Positions 1 to 64,000 of a DNA stretch of 64,000 bases are shown piece after piece. Position 1 is the first letter of the stretch; each line of letters starts with the position of its first letter. A model generated the notes under the pieces. That model was not told where the DNA came from and did no database searches. It saw only the letters and a program-made list of their open reading frames with translations. The DNA comes from Nannochloropsis oceanica. Lineage: Eukaryota; Sar; Eustigmatophyceae; Eustigmatales; Monodopsidaceae. The stretch spans positions 1,111,001 through 1,175,000 of the forward strand of contig CP038132.1 in NCBI GenBank assembly GCA_004519485.1, in the 5' to 3' direction. The position numbers and the translations under genes are program-made.

Positions 1-129
1 ACGCAAGATACATGACCTCGCCGGTCTGGATGGTGGTTTTATCGTGAGGCTGTGCATGGTCAAGGGTCACCATTATGTGTTGGGCGATCTGACGCGTCAT
101 GGCCGACCACCTATCCGAATCATCCACAG

Positions 130-1790
130 AAACTTGTTGCCGCAGAGTATGGAGGCTACATCTATACGTCGGCCGACTCGGGCGTCAAGTAGATAGAGCA
201 ATCTAGCAGTGGTCAACGCTCCTGGGAGGCGATTGCATCCTCGTCGGATGGCACGGTACGTTTGTTAAACGCAGGGCTCTACGCCAGGTGCATGACCTCG
301 CCGTTCTGGATGGTGGTCACCTCATGAACGCGTTAATTGTCAAGGGTTACCATTAAATGTTGGTCAATCTAATGCATCACATATCCGAATTATCCACAGA
401 AACTTGCCGCCGTAGATGTGGGCACCGAAAACGATGGCTACATTTATACATCGATCGACTCGGGCGTCAGCTGGGTTGAGCAGTTAAGCAGTGGTAAACG
501 TTACTGGAGTTCGATTGCATCCTCATCGGATGGCACGGTACGTGTGTAAAGTACAGGGCTCTATGCATGGTGTACGATGCCGGCATCTGGATGATGGCTG
601 CATCGTGGGTGTGTGCATTGTCAACGGTCGATCTGACGCGTTCACGATGGACAACCCATCCATCCACACACAGAAACTTGCCGCCCCAGGGGGGACCTTC
701 GAGGAAGGCGGTTATATATATACGTCTACCAACTCGGGCGTCGACTGGAAGGCCCAAACGAGCAGTGGTCAACGTCTCTGGATTTCGATCGCATCCTCGT
801 CGAATGGCACGGTACGTGTGTTGAATGCAAGGCTCTACGCACGGTGTACGACAACGCCGTTCTGGATGGTGGTCACATCTTGAATGCCTTCATGGTCAAG
901 GGTCGACCTGACGCATCATGGTTGACCACTCATCCATTCGCCAACAGAAACTTGCCGCCGCAGATTATGGAGGCTACATCTATACGTCGGCCGACTCGAC
1001 AGTGGCGAGCGTTTCTGGTGGTCGATTGCGTCCGACGAGGATGGCACAGTACGTTTATTTAATGCAAGGCTCTACACAAGATATATGACCTCGCCGTTCT
1101 GGATGGGGGTCACATCGTGAATATCTGCATTGTCAAGGGTCACCATTATGTGTTGGGCGATCTAATGCATTCCACATCCAAATTATCCACAGAAACTTGC
1201 CGCCGCAGAGTATGGAGGCTACATCTATACGTCGGCCGACTCGGGCGTCAACTGGGAGGCCCAAACGGGAAGTGGTCAACGCTCCTGGGAGTCGATCGCG
1301 TCCTCGTCAGATGGCACGGTACGTGTGTTGAACGCAGGGGTCTACGCCAGGTGCATGACCTCGCCGTTCTGGATGGTGGTCACATCGTGAGAGTGTGCCA
1401 AGGGTCGATCTGATGCGTTCATTGTCGAAAACTCATCCAAATTACCACAGAAACTTGCCGCCGCAGGAGGAGACCCTTTCAAAGAAGGCTACATTTATAC
1501 GTCGGCCGACTCGGGCGCCAGCTGGATGAGGCGAACCAACAGTAGCGAGCGTCTCTGGATATCGCATCATCGTCGGATGGCACGATACGTGTGTTGAATG
1601 GAGGGCTCTACACAAGGTACACGACACCGGTTTTCTGGATGCCGGTCGCATCGTGAGCGTGTACGTTGTCAAGGGTCGCGTGTGTATTGTCAAGGGTCGC
1701 CAATAAGTGTTGGGCGATCTGATGCGTCATGGTCGACAACCCATCCAATCATCCCCAGAAACTTGCCGCCGCAGGGAACGACTTCGACAT
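130..1790 (+). pseudogene. Tandem array of Asp-box (BNR-like) exons, decayed
   Basis: Seven tandem units of roughly 240-310 bp each carry one candidate exon of 126-138 bases, an AG acceptor before AAACTTGCCGCC and usually a GTACGT donor. Exons lie at about 130-255, 400-537, 674-811, 948-1048, 1193-1318 and 1451-1584; a seventh has only its start, near 1759. Each encodes a module such as GGYIYTSADSGVNW, the S-x-D-x-G-x-x-W Asp-box seen in sialidase-like and sortilin-like beta-propellers. Units 2, 3 and 5 are open and in phase 0, so they could be joined without a frame change. Unit 1 has an in-frame stop, units 4 and 6 are shifted, and unit 6 has lost the GT donor. I infer a gene that grew by tandem exon duplication and is now at least partly dead. 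Any part left of the window cannot be seen. Confidence 0.7.
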
Positions 1791-2325
1791 CTATACCTAA
1801 AAATCGGTCTGAACGTGTGAGAATGCGAGAATGTCGACCAAGTCACTCCGTAGCTCTGTTCAGCCCCCAGTCAATTGGTAGGATTGAATTGTTTTTGGCG
1901 TTCATCCGGCGTCCCACCTTGCCAAGCGACGCTATATGTCCTGATTCTTATATGTTTATGTATGCTGCGTCCTGTGTACCTGTCTTCAGTCCGGAAGCCC
2001 CAGTTTCCACTTGTGGCGCATCGTTTTGTCAATGTGCGTGATAATAATCTTGTCTGTTGTTTTGTATGTGTTGTGTCTTGTATGTATCCATATGCCTTCT
2101 CGAGCGCTACTTGTGTTGAATGCAGAGTGCTGAGATCCCCTGAACCGCCGTGTCTAGAAAGTCGTTGGACACTTTTTTTTTTCCACCGTATTTTGTGATA
2201 CAACCATAAAATGTCAAATAGCTTTTTACCACCACATCAGCCCCCCTATTGTCATCGCTTTTTCTGAAGCAACCAATTGGCATTGTGCGCATCCATGGCC
2301 CTGACCTTAGACGGCAAAGCTGCAA
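1791..2325. other. No gene recognised
   Basis: Only short overlapping reading frames on both strands and T-rich tracts are seen between the exon array and the protease. No convincing splice-bounded exon, RNA or repeat was recognised. Confidence 0.5.
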
Positions 2326-2380
2326 TTCATGCTATTCCCTCATGCAAAAATATCATACATCAACAAGTCGTGATCTCATA
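2326..2380. repeat. 55-bp dispersed repeat, inverted copy at 53597-53651
   Basis: This segment reappears as its exact reverse complement at 53597-53651, 51 kb away. Here it lies directly upstream of the open frame of the protease; there it lies beside a 226-bp duplication. It may be the edge of a larger unrecognised mobile element, or a fragment moved during repair. It probably explains why no normal signal-peptide exon is visible in front of the protease. Confidence 0.8.
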
Positions 2381-3622
2381 CCCTGGTTACATCTGCCAAC
2401 CCGGCCAAGCAGGTGTACAACATTATCCTTCGTAAGGACGCATATACCAATACATTCCCTTTTGAATCTTTGGTGATAAAGCTCAATGCTTGGTGCGACC
2501 AGGCTACTACTCTCGATCTCCTTGGGATGATCACTGCAAATTGTACGGTAGCTTCGATTAAGGCCAGTGGCGATGGCAACACAAGCGCCCTTACCATCTT
2601 GAATGGACTCCCAGAAGTTCAAAATGCAGTGCCTGACTCCTTGGGTCAAATAACTAACATCGGGCTTGATCGCATCAATCAACGCAACTTGCCTCTGGAT
2701 GGTAATATCGGGCGAGTTCAGAGACAGGGTCAAGGTGTGACGATTTTTGTCCTGGATACTGGATGTCGAGTGACGCACGACGAGTTTACTGACCGGGCTA
2801 CTACGACGGGCATTGGCTCGCTGGCTATTACCGACGGCGTGGATGGTAACGGGCACGGCACCCATGTTGCTGCAATCGCCACAGGTAAGCTCAGCGTTGC
2901 ATTCATCAAGGGGGTGTTATCTTGGGAAATTTTAAATGCGTGCCATGTGCATTTTAAACCAAATCGTGTAAAATCCAATATATACATGATCTTCTGATTG
3001 TCAATTGGTCCTCAACACTTACAGGAGCTATCTTTGGAGTCGCTCCAAAAGCGCAAGTGCAGTACCTCAAGGTTTGTACAGATGCGGGGTTCTGCTCGGC
3101 GGCCGATTATGCTCTTGGCTGCCAAGTAGTCGCCGGAGCTGTGGCTATGAATCCTGGCCAACGATTTGTGATGAGTGTGTCCCTCGGATATGATAACGGC
3201 GATGCATTTGTGGATGCAGCGACCCAGCAAATCATAGACTTAGGCGTGCCGGTCGTGGTAGCTGCTGGTAATGACGGAACAGGGCAGGATTCCTGCGGCG
3301 ATTCCCCTGCTCGGGTGTTGGGCGCCGTCACTGTAGGAAATAGTAAGGTTGATGATACACGAAACCTACAAGCAGCGAGGGAACCTGCATTGACATCTAT
3401 GCTCCGGGGACACTCATTTTGAGTGCATGGTTTCGATCAGACATAGACACGAACACTATAAGTGGCACATCTATGGCTATCCCTCAAGTATCGGGCGCTA
3501 TTGCCGCCGTTTTGTCGCTGAGCGACAGGCAGCAGATTCCCTGCACTAATGCTCAGATTCTCCGCGCCATTTTAGGCCCAATGCGAATCATTGACTCGGT
3601 GCCAGGAAAAAGACAAGCGTGA
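2374..3622 (+). pseudogene. Subtilisin/proteinase K-like serine protease (S8), frame-disrupted
   Basis: The first exon, from about 2374 to 2884, encodes an inhibitor-I9-like propeptide (YNIILRKDAYTNTF onward), the Asp motif VLDTG near 2755 and the His motif GHGTHVA near 2851. It ends at a donor (GTAAGC, 2885). The second exon starts at about 3024 with AIFGVAPKAQVQYLKV, includes the oxyanion-hole Asn in AAGNDG, and ends with GTSMA near 3471 and a stop at 3620-3622. All catalytic residues are present. The frame breaks near 3363: the expected CIDIYAPGT is present but in another frame from KVDDTR, so one or two bases are lost or misread. No signal peptide is visible. Family members are secreted proteases with a self-cleaved propeptide. 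Either this is a recent pseudogene or the break is a sequencing error. Confidence 0.85.
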
Positions 3623-3955
3623 CTTCTTATTTACATGTTTTAAAATGTGGGCGCTTTTCACATACCATGATACCCCTCATCATGATACGTGTCCTTGGGG
3701 AATCGAGGTCCAAAAATATACGCATTGCCCCGGCCATTTCCAATCCTTTGTTCCTGCTCGCAAGATTTTAAGGAATGCTTTCGTTACCTCGAGCCCCCCC
3801 GGTGTAGGGGGGGGGCGATGCACGTTCATACATGATTCATGGATGACTTATTGGAAGTCTGCCTCCATTCATGATTGACCGATTTCTAGTATTGGTGACG
3901 GCCCTGCTCTCTCCAACTCTCACACACTGATCGGGGTGACCTCACATACAATTCT
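3623..3955. other. Intergenic, with a motif shared with the 59.6-kb gene upstream region
   Basis: No gene is seen. It has a G/C homopolymer pair near 3795-3816. Bases about 3885-3906 (ttctagtattggtgacggcc) recur at about 59600-59620, upstream of the other GT7-containing gene. The bases after it here (ctctctccaactctc) appear there in inverted form. It may be a shared promoter element or a small repeat. Confidence 0.5.
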
Positions 3956-5311
3956 ATGCACACAGGCCATCTAAAAATGAATCCGGGTCTCTACAGTTCA
4001 TATTTGATTGCTGTATCAGCTCTTTTGGCATTAGTCATGAATATATATGGGAGCATGCCCGATCCTGGCCCGGCCGAAACATATTTATGTGGGATGGCGC
4101 ATACCATTGAGCACGGCCAAATGGCATTGGACGATTCTTTTTGGCGACAAGAGAAGGAATGGCACTACATTACCTCCTTGGGTTATTACAGCGCTGGTTC
4201 TTCAGGCGCAACTTTCACAAGATTTAATGAGGAAGAGATGAACATAGTGGCAACTGCCTTCAAAACTGCAGAAACTTATGCTTCTTTGCATCATGGTAGC
4301 ATGGCCGGCAAGATGAATATGATTGCGGCGTGGCAAGTGGCCGATTTCTGGGGTCGATACGACATCATTGTACTCCTACGCGACGACACTGGCATGGACG
4401 ACAAGCTAAAACCTCGCTTCCTTGTCCACATTCCGTTGACGTACACATCTCATAAATACATCGTAACGCCCTCCGTGCAGGTGATTGCACAGAGACCGAT
4501 TGCCATTGTCGTACCATTTGCATGCTATTTCGACGGCTTGCAAGCTTTCTTTGAAAAGTTTGCCCCTGTTTGGAAGCATGTGGAAGGTTCCAAGCGAATC
4601 ATTGTCGTTTGGGCGCAGTGCACTGACCGAAGAGTCACCCAGCCACCCGTAAAAGACAACATGGAGCTATTGGCAGCAAGCAGCCTTGATATCCAGGTTC
4701 TCACAGTGGACGCCCCTTTTTCCCGGTCTCTGACGCTACATACTGCGTTTGAATTTCTAGATCCAGAGGAGCTTGGTGTGGTACTTGACATTGATATGGT
4801 CGTCCTACCCCAGTACTTTGAGCATGCACGCGCATTTGCTGCGCCCCATCAATCCGTGTATTTTCCTATAACATTCTCTCGTTTCAATCCACACACGATT
4901 GATGCCTGGGCAACATTCTTAGAGAGAACCAAACCTGACCAATCCACAAGAGTGAGGAATGCACTGGCACATGGAGAGGTAACCTCAGAAACGGGGATGT
5001 GGCGCAAGTTTGGTTACGGCATGGTGGTAGCCGGGCAAGGGGATATCATGAGAGCAGGAGGCTACAATATGAACAACACTCAGTGGGGCATGGAGGACGT
5101 GGAGCTTCACCAAAAGCTTGCATCCCGAAATGGCGAATTGCGGATATGGCGTGCCTACGATCCTATGATTCAACACATTTACCATCCCAAAAACTGTTCA
5201 TGGGCGAGAGGGGATGATCGAGAGACGATGTGCTTCGGGTCGAGCATTGCACTGGAAGGTAATAAGGAGCAGCTAGGCCTTCTGCTCTTTGAGATTCAAG
5301 GGAAAGTCTAG
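3956..5311 (+). CDS. Chondroitin-synthase-type glycosyltransferase, GT7 domain
   Basis: The 451-residue single-exon frame encodes a type II membrane protein: a short tail, one hydrophobic anchor at about residues 15-35, a poorly conserved stem, then a catalytic domain from about residue 180. The domain has the hallmarks of the chondroitin N-acetylgalactosaminyltransferase family (Pfam CHGN, CAZy GT7): PFSRSLTLHTAF, the metal-binding DID at 278-280 in VVLDIDMVVLP, FPITFSRFNP, and WGMEDVELH at 377-385, followed by HIYHPKNCSW. Such enzymes transfer a sugar from a UDP donor in the Golgi lumen. The closest relative in the window is the last third of the 59982-63326 protein, so the two probably act on related glycans. 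ATG at 3956 is used; the Met at 3977 would also keep the anchor. The frame is intact and starts 333 bases after the protease ends. Acceptor sugar is unknown. Confidence 0.88.
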   Translation: MHTGHLKMNPGLYSSYLIAVSALLALVMNIYGSMPDPGPAETYLCGMAHTIEHGQMALDDSFWRQEKEWHYITSLGYYSAGSSGATFTRFNEEEMNIVATAFKTAETYASLHHGSMAGKMNMIAAWQVADFWGRYDIIVLLRDDTGMDDKLKPRFLVHIPLTYTSHKYIVTPSVQVIAQRPIAIVVPFACYFDGLQAFFEKFAPVWKHVEGSKRIIVVWAQCTDRRVTQPPVKDNMELLAASSLDIQVLTVDAPFSRSLTLHTAFEFLDPEELGVVLDIDMVVLPQYFEHARAFAAPHQSVYFPITFSRFNPHTIDAWATFLERTKPDQSTRVRNALAHGEVTSETGMWRKFGYGMVVAGQGDIMRAGGYNMNNTQWGMEDVELHQKLASRNGELRIWRAYDPMIQHIYHPKNCSWARGDDRETMCFGSSIALEGNKEQLGLLLFEIQGKV

Positions 5312-5699
5312 TTACTACGTTATGGTTCAACACATGTATCATCCCAAAAGTCGAGAGTGTTTATATCTATAGTTATTACTTCAATTGCAGGTATTTTAGT
5401 GATTTCCATGGGGACATCAATGGAGGGAACCTGCATTCATATTTAACGAGGCAAAAACGTATTCCTGAGAGCTAACTATCCTCAGTTCTCCCTTTTTCCC
5501 TCCTACAAACTCATATCAGACATATTACAACGGAGATTTCTTTTTTTAATTGATATATAAAGTTTCATGTCAACCCAGCCTTGAAACATAGCGGGCCCAA
5601 AATATGGAAGGTATGTAAGTTGCTTTTTGGAGGTATACTTTTGGGATATGTTCTATGTATCATGGCCTTGGTGAGGTGATTCTTGCCTTTCCATCAAGC
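5312..5699. other. No gene recognised
   Basis: A/T-rich sequence after the GT7 gene with no open frame of note. It probably holds the 3' UTR; no terminator signal could be assigned. Confidence 0.4.
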
Positions 5700-5920
5700 G
5701 ACTCAATACCGAAGCTTACGGATGAAATTAAGGCACTTCGACAGAAGTTTGACATCCTCCAAAGGAGGTATGTGCGGCTAAAATACATCTCTGTTTAGTC
5801 AGGAGCTGTTCTACGCGCAAAGGAAGTAGTTCGCTTCATCCGCATCATCAACCCTAATCTAGGTTTTGGCTGAAGCCCTACGTGTCAACGGTGTAGAGAG
5901 ACGAAGAGCGCGATGTGACC
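5700..5920 (+). pseudogene. Remnant of the 5' end of an FkbM-type methyltransferase gene
   Basis: Bases about 5735-5770 encode IKALRQKFDILQRR followed by a GT donor, matching IKTLQEKVDILQKR plus donor at 48525-48560 in the methyltransferase gene. After a similar intron, an acceptor near 5860 is followed by gttttggctgaagcccta, the counterpart of exon 2 at 48660. Nothing equivalent to the catalytic exon follows, so only the coiled stem and the beginning of exon 2 survive. This is a second locus of the methyltransferase family. Confidence 0.7.
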
Positions 5921-6273
5921 TATATATAGATAGATAGGCAATGAAAGGAGTCAACGTGTCGTCCTCCAGGAGATGGTACATTCACACAAAGTGCATATAC
6001 TTTATGTCATTCGAAGTGCGTTAGTGAGCAAGTGAATCAATCGATCGATGGTGCATGGCTAAATGAATGGGTGATGATCTAACTGATTAATAAGTGAAAA
6101 TCGTAAACGAGAAGACGCAAGCACATGTGTGTGGATGGATCAATCAATTCAATCTGTGAATGAACGGGTGATTGCATACTTGAATGGGTATACACATACA
6201 TGGATGATGATGAGACACAACATGTGCAAAGAATAAATGCACGGTGGTGGTGGTGGTAAGAGCGACCTTTCTG
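5921..6273. repeat. Low-complexity ATGAATG/GATGGAT-rich tract
   Basis: A degenerate simple-sequence region dominated by tgaatg, gatgg and atcaatc words, ending in a short ggtggtggtggtgg run near 6243. No gene is supported. Confidence 0.5.
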
Positions 6274-6565
6274 TTCATAAAGGTTTCATGTTTTATTATT
6301 ACTATTATTATTTTAATCCCCTTCTACTCTTTTTTTTTTTAAATGAAAAACTTCTGAATACCACAGCGTCTTTATCGGCGTTATGAGGTTGCGCAGCGAC
6401 GACCTTCCCATGCAGTAATCGGATTGAAGCTCCACGAGAATAGGTTCACAAAATTTTGGGGTTGTGGTTGAAGCTGTTTTTAGTGAATCTACACCTCACC
6501 ACGCACTTTCTTCTTTTACCACCGTAGTATCTCGCATTATACGCCATGTCAGTGCGCAGCAGGTT
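6274..6565. repeat. Left arm of a ~292-bp inverted repeat flanking the STELLO-like gene
   Basis: This arm is nearly identical to the reverse complement of 9703-9995, with only scattered differences and length changes in the T run. The two arms enclose 3.1 kb containing one gene. The start codon at 6546 and the first six or seven codons of that gene lie inside this arm. The arm includes a (tta)n/attatt tract and a poly-T run. No obvious target-site duplication is visible outside the arms. Confidence 0.9.
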
Positions 6566-9226
6566 AACGGAAGTACCACTTATTGTTGCTTTGCTTCTTA
6601 GGATCCTATACTCAACTTCCTTGGAAAGGAATACCATGAAAATGCTCATTCCACAGATGACAAACCAACACGCTGATGCAGTCCCGGGCACTTTAATCAA
6701 TGGAACTACCCAAAGAACACATATTTTTCAAAACAAGCTGCTTCCACCATTACCGGAGGATTCACTCGATGAAGTATGCTATATTGCCACCATTGGCGTC
6801 ACCACTTCACTTAATCTCTCGAGCGCATGCATTGCGGAGACTGCCAAATTCATGCCGGTAATTGTTGTGGATTTGGGCTCCCTGGCCCATAAGATCAGCG
6901 AATCGATCCTGAACTCCTCAACATCAACCATCGAGTACCTGACCCTCGAGCGCCAAAGGGAGCTCTATCCAGAATTGGCAGCTGTTCTTCCGATGAAAGG
7001 TTTTTCTCGCAAAAACATTGGATATCTCCATGCATTGAAAAGCGGAGCATGCTATATCTGGGACTTTGATGACGATATTTGCCACAAGTCGGACAAATAT
7101 TGGGCCTATGACAACTATTTGGAAATGTTGAGGCTAATTAGTTGGACAATTGGTGGTGTGGATAACTACATCCATTTGGATCTATCATTGAAAGTAAATA
7201 CCAAATACAACTGCCCTGAAGATGCTGTATGATCATGCAAATGGTCCAAATATTTGGTCACTATCGGTCAGCTTGGCAAGCAATTGTAATTGGCGATCAA
7301 ATAATTCTAATTGTTTTTGGTCATTATGTGGGTCCACATAGCGCATTCTGCGCCGACCTCAGAGGTGTAGCGAGTCGCTGCTAGACCGAGCCATATACCC
7401 AAATTCATTTGGTTTCACCAATTGCAATTGTTCGTCGGGAAGCATCGGCGAACTCGTCAGCAAATGTAAATGCCAGTGGGTCCTTCAACCCAGGTGACGC
7501 TCTCAAATATATTTGGTTCAAAATCATCTGGTCCCTCTTTCCCAAGACAGTTGGTCCAAATGATTGCCATTTTAGCGTCGATCGAACAACTGACTTACCC
7601 TGACAATTGTCCAATTGCCAGGATTCGCCTCTTAATTACCTAATTTCCATTTGAAGTGGGATTTTCCGACGTGTGATATTTGCCCCACTCTTCGAACCAA
7701 GGACCTTTTGGTGGCGCTGCAAACAGGTAAATTGCCACGACCCAGCTTATCTCTTACATCCGATTCCAAAGTCGTGAATCCTTACCTGCTGTATGGATCT
7801 AGAGCATTTGTTTGGCCGCGAGGGTACCCCTCTAGAGCTGAGTGGATCAAAGGAATTCCCGAGGCTCCTGAACGGATCTGTTGGAGAGGTCGATGTTATT
7901 CAAATAATGCAAGATGTGGATCCTGATGTCGACGCCAACTGGCGTCTACTTCATTCATTCCAAGAGCTTCCGTTCCACTGGAAGATAAATTCACCGCTTG
8001 TCGATAATCTGGTATCGATAGATTCGTTTCGGTGGGCCCCCTTCAATGCGCAGGCAACGATTCTTTCACGGAGGGCTGGGCGGATCGGAATGGTTCTACA
8101 CACGGTTCATGAACGTGTTTCCGACATCTGGCGCTCATACTTGATGCAATATCTTATGAAACGCTTCGATAACACGGGGCTACTCACCTTCTCAGGAGCC
8201 ACAGTTGAACATCGGAGATATCGCCATGACTTCGACGCGAAAGATCAACAAGCCGAGGCACAATTGTACGCCCAAGTGATGAAGCTAATCGCATATCTTG
8301 ACGAGCGCCCAATCTCAAAAGTGGACCCTGTCGAGGAGTATTTTATCCTGGTGGATGATATTTATCAAAGAGGCTTTATCCATGCTCAAGACGTCCAAGC
8401 CGTCCTCCTCTAGACAAAGGCTGTGGGTCGGTACCATCCAACAATAACGTTAAAGAAGCGGGACGACGTTCATATCCCCCTTCCGCAACAAAACAAAGCT
8501 GGCGTAGTCCTACAGATTAACTTCGGTCACATCGAAGTCGTCCCGATTTGGGTAGCCCTTCATGGACACAAGGTCAAGCATATCTACGTCTACAGCGCCC
8601 TTGCATCGCCCGAATGTCTCACATTTAGTGGCATACATATTAAATGCATAACCAACGACATTCAAGGGATACAGCAGTATTTAAGCGTGGCCCATGCCAT
8701 TGATAGCTTGGCTCAAGTGCCGACAGATGTCGAAGTGGAAGGCTTGATTTTCCTACACCCTGATGTAATCTGGAGCAGCATTGTGAGCCTGGATGGCCCA
8801 CTTTCGTATGATGTTGACGCACAGCCATTCCCGCCCCGCGGCAACTGGTCTTGGACAAATCGAAAGTGTGGCATTCCGGCGACGAAAGTCTTCGAAATAA
8901 TTTCAGGAAGGCAGCTCAAATACTACAATGGCCAAGCCGACGAATTCTACGTGGCGAAGCAGGACTTCAAAACATTTGCGGAGGTCGCGCGGGAGATGGA
9001 TCGTGCCGGCCTCTATCACGAAATAGCGGTTTCTACAATCTTTGCTTATCTCGCGAACATCACGACCCCTCCAAAACGAGTAGGATTGCTGACGTACTTG
9101 GATGATAGAAGGGATCGGTATACCCTCAATGTTCAGGAATTTGCAAATATGACGGATAGATATATGTTTTCCCATCCATACAAGCTCTTGAGTCTGGATG
9201 GCTTATTGGCGCATCTAGCATGCTGA
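6546..9226 (+). pseudogene. STELLO-like glycosyltransferase (DUF288 family), interrupted
   Basis: The ATG at 6546 starts a short tail and anchor (VPLIVALLLRIL). The first part ends with FSRKNIGYLHALKSGA and WDFDDDI, which match the SRKNIGYLYAI...DDD region of plant STELLO proteins (Golgi, linked to cellulose synthase assembly). A probable intron lies between about 7195 and 7727. The next part has VVNPYLLYGSRAFVWPRG, then DPDVDANWRL, FAPFNAQ-like and CDIWR-like blocks (RWAPFNAQATIL, VSDIWRSYLMQYL). A C-terminal domain of about 265 residues runs to 9226. Two defects are visible: a shift near 7830, just after WPRGYP, and an in-frame TAG at 8411-8413 where the family tends to have Trp. Beyond the TAG the frame stays open to the end. 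The exact intron junctions are unresolved. I read this as a young pseudogene, unless both lesions are sequence errors. Confidence 0.8.
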
Positions 9227-9702
9227 TGGCTCTGCCTGCTGGAAGGTCATTATACATTATCTCATTATGAAAAATGAAATAATGACGGACGGGCAAATGG
9301 AAGCAATAGTGGCAGCAATGGCGGCCGCAGCGGCGGTCGCGAAGCGAGAGTTGGACTATAGGCTCTGCTCTCCCCTCTTTTGTTGCAGCCTATCAAGCTT
9401 AGGTAAGGTAAGCAATAGAGACCACTAGGTTGTTTCTTCTTTACGCTTTAGAGACATGGGCAGAATTTTGATTTCTTGGAAGAGAACCAACCTTCGGGTT
9501 GCCTCTGCTCCGACATAAAATATTCTGGTGTATGTACGTGACATGTCCTATGATCGCTTCGCACACCTGTGACATGAACATTGAAAGTGTTTGCTCCTCA
9601 TTAAAGTTGACTCAATACTCATTTCCCATCGCCACCCCAAGAAAAACCTTCTAAAACTAGGTCATTACGCGACCATCCTCGAGCAATCACGGTCTGAGGA
9701 TG
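9227..9702. other. No gene recognised between the STELLO-like gene and the right repeat arm
   Basis: A short GCG/GCA-rich stretch near 9310-9350 and A/T-rich sequence; no splice-bounded or long reading frame. Confidence 0.4.
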
Positions 9703-9995
9703 AACCTGCTGCGCACTGACATGGCGTATAATGCGAGATACTACGGTGGTAAAAGAAGAAAGTGCGTGGTGAGGTGTAGATTCACTAAAAACAGCTTCAA
9801 CCACAACCCCAAAATTTTGAGAACCTACTCTCGTGGAACTTCAATCCGATTACTGCATGGGAAGGTCGTCGCTGCGCAACCTCATAACGCCGATAAAGAC
9901 GCTGTGGTATTCAGAAGTTTTTCATTTAATAAAAAAAAAGAGTAGAAGGGGATTAAAATAATAATAGTAATAATAAAACATGAAAACTTTATGAA
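9703..9995. repeat. Right arm of the inverted repeat flanking the STELLO-like gene
   Basis: Reverse complement of 6274-6565. It carries an inverted copy of the first codons and upstream region of the STELLO-like gene, so if that region is a promoter, a second copy here points back towards the gene from its 3' side. Confidence 0.9.
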
Positions 9996-10445
9996 TTTGG
10001 TCCGCGGTGTACCAATGATCTATCACGTCATCGATTTCCTGACCTACGACCATATGGCAAAAATTTCCTTGGTGTCCCTTTTTTTTCAGGCGCCCGAAGA
10101 GCCCCTGCCACTTTTCTCGCCCCATGAAAAAGAAGGGAAAGAAGGAAGGAAAGGGGGGGGGGGGAATTAAGAAAAAAGAGAGGGATTTCGCATTTTCAGG
10201 CATTTTCGGGGGTGCTTGAGACTTAATCTGCGCCCCAAACTCTGGCAAAAAGGCCCCGGAGCGGTCCTCTGGCTTGGCCCTTGAAGCAAGCATCAACCCT
10301 GACGCACGAATATTCGTCGACCGCGGGTTTGAACGCAAAGGTTTTGGTCAAGCGTTCATCGACCGAGACGCGGCACTCCTGCAATTTATCTCCAAATACA
10401 AGCAAAAAGAACTCTACATCGTTTCCTCGAGATTCATTTTCACAG
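9996..10445. other. Unique left flank of the first large duplication copy
   Basis: Contains a G10 homopolymer near 10156-10165 and, from 10274, an open frame (MALEASINPDARIFVDRGF...) that runs across the duplication boundary into the repeated segment. The 57 residues before the boundary look protein-like but I do not recognise them. The frame fuses to repeat sequence at 10446 and is unlikely to be an intact gene. Confidence 0.4.
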
Positions 10446-10703
10446 ACGGTCTGCAAATATTTCAAGAAATGAGTGTAAATCCTATGACTAGTGGGTGCAA
10501 GGACTATGAAGCGGAAGACGGCGTTGATGATCACGGTGAGGACTCTCAAGACCGTGCGCCTCTTGTTTTCAAGGATTCACGCACAAATTCAGCCTCAAAT
10601 CATCCTTTTTACAAGGTGGGATTTTCGTTTTTGGCATTGGCATTAGTACACGTGTTGCTCGCACTACCGTATCGCTGCACTATAGCTATAATCTTGACGC
10701 GAA

Positions 10704-11428
10704 ATGTCGAGATATATAATGGGAATCAATACTTGGAAACTAATTGTGACACGTAATGTTTACGTGATCATTTGTGCAATTTATTTCATCTTGGTTGCTT
10801 TACACCTACAACCACAACGCCACACCTTCTCGAGGGAGAAAAATGATATTGCCATGGCCCACTTGAAAGGAAAATGCACCACTGATAGCAGATTGAATGC
10901 ATGGACCGATAAAATATCCTGTCTTGTCACTCAAGATACTATTTGGGAAGAGTGGAGGCTGTGTCAATCAATGGCCTTATCTAAAGTATCTAACAGCGAT
11001 ACATTCGATGAGTTCATTGTACGGAATGGGGCTCGCCTTCCTTGGAATCTGCATTCCAACCACACTGCCGTGTTACTTGAATTTCGAGACTTTCAATCAA
11101 GAATTAATTTAATCATCAACAATATGATAATGAATTTACCCGTACTCTGGCGAGTGCAAGTGCTCGGTGGGGACGCTGTGTGCCTCTTGATGCGTCGTCT
11201 CTTTCCACATAAAATTGCGGCAGGTAAAGTTGTGGTGACTCATATCGACAAGGACAATGTAGAGCAGGTACGACCTATAACTCAGTAGGCTTTATTTTTT
11301 AGGGTCCGATAGTACTTTGACATTCCTCATTTTCCCCATCCTTGGCTGCATAGAGCAGGATTAGCGAGATATTGACAGATCCCGCCTTTTATAATTATCT
11401 GCTAGGAAACACTTGGCTTTTCTTCCAG
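10704..11428 (+). pseudogene. DUF5672-like glycosyltransferase fragment, copy 1
   Basis: Exon 1 (10704-11267) starts MSRYIMGINTWKLIVTRN and has a signal anchor (VYVIICAIYFILVALHLQ), then HTAVLLEFRDFQSRINLI and LPVLWRVQVLGGDAV, the E-x-R...L.V.....L...W-x-V-Q pattern of DUF5672 proteins. It ends in phase 0 at a GTACGA donor. Exon 2 (11354-11428) follows a CATAG acceptor and encodes ILTDPAFYNYLLGNTWLFFQ, matching the block where the family ends in F-Q before the next exon. A donor follows, but instead of the rest of the domain comes a dispersed repeat (about 11460-11520) and then the opposite-strand gene. The C-terminal half is therefore missing. These proteins are predicted glycosyltransferases often found in eukaryotic glycan gene sets. 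Confidence 0.65.
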
Positions 11429-11459
11429 GTAACAGTCAAATATCGATTGCTGATGATCG

Positions 11460-11520
11460 CTCGAAATCCCAAAAAAATAAAAAGAGCAAAAATGTACATT
11501 AACTTTTTGTATAATCCGTA
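11460..11520 (-). repeat. Fragment of a dispersed repeat (palindromic GCATGACGGGG family)
   Basis: The tract cccaaaaaaataaaaagagc and following bases match, in reverse, the head of repeats at 20259, 23337 and 24890-24960. It truncates the DUF5672-like gene after its second exon. A matching copy is at 29697-29757. Confidence 0.65.
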
Positions 11521-11626
11521 CTTGTGAGGCGAAATGAGTCACGCGTCCTCGCTTGTATCTAGGGTATTCTTTTTTGGAGTGTTGACCGTGGCCTGAATTT
11601 GCAGTCAAACTGTCGATTAATCAAGA

Positions 11627-11695
11627 GGATTTGAACCCGGCTGCCTGTGAAAAATTCCTTGATGTGATTTAGCTGCCCAGTACCACTTACGCACC
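11627..11695 (-). other. tRNA-like / SINE-like segment with a B-box motif
   Basis: On the minus strand this reads ggtgcgtaagtggtactggg ... ggttcaaatcc, resembling an RNA polymerase III A box followed by a near-perfect B box. I could not fold it into a proper cloverleaf: the T-arm pairs for only three of five positions and the acceptor ends do not pair. It is more likely a tRNA-derived SINE head or a chance match than a working tRNA. The same bases occur at 29864-29932 in the second copy. Confidence 0.3.
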
Positions 11696-11811
11696 ATGAA
11701 GAAATAGAGGAAGAAGGCACATATCAGTGATAATTGCCAGTGTCCCATAGTGGTCTATCTTACAACGACTTTTCCCCCATCATTTTTTCCTCCATTCTCC
11801 CGGCTCCAAAT

Positions 11812-13773
11812 CTATGGAAGCAGCGTTTTCTTTTCACCGTCTGTTTTTCGTATTTCATCGATCAATCTATTCCAGTTGGAACCAGTAGTCTGCACAAAAG
11901 CTTTGCAGTGTGGATGCACGCCTAATATCAAATTGGCCACAGAAATACTATTTCAAATACAAGATAAGAGGGGAAGGGGAGGGGAGGAGAAAGGAGCGGA
12001 GACTTAGTAATACCTCTTGCCTCCCAGTGTGTGTGGGTTTGCTTCCTGTAGGCACACTCACCTGCCGAATAATCCGGGACCTATATTTCTGGCGATTCCA
12101 CCAGGACTTATGTCGTCAGACCGCCTCTCATACCTGTAGACCACAACAAAGGAAAGAATAATTTGCATTTGTCTGAGTAAATTTGATTCTGGAATGAAAA
12201 GACTATTACCTTGTGTAGTAGAAAGTGAAATTCATGTGGTCGTAACGACCGCGGGCGATATCATCGATTATGTCAGGATCATCGGTGGACAGAAATATAC
12301 TTTGGCTTAGAGACAAGCTGGTGTCGTTCCTAGTAAGTCTCGCAGCAGCCTCAAGATATTCTTCCATAGGATGTAGCCTATCCGTGTAAAGAGTATGTCA
12401 CATTGTGTTGTTCTCTCTATAGGTAAAGAGAAACGAAAGTGCAAGAATAGCCCATGTGCCATACTCACGTCATCTCTTGGAATTTATCGCCATGGCGAAT
12501 ATGGATACATATTGCATCATCGGGGGGAGGTTGCCTGGAGGCGTTCCAACTAGTAGAAGATGGATGTCTAGGAATTGACGGCAAATTGTAAGAGCAATAT
12601 TTTGAACAATCCTATGTCAGATTGAGAAATCGACCTCACCTGACCAAGTCTTGCTCAAAATAGTGTCTTGCCCAAGCAAAAAGTCTGTCAGAAGGCCGTG
12701 CTAAGTACCTAAATCATAAATCGCATAGATTTTGGAATAGCTTAATCTTGATACAGACAAATCGGTGAAGGAAAGTGAGGAAGACGTGCAGCGTTTGATT
12801 ACCTTGTTGTTTGTGCCCTCCACCACGAGATGCCTTTTTCCGGCCAGTCGGACTGACTGGGAATAAGACCTCTGTCCAAATCAAAACAGCTCGGGGCCAG
12901 CAGGAACTTGTCATCCACAAGGTCACGTGAAGTATCATCATACCGTTTGGTGACGACATCTATGCTGTATGCCATGTACTGTTATAGGCCGTAGTTCAGA
13001 GAAAATATTGATTGAAGATATAAGTAAAAGAGTACATGCAAAAATACAGACGTGGCATCTTGAAAGCGGTCTGAAAAAACAATCAGGAGTCAAAAGTTCA
13101 TGGCAAACATGCTCAGATGTGTATCGCCAGTTGCTGTGTTTGGTTAAGGAAAGATGAAATATGGTTTGAATCGCGACTGAATAACGATTGACTCCTCCCA
13201 TAACACTTACGTCTGCGGATGGTAGAGCAGGGTGCGATTGTGCTGCATGGCAAAGCCAATCATAAGACCTGGAGTTGTGTGTGTGCCCGAGAGATTAGAT
13301 AAATCGATGACGCTGTCCTTTCAAATGGGTATATTGTCTACTTACCAAGCGTATGAAGGTCAGAACCCATGCCGTAATTGTTGAGGTTGTACAAAAAGTA
13401 TTTTCCACTTTCGCAGTCCGGCGGATTCTGGCTCTCTTTGATTCGTCGCTGGACCACTGCGGTTTCGGTATCATACCCTATATTAAAGCGCGATTAGAAA
13501 ATGTGCTTGGTCGCTCTATTAAAAGTCCGCCACACCAACAACCTTAATTATATACATCTTCTTACCTTGAGGAGAGAGGGCCCATAATTCGAGAGGAGAA
13601 GGGCCCGCCTTCAACTTATACTCGTGGGGACTAATGGACGCCTTTCTCCATGCCTTGAGGGAAATATTTTCCTTTGAGCAGCAATATAAAAATGCTCCGA
13701 TCAGTAGTAGCAGGACAGTGTGCAAAATAGAAGATGAGAGTCGGAGGCCTGAAGTCACTTGCCATGTTTCCAT
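11812..13773 (-). CDS. Fucosyltransferase-like GT-B enzyme, nine exons (copy 1)
   Basis: Exons on the minus strand: 13773-13566, 13477-13346, 13268-13211, 12964-12803, 12708-12645, 12611-12469, 12377-12210, 12133-12062 and 11947-11812 (stop TAG). Joined, they give about 380 residues with consistent intron phases. The exon 5 donor is the weakest choice: GTCAGG at 12644 keeps frame, while the better-looking GTGAGG five bases on does not. The protein has an anchor at about residues 15-31 (SILHTVLLLLIGAFLYCC) and GKYFLYNLNNYGMGSDLHTL, a G-x-G-S nucleotide-sugar region. It continues with ICIHIRHGDKFQEM, the H-x-R motif of GT23/NodZ-type enzymes, then FLSTDDPDIIDDI and a tail AFVQTTGSNWNRLIDEIR. 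I infer Golgi transfer of fucose from GDP-fucose. A hAT-type element end lies 84 bases upstream of the start. Confidence 0.78.
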
Positions 13774-13856
13774 TCTTTATCTTTCATTGAATGTAAGACG
13801 AGAAGTTGGAGATCAAGGAAAATTATAAACTTTCTCTTTGAAATCGAGATGCAAAT

Positions 13857-14950
13857 CACACGTCCGACTATTTCTGGACGAATAAGGCCCTGTCCAGAAA
13901 ATTATGCGTTACTTTGTCTAATTCGCCTATATTTGATATAAATCATCACTTCGTACACATTTTGTGGCGGCGGACGAAGTTATGCCGTCACTTCGTACAC
14001 AAAATCATGGGCAGCACAAAGTGACGAGGGTAGCTTCGTACATGATTTGTGGACCCTCACGAAGTTACTTCACCACTCTGTATTTAATCTGCGCACCACC
14101 ATGAAGCGGAAAGGAGTAATTCGTCACAACGACAGATTCTAGCATGAAGTCAGACGAATAAATCCGTTGCCACGAAGTGGGTTAATGGTCTGTGCAAGTC
14201 TGCAGGAGCGCAAGTACGCCGCCTCGTGAAAAATGAATTCTATTTGTCCCGCACGTACAGCTATAGCACGCGTCATGTCAGTGACCGACGAGAATGCTCT
14301 TCTTCCTGGTCTTGGTCTCTCTTCTCATGAGGAGGAGGAAGAGGAGATGGAGCTCCATTTCCTCCATCACGACGAAGAACCACAAGAGGAGGACGAAAAC
14401 GACTTCCAAGGTTTCGACCTCGAAGTTGAGGACGACAAGATTAATGATAACAACAGCTCCATCACCAGCGACAGTGATGCCATTGCCATGGCCACAGCGG
14501 AAACAACTTCTGACACTGGTCCATTCATTCCACGCCCTGAAGAAGTAATGTCTGACTTCGTACATGAAATCCACAACGTCTGACTTCGTACATGAAATCC
14601 ACAACCTGGTAACGCCCCTACGAAGGAGTGCCGGTAACCCGCACATTAAGATAAGTCATTGCAATTCTTTGTCAGCAAGTTGTCAAATTCACGTATGATA
14701 CCCGGCGGCCGGCATAACGACACATTTTCGCGCGCGAATCCACCACGTGTGGCCTAAACTTTGTACAGAAGCCTGAACTTCGTACACGAAATCCTCGTTC
14801 TGACGGAGTAAATGCCATCACCTTGTAGACAAAATCCATGCCCTGACAGAGTATATGCCTGTACTTTCTACCTGAAACCCACACACTGACGAAGTAATGC
14901 CTGTACTTTGTACACGATCACACGACAGGACGAATAACCTACAAAGTCGT
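13857..14950 (+). mobile_element. hAT-type element fragment with CTTCGTACA subterminal repeats (copy 1)
   Basis: The left end has the inverted-repeat motif cacacgtccgac (13857-13868), the reverse complement of the right terminus seen at about 39610-39625 and 54970-54981. Inside are many copies of cttcgtacac/cttcgtacat in both orientations, typical of subterminal transposase-binding arrays. An acidic frame (14233-14583, EEEEEEMELHFLHHDEEP) resembles the acidic tail after the hAT transposase at 38.9 kb. The right end is cut at about 14949 after cctacaaagt, where related copies continue to their terminus. Both duplication copies carry it, so it predates the duplication. Confidence 0.65.
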
Positions 14951-15612
14951 AAGAGCGCATACCCACTTGCTGACAATGCACTGAGTAGGATAGCTGCGCT
15001 CTTCGCCCTTTCTAATAATTTCGAGTGCATTACTTCTTTTGGGCAGGATTCTGTAACAGCTGCCAATGGCGTTTTGTCAAACACCGTACTCATTGATGAC
15101 AAGACACTCCAAATTCGATTTCTCAATACTGGCATTCGTTCGTCCGTTTACTCTTTCAGCCAACACTCTTCTTGACCATCTCAGCCCCCTACATTTGGTT
15201 CCTGAAGAGAAGATTTTTACGGCATCCATATTACCAAGCCCTGCACTCGCTAACTTGAGTTAAACTCAGCACGACTACCTCCATGAATTCACAAAAGACA
15301 TTTGGATTTGACGACATGTGATAGTCGGACACCGAGAAGCAGGAATTTAACATGCTTCTAGTTCAGCATTTATATCTTTCCCCACAGGACGATAAGCGAC
15401 TGACTACGAAATGTTGGTAGTCGTCCAATGTGTGGTTACACGTGACATTGCTGATAGTCCGATCACCCATGAGAAAAGAATTTAAGGGCAATTCTTGTTC
15501 CACGAGGCGTATTTAATTGAGTCGGTTCTCATGCTTGACTCATGCAATTTGCCTAAAAAATCACCGCAACGATACTGCATGGGATGCCACAGATGATGCA
15601 TTATAGCTTACG
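14951..15612. other. No gene; remnant of another hAT end at 15383-15440
   Basis: No convincing coding region. Bases about 15383-15440 (agcgactgac...gtagtcgtccaatgtgtgg) match the reverse complement of the left end of the element at 23717. The WbsX/GT2 reading frame stops at a GTAAGC donor at about 15612, and no following exon is visible in this stretch. Confidence 0.55.
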
Positions 15613-17300
15613 GTTTCCAGAGACCTGATAAATCCACATTTCTAGGACAGCGAACATTAGAAATAGGAATGGGATCCTCTGTAAAGCTTTTAGTGGCGGT
15701 TAGCGGTGAAATTTCAATTTTACCTCCGTATTCATATTGATCCGTGATATGGTGGAGGTCGTCAGAAGGAATAACATCTGTATTAACGATAAAAGCTCTC
15801 CAGTTTTTGTGGTTCAATGCAAGCAATGTGTTAAGAGTTTGATGAATATTGTAGATGCCTGTTGCATGGCCTTCATAGGTGCGGACTATTATGCTCACTC
15901 TATCTTGTCCCGCCCTTTGGCTCACAGGCATACCAGGGTTCTCATCCAAAAGCACAGAGCTCAAGTAACCATTAGACATGGTTTTTGACACATGGCCACG
16001 CTGTTCGTCAAAGACAGCTTTTTGGACGGCTTCAAGCCATTGCCTACCCCATTCGATGCTGAGCTCAATTGCAGCTCCCTGCCCCCCGTCATTCCATGCA
16101 TTTAAAAATACAAATCCACCAGGCTCCGTCCTCGCCAAATTTTGACGTAGCCAGAAATACAAGTGTGACGGATGAAACGGATAGATTGTGGCACCATCGG
16201 GTCGGGGAATCTAGGCGAATTATCAAAGGCGGCGGGACGCCGTACTATCTGCCTTTTTTTGGGTGCTCACAAGGTTGTTCATAGTGAAACCTGACGTCAC
16301 CTTGTAGCTTGGGAAAAACTCGACGAGAGAATCCATTCCTGGCTGCAATTTCAAAGAAGAGGGTTCATTCCATCCTACTCCATTTATTTGTATCACGTTG
16401 AGGCCCCTTAAATTTGCATTCCTCGCCGATATTCTCCACAGACTAATCATTTGTTCCAAATTGGGAATGTTATCCGCTCTGTAAATTAGGATGACGGGTA
16501 GACCCTTGCATTTCAAATAATTTTTACGTAGGGCAAGAGCCAATTAAAGTGAGGCTCCCAAGTTTCTCGGTCGTAAGTCTGATTGAGGAGAATCTCTGAT
16601 CCGTCATTTCCATTCCACCGTCGTGTCCAAGGCTCGTTTGCCCAAGTTAAACAGAAGGGAATATTAGGGTAGCCGTCTGAGAGCATCAACTCCAATGGCT
16701 TCGTCATTATAGCTTTGGTGCCATACCAGTAATGGTATATAGCAAATCCATGAATAATATACTTTTTGCTAATTTCCCCTGGAAACGCCGTTGGCTAGGA
16801 GATATCAAGTTATAGAAGCCCATTCGTTCGGCGGGCCTAATAATGGCCTGTCCGTACTGGTTTTGATGAACCTTTGCGACAAATGAGAGATCTGTAAAGC
16901 CTTTCCCCAAAAAAATGTTGTTCTCCTCAAGCTCGTGGAACTGAGGGAAGTAGACAGCAATTACTTTCTTTTCTTGTCCTACAACCAAATTGGGCGTATG
17001 AGTCCTTTTAAGAATTTAGGCCGATAGAGGGAGTTTTCCCTCTTTCAAATGAGTCATTTCCCCAATGAGAAGCAAGGCGAAGAAATGTAACACAAATACA
17101 TATGTCATCACAAATTTGGATCGCCACATGATGAAGGCAAATAACAATAGCCCGGCAAGTTTAATTTTTGAAGTAGTTCGACTTTGATAATGTGATTTTG
17201 AGACTTGGACGACCGAGTTCGAACTTGAAGCGAAATGTGTGTATGTGTGGTGGGTATGTTGTAATCGATCGCAACACCTCCTTAGAATCATCGATCGCAA
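15613..17300 (-). pseudogene. WbsX-type (GH99-like) protein fused to a GT2-like domain, broken (copy 1)
   Basis: The minus strand reads an N-terminal anchor (MTYVFVLHFFALLLIGE), then VIAVYFPQFHELEENN, GKGFTDLSFVAKVHQN, FCLTWANEPWTRRWNGND, GLPVILIYRADNI and FLNAWNDGGQGAAIE, the block order of bacterial WbsX polysaccharide-biosynthesis proteins. A probable intron (GTGAGC donor near 16261) separates the last two. After about residue 360 comes RVSIIVRTYEGH and LNHKNWRAFIVNTD, the opening of a GT2-type glycosyltransferase, ending at a GTAAGC donor with no next exon. Visible damage: an in-frame TAA at 17016-17018, single-base losses in the T5 runs at 16763-16767 and 16521-16525, and one near 16200. 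The same lesions occur in copy 2, so they predate the duplication or reflect a shared consensus error. The WbsX-GT2 fusion is unusual. Confidence 0.75.
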
Positions 17301-17965
17301 GTCTTATCCAAAAGCAAAGATCTCATGATCGAGCCGCCGTATCACCATCCCCTACCATATGGGGATGATGAATCAGAAAGATTCAGAGCCTTCAAAGCTC
17401 TTCGTCACTCCTTCATCACATTAACTCTGTTCAATCGTGATTCCATTGTATTCAGACAGACACATTCTGGATTTAATTGCTCATGAGTTACATGTTTTTA
17501 CTGTTGATGACAGACGTGACGATTATCACACCGCGCGGCCTTGCCGCTTGTGCAGCCTTATCTCAAGTTGTCCGGGTTAGCAGTAATAGAGACCGAAAAA
17601 GTAATCTGGAATGACATCAGGGATTTAAAGAACCTATGGCTCGACCATGAGTGACTTAAGTGGGACTACATACATGTGTGTTATTCCAATTTTGGTCATT
17701 CTTTGCGAATGAACGAAGGGTAAAAGCGTCCGTGCTCACAAAAATTGAAATGACACAGCTTCTTATCCTGCCCTTGCGCCCCGATCATTCAGTACTTTTT
17801 TATCTCTCACCTTTCAATCTATTCCATACACTCTATTCCTCCTGGAGCCCTTGAACACCCTGGGAAATGCTAATTTTAAACGAACTTTTCTCAAAATTTT
17901 TTTCGATCTCAGGCCTCTGAACTCGGATTTCACGAACTCAACCATTCCCTGGAAGCAAGAAAGAT
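17301..17965. other. Intergenic; its right part has a diverged copy at 57.75-58.0 kb
   Basis: No gene is recognised. Bases about 17830-17950 (cttgaacaccctgggaaatg ... cctctgaactcgga) resemble 57905-58000. Here they sit just upstream of the 17966 frame and may include its promoter. Confidence 0.4.
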
Positions 17966-18850
17966 ATGACACGATCATGGGATAATGCTCTGATGACGAT
18001 TGTCTTCATCACCATAATATTCGCTGTGGAGCTGTGGAGGTCTCCGGATACAAGCATGCTAAATTTGCAGAGTCGCTTAGGTGAAAAGCCCTGCCTTCAA
18101 GAATCGATTCTGTGCGATGCTTCTATGGATTATTCCTTCTTGATAAAATCCAATCCAGAGGCTGCGGCTTTATGGAGGCCTTATCGTGTGACATTACCCA
18201 GAAATGATGATATTGCAGATATCCCTTTCGCAGAGGGGGCGCAGGATGCGTTTACTGTCCGCGTCTGCGCCTCGGAGGGCGAGATATATCTTCACGTTAC
18301 TCACCACGAGCTACTTGACTGCATGGTCCCAGGCGCCGCCACGATTGAAGGGATGGGACTGTCTCGCACAGATGCCGCCAAGGACTACATCGAAGTGCTG
18401 TTAGATGGCCCTGAACGACGTTTGCGGCGCTTAGACTTCATGTCACATACTGTGCCTCCAAAGGCGATAGATCCTTTAATAAGTGACTGTGTATTTACAT
18501 TACGATTACCCATATATTTAAGTGGAATGTACCGAGTCCAAATTATCGTGGTCCATAGTGACATTGCATTAACAGGCATTGAGCCATATCGCAATTACGT
18601 CCTCTGGGACCGTCTTCACATTTTGTCGGCCAAAAGTCTTGACCAAATTTCTTCCGAGCGGAAAAATGATGGTGTTGAGGCATGGCATAGTACAGGCATA
18701 TGGATGCGAAGAGGCAGGAAAAACGTCCCAGGCCATCACTCTGCACAGACCTTGGTAGCCCAAAAGTGGAACGACGAATCGTACCGGTGTTCTCTCTCTT
18801 ACCCTGACAGCACTCTCCAAGGCTTTCTACCACCTCACCATGTCCGGTGA
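17966..18850 (+). CDS. Membrane-anchored protein of unknown function (copy 1)
   Basis: A 294-residue frame starting MTRSWDNALMTIVFITIIF, a single N-terminal anchor at about residues 9-22, followed by a predicted lumenal domain. Segments such as GMYRVQIIVVHSDIALTGIE and NYVLWDRLHIL read like a beta-sandwich. The end YRCSLSYPDSTLQGFLPPHHV resembles the lead-in to carbohydrate-modifying esterase domains in algal proteins, but I cannot assign a family. The frame ends where a GC-rich stretch of different composition begins (18839), so it may be a truncated N-terminal half. A 161-bp piece of its 3' end is repeated inverted at 19793-19956. Confidence 0.6.
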   Translation: MTRSWDNALMTIVFITIIFAVELWRSPDTSMLNLQSRLGEKPCLQESILCDASMDYSFLIKSNPEAAALWRPYRVTLPRNDDIADIPFAEGAQDAFTVRVCASEGEIYLHVTHHELLDCMVPGAATIEGMGLSRTDAAKDYIEVLLDGPERRLRRLDFMSHTVPPKAIDPLISDCVFTLRLPIYLSGMYRVQIIVVHSDIALTGIEPYRNYVLWDRLHILSAKSLDQISSERKNDGVEAWHSTGIWMRRGRKNVPGHHSAQTLVAQKWNDESYRCSLSYPDSTLQGFLPPHHVR

Positions 18851-19103
18851 AGCGCGTCTTCTCGGCCCAAATTTTCCCAGCTGCCTTTCTTTGGCCACAC
18901 TCCAATCAATCCGGGCGCCCATCGACATGGCAGTCGCAGCCGCCAAGACCAAAAAGCTGGACGACATCGGCTCCCTCAAGGTCGGCCTGCTCACGGCGCG
19001 AACGGACGCCGCTCCCATGGGCAGCCTCACTCGGGACCCTACCCCCAAACCAAACACCAAAAACAGTCCATTCTCTTTTTGGATACATCCCGTAGAACAT
19101 TGA
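18839..19103 (+). other. GC-rich insert with open frames, origin unknown
   Basis: Bases about 18850-19040 are markedly GC-richer than their surroundings and open in more than one frame. One frame reads MSGEARLLGPNFPSC to PKPNTKNSPFSFWIHPVEH. Copy 2 has a stop at 37215-37217 in that frame where copy 1 has Lys, which argues against selection on it. It could be a fragment of a foreign or processed sequence. Confidence 0.35.
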
Positions 19104-19792
19104 AATCACGTGCTTCAGATAGACGAATCCTTGTCGTGGTTTACTTCCTGAAGTCCACAGACTTTTATTGTGTGAGCTAGTGATTCAATTATCGACTTAT
19201 CATAGGGAAGGAGACATCGAATCCCAGTCTTTTTTTCCTAATCAAAATCACACTCCCAAGCGACAGCCAAAAGCAAACGGTGGTGAGCTCAATTGCGGTC
19301 TTCCTGGAGAAGGTGCCAGCATGACCTGGAAGGGTGATATCATCACGGATACATTCAATTTACCTAACCTCAAAGTTAAAACCCCTTCTGGCCAAACAAC
19401 GGCAGAACAAGAACAGCTGTCCATAAGTCGTTGATCTAGGAGAAAATAGAGTTTATTGGCGTCAACCTCAGAGTTGTCTAAGTGTGCCGTGTTTGCAGCC
19501 ACAGAAGAAGTACCGATGAAATATTCGCTTAGCCAGATTCTAGGCACAATGGCTAGCTGATAATCTAATATGACGCATCGACTGGAGTGGCAACTATGTG
19601 GGTCACAAGAAGGCCAGGATAGGTGCTGCTGAGTGACATTGATGCCTGATATAACACGTGCCCGTACCACAAACTGCGACAAGTGGATGGGATGTCTGAC
19701 ACGCCCACACAGGCATCTCATGTGAAGGGACTGATTAAAAATGTTGTGCTTAGCAAACTCCTGGAGCTTTGGTGGGATCCCGCGTCAAGAAA
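19104..19792. other. No gene recognised in the right end of copy 1
   Basis: Two overlapping opposite-strand frames (19168-19434 plus, 19248-19721 minus) exist, but neither shows family motifs or splice context. Confidence 0.4.
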
Positions 19793-19956
19793 AGAGTGCT
19801 GTCAGGGTGAGAGAGAGAACACCGGTACGATTCGTCGTTCCACTTTTGGGCTACCAAGGTCTGTGCAGAGTGATGGCCTGGGACGTTTTTTCTGCCTCTT
19901 CGCATCCATATGCCTGTACTATGCCATGCCTCAACACCATCATTTTCCCGCTCATT
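19793..19956 (-). repeat. Inverted fragment of the 17966-18850 gene at the copy-1 junction
   Basis: Reverse complement of about 18656-18816, with only a few differences. It begins within a few bases of the right boundary of duplication copy 1 and shares a short agag overlap with it. This is the signature of template switching or inversion during the event that made or resolved the duplication. Copy 2 lacks it. Confidence 0.9.
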
Positions 19957-20008
19957 CGTATTTTGGTCATTTGGGGATCCATTTCCTGACCCTAACCCTA
20001 ACAGAGAA

Positions 20009-20660
20009 AACGTCGGGGTCGGAGAAAGTCAGGAAAAAACAGAAGAGGTCGGATGAAGCGAGGAAGAAAACAAAGATGACCTCGAAGAAGGATGCGTAAA
20101 TACCGTAGAGAGAAGAAAACATTGTGTTCCTTGAAAGTAGATTTGGCTCTTTGGTTGACGTTGTTGCGTTGTGGAAGGATCGGAACGGAGGAACTTGGTC
20201 CAAGTTCCACCCCTCCTACATATAGGGATACTACCTGCAGGACACACTGGCTTGATCCCCCCAAAGCACGGACTATACAGAAAGTTATGGAAGTTTTTTG
20301 CTCTTTTTATTTTTTGGGGTTCTTACGAGCCTTGCCACAGGCAATGCGTCATCTCGAATTATCTCATTTTAAGCACCAAAATAAGCCCGCCTCGCATGAC
20401 GGGGAACCTGCCGGCATCAGGTCAAAAAAAAAAGAAAGAAATCGTCGGGGTCGGAGAAAGTCAGGAGAAAAGAGAAGGTCGGAAGAAGCCCGGAAGACAT
20501 CAAAGATGATCTCAAAGAACGAGGCATACATAGCGTAGAAAGAAGAAAAAATTGTGTTCCTTGGAAGTAGCTTTGCCTATGTGGTTGACTTTGTTGCGTT
20601 GTGGAAGGATCGGAACGGAGGAGCTTGTTACAAGTTCCACCCCATCATATAGGGAGGAGA
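20009..20660 (+). repeat. Two-unit tandem repeat, about 432 bp period
   Basis: 20009-20235 and 20441-20655 are diverged copies: both contain gtcggggtcggagaaagtca, then agaagaaaa.attgtgttcctt, gttgcgttgtggaaggatcg and acaagttccacccc-like endings. Each holds a lysine/arginine-rich open frame, as does the coiled-coil family at 52-55 kb, but no homology was proven. An incomplete telomere-like ccctaaccctaac lies just before the first unit (19987-20002). Confidence 0.7.
20259..20420 (+). repeat. Dispersed palindromic-tail repeat (GCATGACGGGG family)
   Basis: Starts near cggactatacagaaagttat, contains tttttgctctttttatttt and ends with agcccgcctcgcatgacggg followed by ctgccggcatcagg. Other copies are at 23337-23530 and, in both orientations, at 24624-24960, with a head fragment at 11460. 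Size, lack of coding capacity and the palindromic end suggest a MITE-like element. Confidence 0.65.
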
Positions 20661-20720
20661 CATGCCTAAGACGTGGAAGGAAAGCAGTGATTGCAATGAC
20701 ATTGTTATGATAAGCATGGT

Positions 20721-20846
20721 AATGATTCAAAGAACGTAGAGAACGTCCTATTGAGGATCGAAAAGAAGGAAAGGGATGATCATGGCCAGGAAATATGTAG
20801 ATTGACGGAGAAGGAGAAGGCTGCATTGGCACTGTTCAAAATGTAG
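20721..20846 (+). pseudogene. Fragment of the dispersed coiled-coil gene family
   Basis: Encodes NDSKNVENVLLRIEKKERDD, then a segment with GQEICRLTEKEKAALAL and a stop. It matches the piece at 53227-53397 (VDDSNRADNVFWRIERR, GQKICTLTEEEKAAWAL). The pair shows conserved protein spacing with base changes, so a real coding ancestor is likely. No intact member is visible in the window. Confidence 0.6.
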
Positions 20847-21371
20847 ACGTAGATTAAGTTGTCGAGGGTGAAAGGAGCAATGATAGATCCTTTCTGGCGT
20901 CCTTTCGGTCATTTTTGCTTTCTGCTCCAGGGGTGTGGGGAGGTTAGAAAACTCACCAAAAACCAAAAATGCGAGATATTTTTTTGGCGTGCATAATTTC
21001 GACTTCAACCAGGTCAATTATGATGCTTGTAAGTCCAGCACTTGTATGGGTGAGAACGTGATGGCCAACGGAACACTTGGGACAAAGTGATAGGATGCCC
21101 TGTCCCTGAGCATTCCGACCTCTCTTTTATCTATAGTTCACCTGTCATGTATACCTTGACGTTGTCATAAAAATTTCCTGACCCTTTCCAAATAGGTGTA
21201 ACTCAACAAACTAAAATGTCTTATTCTTATCACTAGAACTGTCCATAGGAGAAAGCAGCTATGCGTCCCTGTATTCATTCATGAAGCTTGCAAGCGTACG
21301 CCTGCAAAATACAGGTCTGGCCATATCTTTATTTTGATAAAACGCTAGTAAATTAGCACTCGACTGAAAGT
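20847..21371. other. No gene recognised; upstream region of the 21372 gene
   Basis: A/T-rich intergenic sequence without convincing exon or repeat; it presumably includes the promoter of the next gene. Confidence 0.4.
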
Positions 21372-22550
21372 ATGGAGAGCAAAACAATACATTTATTGGG
21401 AGCCATGATTTTGTTAACGTACATTCTATTTAAATGGACGTTATTGACTACCAGCACTAATGGGAGCCCCATGGGCCAACATGAGAACAGAATGTACTAT
21501 ATAGATGATGGTGGTTCTGATGCCCTTGAGACCAAACGCCGTTTTCAAGATTCAGGAATCAACACCTATCTCTCTATTCTAGAAGAGGTCCTTCAACCTA
21601 AAATCGACCAAATAGTCCTGGTCTGCTTTTATCAATTTGGTAGTTGTGGGGGTATAGGTGACCGGATAAGGGGTATCCCCTATGCTGTAGCGCTTGCTCG
21701 TCTGTCTGGGCGCCAGCTCATTCTTCACCGCTCTCTACTTGAAAATGTCCCCGTTGGTGAGAATTTGACTCTCGACCGCCACCATCGCTTTGTCGATTTT
21801 AGCTGCACAAACGAGAATGTGGAAAAACTGATGAAATCAGATGCTGAAATTATTTCCATCACTGTCAATTGTCGTCACCCGCTGGATCCCTCTCTCTTTT
21901 CATTGCAACGTTCCCAGCTTATCGAATTGCAAACCATCTTTGAAGAATGTTCTGTTTCATATCTCTGCGGGGCTGCTGCTGTTCACCAAGCCAGTGTCTT
22001 CCAAGATGGACTTAATATTGCAAGACGTCTGGTGGCTGCCATGCCAATGTGGCCGATTCGGAATTATACTGCCTTGCATATCCGTGCAGGAGGCTCCAAT
22101 ATCACGATCGACAACACCTACGCAGTTAAAGCCGTAGATTGGGAGGATGGCTTCGCGTCAGATGTTCCCCAAAACTGGATTGATGTGTTCAAGGAATCAG
22201 CATCATCTATCCATTGTGATAAACACCTTGCAATTGTATCCGACTCTATTCGTTTAGTGTCGGAATTGCAGTTTAATGCTGGAGATTGGCTGATGATGAC
22301 ACGATGCTGCAGCCAGCCTCTTCACAGGGATCGCACGCGTCGTCAAGAATTCTTCCTTCAAGAAGTCATTGATCTATTTATTCTGGCTCGTTCTCAGAAA
22401 ATTATTGCAGGTTATGGAGGATTTGCGGTGCTAGGACGCTATTGGTTGGGTAGAGATGGCCCAGAAATGAAGGTAGTTGTAAGTAAAGAGGACATTCGAA
22501 GCCAAATGAATATGATTCGACTAGAAAGTGGTTGTAAATCGAAGAATTAG
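21372..22550 (+). CDS. Fucosyltransferase-like protein (GT11/GT37-type)
   Basis: A 392-residue uninterrupted frame with an N-terminal anchor (LLGAMILLTYILFKWTLL, residues 8-25). The lumenal part opens with VLVCFYQFGSCGGIGDRIRG, where GGIGDRIRG at 93-101 is the glycine/arginine loop characteristic of the fucosyltransferase GT-B fold, followed by ARLSGRQLILHRSLLEN. ALHIRAGG at 234-241 matches the H-x-R GDP-fucose motif. The C-terminal FFLQEVIDLFILARSQKIIAG and GGFAVLGRYW match the family's last block. Expected location is the Golgi lumen, with GDP-fucose as donor; the acceptor is unknown. It differs clearly from the nine-exon enzyme at 11812-13773. A paralogue fragment with SCGGIGDRVRGIPFA lies at the right end of the window. 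The gene appears intact and intronless. Confidence 0.82.
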   Translation: MESKTIHLLGAMILLTYILFKWTLLTTSTNGSPMGQHENRMYYIDDGGSDALETKRRFQDSGINTYLSILEEVLQPKIDQIVLVCFYQFGSCGGIGDRIRGIPYAVALARLSGRQLILHRSLLENVPVGENLTLDRHHRFVDFSCTNENVEKLMKSDAEIISITVNCRHPLDPSLFSLQRSQLIELQTIFEECSVSYLCGAAAVHQASVFQDGLNIARRLVAAMPMWPIRNYTALHIRAGGSNITIDNTYAVKAVDWEDGFASDVPQNWIDVFKESASSIHCDKHLAIVSDSIRLVSELQFNAGDWLMMTRCCSQPLHRDRTRRQEFFLQEVIDLFILARSQKIIAGYGGFAVLGRYWLGRDGPEMKVVVSKEDIRSQMNMIRLESGCKSKN

Positions 22551-22849
22551 TTGTGTCCCGACTGATGTGGGGGGTTGCATTGTCGACAAAGTAACAAAAT
22601 TTAGCAATAAGGCCAAAAACAAGAGCGTGGTGGTATTGTCTTGTGGCCTCAAGCCAGACGGCATGAAGTTCGACACCATGGAGAGCACGCGGGAAGAGGA
22701 GCTGAAGGAGTGAACGACGGCAAGGCTGTTCAGACCAAGCTTACCGGCTTTCCGGTGAGAAATATCCCTGTGGTGTATCCCCTTCTCTCCTGCCCTTCGG
22801 TAGTGTAGAAGTACAATCTCATGGCAACCTTAACACTGACGGAACTGCC
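22551..22849. other. No gene recognised
   Basis: A short frame (22528-22713, KNKSVVVLSCGLKPDGMKF) overlaps the end of the fucosyltransferase gene. No family could be named. Confidence 0.35.
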
Positions 22850-23062
22850 ATGAGAAAGAATAGACGTTCTTTGACTCTTGACAACTTCATGTCAGGACAT
22901 CTGTGGGTTTGTGAGGCAGCAGATGTCTATGTGACTGCAGTATTAGAGGGACTGGCAGTCGATGTTTTGGCCTTTGTGAGCAGGAAATATAGTTCGAACC
23001 CAATGATTACTGGCGAGATGGTGAAAGAAGGGATCAGGTCCAGCATCCATCACCCAATTTAA
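22850..23062 (+). CDS. Small histone-fold (H2A-like) ORF, possibly a fragment
   Basis: The 70-residue frame contains AADVYVTAVLEGLAVDVLAF, close to the H2A helix-2 motif AP-V-Y-L-x-A-V-L-E-Y-L-x-A-E-V-L-E-L. It then has ITGEMVKEGIRSSI, which spaces like the H2A I-x-P-R-H-x-x-x-A-I-R-N loop and helix. The N-terminal half of a normal H2A (the SRSxRAGLQFPVGR block) is missing, and the loop is unlike canonical H2A. Options are a truncated pseudogene, the last exon of a divergent H2A variant, or a distant histone-fold protein. Its last 50 bases or so are duplicated at about 23617-23680. Confidence 0.4.
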   Translation: MRKNRRSLTLDNFMSGHLWVCEAADVYVTAVLEGLAVDVLAFVSRKYSSNPMITGEMVKEGIRSSIHHPI

Positions 23063-23716
23063 GCAATAAGAAGTATTTACAAAGTGAACAATGGATTGTA
23101 TTCGAGAGAAATGGTATCAATGAAACATCATAATTTACTTCAGGACATCAAAATCCGGCCTCCCGACAAGTGGGCATAGAATCCTTCGCGCCCAGACTTG
23201 AGTTTAGACCCGGAAGTGAAGAACTTTAAAGAGTATTTTTCACTCCTGGACATCATCATATAGCCCTCTTAGATTCCTTAACCAACAAAAAGCGCGAGGC
23301 GCGTATATAAAAGAAAAACACCACAAATGACATAAACCGTACGGACTATACAGGAAATTATGTACGTTTTTGCTCTTTTAGTTTTTTGGGGGTTTTAATC
23401 ACCATTACGAGCCTTGCCACCGATATGATGGCATCTACTTCTATCATAGTGTGAGCACCAAAGCAAGCCCGCCCCGCATGACGGGGTAGCTGCCGGCATC
23501 AGACCCACTCGTTGCCACGGGATGCCCAGTAGTCCGCATTCGTCCATATTTTCATCGATATAAGACAACATACAACTTATAGTCGTCGAAACGACCATGA
23601 CCACTATGAATTGTCGCGACTGGTGAGATTAAAGAAGGGATCAGGTCCAGCATCCAGCAGCCAATTTGAACAACAAGAACATAGAAGTATTTGTAGCGCC
23701 CAGAATTGAGTTTGAA
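23063..23716. repeat. Partial duplication of the H2A-like 3' region plus a dispersed repeat
   Basis: About 23017-23220 and 23617-23720 share aaagaagggatcaggtccag, caatttaagcaa/caatttgaacaa and gcgcccaga.ttgagttt. A GCATGACGGGG-family repeat lies between them at 23337-23530. The paralogue at 23195-23215 gives an uninterrupted version of the site where the element at 23717 is inserted. Confidence 0.65.
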
Positions 23717-24394
23717 CCACACATTGGACGACTACCAATATTCGTTAGTCAGTCGCTAGTAGTAATTCGTCCTGTCCTGCGATTCTGTACGACTCTTAGT
23801 CGTCACAGTCGTCCATTCCAACGATTATGGATGAATAATAGTCGTCATAGTCGTCGGAGATCAAAATGATGCACGACCTTGACAACTATTTGTCGTCCAC
23901 TCCAACGATTATACACGACCATGAGGACTATGACAACTCTCTCAGGATAAAATGTCTCTGATAGTACCTGTGGAGTACCCCACTTACTAGGGGTGAAAAA
24001 AATAAAAAAATCTTGTATTGCTTTGCGACTGACCTTTGGTCTGCGTGAGAGCAAAGTCAAACTCACAAAGGAAAGAAGGGAAGAACCAAAATTTCTTTAT
24101 ACACAGAGGTTCACATACGGCACCAGCGGAAGACAATTGACTACTTTCTTTCCTAGTCATATCTGTATCCCTTACTCCTTTTTCCTGTCCTCACTGTCTC
24201 TCCCACTCTATTTCAAAGCGCCAAATATGCTTACGCGTCACCATCATCGTTTTCATCATCATCATCATAACCATCGTCAATCTCATCGTCATCTGCACAA
24301 AAGTTGACTCCATACCTCGTTGTTTCCGTCTCCTGTTTATCATTTTCCTCGACCTCGGCATCGTCTTCCTTCTCCCCCTCCTTCGCCACAGACT

Positions 24395-24640
24395 CATCCA
24401 AATCTCATCAAAACTTCAGAAAATCTTCCTTGTTCCGCAGTTTTTCGTGGCATGGCTTCTTTCGCTTCCGTAACAGTCAGCTCCCGGATGTAAGAGAGGG
24501 GCGAAATTTTACATATGTTCATGTTTAGGAGCATGATCATCTCCACAAACGCCTGATCTGGCTGGGCACGGTGCACAGTCAATACGTTGCTCGCAATGCT
24601 GAAGTCTCGCTGGAGCGACGAAGCACCGGCATAAAGACAT
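24395..24640 (-). pseudogene. hAT transposase C-terminal (dimerisation) block
   Basis: Encodes SLQRDFSIASNVLTVHRAQ, then FVEMIMLLNMNICKISPLSY and ELTVTEAKEAM. The E/Q-R-D-F-S-x-A-x-x-x-x-T-x-x-R pattern is diagnostic of the hAT C-terminal domain. It is closely related to the block at 38360-38510, so both elements belong to one family. Upstream the frame runs into the palindromic repeat. Confidence 0.75.
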
Positions 24641-24883
24641 CTCCTTCTATCATATTTTGAGCACCAAAATAAGCCCGCCCCGCATGACGGGGAAGCTACC
24701 GGCATCAGTCCCACTCGTTGGTGCGGGATGACCGGCAGCCAAAGGAGCGGCTTGTTTAGAGCGGGATGGCGTCATCATCCCACGAAAACGCCAATGGCCT
24801 GATGCCGGCAACTTCCCCGTCATGCGGGGCGGGCGTATTTTGGTGCTTAAAATATGATAAAAGGAGATATCTTTATGCCGGTG
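24624..24883. repeat. Long inverted repeat, 83-bp arms with 89-bp spacer
   Basis: Arms at 24626-24708 and 24798-24881 are near-perfect reverse complements. Each arm ends inwards with the cccgccccgcatgacgggg motif of the dispersed repeat, and a full-length tail continues to about 24960. Two copies of the MITE-like repeat inserted head to head would give this; the transcript would fold into a strong hairpin. Confidence 0.85.
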
Positions 24884-26475
24884 ACAAGGCTCTTTGTGGT
24901 GATTAAAACCCCCAAAAAGTAAAAAGAGCAAAAACCTTACCTAACTTTCTGTACAGTTCGTCCACCAGGCATGGAGAGGAGAGCTTGAAAGAGCTGAGCA
25001 AGTTCAGGGAATATGCCGCTCCTAACATGAGCCACCAGCTGGAGATGTCTTTCCACTGCGTTTTTTTCGCAATGTTCACTTTGTCTCCCTTCCCCCCGCA
25101 CCAATCAAAATACTCATCCAGTTTCGCCTTGGCTCATGCGTGCGTACGAGGTCATGGGGCCAGACGCTGCAGCCTGACAGTCATCCTCATCGCCAGGCAT
25201 CATGGCAGTGAGATCACTGGTAATCGCCTTTTTGTATTCAGGCAAGGTCCTCTGCGGAGGTCGGCTGGAAATGTTCTCATCCGCAAATTCCTCACCCCCA
25301 CCCATCCCCACCCCTCTGTTGAAATGCATTCTTCCAACATAACAATGATTACGTCTTCGATCTTGTTTTTCACTAGTGTAGTGTGAGCTTTGGAGTCCGC
25401 CATCTTATTTACCCACTTCATCTTCACTAGGCCAGGGTGTGCCAAAGCCGCTGCATCAATGAGGTAAGAGGGCTTTTTACAGTCTCCGGTCGAATGTTTT
25501 TTTTAAAAAAAACGCTTGCCTCATGCAGCAGCCACCTGCTTTTAGGTCCAACCTCCGTCAAAGCCGCTGCGGGGACAGCAGTGTGACCGCGAGGCAGCTC
25601 AGGCCCCGCTCATCCTTCCTCTATGTCCACTGCTTCATCCTTTCTCTCCACAACGGCGGGGTCAATGACAGTTAGAGACTTATCCAAAGCAAGCTCATTT
25701 TGGAGGATGAGGACGACACGTATGACGAGGAGGGGTCCAGACGTGATAGAGGAGCCCTGCAAGTCCTTCAAAAGAAGATCGACACAACAAAGTAGGCTGA
25801 CAGTTCAACGAATTCCTGCCTCTTTTTTTCGAGCTGTACCCGGCTGCTCCGCTTATGATATGTCCTCAGGATTGCTCTCCAATCTGCAAGCACGCGATAG
25901 AGCGTTCGCTCAGCAGATGACCACCGCTGCATGGCCATTTTGGTGAGCTAGGGACTTGCCGAACAATTCCGTCTGCGATTCGTCAAACACAGCGTTCATC
26001 GAAACAGACTTAGAGATCTGTGTGATCATTGTCCCACCTCCATCAGCAATTTTCTCTCACCCTCGTTTGCCGTATCTTCCTTTGCCTTTGAATACTCCAC
26101 TCCTTCCACAATCGCATGGTTCAACATATGTGGGCCACACAACTCATGTTTTAAATTCAAGCAATCTTCGGCGTACAGTACCGCTTCACATCGCTGCTAT
26201 GGTCTGTCACGGAGTCCTAAAAATCTCCGGGAGCAAGATTATACTCCTCAAGACAAGATCTTACCCACAAGGAGAGCAAGGCGGAGACCTGATTCCTGTC
26301 GCGGAGTTCCGCGGAGAGGGCAAAGCCTAGAAGAGCCAGGAACCGGGAATTGGCCTCCTACATGTCGTCAATTCACCTCACTCTGAGTCCCAAAAATTTC
26401 TTTGAGCCAAATTTATCCTCCCAAACGTCGATGAAAAGAGACAGGCTGGGTATGGGTCTTAATGATTGCGAGGTC

Positions 26476-27110
26476 TCAAATTAGGGTCGATCGAGTAGCG
26501 CTATGGAGCTCGCAAATGTGGTGGCGGACAATTTTGTGGTGAAGGTTTTGGACGGGATCGTAAGGATTCAAGCTCAAGAACAGTTGCCGCAGGTGTTGAT
26601 TCTCAAGAAAGTTTAAAGGTACAAAATTTGCCACAACAGGACTCTTGACGTGTTCGAGACGGTCAAAGCGGCTCCAACCACGCGCCCCACTTGTTTTGAC
26701 CATATTTTATCTCTCCGACGAGGCCGGCCGTGCATCCTTCAGAGTGGCATTTTTCCTCTGTTTCATGGCGGTGCTGGGTTCACTGATGCTGCCGTGACGG
26801 TCACGCCAGTGGCTCGTGACGTTGGCCGTCAAAGTGGAGGTAGTTGAAATAAATATATTGTTATCGCGGCAGGTCTCCTTCGTCTGACAGTACCATCGTC
26901 GCTGGGTGTCCTTCTGAAAGCATGCCCAAAACACCCAGGCGAGGCTGACATGCTTGTTCGCAGTGGGTGGTTTCTGTCGCGTCCAGCGGCCCTCTTCAGC
27001 AAGCTCAACTGGCATAGCGCGGGTGTCGACGAATGTATAGAGGTCCTTCATCGACAGGTCGATCCTCTCCACGCCTAGAGCTTTCCGCTTCCCATTGATG
27101 GCAGAAAGTG
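26476..27110 (-). pseudogene. hAT transposase N-terminal part with BED-type zinc finger
   Basis: The minus strand reads SLAWVFWACFQKD, RRWYCQTKETCRDN and SNLTSH-like ATLTANVTSHWRDRHG, giving the C-x(n)-C ... H-x-x-x-H spacing of a BED finger. A second frame further on (26703-26476) has VVANFVPLNFLENQHLRQLF and LNPYDPVQN, the hAT motif after the BED domain (F-R-x-L-L-x-x-L-N-P). Frame changes separate the two. Confidence 0.65.
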
Positions 27111-27851
27111 ACTACCGTCGACGGGATTTCGCGCAGCTATTGGAGCTGGCGGTGATGCTACTGTTGATGCTGCTGTGGATACTAGCGTTGTCTTCCTGCT
27201 CCATCACCACCACATCAGAGTCCCCATCCTCCATCCCGTCCTCCTCCTCCATCCCGTCAGCTTGTTCATTTTGGTCGTCAGGGACGGCAGTTTCGCCATA
27301 TTGGCACGGTAATGTAATGGTTAAAGCGACGGAAGCAGCAGCGACACCATTTGTAACCATAATTTAGAAGTGTTGTTGTTGTTGTGATGGAGGGAGTCGG
27401 GAGTTTTAGTATGTCCACATACATGTGGTCGTCCATCATTGTCGCTGTTTTCTTTGTAATGCTCTGGGTGAGCTGCACGGCACGCGCGAAATAAACTAAC
27501 TTCAAATAATCACGCACCACTTTCAATTCTTCAACGACAAATAATAGCCGTCACAGTCATTGCGACTACTATTAGTCGTGTGTAGTCGTCGGCCGTCGAA
27601 GAATATGAATGACTACGACGATTACTATTCGTCGTTCGCGGAAAATATGGACGACTGCGACGACTATATAGTCGTCACTTGATGATTTATGACGACGACT
27701 AATAGTCGTCGCTTGATGGAAATCATGCACGACTACGATGACTACTAATCATCCACGACTACGACTAATCATGGCTATCGACGACTTTTGACGACTATCG
27801 TAATAGTCAGTCGTTCAGGCCATTTTTGCAGAATAATCGTCCAACGTGTGG

Positions 27852-28682
27852 ATCACACCACGTATCATGCCCTTACTGCAGCCACGTCATGGACTAAATT
27901 TACTGGGTGGGACGGGTAGTGGTCATGAGTGTCCGACAACGACACCGGGCGAGAAGCAAGGACCGGCAACATGCGACAGTCTATCCTACCATTTTCGATC
28001 GATATTCGTATGTAGAGTACTTAGTCGGCTTGCCGACTTGAAAAGGAACAGTGCAGGGTACAGGGTATGTATCAAGAAACATTTACTAATTCAATAGTAG
28101 TTGTTCTTTTGAATTGGTTGAGGGGAGATGGTGGATGCTCCATGTCTACCCACCGTCTACCGACCGTCCTCCTCCTCCCCGTCTACACCTCCTCCAACCT
28201 CCTTCCTCCCTTTATCTGCCTCCTCTACCTTCACCGCGATGGAAATCGAATCGTGGCGGTACCAGAGTTAGGCTTTGTCCTTTTTGCAGAGTATCCCTTC
28301 ACTGCATGGCAAATCTAAATAAATAGATTAATGGGCAAAATCCTATCTATACCAAAAAAATCAACAGAACAGGAGAAAGAAAAGACAATATAAAAGTTTT
28401 ACTTCACGATGGTTGCTTATTTTTTCGTCATGTGAGACACATGTCAATAAATTTATCTGGACTGAAGACTCCCCGAAATCCATTAGATTTTCTTGTCATT
28501 CTTGTATATCTTTAATTTTTCTTGGCGGGTTGCTTACGTACCTTCGCCCATTATATTGGACTCCATCACGAGATATCAGGTAGGAGAAAACAAAAAAAAT
28601 GCATTTCGAGTGCAGAACAATGGCTTCGCGTGGAGGTCACATATATCTGAAACAGGCTCACTCGAAAACAAATGGGCGATAA
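27852..28682. other. No gene recognised; unique left flank of duplication copy 2
   Basis: Contains a CTCC-rich stretch (28180-28240) and A/T-rich sequence. A frame from 28493 runs across the duplication boundary but shows no known family. Confidence 0.4.
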
Positions 28683-28955
28683 ACGGTCTGCAAATATTTC
28701 AAGAAATGAGTGTAAATCCTATGACTAGTGGGTGCAAGGACTATGAAACGGAAGACGGCGTTGATGATCACGGTGAAGACTCTCAAGACCGTGCGCCTCT
28801 TGTTTTCAAGGATTCACGCACAAATTCAGCCTCAAATCATCCTTTTTACAAGGTGGAATTTTCGTTTTTGGCATTGGCATTAGTACACGTGTTGCTCGCA
28901 CTACCGTATCGCTGCACTATAGCTATAATCTTGACGCGAAACGTCGAGATATATA

Positions 28956-29665
28956 ATGGGAATCAATACTTTGAAACTAATTGTGACACGTAATGTTTAC
29001 GTGATCATTTGTGCAATTTATTTCATCTTGGTTGCTTTACACCTACAACCACAACGCCACACCTTCTCGAGGGAGAAAAATGACATTGCCATGGCCCACT
29101 TGAAAGGAAAATGCACCACTGATAGCAGATTGAATGCATGGACCGATAAAATATCCTGTCTTGTCACTCAAGATACTATTTGGGAAGAGTGGAGGCTGTG
29201 TCAATCAATGGCCTTATCTAAAGTATCTAACAGCGATACATTCGATGAGTTCATTGTACGGAATGGGGCTCGCCTTCCTTGGAATCTGCATTCCAACCAC
29301 ACTGCCGTGTTACTTGAATTTCGAGACTTTCAATCAAGAATTAATTTAATCATCAACAATATGATAATGAATTTACCCGTACTCTGGCGAGTGCAAGTGC
29401 TCGGTGGGGACGCTGTGTGCCTCTTGATGCGTCGTCTCTTTCCACATAAAATTGCGGCAGGTAAAGTTGTGGTGACTCATATCGACAAGGACAATGTAGA
29501 GCAGGTACGACCTATAACTCAGTAGGCTTTATTTTTTAGGGTCCGATAGTACTTTGACATTCCTCATTTTCCCCATCCTTGGCTGCATAGAGCAGGATTA
29601 GCGAGATATTGACAGATCCCGCCTTTTATAATTATCTGCTAGGAAACACTTGGCTTTTCTTCCAG
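28956..29665 (+). pseudogene. DUF5672-like glycosyltransferase fragment, copy 2
   Basis: Same two exons as copy 1 (exon 2 at 29591-29665). The first ATG of copy 1 is ACG here (28941-28943), so the frame would start five codons later at MGINTLKLIVTRN, still before the anchor. Trp6 of that start is replaced by Leu. The 3' half is missing exactly as in copy 1. Confidence 0.62.
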
Positions 29666-30048
29666 GTAACAGTCAAATATCGATTGCTGATGATCGCTCG
29701 AAATCCCAAAAAAATAAAAAGAGCAAAAATGTACATTAACTTTTTGTATAATCCGTACTTGTGAGGCGAAATGAGTCACGCGTCCTCGCTTGTATCTAGG
29801 GTATTCTTTTTTGGAGTGTTGACCGTGGCCTGAATTTGCAGTCAAACTGTCGATTAATCAAGAGGATTTGAACCCGGCTGCCTGTGAAAAATTCCTTGAT
29901 GTGATTTAGCTGCCCAGTACCACTTACGCACCATGAAGAAATAGAGGAAGAAGGCACATATCAGTGATAATTGCCAGTGTCCCATAGTGGTCTATCTTAC
30001 AACGACTTTTCCCCCATCATTTTTTCCTCCATTCTCCCGGCTCCAAAT

Positions 30049-32010
30049 CTATGGAAGCAGCGTTTTCTTTTCACCGTCTGTTTTTCGTATTTCATCGATC
30101 AATCTATTCCAGTTGGAACCAGTAGTCTACACAAAAGCTTTGCAGTGTGGATGCACGCCTAATATCAAATTGGCCACAGAAATACTATTTCAAATACAAG
30201 ATAAGAGGGGAAGGGGAGGGGAGGAGAAAGGAGCGGAGACTTAGTAATACCTCTTGCCTCCCAGTGTGTGTGGGTTTGCTTCCTGTAGGCACACTCACCT
30301 GCCGAATAATCCGGGACCTATATTTCTGGCGATTCCACCAGGACTTATGTCGTCAGACCGCCTCTCATACCTGTAGACCACAACAAAGGAAAGAATAATT
30401 TGCATTTGTCTGAGTAAATTTGATTCTGGAATGAAAAGACTATTACCTTGTGTAGTAGAAAGTGAAATTCATGTGGTCGTAACGACCGCGGGCGATATCA
30501 TCGATTATGTCAGGATCATCGGTGGACAGAAATATACTTTGGCTTAGAGACAAGCTGGTGTCGTTCCTAGTAAGTCTCGCAGCAGCCTCAAGATATTCTT
30601 CCATAGGATGTAGCCTATCCGTGTAAAGAGTATGTCACATTGTGTTGTTCTCTCTATAGGTAAAGAGAAACGAAAGAGCAAGAATAGCCCATGTGCCATA
30701 CTCACGTCATCTCTTGGAATTTATCGCCATGGCGAATATGGATACATATTGCATCATCGGGGGGAGGTTGCCTGGAGGCGTTCCAACTAGTAGAAGATGG
30801 ATGTCTAGGAATTGACGGCAAATTGTAAGAGCAATATTTTGAACAATCCTATGTCAGATTGAGAAATCGACCTCACCTGACCAAGTCTTGCTCAAAATAG
30901 TGTCTTGCCCAAGCAAAAAGTCTGTCAGAAGGCCGTGCTAAGTACCTAAATCATAAATCGCATAGATTTTGGAATAGCTTAATCTTGATACAGACAAATC
31001 GGTGAAGGAAAGTGAGGAAGACGTGCAGCGTTTGATTACCTTGTTGTTTGTGCCCTCCACCACGAGATGCCTTTTTCCGGCCAGTCGGACTGACTGGGAA
31101 TAAGACCTCTGTCCAAATCAAAACAGCTCGGGGCCAGCAGGAACTTGTCATCCACAAGGTCACGTGAAGTATCATCATACCGTTTGGTGACGACATCTAT
31201 GCTGTATGCCATGTACTGTTATAGGCCGTAGTTCAGAGAAAATATTGATTGAAGATATAAGTAAAAGAGTACATGCAAAAATACAGACGTGGCATCTTGA
31301 AAGCGGTCTGAAAAAACAATCAGGAGTCAAAAGTTCATGGCAAACATGCTCAGATGTGTATCGCCAGTTGCTGTGTTTGGTTAAGGAAAGATGAAATATG
31401 GTTTGAATCGCGACTGAATAACGATTGACTCCTCCCATAACACTTACGTCTGCGGATGGTAGAGCAGGGTGCGATTGTGCTGCATGGCAAAGCCAATCAT
31501 AAGACCTGGAGTTGTGTGTGTGCCCGAGAGATTAGATAAATCGATGACGCTGTCCTTTCAAATGGGTATATTGTCTACTTACCAAGCGTATGAAGGTCAG
31601 AACCCATGCCGTAATTGTTGAGGTTGTACAAAAAGTATTTTCCACTTTCGCAGTCCGGCGGATTCTGGCTCTCTTTGATTCGTCGCTGGACCACTGCGGT
31701 TTCGGTATCATACCCTATATTAAAGCGCGATTAGAAAATGTGCTTGGTCGCTCTATTAAAAGTCCGCCACACCAACAACCTTAATTATATACATCTTCTT
31801 ACCTTGAGGAGAGAGGGCCCATAATTCGAGAGGAGAAGGGCCCGCCTTCAACTTATACTCGTGGGGACTAATGGACGCCTTTCTCCATGCCTTGAGGGAA
31901 ATATTTTCCTTTGAGCAGCAATATAAAAATGCTCCGATCAGTAGTAGCAGGACAGTGTGCAAAATAGAAGATGAGAGTCGGAGGCCTGAAGTCACTTGCC
32001 ATGTTTCCAT
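30049..32010 (-). pseudogene. Fucosyltransferase-like gene, copy 2, with premature stop
   Basis: Exon structure is identical to copy 1 shifted by 18237. One base, A at 30129 instead of G at 11892, turns the CAG codon of AFVQTTGSNWN into TAG in the last exon. This removes about 26 residues including the conserved S-N-W-x-R-L-I-D-E block. Another difference (near 30677) is intronic. Because the stop is in the final exon, the transcript might escape nonsense-mediated decay, but the loss of a conserved block makes activity doubtful. Confidence 0.75.
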
Positions 32011-32093
32011 TCTTTATCTTTCATTGAATGTAAGACGAGAAGTTGGAGATCAAGGAAAATTATAAACTTTCTCTTTGAAATCGAGATGCAAAT

Positions 32094-33187
32094 CACACGT
32101 CCGACTATTTCTGGACGAATAAGGCCCTGTCCAGAAAATTATGCGTTACTTTGTCTAATTCGCCTATATTTGATATAAATCATCACTTCGTACACATTTT
32201 GTGGCGGCGGACGAAGTTATGCCGTCACTTCGTACACAAAATCATGGGCAGCACAAAGTGACGAGGGTAGCTTCGTACATGATTTGTGGACCCTCACGAA
32301 GTTACTTCACCACTCTGTATTTAATCTGCGCACCACCATGAAGCGGAAAGGAGTAATTCGTCACAACGACAGATTCTAGCATGAAGTCAGACGAATAAAT
32401 CCGTTGCCACGAAGTGGGTTAATGGTCTGTGCAAGTCTGCAGGAGCGCAAGTACGCCGCCTCGTGAAAAATGAATTCTATTTGTCCCGCACGTACAGCTA
32501 TAGCACGCGTCATGTCAGTGACCGACGAGAATGCTCTTCTTCCTGGTCTTGGTCTCTCTTCTCATGAGGAGGAGGAAGAGGAGATGGAGCTCCATTTCCT
32601 CCATCACGACGAAGAACCACAAGAGGAGGACGAAAACGACTTCCAAGGTTTCGACCTCGAAGTTGAGGACGACAAGATTAATGATAACAACAGCTCCATC
32701 ACCAGCGACAGTGATGCCATTGCCATGGCCACAGCGGAAACAACTTCTGACACTGGTCCATTCATTCCACGCCCTGAAGAAGTAATGTCTGACTTCGTAC
32801 ATGAAATCCACAACGTCTGACTTCGTACATGAAATCCACAACCTGGTAACGCCCCTACGAAGGAGTGCCGGTAACCCGCACATTAAGATAAGTCATTGCA
32901 ATTCTTTGTCAGCAAGTTGTCAAATTCACGTATGATACCCGGCGGCCGGCATAACGACACATTTTCGCGCGCGAATCCACCACGTGTGGCCTAAACTTTG
33001 TACAGAAGCCTGAACTTCGTACACGAAATCCTCGTTCTGACGGAGTAAATGCCATCACCTTGTAGACAAAATCCATGCCCTGACAGAGTATATGCCTGTA
33101 CTTTCTACCTGAAACCCACACACTGACGAAGTAATGCCTGTACTTTGTACACGATCACACGACAGGACGAATAACCTACAAAGTCGT
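32094..33187 (+). mobile_element. hAT-type element fragment, copy 2
   Basis: Counterpart of 13857-14950, with the same left terminus, subterminal CTTCGTACA array and acidic frame (32470-32820), and the same right truncation. Confidence 0.65.
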
Positions 33188-33849
33188 AAGAGCGCATACC
33201 CACTTGCTGACAATGCACTGAGTAGGATAGCTGCGCTCTTCGCCCTTTCTAATAATTTCGAGTGCATTACTTCTTTTGGGCAGGATTCTGTAACAGCTGC
33301 CAATGGCGTTTTGTCAAACACCGTACTCATTGATGACAAGACACTCCAAATTCGATTTCTCAATACTGGCATTCGTTCGTCCGTTTACTCTTTCAGCCAA
33401 CACTCTTCTTGACCATCTCAGCCCCCTACATTTGGTTCCTGAAGAGAAGATTTTTACGGCATCCATATTACCAAGCCCTGCACTCGCTAACTTGAGTTAA
33501 ACTCAGCACGACTACCTCCATGAATTCACAAAAGACATTTGGATTTGACGACATGTGATAGTCGGACACCGAGAAGCAGGAATTTAACATGCTTCTAGTT
33601 CAGCATTTATATCTTTCCCCACAGGACGATAAGCGACTGACTACGAAATGTTGGTAGTCGTCCAATGTGTGGTTACACGTGACATTGCTGATAGTCCGAT
33701 CACCCATGAGAAAAGAATTTAAGGGCAATTCTTGTTCCACGAGGCGTATTTAATTGAGTCGGTTCTCATGCTTGACTCATGCAATTTGCCTAAAAAATCA
33801 CCGCAACGATACTGCATGGGATGCCACAGATGATGCATTATAGCTTACG
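33188..33849. other. No gene; hAT end remnant at 33620-33677
   Basis: Copy of 14951-15612. Confidence 0.5.
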
Positions 33850-35537
33850 GTTTCCAGAGACCTGATAAATCCACATTTCTAGGACAGCGAACATTAGAAA
33901 TAGGAATGGGATCCTCTGTAAAGCTTTTAGTGGCGGTTAGCGGTGAAATTTCAATTTTACCTCCGTATTCATATTGATCCGTGATATGGTGGAGGTCGTC
34001 AGAAGGAATAACATCTGTATTAACGATAAAAGCTCTCCAGTTTTTGTGGTTCAATGCAAGCAATGTGTTAAGAGTTTGATGAATATTGTAGATGCCTGTT
34101 GCATGGCCTTCATAGGTGCGGACTATTATGCTCACTCTATCTTGTCCCGCCCTTTGGCTCACAGGCATACCAGGGTTCTCATCCAAAAGCACAGAGCTCA
34201 AGTAACCATTAGACATGGTTTTTGACACATGGCCACGCTGTTCGTCAAAGACAGCTTTTTGGACGGCTTCAAGCCATTGCCTACCCCATTCGATGCTGAG
34301 CTCAATTGCAGCTCCCTGCCCCCCGTCATTCCATGCATTTAAAAATACAAATCCACCAGGCTCCGTCCTCGCCAAATTTTGACGTAGCCAGAAATACAAG
34401 TGTGACGGATGAAACGGATAGATTGTGGCACCATCGGGTCGGGGAATCTAGGCGAATTATCAAAGGCGGCGGGACGCCGTACTATCTGCCTTTTTTTGGG
34501 TGCTCACAAGGTTGTTCATAGTGAAACCTGACGTCACCTTGTAGCTTGGGAAAAACTCGACGAGAGAATCCATTCCTGGCTGCAATTTCAAAGAAGAGGG
34601 TTCATTCCATCCTACTCCATTTATTTGTATCACGTTGAGGCCCCTTAAATTTGCATTCCTCGCCGATATTCTCCACAGACTAATCATTTGTTCCAAATTG
34701 GGAATGTTATCCGCTCTGTAAATTAGGATGACGGGTAGACCCTTGCATTTCAAATAATTTTTACGTAGGGCAAGAGCCAATTAAAGTGAGGCTCCCAAGT
34801 TTCTCGGTCGTAAGTCTGATTGAGGAGAATCTCTGATCCGTCATTTCCATTCCACCGTCGTGTCCAAGGCTCGTTTGCCCAAGTTAAACAGAAGGGAATA
34901 TTAGGGTAGCCGTCTGAGAGCATCAACTCCAATGGCTTCGTCATTATAGCTTTGGTGCCATACCAGTAATGGTATATAGCAAATCCATGAATAATATACT
35001 TTTTGCTAATTTCCCCTGGAAACGCCGTTGGCTAGGAGATATCAAGTTATAGAAGCCCATTCGTTCGGCGGGCCTAATAATGGCCTGTCCGTACTGGTTT
35101 TGATGAACCTTTGCGACAAATGAGAGATCTGTAAAGCCTTTCCCCAAAAAAATGTTGTTCTCCTCAAGCTCGTGGAACTGAGGGAAGTAGACAGCAATTA
35201 CTTTCTTTTCTTGTCCTACAACCAAATTGGGCGTATGAGTCCTTTTAAGAATTTAGGCCGATAGAGGGAGTTTTCCCTCTTTCAAATGAGTCATTTCCCC
35301 AATGAGAAGCAAGGCGAAGAAATGTAACACAAATACATATGTCATCACAAATTTGGATCGCCACATGATGAAGGCAAATAACAATAGCCCGGCAAGTTTA
35401 ATTTTTGAAGTAGTTCGACTTTGATAATGTGATTTTGAGACTTGGACGACCGAGTTCGAACTTGAAGCGAAATGTGTGTATGTGTGGTGGGTATGTTGTA
35501 ATCGATCGCAACACCTCCTTAGAATCATCGATCGCAA
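33850..35537 (-). pseudogene. WbsX-type / GT2-like fusion, broken (copy 2)
   Basis: Counterpart of 15613-17300 with the same stop (35253-35255), the same two T5-run losses (35000-35004 and 34758-34762) and the same shift near 34437. No difference from copy 1 was noticed in the coding part, so the damage is shared. Confidence 0.75.
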
Positions 35538-36202
35538 GTCTTATCCAAAAGCAAAGATCTCATGATCGAGCCGCCGTATCACCATCCCCTACCATATGGG
35601 GATGATGAATCAGAAAGATTCAGAGCCTTCAATGCTCTTCGTCACTCCTTCATCACATTAACTCTGTTCAATCGTGATTCCATTGTATTCAGACAGACAC
35701 ATTCTGGATTTAATTGCTCATGAGTTACATGTTTTTACTGTTGATGACAGACGTGACGATTATCACACCGCGCGGCCTTGCCGCTTGTGCAGCCTTATCT
35801 CAAGTTGTCCGGGTTAGCAGTAATAGAGACCGAAAAAGTAATCTGGAATGACATCAGGGATTTAAAGAACCTATGGCTCGACCATGAGTGACTTAAGTGG
35901 GACTACATACATGTGTGTTATTCCAATTTTGGTCATTCTTTGCGAATGAACGAAGGGTAAAAGCGTCCGTGCTCACAAAAATTGAAATGACACAGCTTCT
36001 TATCCTGCCCTTGCGCCCCGATCATTCAGTACTTTTTTATCTCTCACCTTTCAATCTATTCCATACACTCTATTCCTCCTGGAGCCCTTGAACACCCTGG
36101 GAAATGCTAATTTTAAACGAACTTTTCTCAAAATTTTTTTCGATCTCAGGCCTCTGAACTCGGATTTCACGAACTCAACCATTCCCTGGAAGCAAGAAAG
36201 AT
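35538..36202. other. Intergenic, copy of 17301-17965
   Basis: One base differs from copy 1 (aatgctctt for aaagctctt near 35632). No gene seen. Confidence 0.4.
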
Positions 36203-37087
36203 ATGACACGATCATGGGATAATGCTCTGATGACGATTGTCTTCATCACCATAATATTCGCTGTGGAGCTGTGGAGGTCTCCGGATACAAGCATGCTAAA
36301 TTTGCAGAGTCGCTTAGGTGAAAAGCCCTGCCTTCAAGAATCGATTCTGTGCGATGCTTCTATGGATTATTCCTTCTTGATAAAATCCAATCCAGAGGCT
36401 GCGGCTTTATGGAGGCCTTATCGTGTGACATTACCCAGAAATGATGATATTGCAGATATCCCTTTCGCAGAGGGGGCGCAGGATGCGTTTACTGTCCGCG
36501 TCTGCGCCTCGGAGGGCGAGATATATCTTCACGTTACTCACCACGAGCTACTTGACTGCATGGTCCCAGGCGCCGCCACGATTGAAGGGATGGGACTGTC
36601 TCGCACAGATGCCGCCAAGGACTACATCGAAGTGCTGTTAGATGGCCCTGAACGACGTTTGCGGCGCTTAGACTTCATGTCACATACTGTGCCTCCAAAG
36701 GCGATAGATCCTTTAATAAGTGACTGTGTATTTACATTACGATTACCCATATATTTAAGTGGAATGTACCGAGTCCAAATTATCGTGGTCCATAGTGACA
36801 TTGCATTAACAGGCATTGAGCCATATCGCAATTACGTCCTCTGGGACCGTCTTCACATTTTGTCGGCCAAAAGTCTTGACCAAATTTCTTCCGAGCGGAA
36901 AAATGATGGTGTTGAGGCATGGCATAGTACAGGCATATGGATACGAAGAGGCAGGAAAAACGTCCCAGGCCATCACTCTGCACAGACCTTGGTAGCCCAA
37001 AAGTGGAACGACGAATCGTACCGGTGTTCTCTCTCTTACCCTGACAGCACTCTCCAAGGCTTTCTACCACCTCACCATGTCCGGTGA
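36203..37087 (+). CDS. Membrane-anchored protein of unknown function (copy 2)
   Basis: Same 294-residue frame as 17966-18850, with one replacement (Met to Ile in GIWMRRGRK). The anchor and the SYPDSTLQGF tail are unchanged. It remains open in both copies, in contrast to its neighbours, which weakly favours function. Confidence 0.6.
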   Translation: MTRSWDNALMTIVFITIIFAVELWRSPDTSMLNLQSRLGEKPCLQESILCDASMDYSFLIKSNPEAAALWRPYRVTLPRNDDIADIPFAEGAQDAFTVRVCASEGEIYLHVTHHELLDCMVPGAATIEGMGLSRTDAAKDYIEVLLDGPERRLRRLDFMSHTVPPKAIDPLISDCVFTLRLPIYLSGMYRVQIIVVHSDIALTGIEPYRNYVLWDRLHILSAKSLDQISSERKNDGVEAWHSTGIWIRRGRKNVPGHHSAQTLVAQKWNDESYRCSLSYPDSTLQGFLPPHHVR

Positions 37088-37977
37088 AGCGCGTCTTCTC
37101 GGCCCAAATTTTCCCAGCTGCCTTTCTTTGGCCACACTCCAATCAATCCGGGCGCCCATCGACATGGCAGTCGCAGCCGCCAAGACCAAAAAGCTGGACG
37201 ACATCGGCTCCCTCTAGGTCGGCCTGCTCACGGCGCGAACGGACGCCGCTCCCATGGGCAGCCTCACTCGGGACCCTACCCCCAAACCAAACACCAAAAA
37301 CAGTCCATTCTCTTTTTGGATACATCCCGTAGAACATTGAAATCACGTGCTTCAGATAGACGAATCCTTGTCGTGGTTTACTTCCTGAAGTCCACAGACT
37401 TTTATTGTGTGAGTTAGTGATTCAATTATCGACTTATCATAGGGAAGGAGACATCGAATCCCAGTCTTTTTTTCCTAATCAAAATCACACTCCCAAGCGA
37501 CAGCCAAAAGCAAACGGTGGTGAGCTCAATTGCGGTCTTCCTGGAGAAGGTGCCAGCATGACCTGGAAGGGTGATATCATCACGGATACATTCAATTTAC
37601 CTAACCTCAAAGTTAAAACCCCTTCTGGCCAAACAACGGCAGAACAAGAACAGCTGTCCATAAGTCGTTGATCTAGGAGAAAATAGAGTTTATTGGCGTC
37701 AACCTCAGAGTTGTCTAAGTGTGCCGTGTTTGCAGCCACAGAAGAAGTACCGATGAAATATTCGCTTAGCCAGATTCTAGGCACAATGGCTAGCTGATAA
37801 TCTAATATGACGCATCGACTGGAGTGGCAACTATGTGGGTCACAAGAAGGCCAGGATAGGTGCTGCTGAGTGACATTGATGCCTGATATAACACGTGCCC
37901 GTACCACAAACTGCGACAAGTGGATGGGATGTCTGACACGCCCACACAGGCATTTCATGTGAAGGGACTGATTAAAA

Positions 37978-38897
37978 ATGTTGTGCTTAGCAAACTCCTG
38001 GAGCTTTGGTGGGATCCCGCGTCAAGAAAAGACGGGGGAGGGGCAGTTATCGCGGCAGAAGACGTTGGTAGAATTTAGACCCCAAAAACCTCGTTATGCT
38101 ACGTTCTTTGGTGAAGATGAAGAGGATGATGGTAAACGAGGAACGAGAGAGGGAAGTGGTCTACGCTCGGTTGATTGGACGGAGCACCAACTGAATGAGT
38201 ACTTGGCGTTGTGCGCTGGGAAGTGCGAAAAAGTAGATTCAGCTGAAAGGATGGATTGGGATGAAGTGCCTCAATGGTGGTTGAAGACTGGATGCGGGAT
38301 GTTTCCGGCGCTCGGCAAAGTCTTTCAAAGTCTCCTGGCGATGCCAGGGGGGGCAACCGCGCTTGAACGGGATTTCAGCATTGCCAGCAATCTCCTGACC
38401 GTGCATCGTGCGAGACTGGATCCGGCCTACGTGGGGATGAACATGCTCCTTCACATGAATATTGACAAGATTCCGCCTGTCTCGCAAGTCCCCCAGCTCT
38501 CTGATAAGGAAGTACGAGATGCGATTCCGAAGCGCTTGCAAAATGGAGAGGATTTTAAAAAGTGTTCACGCTTAGACGTGTCGGATTTTTTGCAGCGGAT
38601 GGCACTGTGAGAGGCCAGACGTGGGACGGCGCGATCGGTAAGGGAGAATGAAAAGGGGAGTCGAGGGAGACGCGGTGAGGAAGAGGCGGATAATGGCGGG
38701 GAAAAGGGTGCAGAAGAATATAGAAATGACAGTGGGAGTGATGGTGAGGATGAGAACACGCCTTTGGTCAGCAGCGACAGTGACGAGGACAACACGAGAG
38801 ACGACCAACAGGCGACAGAGGCCACATTTTTTTTCCCGAAGAGGATTTGGGGCCTACAGTTGATAATGGGAATGATATGGAAGTCATTGAAGTGTAA
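37978..38897 (+). pseudogene. hAT transposase C-terminal half
   Basis: The frame to 38610 contains VPQWWLKTGCGMFPALGKVF, LLAMPGGATALERDFSIASN and LLTVHRARLDPAYVGMNMLL, the W-W ... F-P-x-L ... E-R-x-F-S dimerisation domain. A highly acidic tail follows in another frame and ends near 38897 (DSGSDGEDENTPLVSSDSDE). The first 18 codons of the open frame come from the end of the segmental duplication, so the annotated start is an artefact of the junction. The N-terminal half of the transposase is absent. Confidence 0.8.
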
Positions 38898-39625
38898 AGA
38901 GATCGAGAAAAGGTCAAAATGAAACAGTTGTGATGGGAAAGAGAAACAGGTATAGTGTGGGAGAAGATTCTCATCCATGAAGGACTTGCGTTCGATTTAT
39001 TTCTGTGAGATTGTCTGCGCACTACGTATGTGAAATTGTTTTGACCAAACAGTGTACAGGCGACTTAAGCTCTAGCGAGTCCACAGGCGACTTAAGCTCT
39101 AGCGAGTCCAGATCATTTAATTTATTCGTCCTCAAGCCACCAAATTCGTGCAATAAACCTGACAGCAAGCCGTCAAGACATTTCGTTTTCGCACACCAAA
39201 ACGGGCATTCATTCCGTGCTTTGAAGAAGTAATGCCTGATTTCGTATATGAAATCCACGACCTGGGGACGTCCCTACGAGAAAGTGCCTATAATTCGCAT
39301 ATGAAGACTAATCATTGCAATTCTTCGTCTGCAAGTTGTCAAATTCGCGTATGATACCCGGCGGCCGGCAAAACGACACATTTTCGCGCGCGAATCCACC
39401 ACGTGTGACCTGAACTTTGTACATATGCCTGTACTTCGTACACGAAATCCTCGTTCGGACGGAGTAGATGCCATTACTTGGTACACTAAATCCATGCCCT
39501 GACAGAGTATATGCCTGTACTTTCTACCTGAAACCCACACACTGACGAAGTAATGCCTGTAATTTGTACACGATCACACGACAGGACGAATAACCTACAA
39601 AGTGAACGAAGTACTACTCGTCGGA
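38033..39625 (+). mobile_element. Right half of a hAT element, cut by the duplication boundary
   Basis: Starts at the end of duplication copy 2 and runs through the transposase C-terminus, then a subterminal array of cttcgtaca/cttcgtacac words (39205-39600), to a terminus ending cgtcggacgtgtg at about 39625. A tandem of two 24-bp units (acaggcgacttaagctctag...) lies at 39056-39110. The array is nearly identical to those at 14700-14949 and 54775-54960. Confidence 0.75.
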
Positions 39626-39651
39626 CGTGTGGGGAGAATAAATAGACCGCA

Positions 39652-39832
39652 AGGAGTCTTGGAAATCAGCAAGGTGGTCTGGAGAGTAGCCAAATGTTCA
39701 AGCTATTTTTATGTCGCCTTTCAATTGTCCTGCAACACCTGAAAAATGCTTTATATGCCATTGTGTCTACTGTTCTGGGCATGTCTTTGCAGCAGGCATA
39801 ACGTAGCCTTCTGTTTCAATTGATCCTGCAAC
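39652..39832 (-). pseudogene. Fragment of a second sulfotransferase gene
   Basis: The reverse complement matches 46595-46790 of the sulfotransferase gene over about 180 bases (shared words include tttcaattgtcctgcaacac and tgctttatatgccattgtgt), at roughly 80-85% identity. It covers the region coding QLKKEGYIIPVVKTCPEH to TFGCSPDPLADFQD. It lies between two hAT ends, so it was probably carried or stranded by transposon activity. Confidence 0.8.
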
Positions 39833-39837
39833 GCATT

Positions 39838-39990
39838 TAAAACTTCAAATATGCACGACTACGACGACTGCTAGTCGTCCTCTATCGAAATCATGCACGA
39901 CTATTACTAATCACATGACTATCGACGATTATCGACAACTATTCCTATAATCGTAAAGTAGGCGGAATAGTCGTCCAACGTTTGGTCTAG
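39838..39990 (+). mobile_element. Solo right end of the 23717-27851 hAT family
   Basis: Contains cgactacgacgactgctagt, aaatcatgcacgacta and a terminus atagtcgtccaacgtttgg, matching 27715-27851. No coding part remains. Confidence 0.65.
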
Positions 39991-40263
39991 ACCCACTTGT
40001 GCGAGACCCTTTTACCACATCTAATGCCCTTGATGCTAATGTTAAAAAGCTTGATGAAGAAGTCCTGGATGTGGCAACCTTCCTTTAGCGCCCGTTTCAT
40101 CAAAACCTATCTACTGTTGGCACTGTATCTATGCATCCAGACCGCAGAAATGAAAGGAAAATTAAGAAACTATGAAAGGATGGAGAAGAGAAGGGGCATA
40201 CAAATACCCTGAAACCTTTATAGGAGTATATACATAGGACAGATTTGCTCTATTTCTCGGGCT
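39991..40263. other. No gene recognised
   Basis: Short plus-strand frame only; no motif. Confidence 0.4.
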
Positions 40264-41700
40264 CTACCCTACACACCAAAATAGAAGTGTGCCGCTCGAG
40301 TCCAGCGTGCACATGTTGGCATCCAACGCCTTCACAACCAAACAATCCTTGACTCGATCCTTTTCACATGTCCAAATGCCACCGATCCTTGCATACACCA
40401 CGCCATCGCAGCGTTTGACCTCATCACTCACCATCGTAAGGAACACTTTGGAGGCTTCTCTCTCACCACCTGTGATGATGGTCTTTGCTGCGTCTTCTGG
40501 GCTCATGATCTGCTTCTCCCAGTCGTGCGGCAGGTCGAGGCCCTGATCCATGGACTTACAGTTGAGCTGGACTTTATACCCCGTGCGCTTCTGGATAACC
40601 GTTTCAAGACATTGGAGGACGCCTGAGAGGTTCGTCGGTGCATTCTGCTGAGCGTAGGATGCGTGCACGTCCTCACGTAGAACCATGATGCCATCAAACA
40701 TGAGCACTGCGTCAGACTTGACTATGCCTATGTCCCTAGCAGCCTGTATGAGGGCCATAACGCATTGTTCTCGAGGTTCTGGAAGAGAAGGCTGTTGCAG
40801 GAACCCATGGGGAAACTCATCCTTGTCCCGCTTGGCGCTTGCCTTCGCATGCCCCAATCTCCAGATCGTGGGCTCCAGGCGCTCAAGGGTCTTGAAGATG
40901 GTGCCGGCCTCTTCCTGGAGTGGCCGGACCCAGGTCGTGTCCTGCGCTTGACCGAAGGAGAGTCGTAGGCAGGGACGAGGGAGGGAGGAAGAGACCATCC
41001 CCGGGCATGGCAGAAAGAGAGAAAGCGTGGAATGAAATAATCTATGTAAAACCGACTGGCGCGCATGCGAATTGCGTGAGGGTTGGAGACGGGGTAGCGC
41101 CTGATGCGAGTGGCTTGCCTCTGGAGGAGAAGGAGGCCCATGCCCGCGATCTTGCGGGTGAAGAAATTCAAGAGGGAAAGGGGGAGGGGCAGCTTCGGAT
41201 CCACATTCGCGATAACAGCGGGAGGTGGAGAAGAGGGAAGAAGGGAGGGAAGGAGGTGGGACGGGGGTTCGTACGACGGAAGCAAGAGGGTGTCGATCAA
41301 AAAGGGAATGCAATTGAGAACGTGCGAGAAACACACACACATACATGTTATCCCTCCCTCCCTCCATCCCTCCCTCCTCCACATTACCGTCCATATAATA
41401 AGTGGTCGGTCCTACTATTATCACCTGGGCGTAACAACTCCGAATCTCCATCCTGGCCGAGTTCCATCCTGGGGGCAGAGGCGGGACGACCAAACCCTCC
41501 AGCTCCCCTCCAAAGCTCGATGGTCTCTCCTCCTCGCCCTCCTTTTCGTCCTCTCTTCCTCCTTTGTCTTTGGTGCCATCGCTCCGGCTGCGCACGCTTT
41601 CCTCACAAAGCAGTAGCAGGCCATGTTCTGTGGCGTCACAGGCGAAAATATGCATGCAAGCGTCCCTTGAGGCCAGCCATGGGACCACCAGCTGAAACAA
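40264..41700 (-). mobile_element. Possible virus-type AEP primase (D5-like) fossil
   Basis: The C-terminal 220 residues or so of the minus-strand frame read like the primase part of primase-helicases from large DNA viruses and related elements: SDAVLMFDGIMVLRED (a DG-centred strand), LETVIQKRTGYKVQLNCKSM, then SPEDAAKTII and GVVYARIGGIWTCEKD, which precede the helicase in such proteins. No helicase follows within the frame. The N-terminal part is low-complexity, Pro/Arg/Glu-rich and probably not part of the domain. Family assignment is by pattern only. I treat it as an old, incomplete integrated copy; its age cannot be judged. No capsid-type gene is seen nearby. Confidence 0.35.
41330..41400. 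repeat. CA and CCCT/CCTC microsatellite
   Basis: cacacacacacatacatg followed by ccctccctccctcc-type repeats. They sit in the low-complexity upstream part of the minus-strand frame. Confidence 0.8.
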
Positions 41701-43004
41701 TATGACTAGGCTTGTCTTCCCCAGCTAGGTGTGAAGAAATAGAGAAAGAGAGAGAGAAGATATGTAGAGTGCAAGAGAGGGAGGGAGGTTAAAGGGTAGG
41801 GTGGAGTTAGCCAAAGCTGCGGCCAGCGGCCGAATCATGAAGGTCGTAACTAGATACCAATGTGGTGTGTTGAAGTGCACGTATGTAAGAGCGTGGTGTG
41901 AGTAATAGGACCGAAGAGAAAGAGACAACAAACGTAACTTGGATGGCGAGCGATATGTATGTTTTGAAATCAATTTACCAAGGCTCTATAAATTCTATCG
42001 TAATACATGGCGACATTTTCCCAATGACACTCCAGCAACATAAGTCATACAATGTCTATCCCAACTACTTCTTTTAAAAGTCTATCTGGCAAACAAACAA
42101 AAAAGGCGCTTAGGAGGTTAAAAAGAATGACAACGCCATTTTGCTTCCGCGCATGCAAATTTACAAATAAAATTTTGGTCAGAAGCAGACTTTTGACATC
42201 AGCCGCGGGAAGGAGGAAGTAAAGGGGGAGCATGTACGCCAGGTTCACACATGGGGGAGTGACTTGTGTAATGGTGTTCGGTGTGTGAAGAAGCAGGGGA
42301 AGATAAATATCTGAGTCATTTTTGGTCATACAAGAAAGCAGTTATCAAAATCAATAATTCAAGAGATGTAAAATACGGGCAAACTTACCCACTCCAGGTT
42401 TTTCCGGCGACGGTGTAGTGGAAGGGAGGAGGAGGAAGGGCAGGAGGAGAGGAAGGTCTGAGAGGGTGGGTAGGGGACGCTGAATTAGTGTAGTAGTGCC
42501 CAGGGAGGAGGGTAGATTGGGGTTGCGTATATATACAGACATAGAGATACACATATTCCGGACACAAGATAGATGCGCTCCGTGCATCCATGAATGGCCA
42601 AATAAGAATCAAAGTGAAATGAAGCGAGCAACAGAGACGAGGAAAGCAAGAAGTGGGTAATGACTATTGTTGCGGCCTTTGGCGAGCTTGCTGTGTTTGG
42701 TTTTTGTTTTCTTTGTGCTTAGTCCCGCCAGAGGCACTCAAAGCAGTAGTCCCCGGAAGAGAGTTCTCGACGGCAGTCTTGGGCAAGGTGGTGAAAGCAA
42801 AGCAAAAGGAGGGAGAAGGAGCAACGGATGCACATATGTTCATACACTCTACGGCAATACAGCTTGGCTTCTGCCACAAAATGGGAAAGGATGTGGAAGC
42901 AAACCAAGAACAAAATGAAGTTTTCGCGCTCGGATATTGTATTTGAGGAGTACTGATTTTTTTCCTCAGCAGAACCCTCCATACATTCCTGGCCTAGCCG
43001 CTCA
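41701..43004. other. No gene recognised
   Basis: Purine-rich tracts (41733-41790 and 42415-42480) and short overlapping frames on both strands. The frame at 42653-42946 starts with a hydrophobic stretch but has no recognisable domain. Confidence 0.4.
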
Positions 43005-43439
43005 TCATTCTGCCCACTGCATACAGTACAGAGCCCACAACATGCACACACACCACACTACCAGCCCCCAAAATCCAGCCCTCAAACTTTCCCTGGATAG
43101 AAAGCATGCCCTTAATCCGCCCCACCCCTTCGTCCCCTGTTCGGCAAATATCTTTGCCTTTCCAATTGCCGCTCGCACAATTGGGAAGGTACGTGCTCAC
43201 GACCAAAAAGGAAGGAAGAATGTGTACTTACCACTAGAGGAAGGAATGCGGATAAGCATGCCACAGAAACCAGAAGACCAAACAACCGCTGAACCTGTAA
43301 ATACTTCAAAGTCCACGAGCCTGGCATCAGTACCCTTGTTCGCATTATGTGACATGGGGGAGCTGGTGTGGACTGCGGGTTGAGTTAAAGTGAAGAAAGT
43401 TCGGTAATATTCTTCTGTGAACGCTTGATGGTCTACCAT
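43005..43439 (-). CDS. Possible two-exon small membrane protein
   Basis: A candidate exon from ATG at 43439 to 43232 ends at a strong GTAAGT donor after MLIRIPSS. A second exon from 43195 to 43005 follows an AG and stays in phase, adding FPIVRAAIGKAKIF and a hydrophobic segment FWGLVVWCVCMLWALYCMQ before the stop. The implied intron is only 36 bases, short for most eukaryotes, so the acceptor may be wrong or the model false. About 132 residues; family unknown. Confidence 0.3.
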
Positions 43440-43856
43440 ACACTTCAGTGCAAGGCCGCTTTAGCATTGATGAACTCGAATGCGAGTGGGAAAAAAGTAG
43501 TGATTACGCTGTGGACGTGTTTTTCTGTATCAATGAGCTCGAAGCGGGGGGGAGGGGGGGGCTGGTCATTTGCCCAACAATAATGTCATGTTTACTCTGC
43601 GAGCTTGCAGAGGGGCTTGTACGAGCGAATGTTCTTGAGTAAGCATTCACCCACAAATCGATTCAAGAGCATTTGCACTCTTTCTAGTCGGGTAAAATAC
43701 ACAGCAAGCACCAAGGGAGAATAAGTAATGGTGTTTTTTGTTTCACCTAGCCCCCCTAATTTCTTTTTTTTCTAAATCTCCTTCCCCCCTTGTACCCGCC
43801 ATGTACAAATCCTGCGCGTTCAGACCCTGCCTGCCCTTTTTCTTGTCCACGTTTCT
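43440..43856. other. No gene recognised
   Basis: Contains a G-rich run (43543-43561) and C/T-rich sequence; presumably the 3' flank of the minus-strand gene to the right. Confidence 0.4.
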
Positions 43857-45395
43857 TTAAATGGTGTTTTCAATCAGTAAACCTTGGAGCCAGAGTTTAC
43901 TTAGCTCGTCATACTGTTGGCCAAGCTTTCCTATATGATGAACAAACCTTGTCCCCTGATGAATGTAAGCCGTTCGATTCACTGGGGAGCAGAAAATATC
44001 AAAGAGAGGTAATGTTTGGTAGTCCGGCAAGGGTTTGTCCAAAAATAGGTGACTTCGATTACCTATCAAAACTGCGCGTGATGGATTCCTGACATTGTAA
44101 TGTTCCCCAGGGAGGAATTCTGACTTTGCTAATCCTCCTAGCGACTGGAGGTTCGGGTAGATCATGTAGGCGCCGCGACCATATGCATAGTCAACCATGA
44201 AGCGTTTCCAGGAGCGTGCCCAAGTGTTGGTCGTGCTGTGGGGCAACCGCAAATGTGGGTTTCCTCTAGCTCCCGCCTTTGTCTCATGAAAAAATGGGGA
44301 AGCACCTCTGACCGCAACAAAGGACAAAAACCGCTTCCAGTGCTCTCCAAAATAAACAGGTCCCCATGATGACGGTACGCCATGCAAAAAAACGGGCGAT
44401 TCCGGTGACACGTGATCTCCTGGCAGCCAAGTGTGCCACGAGGGATCTTGCGTGCTGATCTCGTCAAAGAGGATGGGGGACAGCGAAATACCTAAAAGTG
44501 ACGGGTCGCGGTTGGAGGCCTTCCAGAGATCATAACTCTCCAGAACATGCAGAATCCATTGAAAGTACAAAGGGGAAACGTCCATGTCGTCTTCCAGGGC
44601 AATCATAATGTCGTCTGGGCTCGGATTCTGCCATGCACCTAACCATGATCTCTTTAGGCCCACATGTCCTGATCTGATGTGCAAGAGTTTGGGGCCATAC
44701 GACCATTTGAAGTCGACAATGAGTTGCTCTACAGCTCTATTCTCTTGCCAGGTGATAGTGGTGTTGTCGCGTGGTCTATCTAGGTGAATGACCAAAGGCA
44801 AATCTTTGTCATACGAGGAATAGTCGGAGGTCGTCAATTTGTTTAACAGGTCTGCGGTTGAATCGGCTCTGGCGAACGTAAAGAGATGAATGGTAATGCA
44901 GGGTTTGATTTGATTGCATACTGACGCCAGCCTTTTCGGAAGGCTCGCATCTTCAGGAGTTTGACTCACTTCCCCGTGCACGTTGAACTCATGTGTACTG
45001 CTTTCAGGCTTGCTTTGGTTACGACTTTTCGTTGTTCCTTCTACGAAATGGGCGCCACTCCCCTGTTTCCAGTTGTCGTGGCCACCACCATGCTGAGACA
45101 TCGAAGAGAATGAGAACTGGATAACCGCCACTGACAGGACAGTTGCAATCAATCCTGCCTGGTACATTTGCCAAAAGGTACAGGGTCGTCTTTGTCGCCT
45201 GATCATATCCTGAACGCGCAGGTTTTGGGAAAAATACAAAGATGGTGTATGGTCAGTACTGTGCATGAAATGATTGTGGGGAACCGCATCGGTTGACTTG
45301 TGTGGCGATGTGTGATCCCACCCAATCCTACCTAATAAATGCTGATATGGTACCCAAATAATTGCGTCACAGAAAAAACTATGAGATGAGACCAA
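43857..45395 (-). CDS. GT-A-fold glycosyltransferase with an EDD motif
   Basis: A single minus-strand frame of 512 codons. The better start is probably Met64 at 45206 (MIRRQRRPCTFWQMYQ), because a signal anchor (AGLIATVLSVAVIQFSF) follows at once and gives a normal type II layout of about 448 residues. The lumenal domain begins CITIHLFTFARADST, then LVIHLDRP, SGHVGLKRSWLGAW, and DIMIALEDDMDVSP with the metal-binding EDD at 268-270 of the long form. VPSSWGPVYFGEHWKRF, NTWARSWKRFMVDYAYGRGAY and FLPGEHYNVRNPS follow. This block order is shared by a family of GT2-related proteins in algae and plants of uncertain specificity. The frame is intact. Expected role: transfer of a sugar from a nucleotide donor in the Golgi. 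Donor and acceptor are unknown. Confidence 0.8.
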   Translation of the reverse strand: MVSSHSFFCDAIIWVPYQHLLGRIGWDHTSPHKSTDAVPHNHFMHSTDHTPSLYFSQNLRVQDMIRRQRRPCTFWQMYQAGLIATVLSVAVIQFSFSSMSQHGGGHDNWKQGSGAHFVEGTTKSRNQSKPESSTHEFNVHGEVSQTPEDASLPKRLASVCNQIKPCITIHLFTFARADSTADLLNKLTTSDYSSYDKDLPLVIHLDRPRDNTTITWQENRAVEQLIVDFKWSYGPKLLHIRSGHVGLKRSWLGAWQNPSPDDIMIALEDDMDVSPLYFQWILHVLESYDLWKASNRDPSLLGISLSPILFDEISTQDPSWHTWLPGDHVSPESPVFLHGVPSSWGPVYFGEHWKRFLSFVAVRGASPFFHETKAGARGNPHLRLPHSTTNTWARSWKRFMVDYAYGRGAYMIYPNLQSLGGLAKSEFLPGEHYNVRNPSRAVLIGNRSHLFLDKPLPDYQTLPLFDIFCSPVNRTAYIHQGTRFVHHIGKLGQQYDELSKLWLQGLLIENTI

Positions 45396-46240
45396 AATGC
45401 ATTTGTTCCTTCATCACCCACGCGTTAACATTTAGTTGTGATCTAGCTATTTAAATTTCGTGGTCATCTTGTCGCTGCTGCGCAAACCAAAGTGGTCAGG
45501 CTGTGATTTGTTTTTGAAAGAAGTATGGAAGAGCTATACATGAAGGGGAAATTGGTTTTAAGTTTTTTGGGGCCGACCCAAGGGCAACCTAACACTACTT
45601 CGCTCCTTGGGATGCCCTTCGGTCAGCAACGGGGATGGATTCGTGCCCTGCCTTTACAGGCTGCCGGTGTAAGGCATGGGGATGGAGAGGTAGGGGAAGT
45701 GCGGCTGTGTGACAAAACGCGGGATTGGCACTTTCCTGCCTGGCGCTATCACTCCTTGGAGAAGCGAGGGCCCGCAGTGGTAACGTAAGAATCCGCCATG
45801 GAACCCCAGTCGTCCCAGAGAGGGCCGGCTGCGCGCGCCGAGCGAAAGGACGAGCATGATTCTAGTGATTGTTTCTTTACGGGCTCGGGGCTACTGGGCG
45901 AGACTTCACTACAGCTGACGCTTAGCTTCGCGGAACAGCGCTAAGAAAAAGAGGGACGTACGTTTCCTTAGTCGTTGTTGCCTGAAGGAGAGACTCGAGG
46001 GCAGACCAGCCCTGGGTTGGCCGGGGCAAGTAGCGGGTAAGGGCGGAGGAGGCCGGGAGGCTTTCGATGTCAGCCGCCAGTGGTTCCATGATGGCCCGAA
46101 TGCGAGCGGGTAGGACCGCGCGCTTGAAGCGGGGAACAGTTGGGGCCGGAGGGGGCATCACGAGTGGCCTGGCCGAACCTCCGTCGAGATGGTGCGGATG
46201 GCTTTGGTCCACTCGAGGTTCCATGCCAAGGCAATGGTAG
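45396..46240. other. GC-rich intergenic stretch, origin unknown
   Basis: Bases about 45600-46220 are much more GC-rich than their neighbours, like the retroelement at 50-52 kb. A minus-strand frame (46224-45922) contains VPRFKRAVLPARIRAIMEPL but no recognised domain. It might be a detached part of such an element. Confidence 0.35.
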
Positions 46241-47809
46241 GTGATGGATAATGGAGTAGCATGCCCCCGGTGTACCGGTATACTTTCCCGTTTCGTTGGT
46301 ACGCCACGGATAGTCCCTCTGCATAAACGGGCTCCGGAACCCGTTGGCCCTCCTTCTATCCATGTTTTTGGTAGTGTTCTTTCGCTTTCGCCACGTCATT
46401 CTACCCTTTCGTCTCGTCCCTTGGTATTTCTCACTGGTCTTATAGCCGCATTCCTAGTTACTTTGAGTATTTATAAAACGCAGCATCGTCCTCAAGGCTT
46501 TCAACATTTGTCTACTCCTTTATCAGAAAAGGCTTCGGACACAGCGAAAAGGAAGCCTCGGGCTATTCTCCACATTGGTCCCCACAAGACATCGTCAACC
46601 TATATATTTCAAATGGAGGATCAATTGAAAAAAGAGGGTTACATTATACCTGTTGTGAAGACATGTCCAGAACATAAGACACAATGGCATATAAAGCATT
46701 TTGCAGGTGTTGCAGGACAATTGAAAGGAGACACGAAAATGGCTCGCACATTTGGCTGCTCTCCAGATCCCCTTGCTGATTTCCAAGACTCTTTGCGGTC
46801 TATTTATTCCACCAACGATTCCGCCGGTATCATTCTCTCCAGCGAAGAATTTGATAACCTTGACAACGATAGAGTTGCTGAGCTGGCAAAATTATTGTCA
46901 AATTATCAGACCACAGTAGTGATTTACTTCCGACGCAAGGTAGAGCATCTTGTTAGCTACTACATTGAGCTTAATCAGGCAAGAAATCCGCTTCATTCCC
47001 CGTCATTTTTCTCTGATTTTTTGGGAAATATGTCGTCAGCTTGGATCCTGTAGCATGGCCCAATGATCCAGTGCATGCTCTCGATGGTTTATGCTACAAA
47101 CGATTGTTTGAGACGTACAGTAGGCATTTTGGGGCGCAAAACCTCGCTTTTGTCCATTTGAACGGACTGCTAGACGCAGGAAAAGATCCATGGGAAGTCC
47201 TTATAAAAGAAGTGATGATGCTTAGCCTGGGAAAAAGATCTGGGGACAATGATGAGGCCGCCTTTTCACATGGAAGAAAGCCGAGGAAGAGCAATGTGTC
47301 CCCAAGTTCCATTTCTTTTTCCGTGGCCGACTATTTCTATTTATGGCGATGGGGAAATTACACGACTCCTACTGCAATCGATAAGTCCTCTAGCCCAATC
47401 TTGCCAGCAGGAATCTCAAATACAGCTCGATATTTCCTCCTGCCGAAATTAAATTGTGTCTTACCTTTTCTAGGACTCCTGGAAGAAATTTTGCCGAAGC
47501 AATGTCTTAATTTGCAAAATATGTGCAAGTTGTGGGAGCTTCAAGAAGAAGATGCTTTCACTCTATTGGGTAGGGAAAGGTCCCATTTGCTCCACTTTGA
47601 CAAGGGTCACGACAATACGGAGAGGGATATTTCGGGAATCAAATCATATTGGACCCTGCCAGGTTGATGCGGGAAAACTCCTTGAAGAGCATGGGAAGAG
47701 TGCCGTAGCTATCATTCTATCATTGTACGAGGAAGTCTTCAACGATGTAGCGGCTAAGATCGACAGTGAATGCTCTTACGATCATATCTACGAGGGTTTG
47801 AACCGTTGA
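46241..47809 (+). pseudogene. PAPS-dependent sulfotransferase-like protein, frame-disrupted
   Basis: The first 270 codons encode an anchor (PLVFLTGLIAAFLVTLSIY) and the P-loop AILHIGPHKTSSTYIFQME (residues about 108-126), the 5'-phosphosulfate-binding loop. TTVVIYFRRKVEHLVSYYIE, the 3'-phosphate-binding strand with Arg, comes near residue 230. The frame breaks near 47040 and resumes as LDPVAWPNDPVHALDGLCYK, then FGAQNLAFVHLNGLLD. A second break near 47660 precedes the tail ending YDHIYEGLNR. The intact enzyme would sulfate a glycan in the Golgi using PAPS. The last codons and stop lie inside a dispersed repeat (47794-47904), so the original C-terminus may have been replaced. A paralogous fragment lies at 39652-39832. 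Two breaks make it a likely pseudogene unless both are errors. Confidence 0.8.
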
Positions 47810-47904
47810 CCCTGGTCTCTTCTCTCACGGGCCTTCTCTCGAGGCTTCTCGAACAAAATGAGCCAAAAATGAGCTTGATGACGAAAAGTCCGCCAAAATT
47901 TAGC
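47794..47904 (+). repeat. Dispersed ~100-bp repeat, copy A
   Basis: Shares gggtttgaacc.ctgaccctgg, ctcaagggccttctctcgag, gcacaaaatgaaccaaaa and gcttgatgac with 48014-48110 and 57150-57257. It supplies the stop codon of the sulfotransferase frame. Confidence 0.85.
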
Positions 47905-48013
47905 ACTTTTGGATGTTTCTCCGCATTTTCCATCCTTTGTTGCTTTACAGCTGGCACCACAACAAATCGACAGGGGGCGCTCTTCGTCTCGCTAAGGCGA
48001 TGAATTATATAGG

Positions 48014-48110
48014 GGGTTTGAACCGCTGACCCTGGTCTAATTTCTCAAGGGCCTTCTCTCGAGGCTTCACGCACAAAATGAACCAAAATGACGAAAAAAT
48101 ATTTTCCACT
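48014..48110 (+). repeat. Dispersed ~100-bp repeat, copy B
   Basis: Direct copy of 47794-47904, 220 bases downstream, with a shortened tail. Confidence 0.85.
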
Positions 48111-48382
48111 CCAAACTTAATACTTGTGCAAGCAGGCGGGTGGGCTGTTTATGGGAGAGGTATCAATAGGAATGAGTTGAGTAGAGATCATGTAGATGTG
48201 ATACCAATGGTGAGCGATGGGTACAAAGTATCATGAGCCATCGTTTTATATAAAATTTAGAGACGCCGTTCCCGTGTATTTGTTCTTTGGGCGCTCATTA
48301 CCCTTTCTCTTTCCTAACCTCCCTATCAAACCCCAAAGAAGCTAGTAACATGACCTCTTATTTTCCTGCCTTAAAACGAGCA
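48111..48382. other. Intergenic upstream of the methyltransferase
   Basis: No gene or repeat recognised. Confidence 0.4.
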
Positions 48383-49599
48383 TGATGGCGATCAAGGTTG
48401 CTTTCTGGCTGTATAGTTCTTGTTTCCATCTTGTACATGACAAGTGAGTCCAAATTCCTCAGCGAAGGAAGGTTCAGTGAGTCATATGTTAAGAGCGCCT
48501 CTTCGAAGCTCAATGAACAAATCAAGACACTTCAAGAAAAGGTGGATATTCTCCAGAAGAGGTACGTGTGTTTGAAATGATTGAAATGACATGCTCTTCT
48601 TGTCATAGTCTATTCAAAGTCCCGCGTACATTGAACCATTCACTTGCGCGCTCATCTAGGTTTTGGCTCGAGCCCCTCGAACCCATTAGGCATTACCGCG
48701 GAAATTATTACCTAGGCAAGACAGCCGACGTCGAGGATAAGGACCAGGTACGTAAAAAGACGGGGGGCCTACGGCATCTACTTTTGAGCTTACGATTGCT
48801 CTTTTTCTTCCCATCCCGTTCTCTCCAATTAATGAATTTCATGTTTTCCTACATAGGCGACACCGTTCCTGCTGGCTAATTTTGTCGACGCCTCGGACAG
48901 AAAATTATTTGAGCGTAGAATTTATATCGACTTGGGCATCAAGGACTTTGCCAGCAGCCTTTGCTGGATGATGCAACATTATCCTGTCAAGTTCGACGTC
49001 ATGCACGGATTTGGATGCCAAACAGATCTCACTAACGTGACGGCGTTGAAAGGTCATATAGATAGCTGTATCAGTGGAACCGCGGCCGAAAAGATGGGCT
49101 ACACCACAGAAGGGATGATGGACATGCTCCACATCTACCACAACTTCATTGGTCTGGATGAAGACTCGAAGACATCACCGCAAACGCGTGGCCTTGGCCA
49201 ATTTCTAAAAGACATTGATGTACAGGAAGACGACTTTGTGGTGCTCAAGATGGACGTGGAAGGAATCGAGTTCGATCTTTTGGAGCGCATCATGGCCGAT
49301 GGCACTTATAAGCTCATTGACGAGGTACGCAAGTTTGCAAAAGAAAAGCTGAAGAACTCACCATCGTGATTAGATTAGAGATTCAGGCAGAAGGTTAACC
49401 ACCAGGCCCGATAATGATAATCAGAATCATCACCATCCGTTTATAATAATCCCGACAACAGATATTCGTTGAGATCCATTACGCTCACCCGGACATGCGA
49501 CCATTCGGGTGGGATAAGTTTGAACACACCCGCAGCGATGCGCAAGCTCTGTTCAACAAGTCGCGGGACATGGGCATTTATATTCATCCGTGGCCATAG
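48383..49599 (+). CDS. FkbM-type SAM methyltransferase with N-terminal anchor, four exons
   Basis: Exon 1 ends at about 48562 (LQEKVDILQKR then GTACGT). Exon 2 is 48660-48747, exon 3 is 48857-49324 and exon 4 is 49462-49599; junction phases agree. Exon 1 carries a hydrophobic anchor (LLSGCIVLVSILYM) and a coiled stem. Exons 2-4 carry FWLEPLEPIRHYRGNYY, IYIDLGIKDFASSLCWMM, a SAM-site-like D-x-G, DDFVVLKMDVEGIEFDLLER, a hallmark of FkbM-type enzymes, and FVEIHYAHPDMRPFGW. Such enzymes O-methylate sugars or glycolipids. The ATG at 48383 is out of frame with the anchor by one base near 48396, so either the true start differs, an upstream exon exists, or there is a one-base lesion. A 5' remnant of a relative lies at 5700-5920. 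Confidence 0.75.
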
Positions 49600-50229
49600 A
49601 TACTACTATGCGAGACACGTTAGGCCAGGGAGACTACAACATTTTCTTCCCCTGTTCCATGGCTTGCTAGCATTTTCCTGTGAAGGTAAGTTTTGGAGGA
49701 GGGCCACTGCACCCAGATCGCACATAGCACAGGAACAAGTCGTGTCCGTGTCATCTTGATTATTAGAAATAACTTTGATATTTCTTATCATCAAACCATA
49801 GGTATTTTCCTGGGAGCCACAGCAGATATCTACTGGGGGAGGGAACTCTTGTCGAGGCGCGGAATGTGGTACGGTATATTATAACTCCATCAGTCGAGTG
49901 AATAAGGGGAAATGACGTTCGAGGTAATGCAAAATCAAAAAGAAAAATTCAATTGTTATCAATGTGATCCTTCTGGTGGTTTGAGTCCTGAAGTCCACAT
50001 ACCTATATATGCCGGCAGCGAGCCGATATCCTATTTGTTCTTTGTTGTATATTTATGATCATGACTTAAGAATGCTAAGACTAATCGAACGGTTGGGCGT
50101 GCTAGGTTTGCAGCAGGTTGGTGGCCGATGCGTCAGCCAGCCCGATGACCTGAACGAGTGGGGGTTGCCGACAACGCGCCGTCCTGCTCATATTCCGGCT
50201 GCGTGCGAAGATGATATGAGTAGGGCGGC
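49600..50229. other. No gene recognised
   Basis: 3' flank of the methyltransferase gene and A/T-rich sequence; no repeat or RNA recognised. Confidence 0.4.
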
Positions 50230-52080
50230 CCCCCTATGACGCTTGGAGGCCGAGGATTGCGTCCTCGAGAGAGCAGGTAGCGACCGCAGGGAGCTGCCCC
50301 CCCCATGAGTGAAGGAAGAGGGCTAGTGCTGCACGGTCTTCAGGTATCTGCTCGCTTGTGATAATGCCATGGGGATTTCCTCGCCCTGGGCGTTGGGACG
50401 GTCCCGGGAGTAGATACGCCAAGCGTCTGAACGCCAACGCCCGAGACGCTGAATAGTGAATGGGCGGCATTCGGCGTAGAAGAGGCCCGTGGTGCCGCCT
50501 GAGCGGAAAGAGTGGCCGGAGTAGTCTTGGGCAGGGATTTGGGCGCGGGATAGTCGGCCGCGGAAGGCGTCGACGAATATGCGCTTGGGAAGAGGTGCTC
50601 TTTGGCCAAGTCAGTCTGTCGGAAATAGCGGGGTCGAGGCTGGCAGCGACGGGGGATTGTAACCGAGCGCTGAGGCTACGGACGAGAGGTAGCGCCTGAG
50701 GTATGTGATTGCGCAGAGGCGGTTCGGCGCCTGATATTCTTGGATGTAAAGGAGTTCCGGGGGCCCTGTTTTGTTGGCCTTGGACTTGCGTATTGTGACG
50801 TCCAGTTGGGTGTGGGAGGGATTAGTCCAAGCGACGTCGCCCACTGTCAGTTGGACCAACTCGCAACCTCGGAGGAGGCAGTCGTGTGCGAGTGTAGCCA
50901 TGGTGAGGAGCTGGAGGTCGTGGAAGTCGGAGGTATCCGCGGCGCGGGCCATGTGCTGTAGGACCTCGAGAGTAACTGGCAGTTTCCGACGCGGAGGGTC
51001 GAGGTGTCGCTTCTCCAGCGCGCGCTGGAGATCGCGGATGAAGAAGTCGGAGGAGGCGGAGAGCCAGGGAAAACCGCGCTCGTCGGAGTCGCGCTTGATG
51101 AGGCTCTTGATTGTCTTAAGGCTGAATGCGAAGTTGCCGCGTAGGCAGTAGAAAGTGAAGTAGGAGCCGAGGGATTCGAAAAAGACTGGCCAGGGGGCAA
51201 TGTCCCATGTTCGGCACTGCCGTTCGTAGCAACGGACGGCGGAAACCAGGAAGGCGCGGGAGGATGACTCGAGCGCTTGAGCCCGAAAGTGGTGGGACAG
51301 GCGCAGAGCTGCGTGGTACGGTATATGTTGATGGTCTGGACGCGGGGTGGGCGGCATGGCCTGTGAGAGAAGTAGGCGAAGCGGTAAGGTGTAGTGGTGC
51401 GCGTGAGATGGGTGTGCGGCTAGCTGTTGGGCATGAGGACGGCTAGGCGGCCCAGGAGAGATTGAGGGGATTTCTCTCGCGGCAGTAGGTCGAGGAGATG
51501 GTTGCGCGTGCGCGGAACCCAATCAGCGACCAAGAAAATCCCAAACCGTTCGGCCACCTCGAAGATGTGAGCCAAGAGCTGGAAAGATTGGAGGGATTTG
51601 CTGTGCCCTTTGTTGATGGCGAATGCGCTGCCAAGATTGTCTGTAGTGACCGCGAGCAGACCTCCGCGGGAACCGGGGGCCAGGAGATGAACGGCGAGCA
51701 GCACAGGAACTAGCTCGTGGTAGGAGGAGCTGTGAGGTTGAAAGTTGTGTGGCGGCGAGGCGGAGGAAGTGGGCCAGGTGCCGCGGAAGATGGAAGGGGG
51801 CTGGATCGCCGGGGACGATGACGAGGCCGAAGCCGTCTGTGCCCGAAACATCGGAGAAAATGCGGGCAGTGATCGGCGACGAGCCCTCCGACGGCCAGAA
51901 GGGGGCCCAGAGGGGCGTGCGCTGGCCGGAGATGAATCTAGCTCGAAACCAGCGCATGGAGTCGTGCTGGGCGGGCGTGATGGGCTGGAGGTGGCTGCGG
52001 GAGCGGTGATATTGTACCTCGTGCCGGAGCCGAGCCAGGTGAGGTCGACCTGCTTGCATCGGAGAGGAGGGACATGATGA
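50230..52080 (-). mobile_element. DIRS-like tyrosine-recombinase retroelement fossil
   Basis: Two minus-strand coding parts are recognisable in the order expected for DIRS-type elements. An RNase H-like part (about 52080-51420) has ELVPVLLAVHLLAP, VTTDNLGSAFAINKG and ADWVPRTRNHLLDLLPRE. A tyrosine recombinase part (about 51520-50300) has MATLAHDCLLRGCELVQLTV (the Arg of box I) and further on the H-x-x-R box and a tyrosine region. No reverse transcriptase or terminal repeats were found next to it. The segment is strikingly GC-rich compared with its flanks. It looks incomplete and broken in a few places; age cannot be fixed. Confidence 0.65.
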
Positions 52081-52090
52081 AGTAGTTGAA

Positions 52091-53013
52091 ATGCAGGAGG
52101 AGGGAGAGGACGTAGAGAATGAAGAGGGCAAACCACGCTTAACTGCGGAGGATATCCGGGATGACAGGGGGGAAGCGGAGGGGCATCAATTATTTTCCCA
52201 CTGCTTTGCTGACTTGCAGACGCCTGAGGGGGGGCTCCTCTCCAAATATTGGCACGATAAATTCAAATACAAGAATAACGAAATTACAGAAATGAGGAGG
52301 AGATGCGTCAACCTCAAAAGGTGTGTATGTCTTCCTCTATTTCCTTTTAATTTTTGGGAGAGATTGAGTTTTTCTTATTCCACCCCCCACTTCCCATATT
52401 CCCACTTTCCTCCCACAGGCTGAGAGAGGTGAACAAAGCCTTGGAAGTATGTGAGTGGATCATCGAGGAACAAGACACCTTGGCAACGATGAAGAATGAG
52501 GTGTATGCGGCGGCGAGCCGAGCGGCATCGAAGACGACAGCGGCTCGCCTTAAACGCTCAGAAGGGGACATGGAGATCTGGATGAAGGAGCAGCGCAGGC
52601 ATTATGCCTGCATCACCGACACAGAATTAACATTGGAGATTACGAGAGTGAGGAGGAGAAGGAGGTAAAGCAAGATACCATGCGGAAGACGAACGAAACC
52701 CCAATAACTGAGCAAGCCCGGAAGGAGAAAGAGTACAACGCTTCCCTTCAGGAAACCCGCCAGCGGGTAGATTGCCTCGAGGCCCAAATTCTGGAGGTGG
52801 GGAGGAAACGGGATGTGTGGAAGCAAAAAAACATGAATTGCAAAAGGGAGAGCAAAGATCTTCAACTATAGGTGCACCCTTTGAAGGGTATGAAGCAGAA
52901 GGCGGCGACTTACCGGGAAAAGTGCATGCTGCTAGCCCAGGAAAATAAGAACCACAAGGCTGCCCTCGACAATGCCCACCGCTACGGATGGCGCCTTGCA
53001 TCGCCGCAGTAGT
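52091..53013 (+). pseudogene. Coiled-coil protein gene, decayed member of a dispersed family
   Basis: Exon 1 (52091-52320) encodes an acidic start, then LTAEDIRDDRGEAEG, LFSHCFADLQTPEGGLLSKY and a helix ending EMRRRCVNLKR at a GT donor. Exon 2 begins at 52419 in phase with LREVNKALEVCEWIIEEQD and continues as Lys/Glu/Ala-rich coiled coil. A shift near 52635 and an in-frame TAG near 52869-52871 interrupt later coil segments (TYREKCMLLAQENKNHKAAL), which run to the stop at 53011-53013. Homologous pieces lie at 55130-55500 (exons 1 and 2), 53227-53397 and 20721-20846 (a later module). The function is unknown; the copy number and setting suggest a multicopy family possibly spread with transposons. 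Confidence 0.6.
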
Positions 53014-53217
53014 ACCATAAGCATGTATTTAGAGTGGCGGATGTGAGGGAGGATGTGTTTATGTGGTGAGATGATGTTCCATGTAGCATGGAAGGGCAGG
53101 AGGAGGGCATGCAAGAAAACAGCGAGATGAGTGGTACGTGGCGGAGGAATAGCTGGGAGTGGGCGGATAGAGGCTTGCATCGCTGCAGTAGTACCATAAG
53201 CATGTATTTAGAGTGAT
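52992..53217 (+). repeat. Two 45-bp direct repeats 181 bp apart
   Basis: gcatcgc.gcagtagtaccat and aagcatgtatttagagtg occur at 52992-53036 and 53173-53217. A diverged relative, aagcatgtattta, occurs near 56560 with similar downstream sequence. Confidence 0.8.
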
Positions 53218-53226
53218 GGTAAGCAT

Positions 53227-53397
53227 GTCGATGATTCCAATAGGGCAGACAACGTCTTTTGGAGGATCGAAAGGAGGGGTGCAGATGATCAGGGCCAGAA
53301 AATATGCACATTGACGGAGGAGGAGAAGGCTGCATGGGCACTCCGATACTTTAAACCTAAACGCTGTGAAAGAAAAGCAAAAGTAGGTTGGCCATAA
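53227..53397 (+). pseudogene. Later-module fragment of the coiled-coil family
   Basis: Open for 56 codons (VDDSNRADNVFWRIERRG, then KICTLTEEEKAAWALRYF, stop TAA at 53395-53397). Paralogous to 20721-20846. It probably was a downstream exon of the gene at 52091 or of a relative. Confidence 0.55.
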
Positions 53398-53668
53398 CTG
53401 TCTACCACATAGGGCACTCAATTATTTTGTCATTTAAAGCTGTTTATACTTAACCTAAGTAAACGGCGCCTGTCCATCGAGTACTTACGCAATATAGAGT
53501 AAATCAAATCCATTTGGTTAGTGGATAAAAGAATATCTACTACACGCAGGAATAGGCTAACCCTAAAACCCTTGTTCCTGTCCATGTCCACGAACATATG
53601 AGATCACGACTTGTTGATGTATGATATTTTTGCATGAGGGAATAGCATGAACGACGAGTTATCCGGTT
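53398..53668. other. Intergenic; holds the inverted copy of the 2326-2380 repeat
   Basis: 53597-53651 is the exact reverse complement of 2326-2380. Nothing else recognised. Confidence 0.6.
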
Positions 53669-53894
53669 ATATAACCATATCAATTATACATTATGAGGAC
53701 CCACGTATGGTTTCGAAGTATATTATTTGTAAATGAAATATATTCAAAGCCACAGAGGGATTCTGTCAGCAGCTAAAATCATAATGTAGTCCATATAGTG
53801 ACAATATGACATACCATGGCATTGGAGGAGGAGAAACGTGAGGAAGAAATAGAACAACAGCAAGAGCGAAACGACGAAGATAACGACAAGAATG
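53669..53894 (+). repeat. 226-bp direct repeat, left copy
   Basis: Nearly identical to 54982-55207 (offset 1313). It contains the 5' flank and first codons (MALEEEKREEEIEQQQER) of a coiled-coil family gene. Between the two copies lies a transposon remnant. It is much longer than any normal target-site duplication. Confidence 0.93.
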
Positions 53895-54774
53895 CCAGAC
53901 CATCTGCTTGTCCCCTTCCTCCACCGTTCCACCAGCGCCGCTTGCTCGAGCTTCCACCGCCTTCTTCACCTTCTTTAGCCACACGGTGACCCTGCTCGTG
54001 TTGTGCTGGACGGGGCAGCCCTCCATGAACACCCTGTCTTTGCACGCCATTCAAGCACTTCTTCCCCTGCAGGTCAAATTGGTGCTTCACAACAGAGGAC
54101 ATGTCCATCTCGCCCGTCAAGTCCTGAATGCCGAGGAGGCATTCTGGCCTCATCTTCCCCGCCTCTTCCGTCGGCACCTTGTGGTGTGTCTTCTTCCCCT
54201 CCATATCCTCGGATCCCAGATGATCGTACACCACGTCGCCACTGTTGGGACTGGTTCGCGACGCACATGACACCCAAAATTCCTGCTGCAGCCGTGCCTC
54301 GGCTGGGAATTTCTGGGTTTTGGTCTTGAAATCTGACCGGTCGTCGTTGAAGACGTTTCCCTCCAAGAAAAAAGACTTGTCCAGCACCTTCCTCCTTTCA
54401 ATCCCACTCGAGAGAGCGTAGGCACCAACATTGAGGCGCTTCATCAGCCAGCCTATGCATCCCCCTTCCTCCGGTGTCCGGCAATCGGCCACAGCTGTGC
54501 AGAGCATCTCGTATACCTGGCGGCCGTGGGTGCGTTTGTGGTTGGCTTTTGCCCATTTGACGACATTGCGGACGCGATCGACCAAGTCCGAATCCCGCGC
54601 GTGGTCCTTGTTGTAGCACAATCTGACATTGGTCTTGAAGAATGTATCTATGACATCTGCCTTCCTCATGAACACCTCCCACACACGAGCAAAAGTTCCC
54701 ACGCTTTTCGAAGCCACATAGAGAATCGAGTCCTGGAGGTCCTCCGCCCGTCGGTAGATGGTGGCGGTACTCAT
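53779..54774 (-). CDS. Transposon-associated ORF of unknown family
   Basis: A 331-codon minus-strand frame whose ATG lies directly inside the CTTCGTACA subterminal array of a hAT-type end. It reads TFFKTNVRLCYNKDHARD, NVVKWAKANHKRTHGRQVYE, LQQEFWVSCASRTSPNSGDV and GKKTHHKVPTEEAGKMRPE. The last segments resemble a domain seen in uncharacterised ORFs of eukaryotic mobile elements (F-x-x-x-x-S-R-x-S-P/T ... K-x-x-H), not the hAT catalytic core. The 3' end runs through the left 226-bp repeat and is low-complexity, so the true C-terminus is probably lost. Confidence 0.4.
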   Translation of the reverse strand: MSTATIYRRAEDLQDSILYVASKSVGTFARVWEVFMRKADVIDTFFKTNVRLCYNKDHARDSDLVDRVRNVVKWAKANHKRTHGRQVYEMLCTAVADCRTPEEGGCIGWLMKRLNVGAYALSSGIERRKVLDKSFFLEGNVFNDDRSDFKTKTQKFPAEARLQQEFWVSCASRTSPNSGDVVYDHLGSEDMEGKKTHHKVPTEEAGKMRPECLLGIQDLTGEMDMSSVVKHQFDLQGKKCLNGVQRQGVHGGLPRPAQHEQGHRVAKEGEEGGGSSSKRRWWNGGGRGQADGLAFLSLSSSFRSCCCSISSSRFSSSNAMVCHIVTIWTTL

Positions 54775-54981
54775 ATGCCTGTACTTCGTACACGAAATCC
54801 TCGTTCGGACGGAGTAGATGCCATTACTTGGTACACTAAATCCATGCCCTGACAGAGTATATGCCTGTACTTTCTACCTGAAACCCACACACTGACGAAG
54901 TAATGCCTGTACTTTGTACACGATCACACGACAGGACGAATAACCTACAAAGTGAACGAAGTATAACTCGTCGGACGTGTG
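53895..54981 (-). mobile_element. hAT-family terminus plus accessory ORF
   Basis: The right end (54775-54981) has the same subterminal array and the same cgtcggacgtgtg terminus as 39430-39625. The left end is truncated at the junction with the 226-bp repeat. The ORF above reads away from the terminus. Confidence 0.65.
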
Positions 54982-55207
54982 ATATAACCATATCAATTAT
55001 ACATTATGTGGACCCACATATGGTTTCGAAGTATATTATTTGTAAATGAAATATATTCAAAGCCACAGAGGGATTCTGTCAGCAGCTAAAATCATAATGT
55101 AGTCCATATAGTGACAATATGACATACTATGGCATTGGAGGAGGAAAAACGTGAGGAAGAAATAGAACAACAGCAAGAGCGAAACGACGAAGATAACGAC
55201 GAGAATG
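54982..55207 (+). repeat. 226-bp direct repeat, right copy
   Basis: Counterpart of 53669-53894. This copy continues without a break into the rest of the coiled-coil family gene, so it is likely the original location. Confidence 0.93.
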
Positions 55208-55580
55208 AACCACGCGTTACTGAAAATGACATCCGAGACCACGGTGGGGCAGCGGAAGGTTTTTCTGGGTTGCTTTTACTGACTTGCAGCCGCCGCAGAT
55301 GGAACTCCCCTCCAATTATTGGGAGCAGGAAATCAAAAACATTGTGGGGTATATATACATATATATGTTCATTTCATTTATGTTTCTTACGGGTCTCACT
55401 CTGATTTGGATTTTGTGGTCCACCCCTGACATCTACTATCCTCTCCTACGGCTCAGAGACGTAAAGCGAGCTTTGGAGGGATGTGTGAGAATCGTCTATC
55501 GCCGAGTATCCTTTACACTCACCGACAGGAGGTTAGCCACCATTAATTGCGGCCGAATCCTCCTTCCCCCATCCTAAGAA
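55130..55580 (+). pseudogene. Coiled-coil family paralogue, decayed
   Basis: Starts MALEEEKREEEIEQQQER and keeps EPRVTENDIRDHGGAAEG, the counterpart of KPRLTAEDIRDDRGEAEG in the gene at 52091. A later stretch (about 55450-55500) reads RLRDVKRALEGCVRIV against RLREVNKALEVCEWII. The bases between are shifted relative to the 52091 gene and no long coil follows, so only the 5' part survives. Confidence 0.65.
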
Positions 55581-56340
55581 TTGCACTCTCTTCCACCTGA
55601 CTCGTAAATGATTGTCGATGACGCATTAGACATTTCGATAATCTGAATGGCTTAACCAATGTCATTTACGATCTCGAAGGGGAACGGGCCATTTTTCTTG
55701 ATAACAAATGTGTTAATGAACTTGTCAACCAAACCACGGGATTTTTTCTTCGGATTTTCTCTTCTTTCGAGCAAATTATTCCAAACCCCACAAGAGATTG
55801 GATGAAGTCAACCAAAAATAGTCAGGATTGGAAGAAGGCCCAAGAAAACAATCGAATGAAGTCAGCGAAAAAATGTTGGGAAACGAGGAATTCCAAAAAA
55901 CAATCTGGTTGTTTGTTTGACCTTTTTGCTGACTTCATCCGGTTGTATTTTTGGGACTTACTTCCATTCCCGACTGTTTTTTGTTGCTTTCATCCAACCT
56001 GTATACCCCTTTTCTTGACCTGATCCAACCCCGATGCTTCCTTTCGAACTTTATCTTTCGACGGTATTCATGCCTCGTTAGTCAAAATCCTCTTCAGTTT
56101 CTTCCTGATTTCCTCTAAACCCGACTATTTTCCCCCTACAATTTCCACCCTAAACTGTTTCTTCCTCACTATTTCCAACCCCGCTATTTTCTTCCTGATT
56201 TCATTCACTTGTTTTTTTGGGACTTCTTCTATCCCCGATTGTTTTTTGGGAACTTCTTCCAATCTCTTTACTCTTTTCCTGCCTTGATCCGCGAGCTCCT
56301 TTTCTTTCGTCTGTGATCACGGGCCAACCAGAGTCAATTA
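55581..56340. repeat. Degenerate repeat region with inverted CTTCCTGATT/CCGATTGTTTT units
   Basis: From about 55790 there are many diverged short units such as ttcttcctgatttc, aaccccgactattttc and gattgttttttgggaacttc. An opposite-orientation version (gaagaaggcccaagaaaaca) lies at 55830. The region could form multiple hairpins. No coding function is supported. Confidence 0.6.
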
Positions 56341-57149
56341 GAAGCTGGACCTGAACAGAGAAGGTATCGGTAGGAAGGATAAGCGTATGTGCGATAGAAC
56401 CAAAAAATACATTATACTAGGAACTACCTCTTCCGGTGTCCATCGGCGGTAGCGTTCGCCCAATATTGAATTGTTTGAATATCTGTAAAAGTGGGACGTG
56501 ATAATGTTGTCAATTCATGCACTGCACACCTATAGTAGGGTTTGGGTCAGGAGAAGCATAAGCATGTATTTACTGTCGTAGATGTGATCGTGGAGGTGGA
56601 GAGCGAGGGTCCCCAGTAGCACTCTGCGGGGGTGGCGGAGAGAGAGCATGCGAGACGACAGCGAGATGGCCAGCATGTGGCTGTGGTGTGGCTACACTGT
56701 ATGAAGCTCTGGCTCGACGCATTTAAACGTCTCCAGAGATGATGCTATCACAGTAAATGCATCCTTGTGGTACCACTCTATCGACGGAAGCAGAGCAGGA
56801 GGGAGGAGATGCAAAAGGGGATACAGATGGGAAGTTAGAGGAAGGAGAAGAAGGACGACAGACGAGGAATTAAATTTCACGTATGTTTACGCATTTTGGA
56901 ACCTTATATCTGATGAGCAGTTAAATAGTATTGTTGCGGCGGTGGATAGGGATGTCATGAGCCAGAATGTGACAAATCAGTGACGCTCGCCCACACATTC
57001 CTTTTGTCAATTTAGACTGTTAAGGCTGCGAATAAACGATCACGATCATATCGTTCGCGTCGTACGTTGGAAGTATTCAGGTCCGCATTTGTCGTTTCAA
57101 AGACTTATCGTAATCGGATGTCCTCGTCGGTCGATTACCATAACTATTC
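56341..57149. other. No gene recognised; relic related to 53020-53165
   Basis: Bases about 56555-56690 (aagcatgtatttactg ... ggagagagagcatgcgagac ... cagcgagatgg) resemble 53020-53135. A short plus frame (56765-56983, WNLISDEQLNSIVAAVDRD) has no recognised family. Confidence 0.45.
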
Positions 57150-57257
57150 GGGTTGAATCACTGACCCTGGTCTGTTTTCTCAAGGGCCTTTCCTCTAGTC
57201 TTCGCGCACAAAATGAACCAAAAATGAGCTTGATGACAAAAATCCGCCAAAATCTAA
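57150..57257 (+). repeat. Dispersed ~100-bp repeat, copy C
   Basis: Same family as 47794-47904 and 48014-48110. Confidence 0.85.
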
Positions 57258-57749
57258 CATGTACAATAACAAAAATATAGCTCCATGCGCACAGGCTATT
57301 TGGCTCAACATGCTTTTTTATTTGAGTTTTATACTTGAAGCTTATCTGTAAGTGATACATCGAGAGAATGTAGAGATGATTGACAGGAGTTACAATAGGG
57401 ATTTAAATAAAAACAATTAAAAGATTGCCTCGCTTGATAGGTAGAGAGTGGCGCGCTGGAAATGTGACTGTTCGATAAATGAAAAAATAATGAATGGGGA
57501 ATAGAAAATATTCCTAATGAAGTGAGAAATATCAGGATCTCTCACACAACATTGTTGTGGTAGTCAATTGCCTTCTCCTCGCGCGAACATGTATCATTTT
57601 GCCGGCCGCCAGAATCATGCAGGGAATGTTCGAACTAGTTCGCTTATTCGATTAAGAACTATTTCGATCACGGTAGTTCGATTTCGAGACTTAGTTGCTC
57701 GAGTTCAACCACGAATTGCATTTATTTACATCAGCCTGAAGAGGCTTTG
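57258..57749. other. No gene recognised
   Basis: A/T-rich sequence with a cttattcgattaagaact-like segment; nothing supported. Confidence 0.35.
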
Positions 57750-58015
57750 AAGTTGTTTAAGGGTGATTGGAAATCGAGAGAATCTCCATGGCCTCGTAGT
57801 CTGGTGGGACTATATGGACCCAGATTTTTATCTCGCTCTCGGGTTCCAGCTATACACTTCTTCTTTATCTTGCCATTTCCCATCCATCATAAGCATTCTG
57901 CACCCTCTGGGACTCTTGAACATCTTGGGAAATGCTGAAGGAATTTTGATGATCGCGCTTTTTCCGAACTATTTTAAACTCGGTCCCTCTGAACTCGACT
58001 CCTGAAGTAAACTCT
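57750..58015 (+). repeat. Diverged copy of the region upstream of the 17966 gene
   Basis: cttgaacatcttgggaaatg and the following ccgaactattttaaactcgg ... cctctgaactcga track 17845-17940 with many changes. A coding counterpart is not visible downstream, so this may be the stranded 5' flank of another family member. Confidence 0.45.
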
Positions 58016-58334
58016 TAATCCGTGATTTTGAACACTCTTAAATATCATGCGCAAATTCGACGACTTGTGGACGGTGCAAATAACATCACCTTCGTCATGT
58101 GCGAATTACAGGCACCGCCGTTGCACCATTCTGATGTTCCTGACCAAGCCTTAAATGACATGACGACGACACCCTCCTCCCCCGACTGGATGCCCTTCAG
58201 ATGTCCCAATGGCGCCGTCGCCTCCTCGCGTGCTTCGAGCCCAATACCGTCCTCTTTGGCCGAATTTTTCCAACCAAGGCCACCCATTTTACCCCTCTTT
58301 CTTACTACAAAATAAAAAGGCATTATCGTCTCTG

Positions 58335-58376
58335 TTAGGGTTAGGGTTAGGGTTAGGGTTAGGGTTAGGGTTAGGG
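58335..58376 (+). repeat. Interstitial telomeric repeat, (TTAGGG)7
   Basis: Seven perfect TTAGGG units followed by the variant TTAAGG. Sequence continues for over 5 kb beyond it with a large intact gene, so it is not a chromosome end in this assembly. It could mark a healed break, an end fusion, or a subtelomeric block. Two further units in reverse orientation (ccctaaccctaac) lie at 19987-20002. Confidence 0.95.
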
Positions 58377-58382
58377 TTAAGG

Positions 58383-59064
58383 TCACGCTCCTGGCGCGGT
58401 CGAGCAGATAAAACACCGCTTTGCCTCGTTCCTTATCTTTATGGACAAGCGTCACCCTCGTAACAAGAATTACAAAAAGTGGACCAACACCCGCCGATGG
58501 GGTTGATCACCTAGCAGGAAAAGTATAGAAGAGAGAGCACACCACCAACAAAAAGTAGAAACGGACACAACCACCCACCCTCCTCCTCTCCCTTGTTGAC
58601 TCGTCGTTCTTGCTTCCTTACGATACACCACAAGCAATCCAAAGCTAACAAAAAAAGAAAAAAAAAAAAAAATACAAACAATTTTAAGGCCGTAGGCCTC
58701 TTAGGTTACGCCTACTCTCACGTTTCTTTTTCTATCATTAGCTGACAAATTGCTGAAGTATAATATTCCCGTCTCTCATTATATCGGACAATGCCATGTT
58801 TCCCCCCGACAATTACGATGTGTCATTCTTTATATTTCCCATACCCTCTTTTTCCTGAGTACGGTGCTCTGTCCCTCGTGCGAGATACGATGTGTGCCCT
58901 ACTTCATCGGGCAATGTTCGAACGTAATTGCGTTGCCATCGCGTGACCTTGGGCATGTTTTTGGATAGTCACCTGATACTAAAGTAAATAATTAGTTCAA
59001 ATCCAATGACCACCATCAGCTCATGCATATGTCTACGGCGGGCCACTTAACAAGCCTCTCACCC
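58383..59064. other. No gene recognised
   Basis: Contains an A-rich run (58650-58673) and short frames; no motif. Confidence 0.4.
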
Positions 59065-59250
59065 CTAAGGACACCAGCGTTTGTTGATAAAGATCATTTC
59101 TACCTGAGCATAATTTGACTTGGTCACAGGCTCCATACTTGCTACATAGTAGCCGGCTCCCTCCAAGGCACCAAAAAGCCGGTTCATTTGGTCGGCATTT
59201 ATCGGCTTGTGGGTACCGAAAGGATGTAGCTCCACTGCCAGCATTTCGGA
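59065..59250 (-). pseudogene. C-terminal remnant of a SAM methyltransferase-like gene
   Basis: The minus strand from about 59244 reads MLAVELHPFGTHKPINADQM, then a stretch with LFGALEGAGYYVASMEPV and YAQVEMIFINKRWCP before the stop at 59065-59067. An E-L/I-H followed by a helix and a G-Y-x-V strand is how FkbM and related methyltransferases end; compare FVEIHYAHPDMRPFGW at 49465. No upstream catalytic exon was found within reach. Confidence 0.5.
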
Positions 59251-59394
59251 AAATTAATGCGCAGGTATTAAAATTGAAGAAAATGCAGAGGATGGCATGC
59301 TTTATAGGCATGTGCCCTGATATCCATCCGTATTCATGAAAAGCTTTACGGTTAAAAACGATATCGTAATATTCAGTCACAAGCCCCCCCTCGC

Positions 59395-59416
59395 GGGGCT
59401 CTAGCGGCAGAGCCCC
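59395..59416. other. Perfect short hairpin
   Basis: ggggctct-agcggc-agagcccc: 8-bp stem with a 6-base loop, in a GC-rich island (59385-59560) of unknown origin. It could be an RNA hairpin or a transposon end. Confidence 0.5.
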
Positions 59417-59981
59417 AGGCGAAAAATGCAAATTTGCCTATCAAACACGCATTTTTCCATCAAAAAAAGGGCTTCGGGCTGGCTGGGATGGCTTTAGCTC
59501 GGCCCCAAAGAGGACTTGGGTGTACCCCTGGACCCCAATACTAGCCAGAGCGTCATGCATGAATGGAATGTCACCAATGATTAGGGTCATCCATTTGGGT
59601 CTTCTAGTATTGGTGACGGCCCTGGGAGAGAGTTGGAGAGTTTCTCATTTTTTCAATACATATCTCAAATAAATAGACAGCGTTGCCATTGTTCAGCAGA
59701 GCAATGATATACTTGCTTTATATTTCAAATAAATAAATAGATAGCGTTTCCATTGTTCAGCAGAGCAATTATACGCGTACTTCTTCACGACCACATTGAC
59801 TACCTTATGTTGTATTCCTCTGTGAGAGAAGTACTCTTCTTGTGAATGAGATCTGGCGTTACATTTGGTGACTCGTATCTATCATTGTAGAAAAGGAAAC
59901 TGACATTCTTGCTTTTTCCCTCCTCCCCCTCTTATCCCTAAACATCTCTTTTCCATATGGCAGAAACTTTCACTGTGAACT
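59417..59981. other. Intergenic upstream region of the triple-glycosyltransferase gene
   Basis: Contains the ttctagtattggtgacggcc motif shared with 3885 and a tandem of about 70 bp (tatctcaaataaatagacag ... cattgttcagcagagcaatg at 59667-59700 and 59727-59768). The promoter probably lies here, but no site could be defined. Confidence 0.5.
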
Positions 59982-62900
59982 ATGGTTCCGAGATCACCAC
60001 ATCGTCTGCCATCTCGGCAAACCACAGCTGTGATTCTTTTACTCCATTTCCTGGTCGTTCTATATATTCAGTTCTGTTTTATGGCCACTCGCCGGGAACA
60101 ACATCGCGACCATCTGACTTTGAATTCGTCTAAAATCGGGCCGCTAAAAATTGCATTTCATGTACTCGCAACGAGACAAAGTGTGGTCGAGTACCTGGCC
60201 AGTCATTCTGAGGAATGGTTCGCTGAGCTAAGGGCGGTTGGAAAGCTCATCTTTACAGTTGGCGCAGCTACTGAGGCTCTTGATCCCCGTAACGAGGAGG
60301 CGCTGGTGAAAATTGCATCGCTGTATCCGGATAGCATTTTCGTACAGCATGTGAAGGCTAATGATATGGAGTATCCACCAATTGCTAAGACAATCCAAGC
60401 ATTTGAGTTATTGAGCAGTAAGCTAGCGCATGAGTATGACTTCATCTACAATTTAGACGATGATACGCATTTTCATCCTTTGCGCATGGCTGCACTTCTC
60501 ATGCATCGGAATTCCAAGGAACCTTTGTACATGGGTCGACCGCAGCATTCCTGCAAATGCTTTTCAGGTCGATCTCAGGAAGCAAATTGCACTGAAGCAG
60601 CAGGCACAACCTATTGTAGCGGTGCTGGGTACGCCTTTAGCAGCTCCACCCTGAAGGCCATGACAGAGACCTGGTTAAAATGCTGGACCGACCATCAGGA
60701 CACGTACACAAACCTATGTCAATCAAGTGACATGTTCATTGGCTACTGCCTGGACAAATATGCGCATACGACATGTTCAGCAGCCTCCTTTTCGGGGGTC
60801 ATACGACCACCATCGCCTGCATTAGAGAGCGCCGCTATGCAGGCTTACATTGAAGATGGTGTCCAGGTGGCATTGTCAACCTCCGTTGAAGTCCCGACAC
60901 ATGGGGTCTCTTGGGGCCCACTGCAGCCAAATGGATGGTCACTCCATATACACACTTTACTGTGTCAAGACCCCTCCCATGTGGGCGGGATAGGTCAGCG
61001 TCAACACATCCCCAACACGCACCTTTTTGATGAAAGCGACAACCGCTTGTGTGCTTATATGCATCCGATGAAGGTGAACGGCAGGTTGAGCGCGCCACAT
61101 TTCCGTTATGCAAGGTTTTTGATGAACAAGAAGGTTGAAACATCTCTATCATCATCAGTTGAAATCGGAAAGCACGGTAAAACTCCCGACCGTCGGTGTC
61201 GTCTTGCTATTAATATCCAAAGTGCCCCATCCCAGGTGGAAATGCGCGACCTACTCCGATCCACGTGGCTGCAAGTTGCTCAAGCTCTTGGAGAGGACGT
61301 GGTTCGTTTCTATTTCGTACTTGGCCATCCTCGGGAGCCTCTGGCTCCTCATATTCAATTGGAACTTGAACGAGAAATGCGGACCTCCCGCGACATGCTG
61401 GTTTTGAACTTTACTGAATGTTACCATTGCATCTACAACAAACTTTTAACATGGTACGAATGGGCCATTGATAATACAGAATGCGATTATATCTTAAAAG
61501 TGGATGACGATGCCTACCTGCGCCTGATCCCACTCTTGAACTATCTATCGCGTTTTGGAGCCGGCGCTGCTGAAAACATATATTTTGGCATGACGTTTCA
61601 GGGCTGGGACAAGTTTAACACGTCAGGAGCCTCACCTGTGGTGAAGAATCCCAACAACAAGTGGTACTTGTACGACTTATATCCACATGAATACTTGCCG
61701 CCCTACGTAACTGGAAATGTGCTGGGTTTGTCACGCAACCTCGTTGAGCACGTACTGCGACGCAGCCAGAGGGACCAGCAAAATTGGCGTATAGATGACA
61801 CGGCTGTTGGTATCTTTATCTCGGAACTCGTGCAAAATACTTCCAACGGCATGCCCATTGTCTATGCCAATACCGATGAGTACTGGAAGGCTGACCAAAT
61901 GTGCACCGAGAATTCCATTTGGGACAGCCCGAACTTTTCTTATGGTTTTAACATGTACGATCGATACGAAGACGATTTGGATGGAATTTTTTGCGCGCGC
62001 ACCGATCACAGTGGGTGGCCAAATGAGCAGGCACGTAACGTCAACAAGAAAGAGTTGATGCTCTATACAAGCGAATCGCGAGCTACACTCCGGTATGCCT
62101 CCCCACCTTGGACACCGGGTTTCAATGACAGAAACAAATATGGCCACCAAATTGTCGCCGACTGGCTGGCTGTTAAAAATGGTAACCTTTATGGAGGGGT
62201 AGATGTGCTCATTGACGCGTCGAAGTATGATCTTGACACTTTCAATGACTTCCATATGGTCCAAAAACGAGCTGTCGCGTACGGCGTGGCTCATGGCATA
62301 TGTTCAAGGGATGGTGCAGACGTGAAAGCCATATGGAAACAAACTGTACGATTTGGAGGTTACCTTGCCACCGCCACGTGCAGGAAGGAGACTAATACAG
62401 TCTATTCACTCTTCTTACCGCATGGCATGTCTCACTCCTCGGCGGTATTACACCATCAGGTTTCCAATGACTATTTAGCAATAGTCATTCCGGCCGGTTG
62501 TTTCATCGAGGAGCTGATAGCATTTGTCCACCATTTGAACGATGCACTTGTTGGCATTGGCGGTTATATCCGTGTAGTCATTGGCTGGGGCGAGTGTAAT
62601 GGGGAGGGTGAAGCCTTAGTTCATCAGTCAGAATCAGCAGCATCCAATGGAAGCCATTTATTGAAGGATGCGCCTTCAATCCATGAGCGTATCACCGACA
62701 TTACAGGTCCCAGTGTTGCCGTCAAGTTGATTCACACCCATCAGCCGTTTTCAAGATCTTCCACGCTTGCAAGCGCCTTGCAGAAGACTTGGCCAAAGGA
62801 ACTCGTGGTTATACTTGACGTCGACATGCGCGTTAGTCCAACATTTTTTAGAACGATCAAAGGGGTTGTCGTCCAACGTCAAACCATCTATTTTCCCATC

Positions 62901-63326
62901 CCTTTCTCCAGATACAACCCGACCCTTATTGACCGTTGGTTGGACCTTCAGTCTGTTGAAAATGTCACTCGTCCTTATTTTCACGAGACGTTTACCATCT
63001 CAAAAAGCACTGGCCACTGGGTTCAATATGGCTACGGTATGGTCGCCGCGTATGCCAGCGATTTACGTACGCTCGAAGGTTACGATGTATCGAATAAGGA
63101 ATGGGGTATGGAAGATGTGGACTTATACAAATCAGCCGTGGCCTCCCATCTCGAAGTTCTGCGATTGACGGATCTGAATCTTGTCCACATATACCACCCC
63201 AAAAGCTGTAAACGGTTTTGTGATAATGCCCTGCCCGGCCGTTATAGAATGTGCCTGGGGGCAAAGTGGTCCACTGAAGGCACAAACATCATGCTGGGTC
63301 TTCTACTTGAAGATAAAATCATGTAG
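59982..63326 (+). CDS. Triple-module glycosyltransferase: GT31-like + GT31 + GT7
   Basis: An uninterrupted 1114-residue frame. The N-terminus has a signal anchor (residues 15-34). Module 1, about residues 50-270, is Fringe/C1GalT-like: YDFIYNLDDDTHFHP (DDD 159-161) and CSGAGYAFSSSTL. Module 2, about 400-640, is a beta-1,3-galactosyltransferase-type GT31: MRDLLRSTWLQ, YILKVDDDAYLR (DDD 508-510), YVTGNVLGLSRNL and RIDDTAVGIF (DD 605-606). Module 3, about 830-1114, is GT7/CHGN: HQPFSRSSTLASALQ, VVILDVDMRVSP (DVD 946-948), FPIPFSRYNP, WGMEDVDLY from 1041 and HIYHPKSCKRF. Animal chondroitin synthases pair one GT31 with one GT7 in under 900 residues. The extra N-terminal module is therefore unusual, with all three metal-binding motifs intact. 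I infer a bifunctional or trifunctional Golgi polymerase of a repeating polysaccharide. Sugars are unknown. The gene at 3956 matches module 3 only. Confidence 0.88.
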   Translation: MVPRSPHRLPSRQTTAVILLLHFLVVLYIQFCFMATRREQHRDHLTLNSSKIGPLKIAFHVLATRQSVVEYLASHSEEWFAELRAVGKLIFTVGAATEALDPRNEEALVKIASLYPDSIFVQHVKANDMEYPPIAKTIQAFELLSSKLAHEYDFIYNLDDDTHFHPLRMAALLMHRNSKEPLYMGRPQHSCKCFSGRSQEANCTEAAGTTYCSGAGYAFSSSTLKAMTETWLKCWTDHQDTYTNLCQSSDMFIGYCLDKYAHTTCSAASFSGVIRPPSPALESAAMQAYIEDGVQVALSTSVEVPTHGVSWGPLQPNGWSLHIHTLLCQDPSHVGGIGQRQHIPNTHLFDESDNRLCAYMHPMKVNGRLSAPHFRYARFLMNKKVETSLSSSVEIGKHGKTPDRRCRLAINIQSAPSQVEMRDLLRSTWLQVAQALGEDVVRFYFVLGHPREPLAPHIQLELEREMRTSRDMLVLNFTECYHCIYNKLLTWYEWAIDNTECDYILKVDDDAYLRLIPLLNYLSRFGAGAAENIYFGMTFQGWDKFNTSGASPVVKNPNNKWYLYDLYPHEYLPPYVTGNVLGLSRNLVEHVLRRSQRDQQNWRIDDTAVGIFISELVQNTSNGMPIVYANTDEYWKADQMCTENSIWDSPNFSYGFNMYDRYEDDLDGIFCARTDHSGWPNEQARNVNKKELMLYTSESRATLRYASPPWTPGFNDRNKYGHQIVADWLAVKNGNLYGGVDVLIDASKYDLDTFNDFHMVQKRAVAYGVAHGICSRDGADVKAIWKQTVRFGGYLATATCRKETNTVYSLFLPHGMSHSSAVLHHQVSNDYLAIVIPAGCFIEELIAFVHHLNDALVGIGGYIRVVIGWGECNGEGEALVHQSESAASNGSHLLKDAPSIHERITDITGPSVAVKLIHTHQPFSRSSTLASALQKTWPKELVVILDVDMRVSPTFFRTIKGVVVQRQTIYFPIPFSRYNPTLIDRWLDLQSVENVTRPYFHETFTISKSTGHWVQYGYGMVAAYASDLRTLEGYDVSNKEWGMEDVDLYKSAVASHLEVLRLTDLNLVHIYHPKSCKRFCDNALPGRYRMCLGAKWSTEGTNIMLGLLLEDKIM

Positions 63327-63605
63327 AGCAAAACAAACCACAAAAACGTCTTTCGCTCATATAGATGTCGGAAACGTGTACGCTGAAGCCATTTCTTCAT
63401 GGCCTGTATGGAATGGATGTGTGTGTAGGAATGTGGTGCATTTCACGTACAAAGGATACCTCATTACACCCTCACAACCCTCACAAGAGACTAGCTACTC
63501 CATAAGGACTTATTTTGTTTCGATTTTTTGCTTTTCACGAGATGACTTCAATATCATGACACTTCGCATGTGTAAATCTCGACAGCGTTTGGGTCCTTGG
63601 AAATA
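63327..63605. other. No gene recognised
   Basis: 3' flank of the large gene; the minus-strand paralogue to the right loses family similarity by about 63606. Confidence 0.4.
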
Positions 63606-64000
63606 ATCCTTGAAAACGTAGTGTTCGTTTGTTGTGGGACTTACGGGCTCTGGGCCGTTCACCAATAAGGACGGATCTAGGATGAGCTGTCGGTCCGCCA
63701 TGGGGGCAAAAGGAATACCCCTCACCCTATCTCCAATCCCGCCACATGAGTCCCGGTTGGAGTAGCATAGAGGGACCAGTTTTCGGTTCTTGGGCTTCTC
63801 AATGTCCCCGAATATTGACAGGAAGTGAGAAATTCCAGACGTATCAAAGTCATTCCCATCTCCTTCTTGGAAAAGAAGATCTTCGTAGATATTCACAGGA
63901 ACCACCAAACAAACACGGTGTTCGAATATTATTAACAATGAGCACGTCAGGATAAGGGCCAGGTACGAGAAGCAACACTCGTTTGGAAATGTTGCCTTAG
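63606..64000 (-). pseudogene. Fucosyltransferase-like paralogue, N-terminal fragment running off the window
   Basis: The minus strand from the window edge reads FSYLALILTCSLLIIFEHRV (anchor), then LVPLCYSNRDSCGGIGDRVR and ADRQLILDPSLL, matching SCGGIGDRIRGIPYA and GRQLILHRSLLEN of the 21372-22550 protein. A few residues around AVALARLSG are shortened to APMADR. After TTNEHYVFKDYF the similarity ends near 63606, before the H-x-R-A-G-G part, so only the first third exists here. The true start may lie beyond 64000. Confidence 0.7.

Follow-up and report, generated by a model that had tools for sequence, protein, structure and literature searches.

Stand-alone enzymes such as B3GALT6, B3GNT2 and B3GALT5 consist of one glycosyltransferase module, and a single module is likewise carried by CSGALNACT. 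The animal chondroitin synthases CHSY1 and CHSY3 combine two, an N-terminal GT31 and a C-terminal GT7 module behind a type II membrane anchor, and human chondroitin is made by such a two-module protein together with a partner (PMC12748766). Both families are inverting and form beta-1,3 and beta-1,4 linkages, respectively, and between GT31 and GT7 the human enzymes have a middle domain whose closest resemblance is to cysteine-protease inhibitors (PMC12748766). Donor-site residues of CHSY3, including the base D342, are named in the same source (PMC12748766).

In algae, GT7 genes of Chondrus were proposed to act in carrageenan synthesis (PMC7359372) and homologs of CHSY and CSGALNACT in Gracilaria changii in that of agar (PMC9127767), while a survey published in 2013 reported GT7 in prasinophytes only, among the green and red algae with genomes sequenced by that time (PMC3797821). 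The accessible portions of the red-algal accounts of GT7 and CHSY-like genes make no mention of a three-module form (PMC7359372; PMC9127767), and the cryptomonad and brown-algal literature, in its accessible text, gives counts of GT7 or GT31 genes and nothing on a GT31-GT31-GT7 arrangement. Three glycosyltransferase domains in one protein are described for A111/114R of chlorovirus PBCV-1, with proposed galactosyl-, xylosyl- and fucosyltransferase domains and an abstract that names neither GT31 nor GT7 (PMC7826918).

In the present study a stretch of 64,000 nucleotides from Nannochloropsis oceanica (contig CP038132.1, positions 1,111,001 to 1,175,000), hereafter the window, was analyzed with regard to a gene that encodes three such modules in one chain (Table 1). 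The preliminary description had claimed an unbroken frame of 1114 codons, and translation of 59982-63326 (+) indeed showed no stop; the sequence of the window is free of N, and the ATG is codon 2 after the in-frame stop. From stop to stop the frame comprises 1115 codons, versus 157-283 (mean 202) for the longest frame on either strand when 30 random sequences were drawn from a first-order Markov model of the window, and a chance open frame was ruled out by this comparison. In successive blocks of about 124 codons across the gene, linkers included, G+C was lowest at codon position 2 in nine of nine (tied in one), which fits a single coding sequence. The 19-residue windows of highest hydrophobicity begin at residues 14-18 of the protein, and this N-terminal stretch fits a signal anchor, which would give the protein a type II Golgi membrane topology. 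The order of its parts, a putative anchor, an N-terminal GT31 and a C-terminal GT7 module, is shared with animal CHSY1 and CHSY3 (PMC12748766).

Table 1. Positions of the three-module gene, its predicted parts and the second GT7 gene in the window.
Feature	Position	Strand	Basis
Three-module glycosyltransferase gene, one frame, 1114 aa	59982-63326	+	Open frame; random-sequence control
Putative signal anchor, about residues 14-36, predicted type II topology	60021-60089	+	Hydrophobicity
Module 1, GT31, residues 51-300, nearest CHSY3 N-terminal module	60132-60881	+	Pfam; CHSY3 alignment
Module 1 DDD, residues 159-161 (CHSY3 D261-D263)	60456-60464	+	CHSY3 alignment
Module 1 putative catalytic base D250 (CHSY3 D342)	60729-60731	+	Alignment; role from PMC12748766
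Module 2, GT31 of beta-3-GalT type, residues 406-615, likely extra module	61197-61826	+	Galactosyl_T 89.9 bits; B3GALT6 E 5.6e-14
Module 2 DDD, residues 508-510	61503-61511	+	Aligned with B3GALT6, B3GNT2
Module 2 putative catalytic base D606	61797-61799	+	Invariant versus B3GALT6, B3GNT2
Possible middle domain, residues 728-815	62163-62426	+	Aligned with GT7 gene 3956-5311; low-confidence model
Module 3, GT7 (CHGN), residues 832-1109	62475-63308	+	CHGN 148.2, Glyco_transf_7C 30.2 bits; CHSY3
Module 3 DVD, residues 946-948 (CHSY3 D718/D720)	62817-62825	+	CHSY3 alignment
Module 3 ED pair E1044/D1045 (CHSY3 E806/D807)	63111-63116	+	CHSY3 alignment
Module 3 H-x-x-H, H1069/H1072 (CHSY3 H831/H834)	63186-63197	+	CHSY3 alignment
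Short GT7 (CHGN) gene with one module, second in the window	3956-5311	+	CHGN 134.6 bits (frame 3899-5308); CHSY3 E 8.8e-20

Searched as a whole against Pfam (cut-offs: Galactosyl_T 23, Fringe 21, CHGN 23, Glyco_transf_7C 23 bits), the protein reached 145 bits with CHGN, 26 with Glyco_transf_7C, and 115 and 35 with Galactosyl_T and Fringe, each of the latter two in two stretches. When the modules were cut out and scanned separately, module 1 (residues 51-300) matched Galactosyl_T with 33.3 and Fringe with 29.8 bits, both above cut-off; module 2 (396-665) passed the cut-off of Galactosyl_T with 89.9 bits, Fringe and CNRIP1 staying below theirs; and module 3 (825-1114) passed those of CHGN (148.2 bits) and Glyco_transf_7C (30.2 bits). 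The pieces between the modules, residues 276-405 and 636-840, yielded no Pfam family match. Together with the matches to PDB sequences given below, these scores bear out the original proposal of GT31, GT31 and GT7 modules in one chain, and the placement of module 1 in a glycosyltransferase family holds.

Less favoured is the earlier view that the N-terminal module, as a Fringe- or C1GalT-like one, is the third. Of the ten PDB sequences listed in a search with the whole protein, those of CHSY3 (9q8z, 9o4g) were matched twice, by residues 126-265 and 910-1108, and B3GALT6, B3GNT2 and B3GALT5, with chains of 278-397 residues, by module 2 only, its span being residues 398-615 and its best match B3GALT6 (E 5.6e-14); the remaining two sequences were of a ribosomal protein (E > 0.6). 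Residues 51-400 alone retrieved two entries of CHSY3 (E 4.3e-4 and 5.2e-4); the only other entry within E 10 was an unrelated phosphatase (E 1.8), so that the N-terminal GT31 of CHSY3 is the sole significant match of module 1 among PDB sequences, where Fringe and C1GalT chains are present too. Taken with the Galactosyl_T and Fringe scores of module 1, which differ little, this leans against the Fringe/C1GalT subgroup. Since modules 1 and 3 match CHSY3 in its order and module 2 matches B3GALT6, the former would be an ordinary chondroitin-synthase pair and module 2, not module 1, the newcomer; this is likely rather than proven, because module 1 matches CHSY3 weakly, with about 22 bits and, in the search by the entire chain, E 2.7e-3. 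A recent internal duplication of one GT31 was rejected, as blastp of module 1 versus module 2 gave no significant similarity (best E 0.5).

The protein is thus probably a CHSY-type synthase with a second GT31 of beta-3-GalT type between its two usual modules. Unlike CHSY1 and CHSY3, with two glycosyltransferase modules, and unlike CSGALNACT1/2, with which and with other Pfam CHGN proteins it shares the GT7 module, it possesses three. In animals, B3GALT6 makes a linker sugar, and the best PDB match of module 2 also suits an unlikely alternative, namely that three transferases were fused for convenience, each adding one defined sugar to a short oligosaccharide, such as a linker or protein-bound glycan, and none polymerising; modules 1 and 3, however, both match one polymerase, CHSY3, in its order. 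The fusion is further favoured by the three-domain A111/114R of PBCV-1, which was proposed to add three sugars of the core (PMC7826918).

Residue equivalences were counted along the CHSY3 alignments (the donor contacts R187, H394 and K397 of CHSY3 fall outside these), and P837 and F841 were placed via the other GT7 gene of the window (3956-5311). In module 1, Y131 and K136 correspond to Y233 and K238 of CHSY3, M129 takes the position of the uracil-side donor contact D231, with D128 adjoining, and Ser 249 stands where CHSY3 carries Glu before D342. In module 2, which aligns with B3GALT6 and B3GNT2 at the DDD and the catalytic Asp, D606 is the kept second D of the IDD motif, and its equivalent is presumably the catalytic base in both enzymes. 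In module 3, P837 and R925 correspond to P626 and R697 of CHSY3, and F841 lies at the donor contact R630. All three acidic motifs were found at the residues initially given for them. The metal-binding and catalytic acids are hence the same as in CHSY3, with which modules 1 and 3 align in order, whereas the equivalents of D231 and R630 are Met and Phe and the middle domain is unrecognisable by sequence. As a DxD motif and a candidate catalytic Asp are kept in each module, all three are, judged from these residues, probably active.

The same residues bear on whether one GT31 might be a non-catalytic scaffold in a two-sugar polymerase, much as the inactive CHPF is for CHSY3 but within one chain. 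Precedents exist in CHPF, the partner of the human enzyme, in which the DxD motif is absent along with the majority of the donor-site residues (PMC12748766), and in C1GALT1C1 (COSMC), a GT31 pseudoenzyme that acts as a scaffold (PMC7185993); module 1, moreover, is the more diverged GT31 (33 versus 90 bits) and is without an equivalent of D231. Nevertheless, the DDD and an Asp at the position of the catalytic base are kept in both GT31 modules, and we regard such a scaffold as improbable, more so than the fusion of three transferases.

As to the middle domain, residues 728-815 are possibly to probably the counterpart of the human one, as suggested by alignment and by a model of low confidence, in which a helix and three strands appear at about residues 751-814, the 10-residue blocks there having pLDDT values of 34-55; residues 633-846 found no significant match among PDB sequences. 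A model of the whole chain from a two-row alignment was discarded (mean pLDDT 33.7), so that the structural comparison covers the C-terminal part, with module 3. Residues 710-1114, modelled from a three-row alignment, reached a mean pLDDT of 49.7 and a pTM of 0.51, with 83 in the best 10-residue block. In a Foldseek search, where sequence letters enter the score in addition to shape, CHSY3 and CHPF, its partner, ranked first for this model (E 5.5e-15 to 4.9e-9) among 139 chains at E up to 0.001, with low TM-scores of 0.36-0.39, and the lower ranks were mostly general GT-A-type folds.

The inserted-GT31 synthase would then be a type II Golgi membrane protein laid out on the chondroitin-synthase plan, with anchor, GT31, middle domain and GT7, and with the second GT31 seated between the first and the middle domain. 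Going by their families, a beta-1,4-linked sugar would come from module 3 and a beta-1,3-linked one from module 1, which corresponds to the glucuronosyl module, and the alternation of the two would extend the chain; module 2 would add a third sugar, beta-1,3-linked, to the chain or its start, whether with each repeat, as a side branch or a single time at the outset. Judged from the chemistry of the two families, this is the likeliest picture. A stronger version, a single-chain synthase whose three active sites alternate between two beta-1,3 transfers and one beta-1,4 transfer, so that a glycosaminoglycan-like chain would either repeat as a trisaccharide or bear single-sugar branches at regular intervals, possibly in a non-animal eukaryote, appears rather doubtful.

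Relatives were sought among viral contigs with the whole protein, with module 3 and with alignments of modules 3 and 2, and none of the candidates (1, 5, 85 and 100, respectively) was confirmed. Bacterial and archaeal genomes, scanned with the module 3 alignment only, gave 70 candidates and one confirmed relative, L001 of Pseudoalteromonas luteoviolacea, which lies in a frame of 238 codons, is 24% identical over part of module 3 and is too distant to inform on origin. Other three-module relatives were thus encountered neither among the viral contigs nor, by module 3, among the bacterial and archaeal genomes. A GT31-GT31-GT7 protein was not found in the accessible text of open papers, so that a printed report may exist elsewhere. 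A111/114R resembles the protein of the window in uniting three glycosyltransferase domains but, in contrast to it, is viral (PMC7826918); as a three-domain viral glycosyltransferase has already been described, any novelty is confined to the combination of GT31, GT31 and GT7 on the chondroitin-synthase plan.

The second GT7 gene of the window, which shares 32% identity with module 3 along 284 residues, is possibly a partner or a paralog of the three-module protein. Further frames with a potential relation to glycans were observed. A frame of 512 codons at 43857-45395 (-) with an EDDMD motif gives, on reading its sequence, the impression of an unassigned glycosyltransferase, with no Pfam match and no significant one among PDB sequences (best E 0.78). 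At 48857-49366, DUF7870 scored 31 bits, its cut-off being 27, while the match to FkbM methyltransferase fell just short of its own. A match to the glycosyltransferase WbsX, likewise below cut-off, was seen in the frame 15611-16210 (-), which recurs at 33848-34447 (-) and of which the first copy was scanned. This frame belongs to both copies of a direct duplication of 9350 bases (10446-19795 versus 28683-38032), gapless, 99.86% identical and with starts 18237 apart, which arose either by segmental duplication not long ago or as an artefact of assembly. Two inverted copies of some 293 bases (6274-6565 / 9703-9995; identity 98%) flank three consecutive frames on the plus strand, the first of which begins inside the left arm and one of which, at 7778-8410, has a weak match to the glycosyltransferase STELLO below cut-off.

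Other features of the window comprise two frames that share an SCGGIGDR motif, at 21372-22550 (+) and 63510-63998 (-), 38% identical over 111 residues and unmatched in Pfam even at E 10, the latter continuing past the window end; a G+C-rich region at 50614-52262 (-), one frame of which matches Phage_integrase below cut-off and the frames of which we take to be perhaps a DIRS-like retrotransposon; the end of a hAT transposase; and imperfect repeat units of 210-215 bases at 113-1479, shortly before subtilase-like frames, where the subtilase frame resumes after an apparent GTAAG...ACAG intron. This intron and the hAT end speak for a eukaryotic source.

A three-module version that arose in nature would reveal how chondroitin synthases gain a step, and with it one could directly test whether the repeat of a sugar chain changes when a third active site is present. 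It is also relevant to the synthesis of sulfated polysaccharides in algae, for which GT7 and chondroitin-synthase-like genes are proposed candidates (PMC7359372; PMC9127767).
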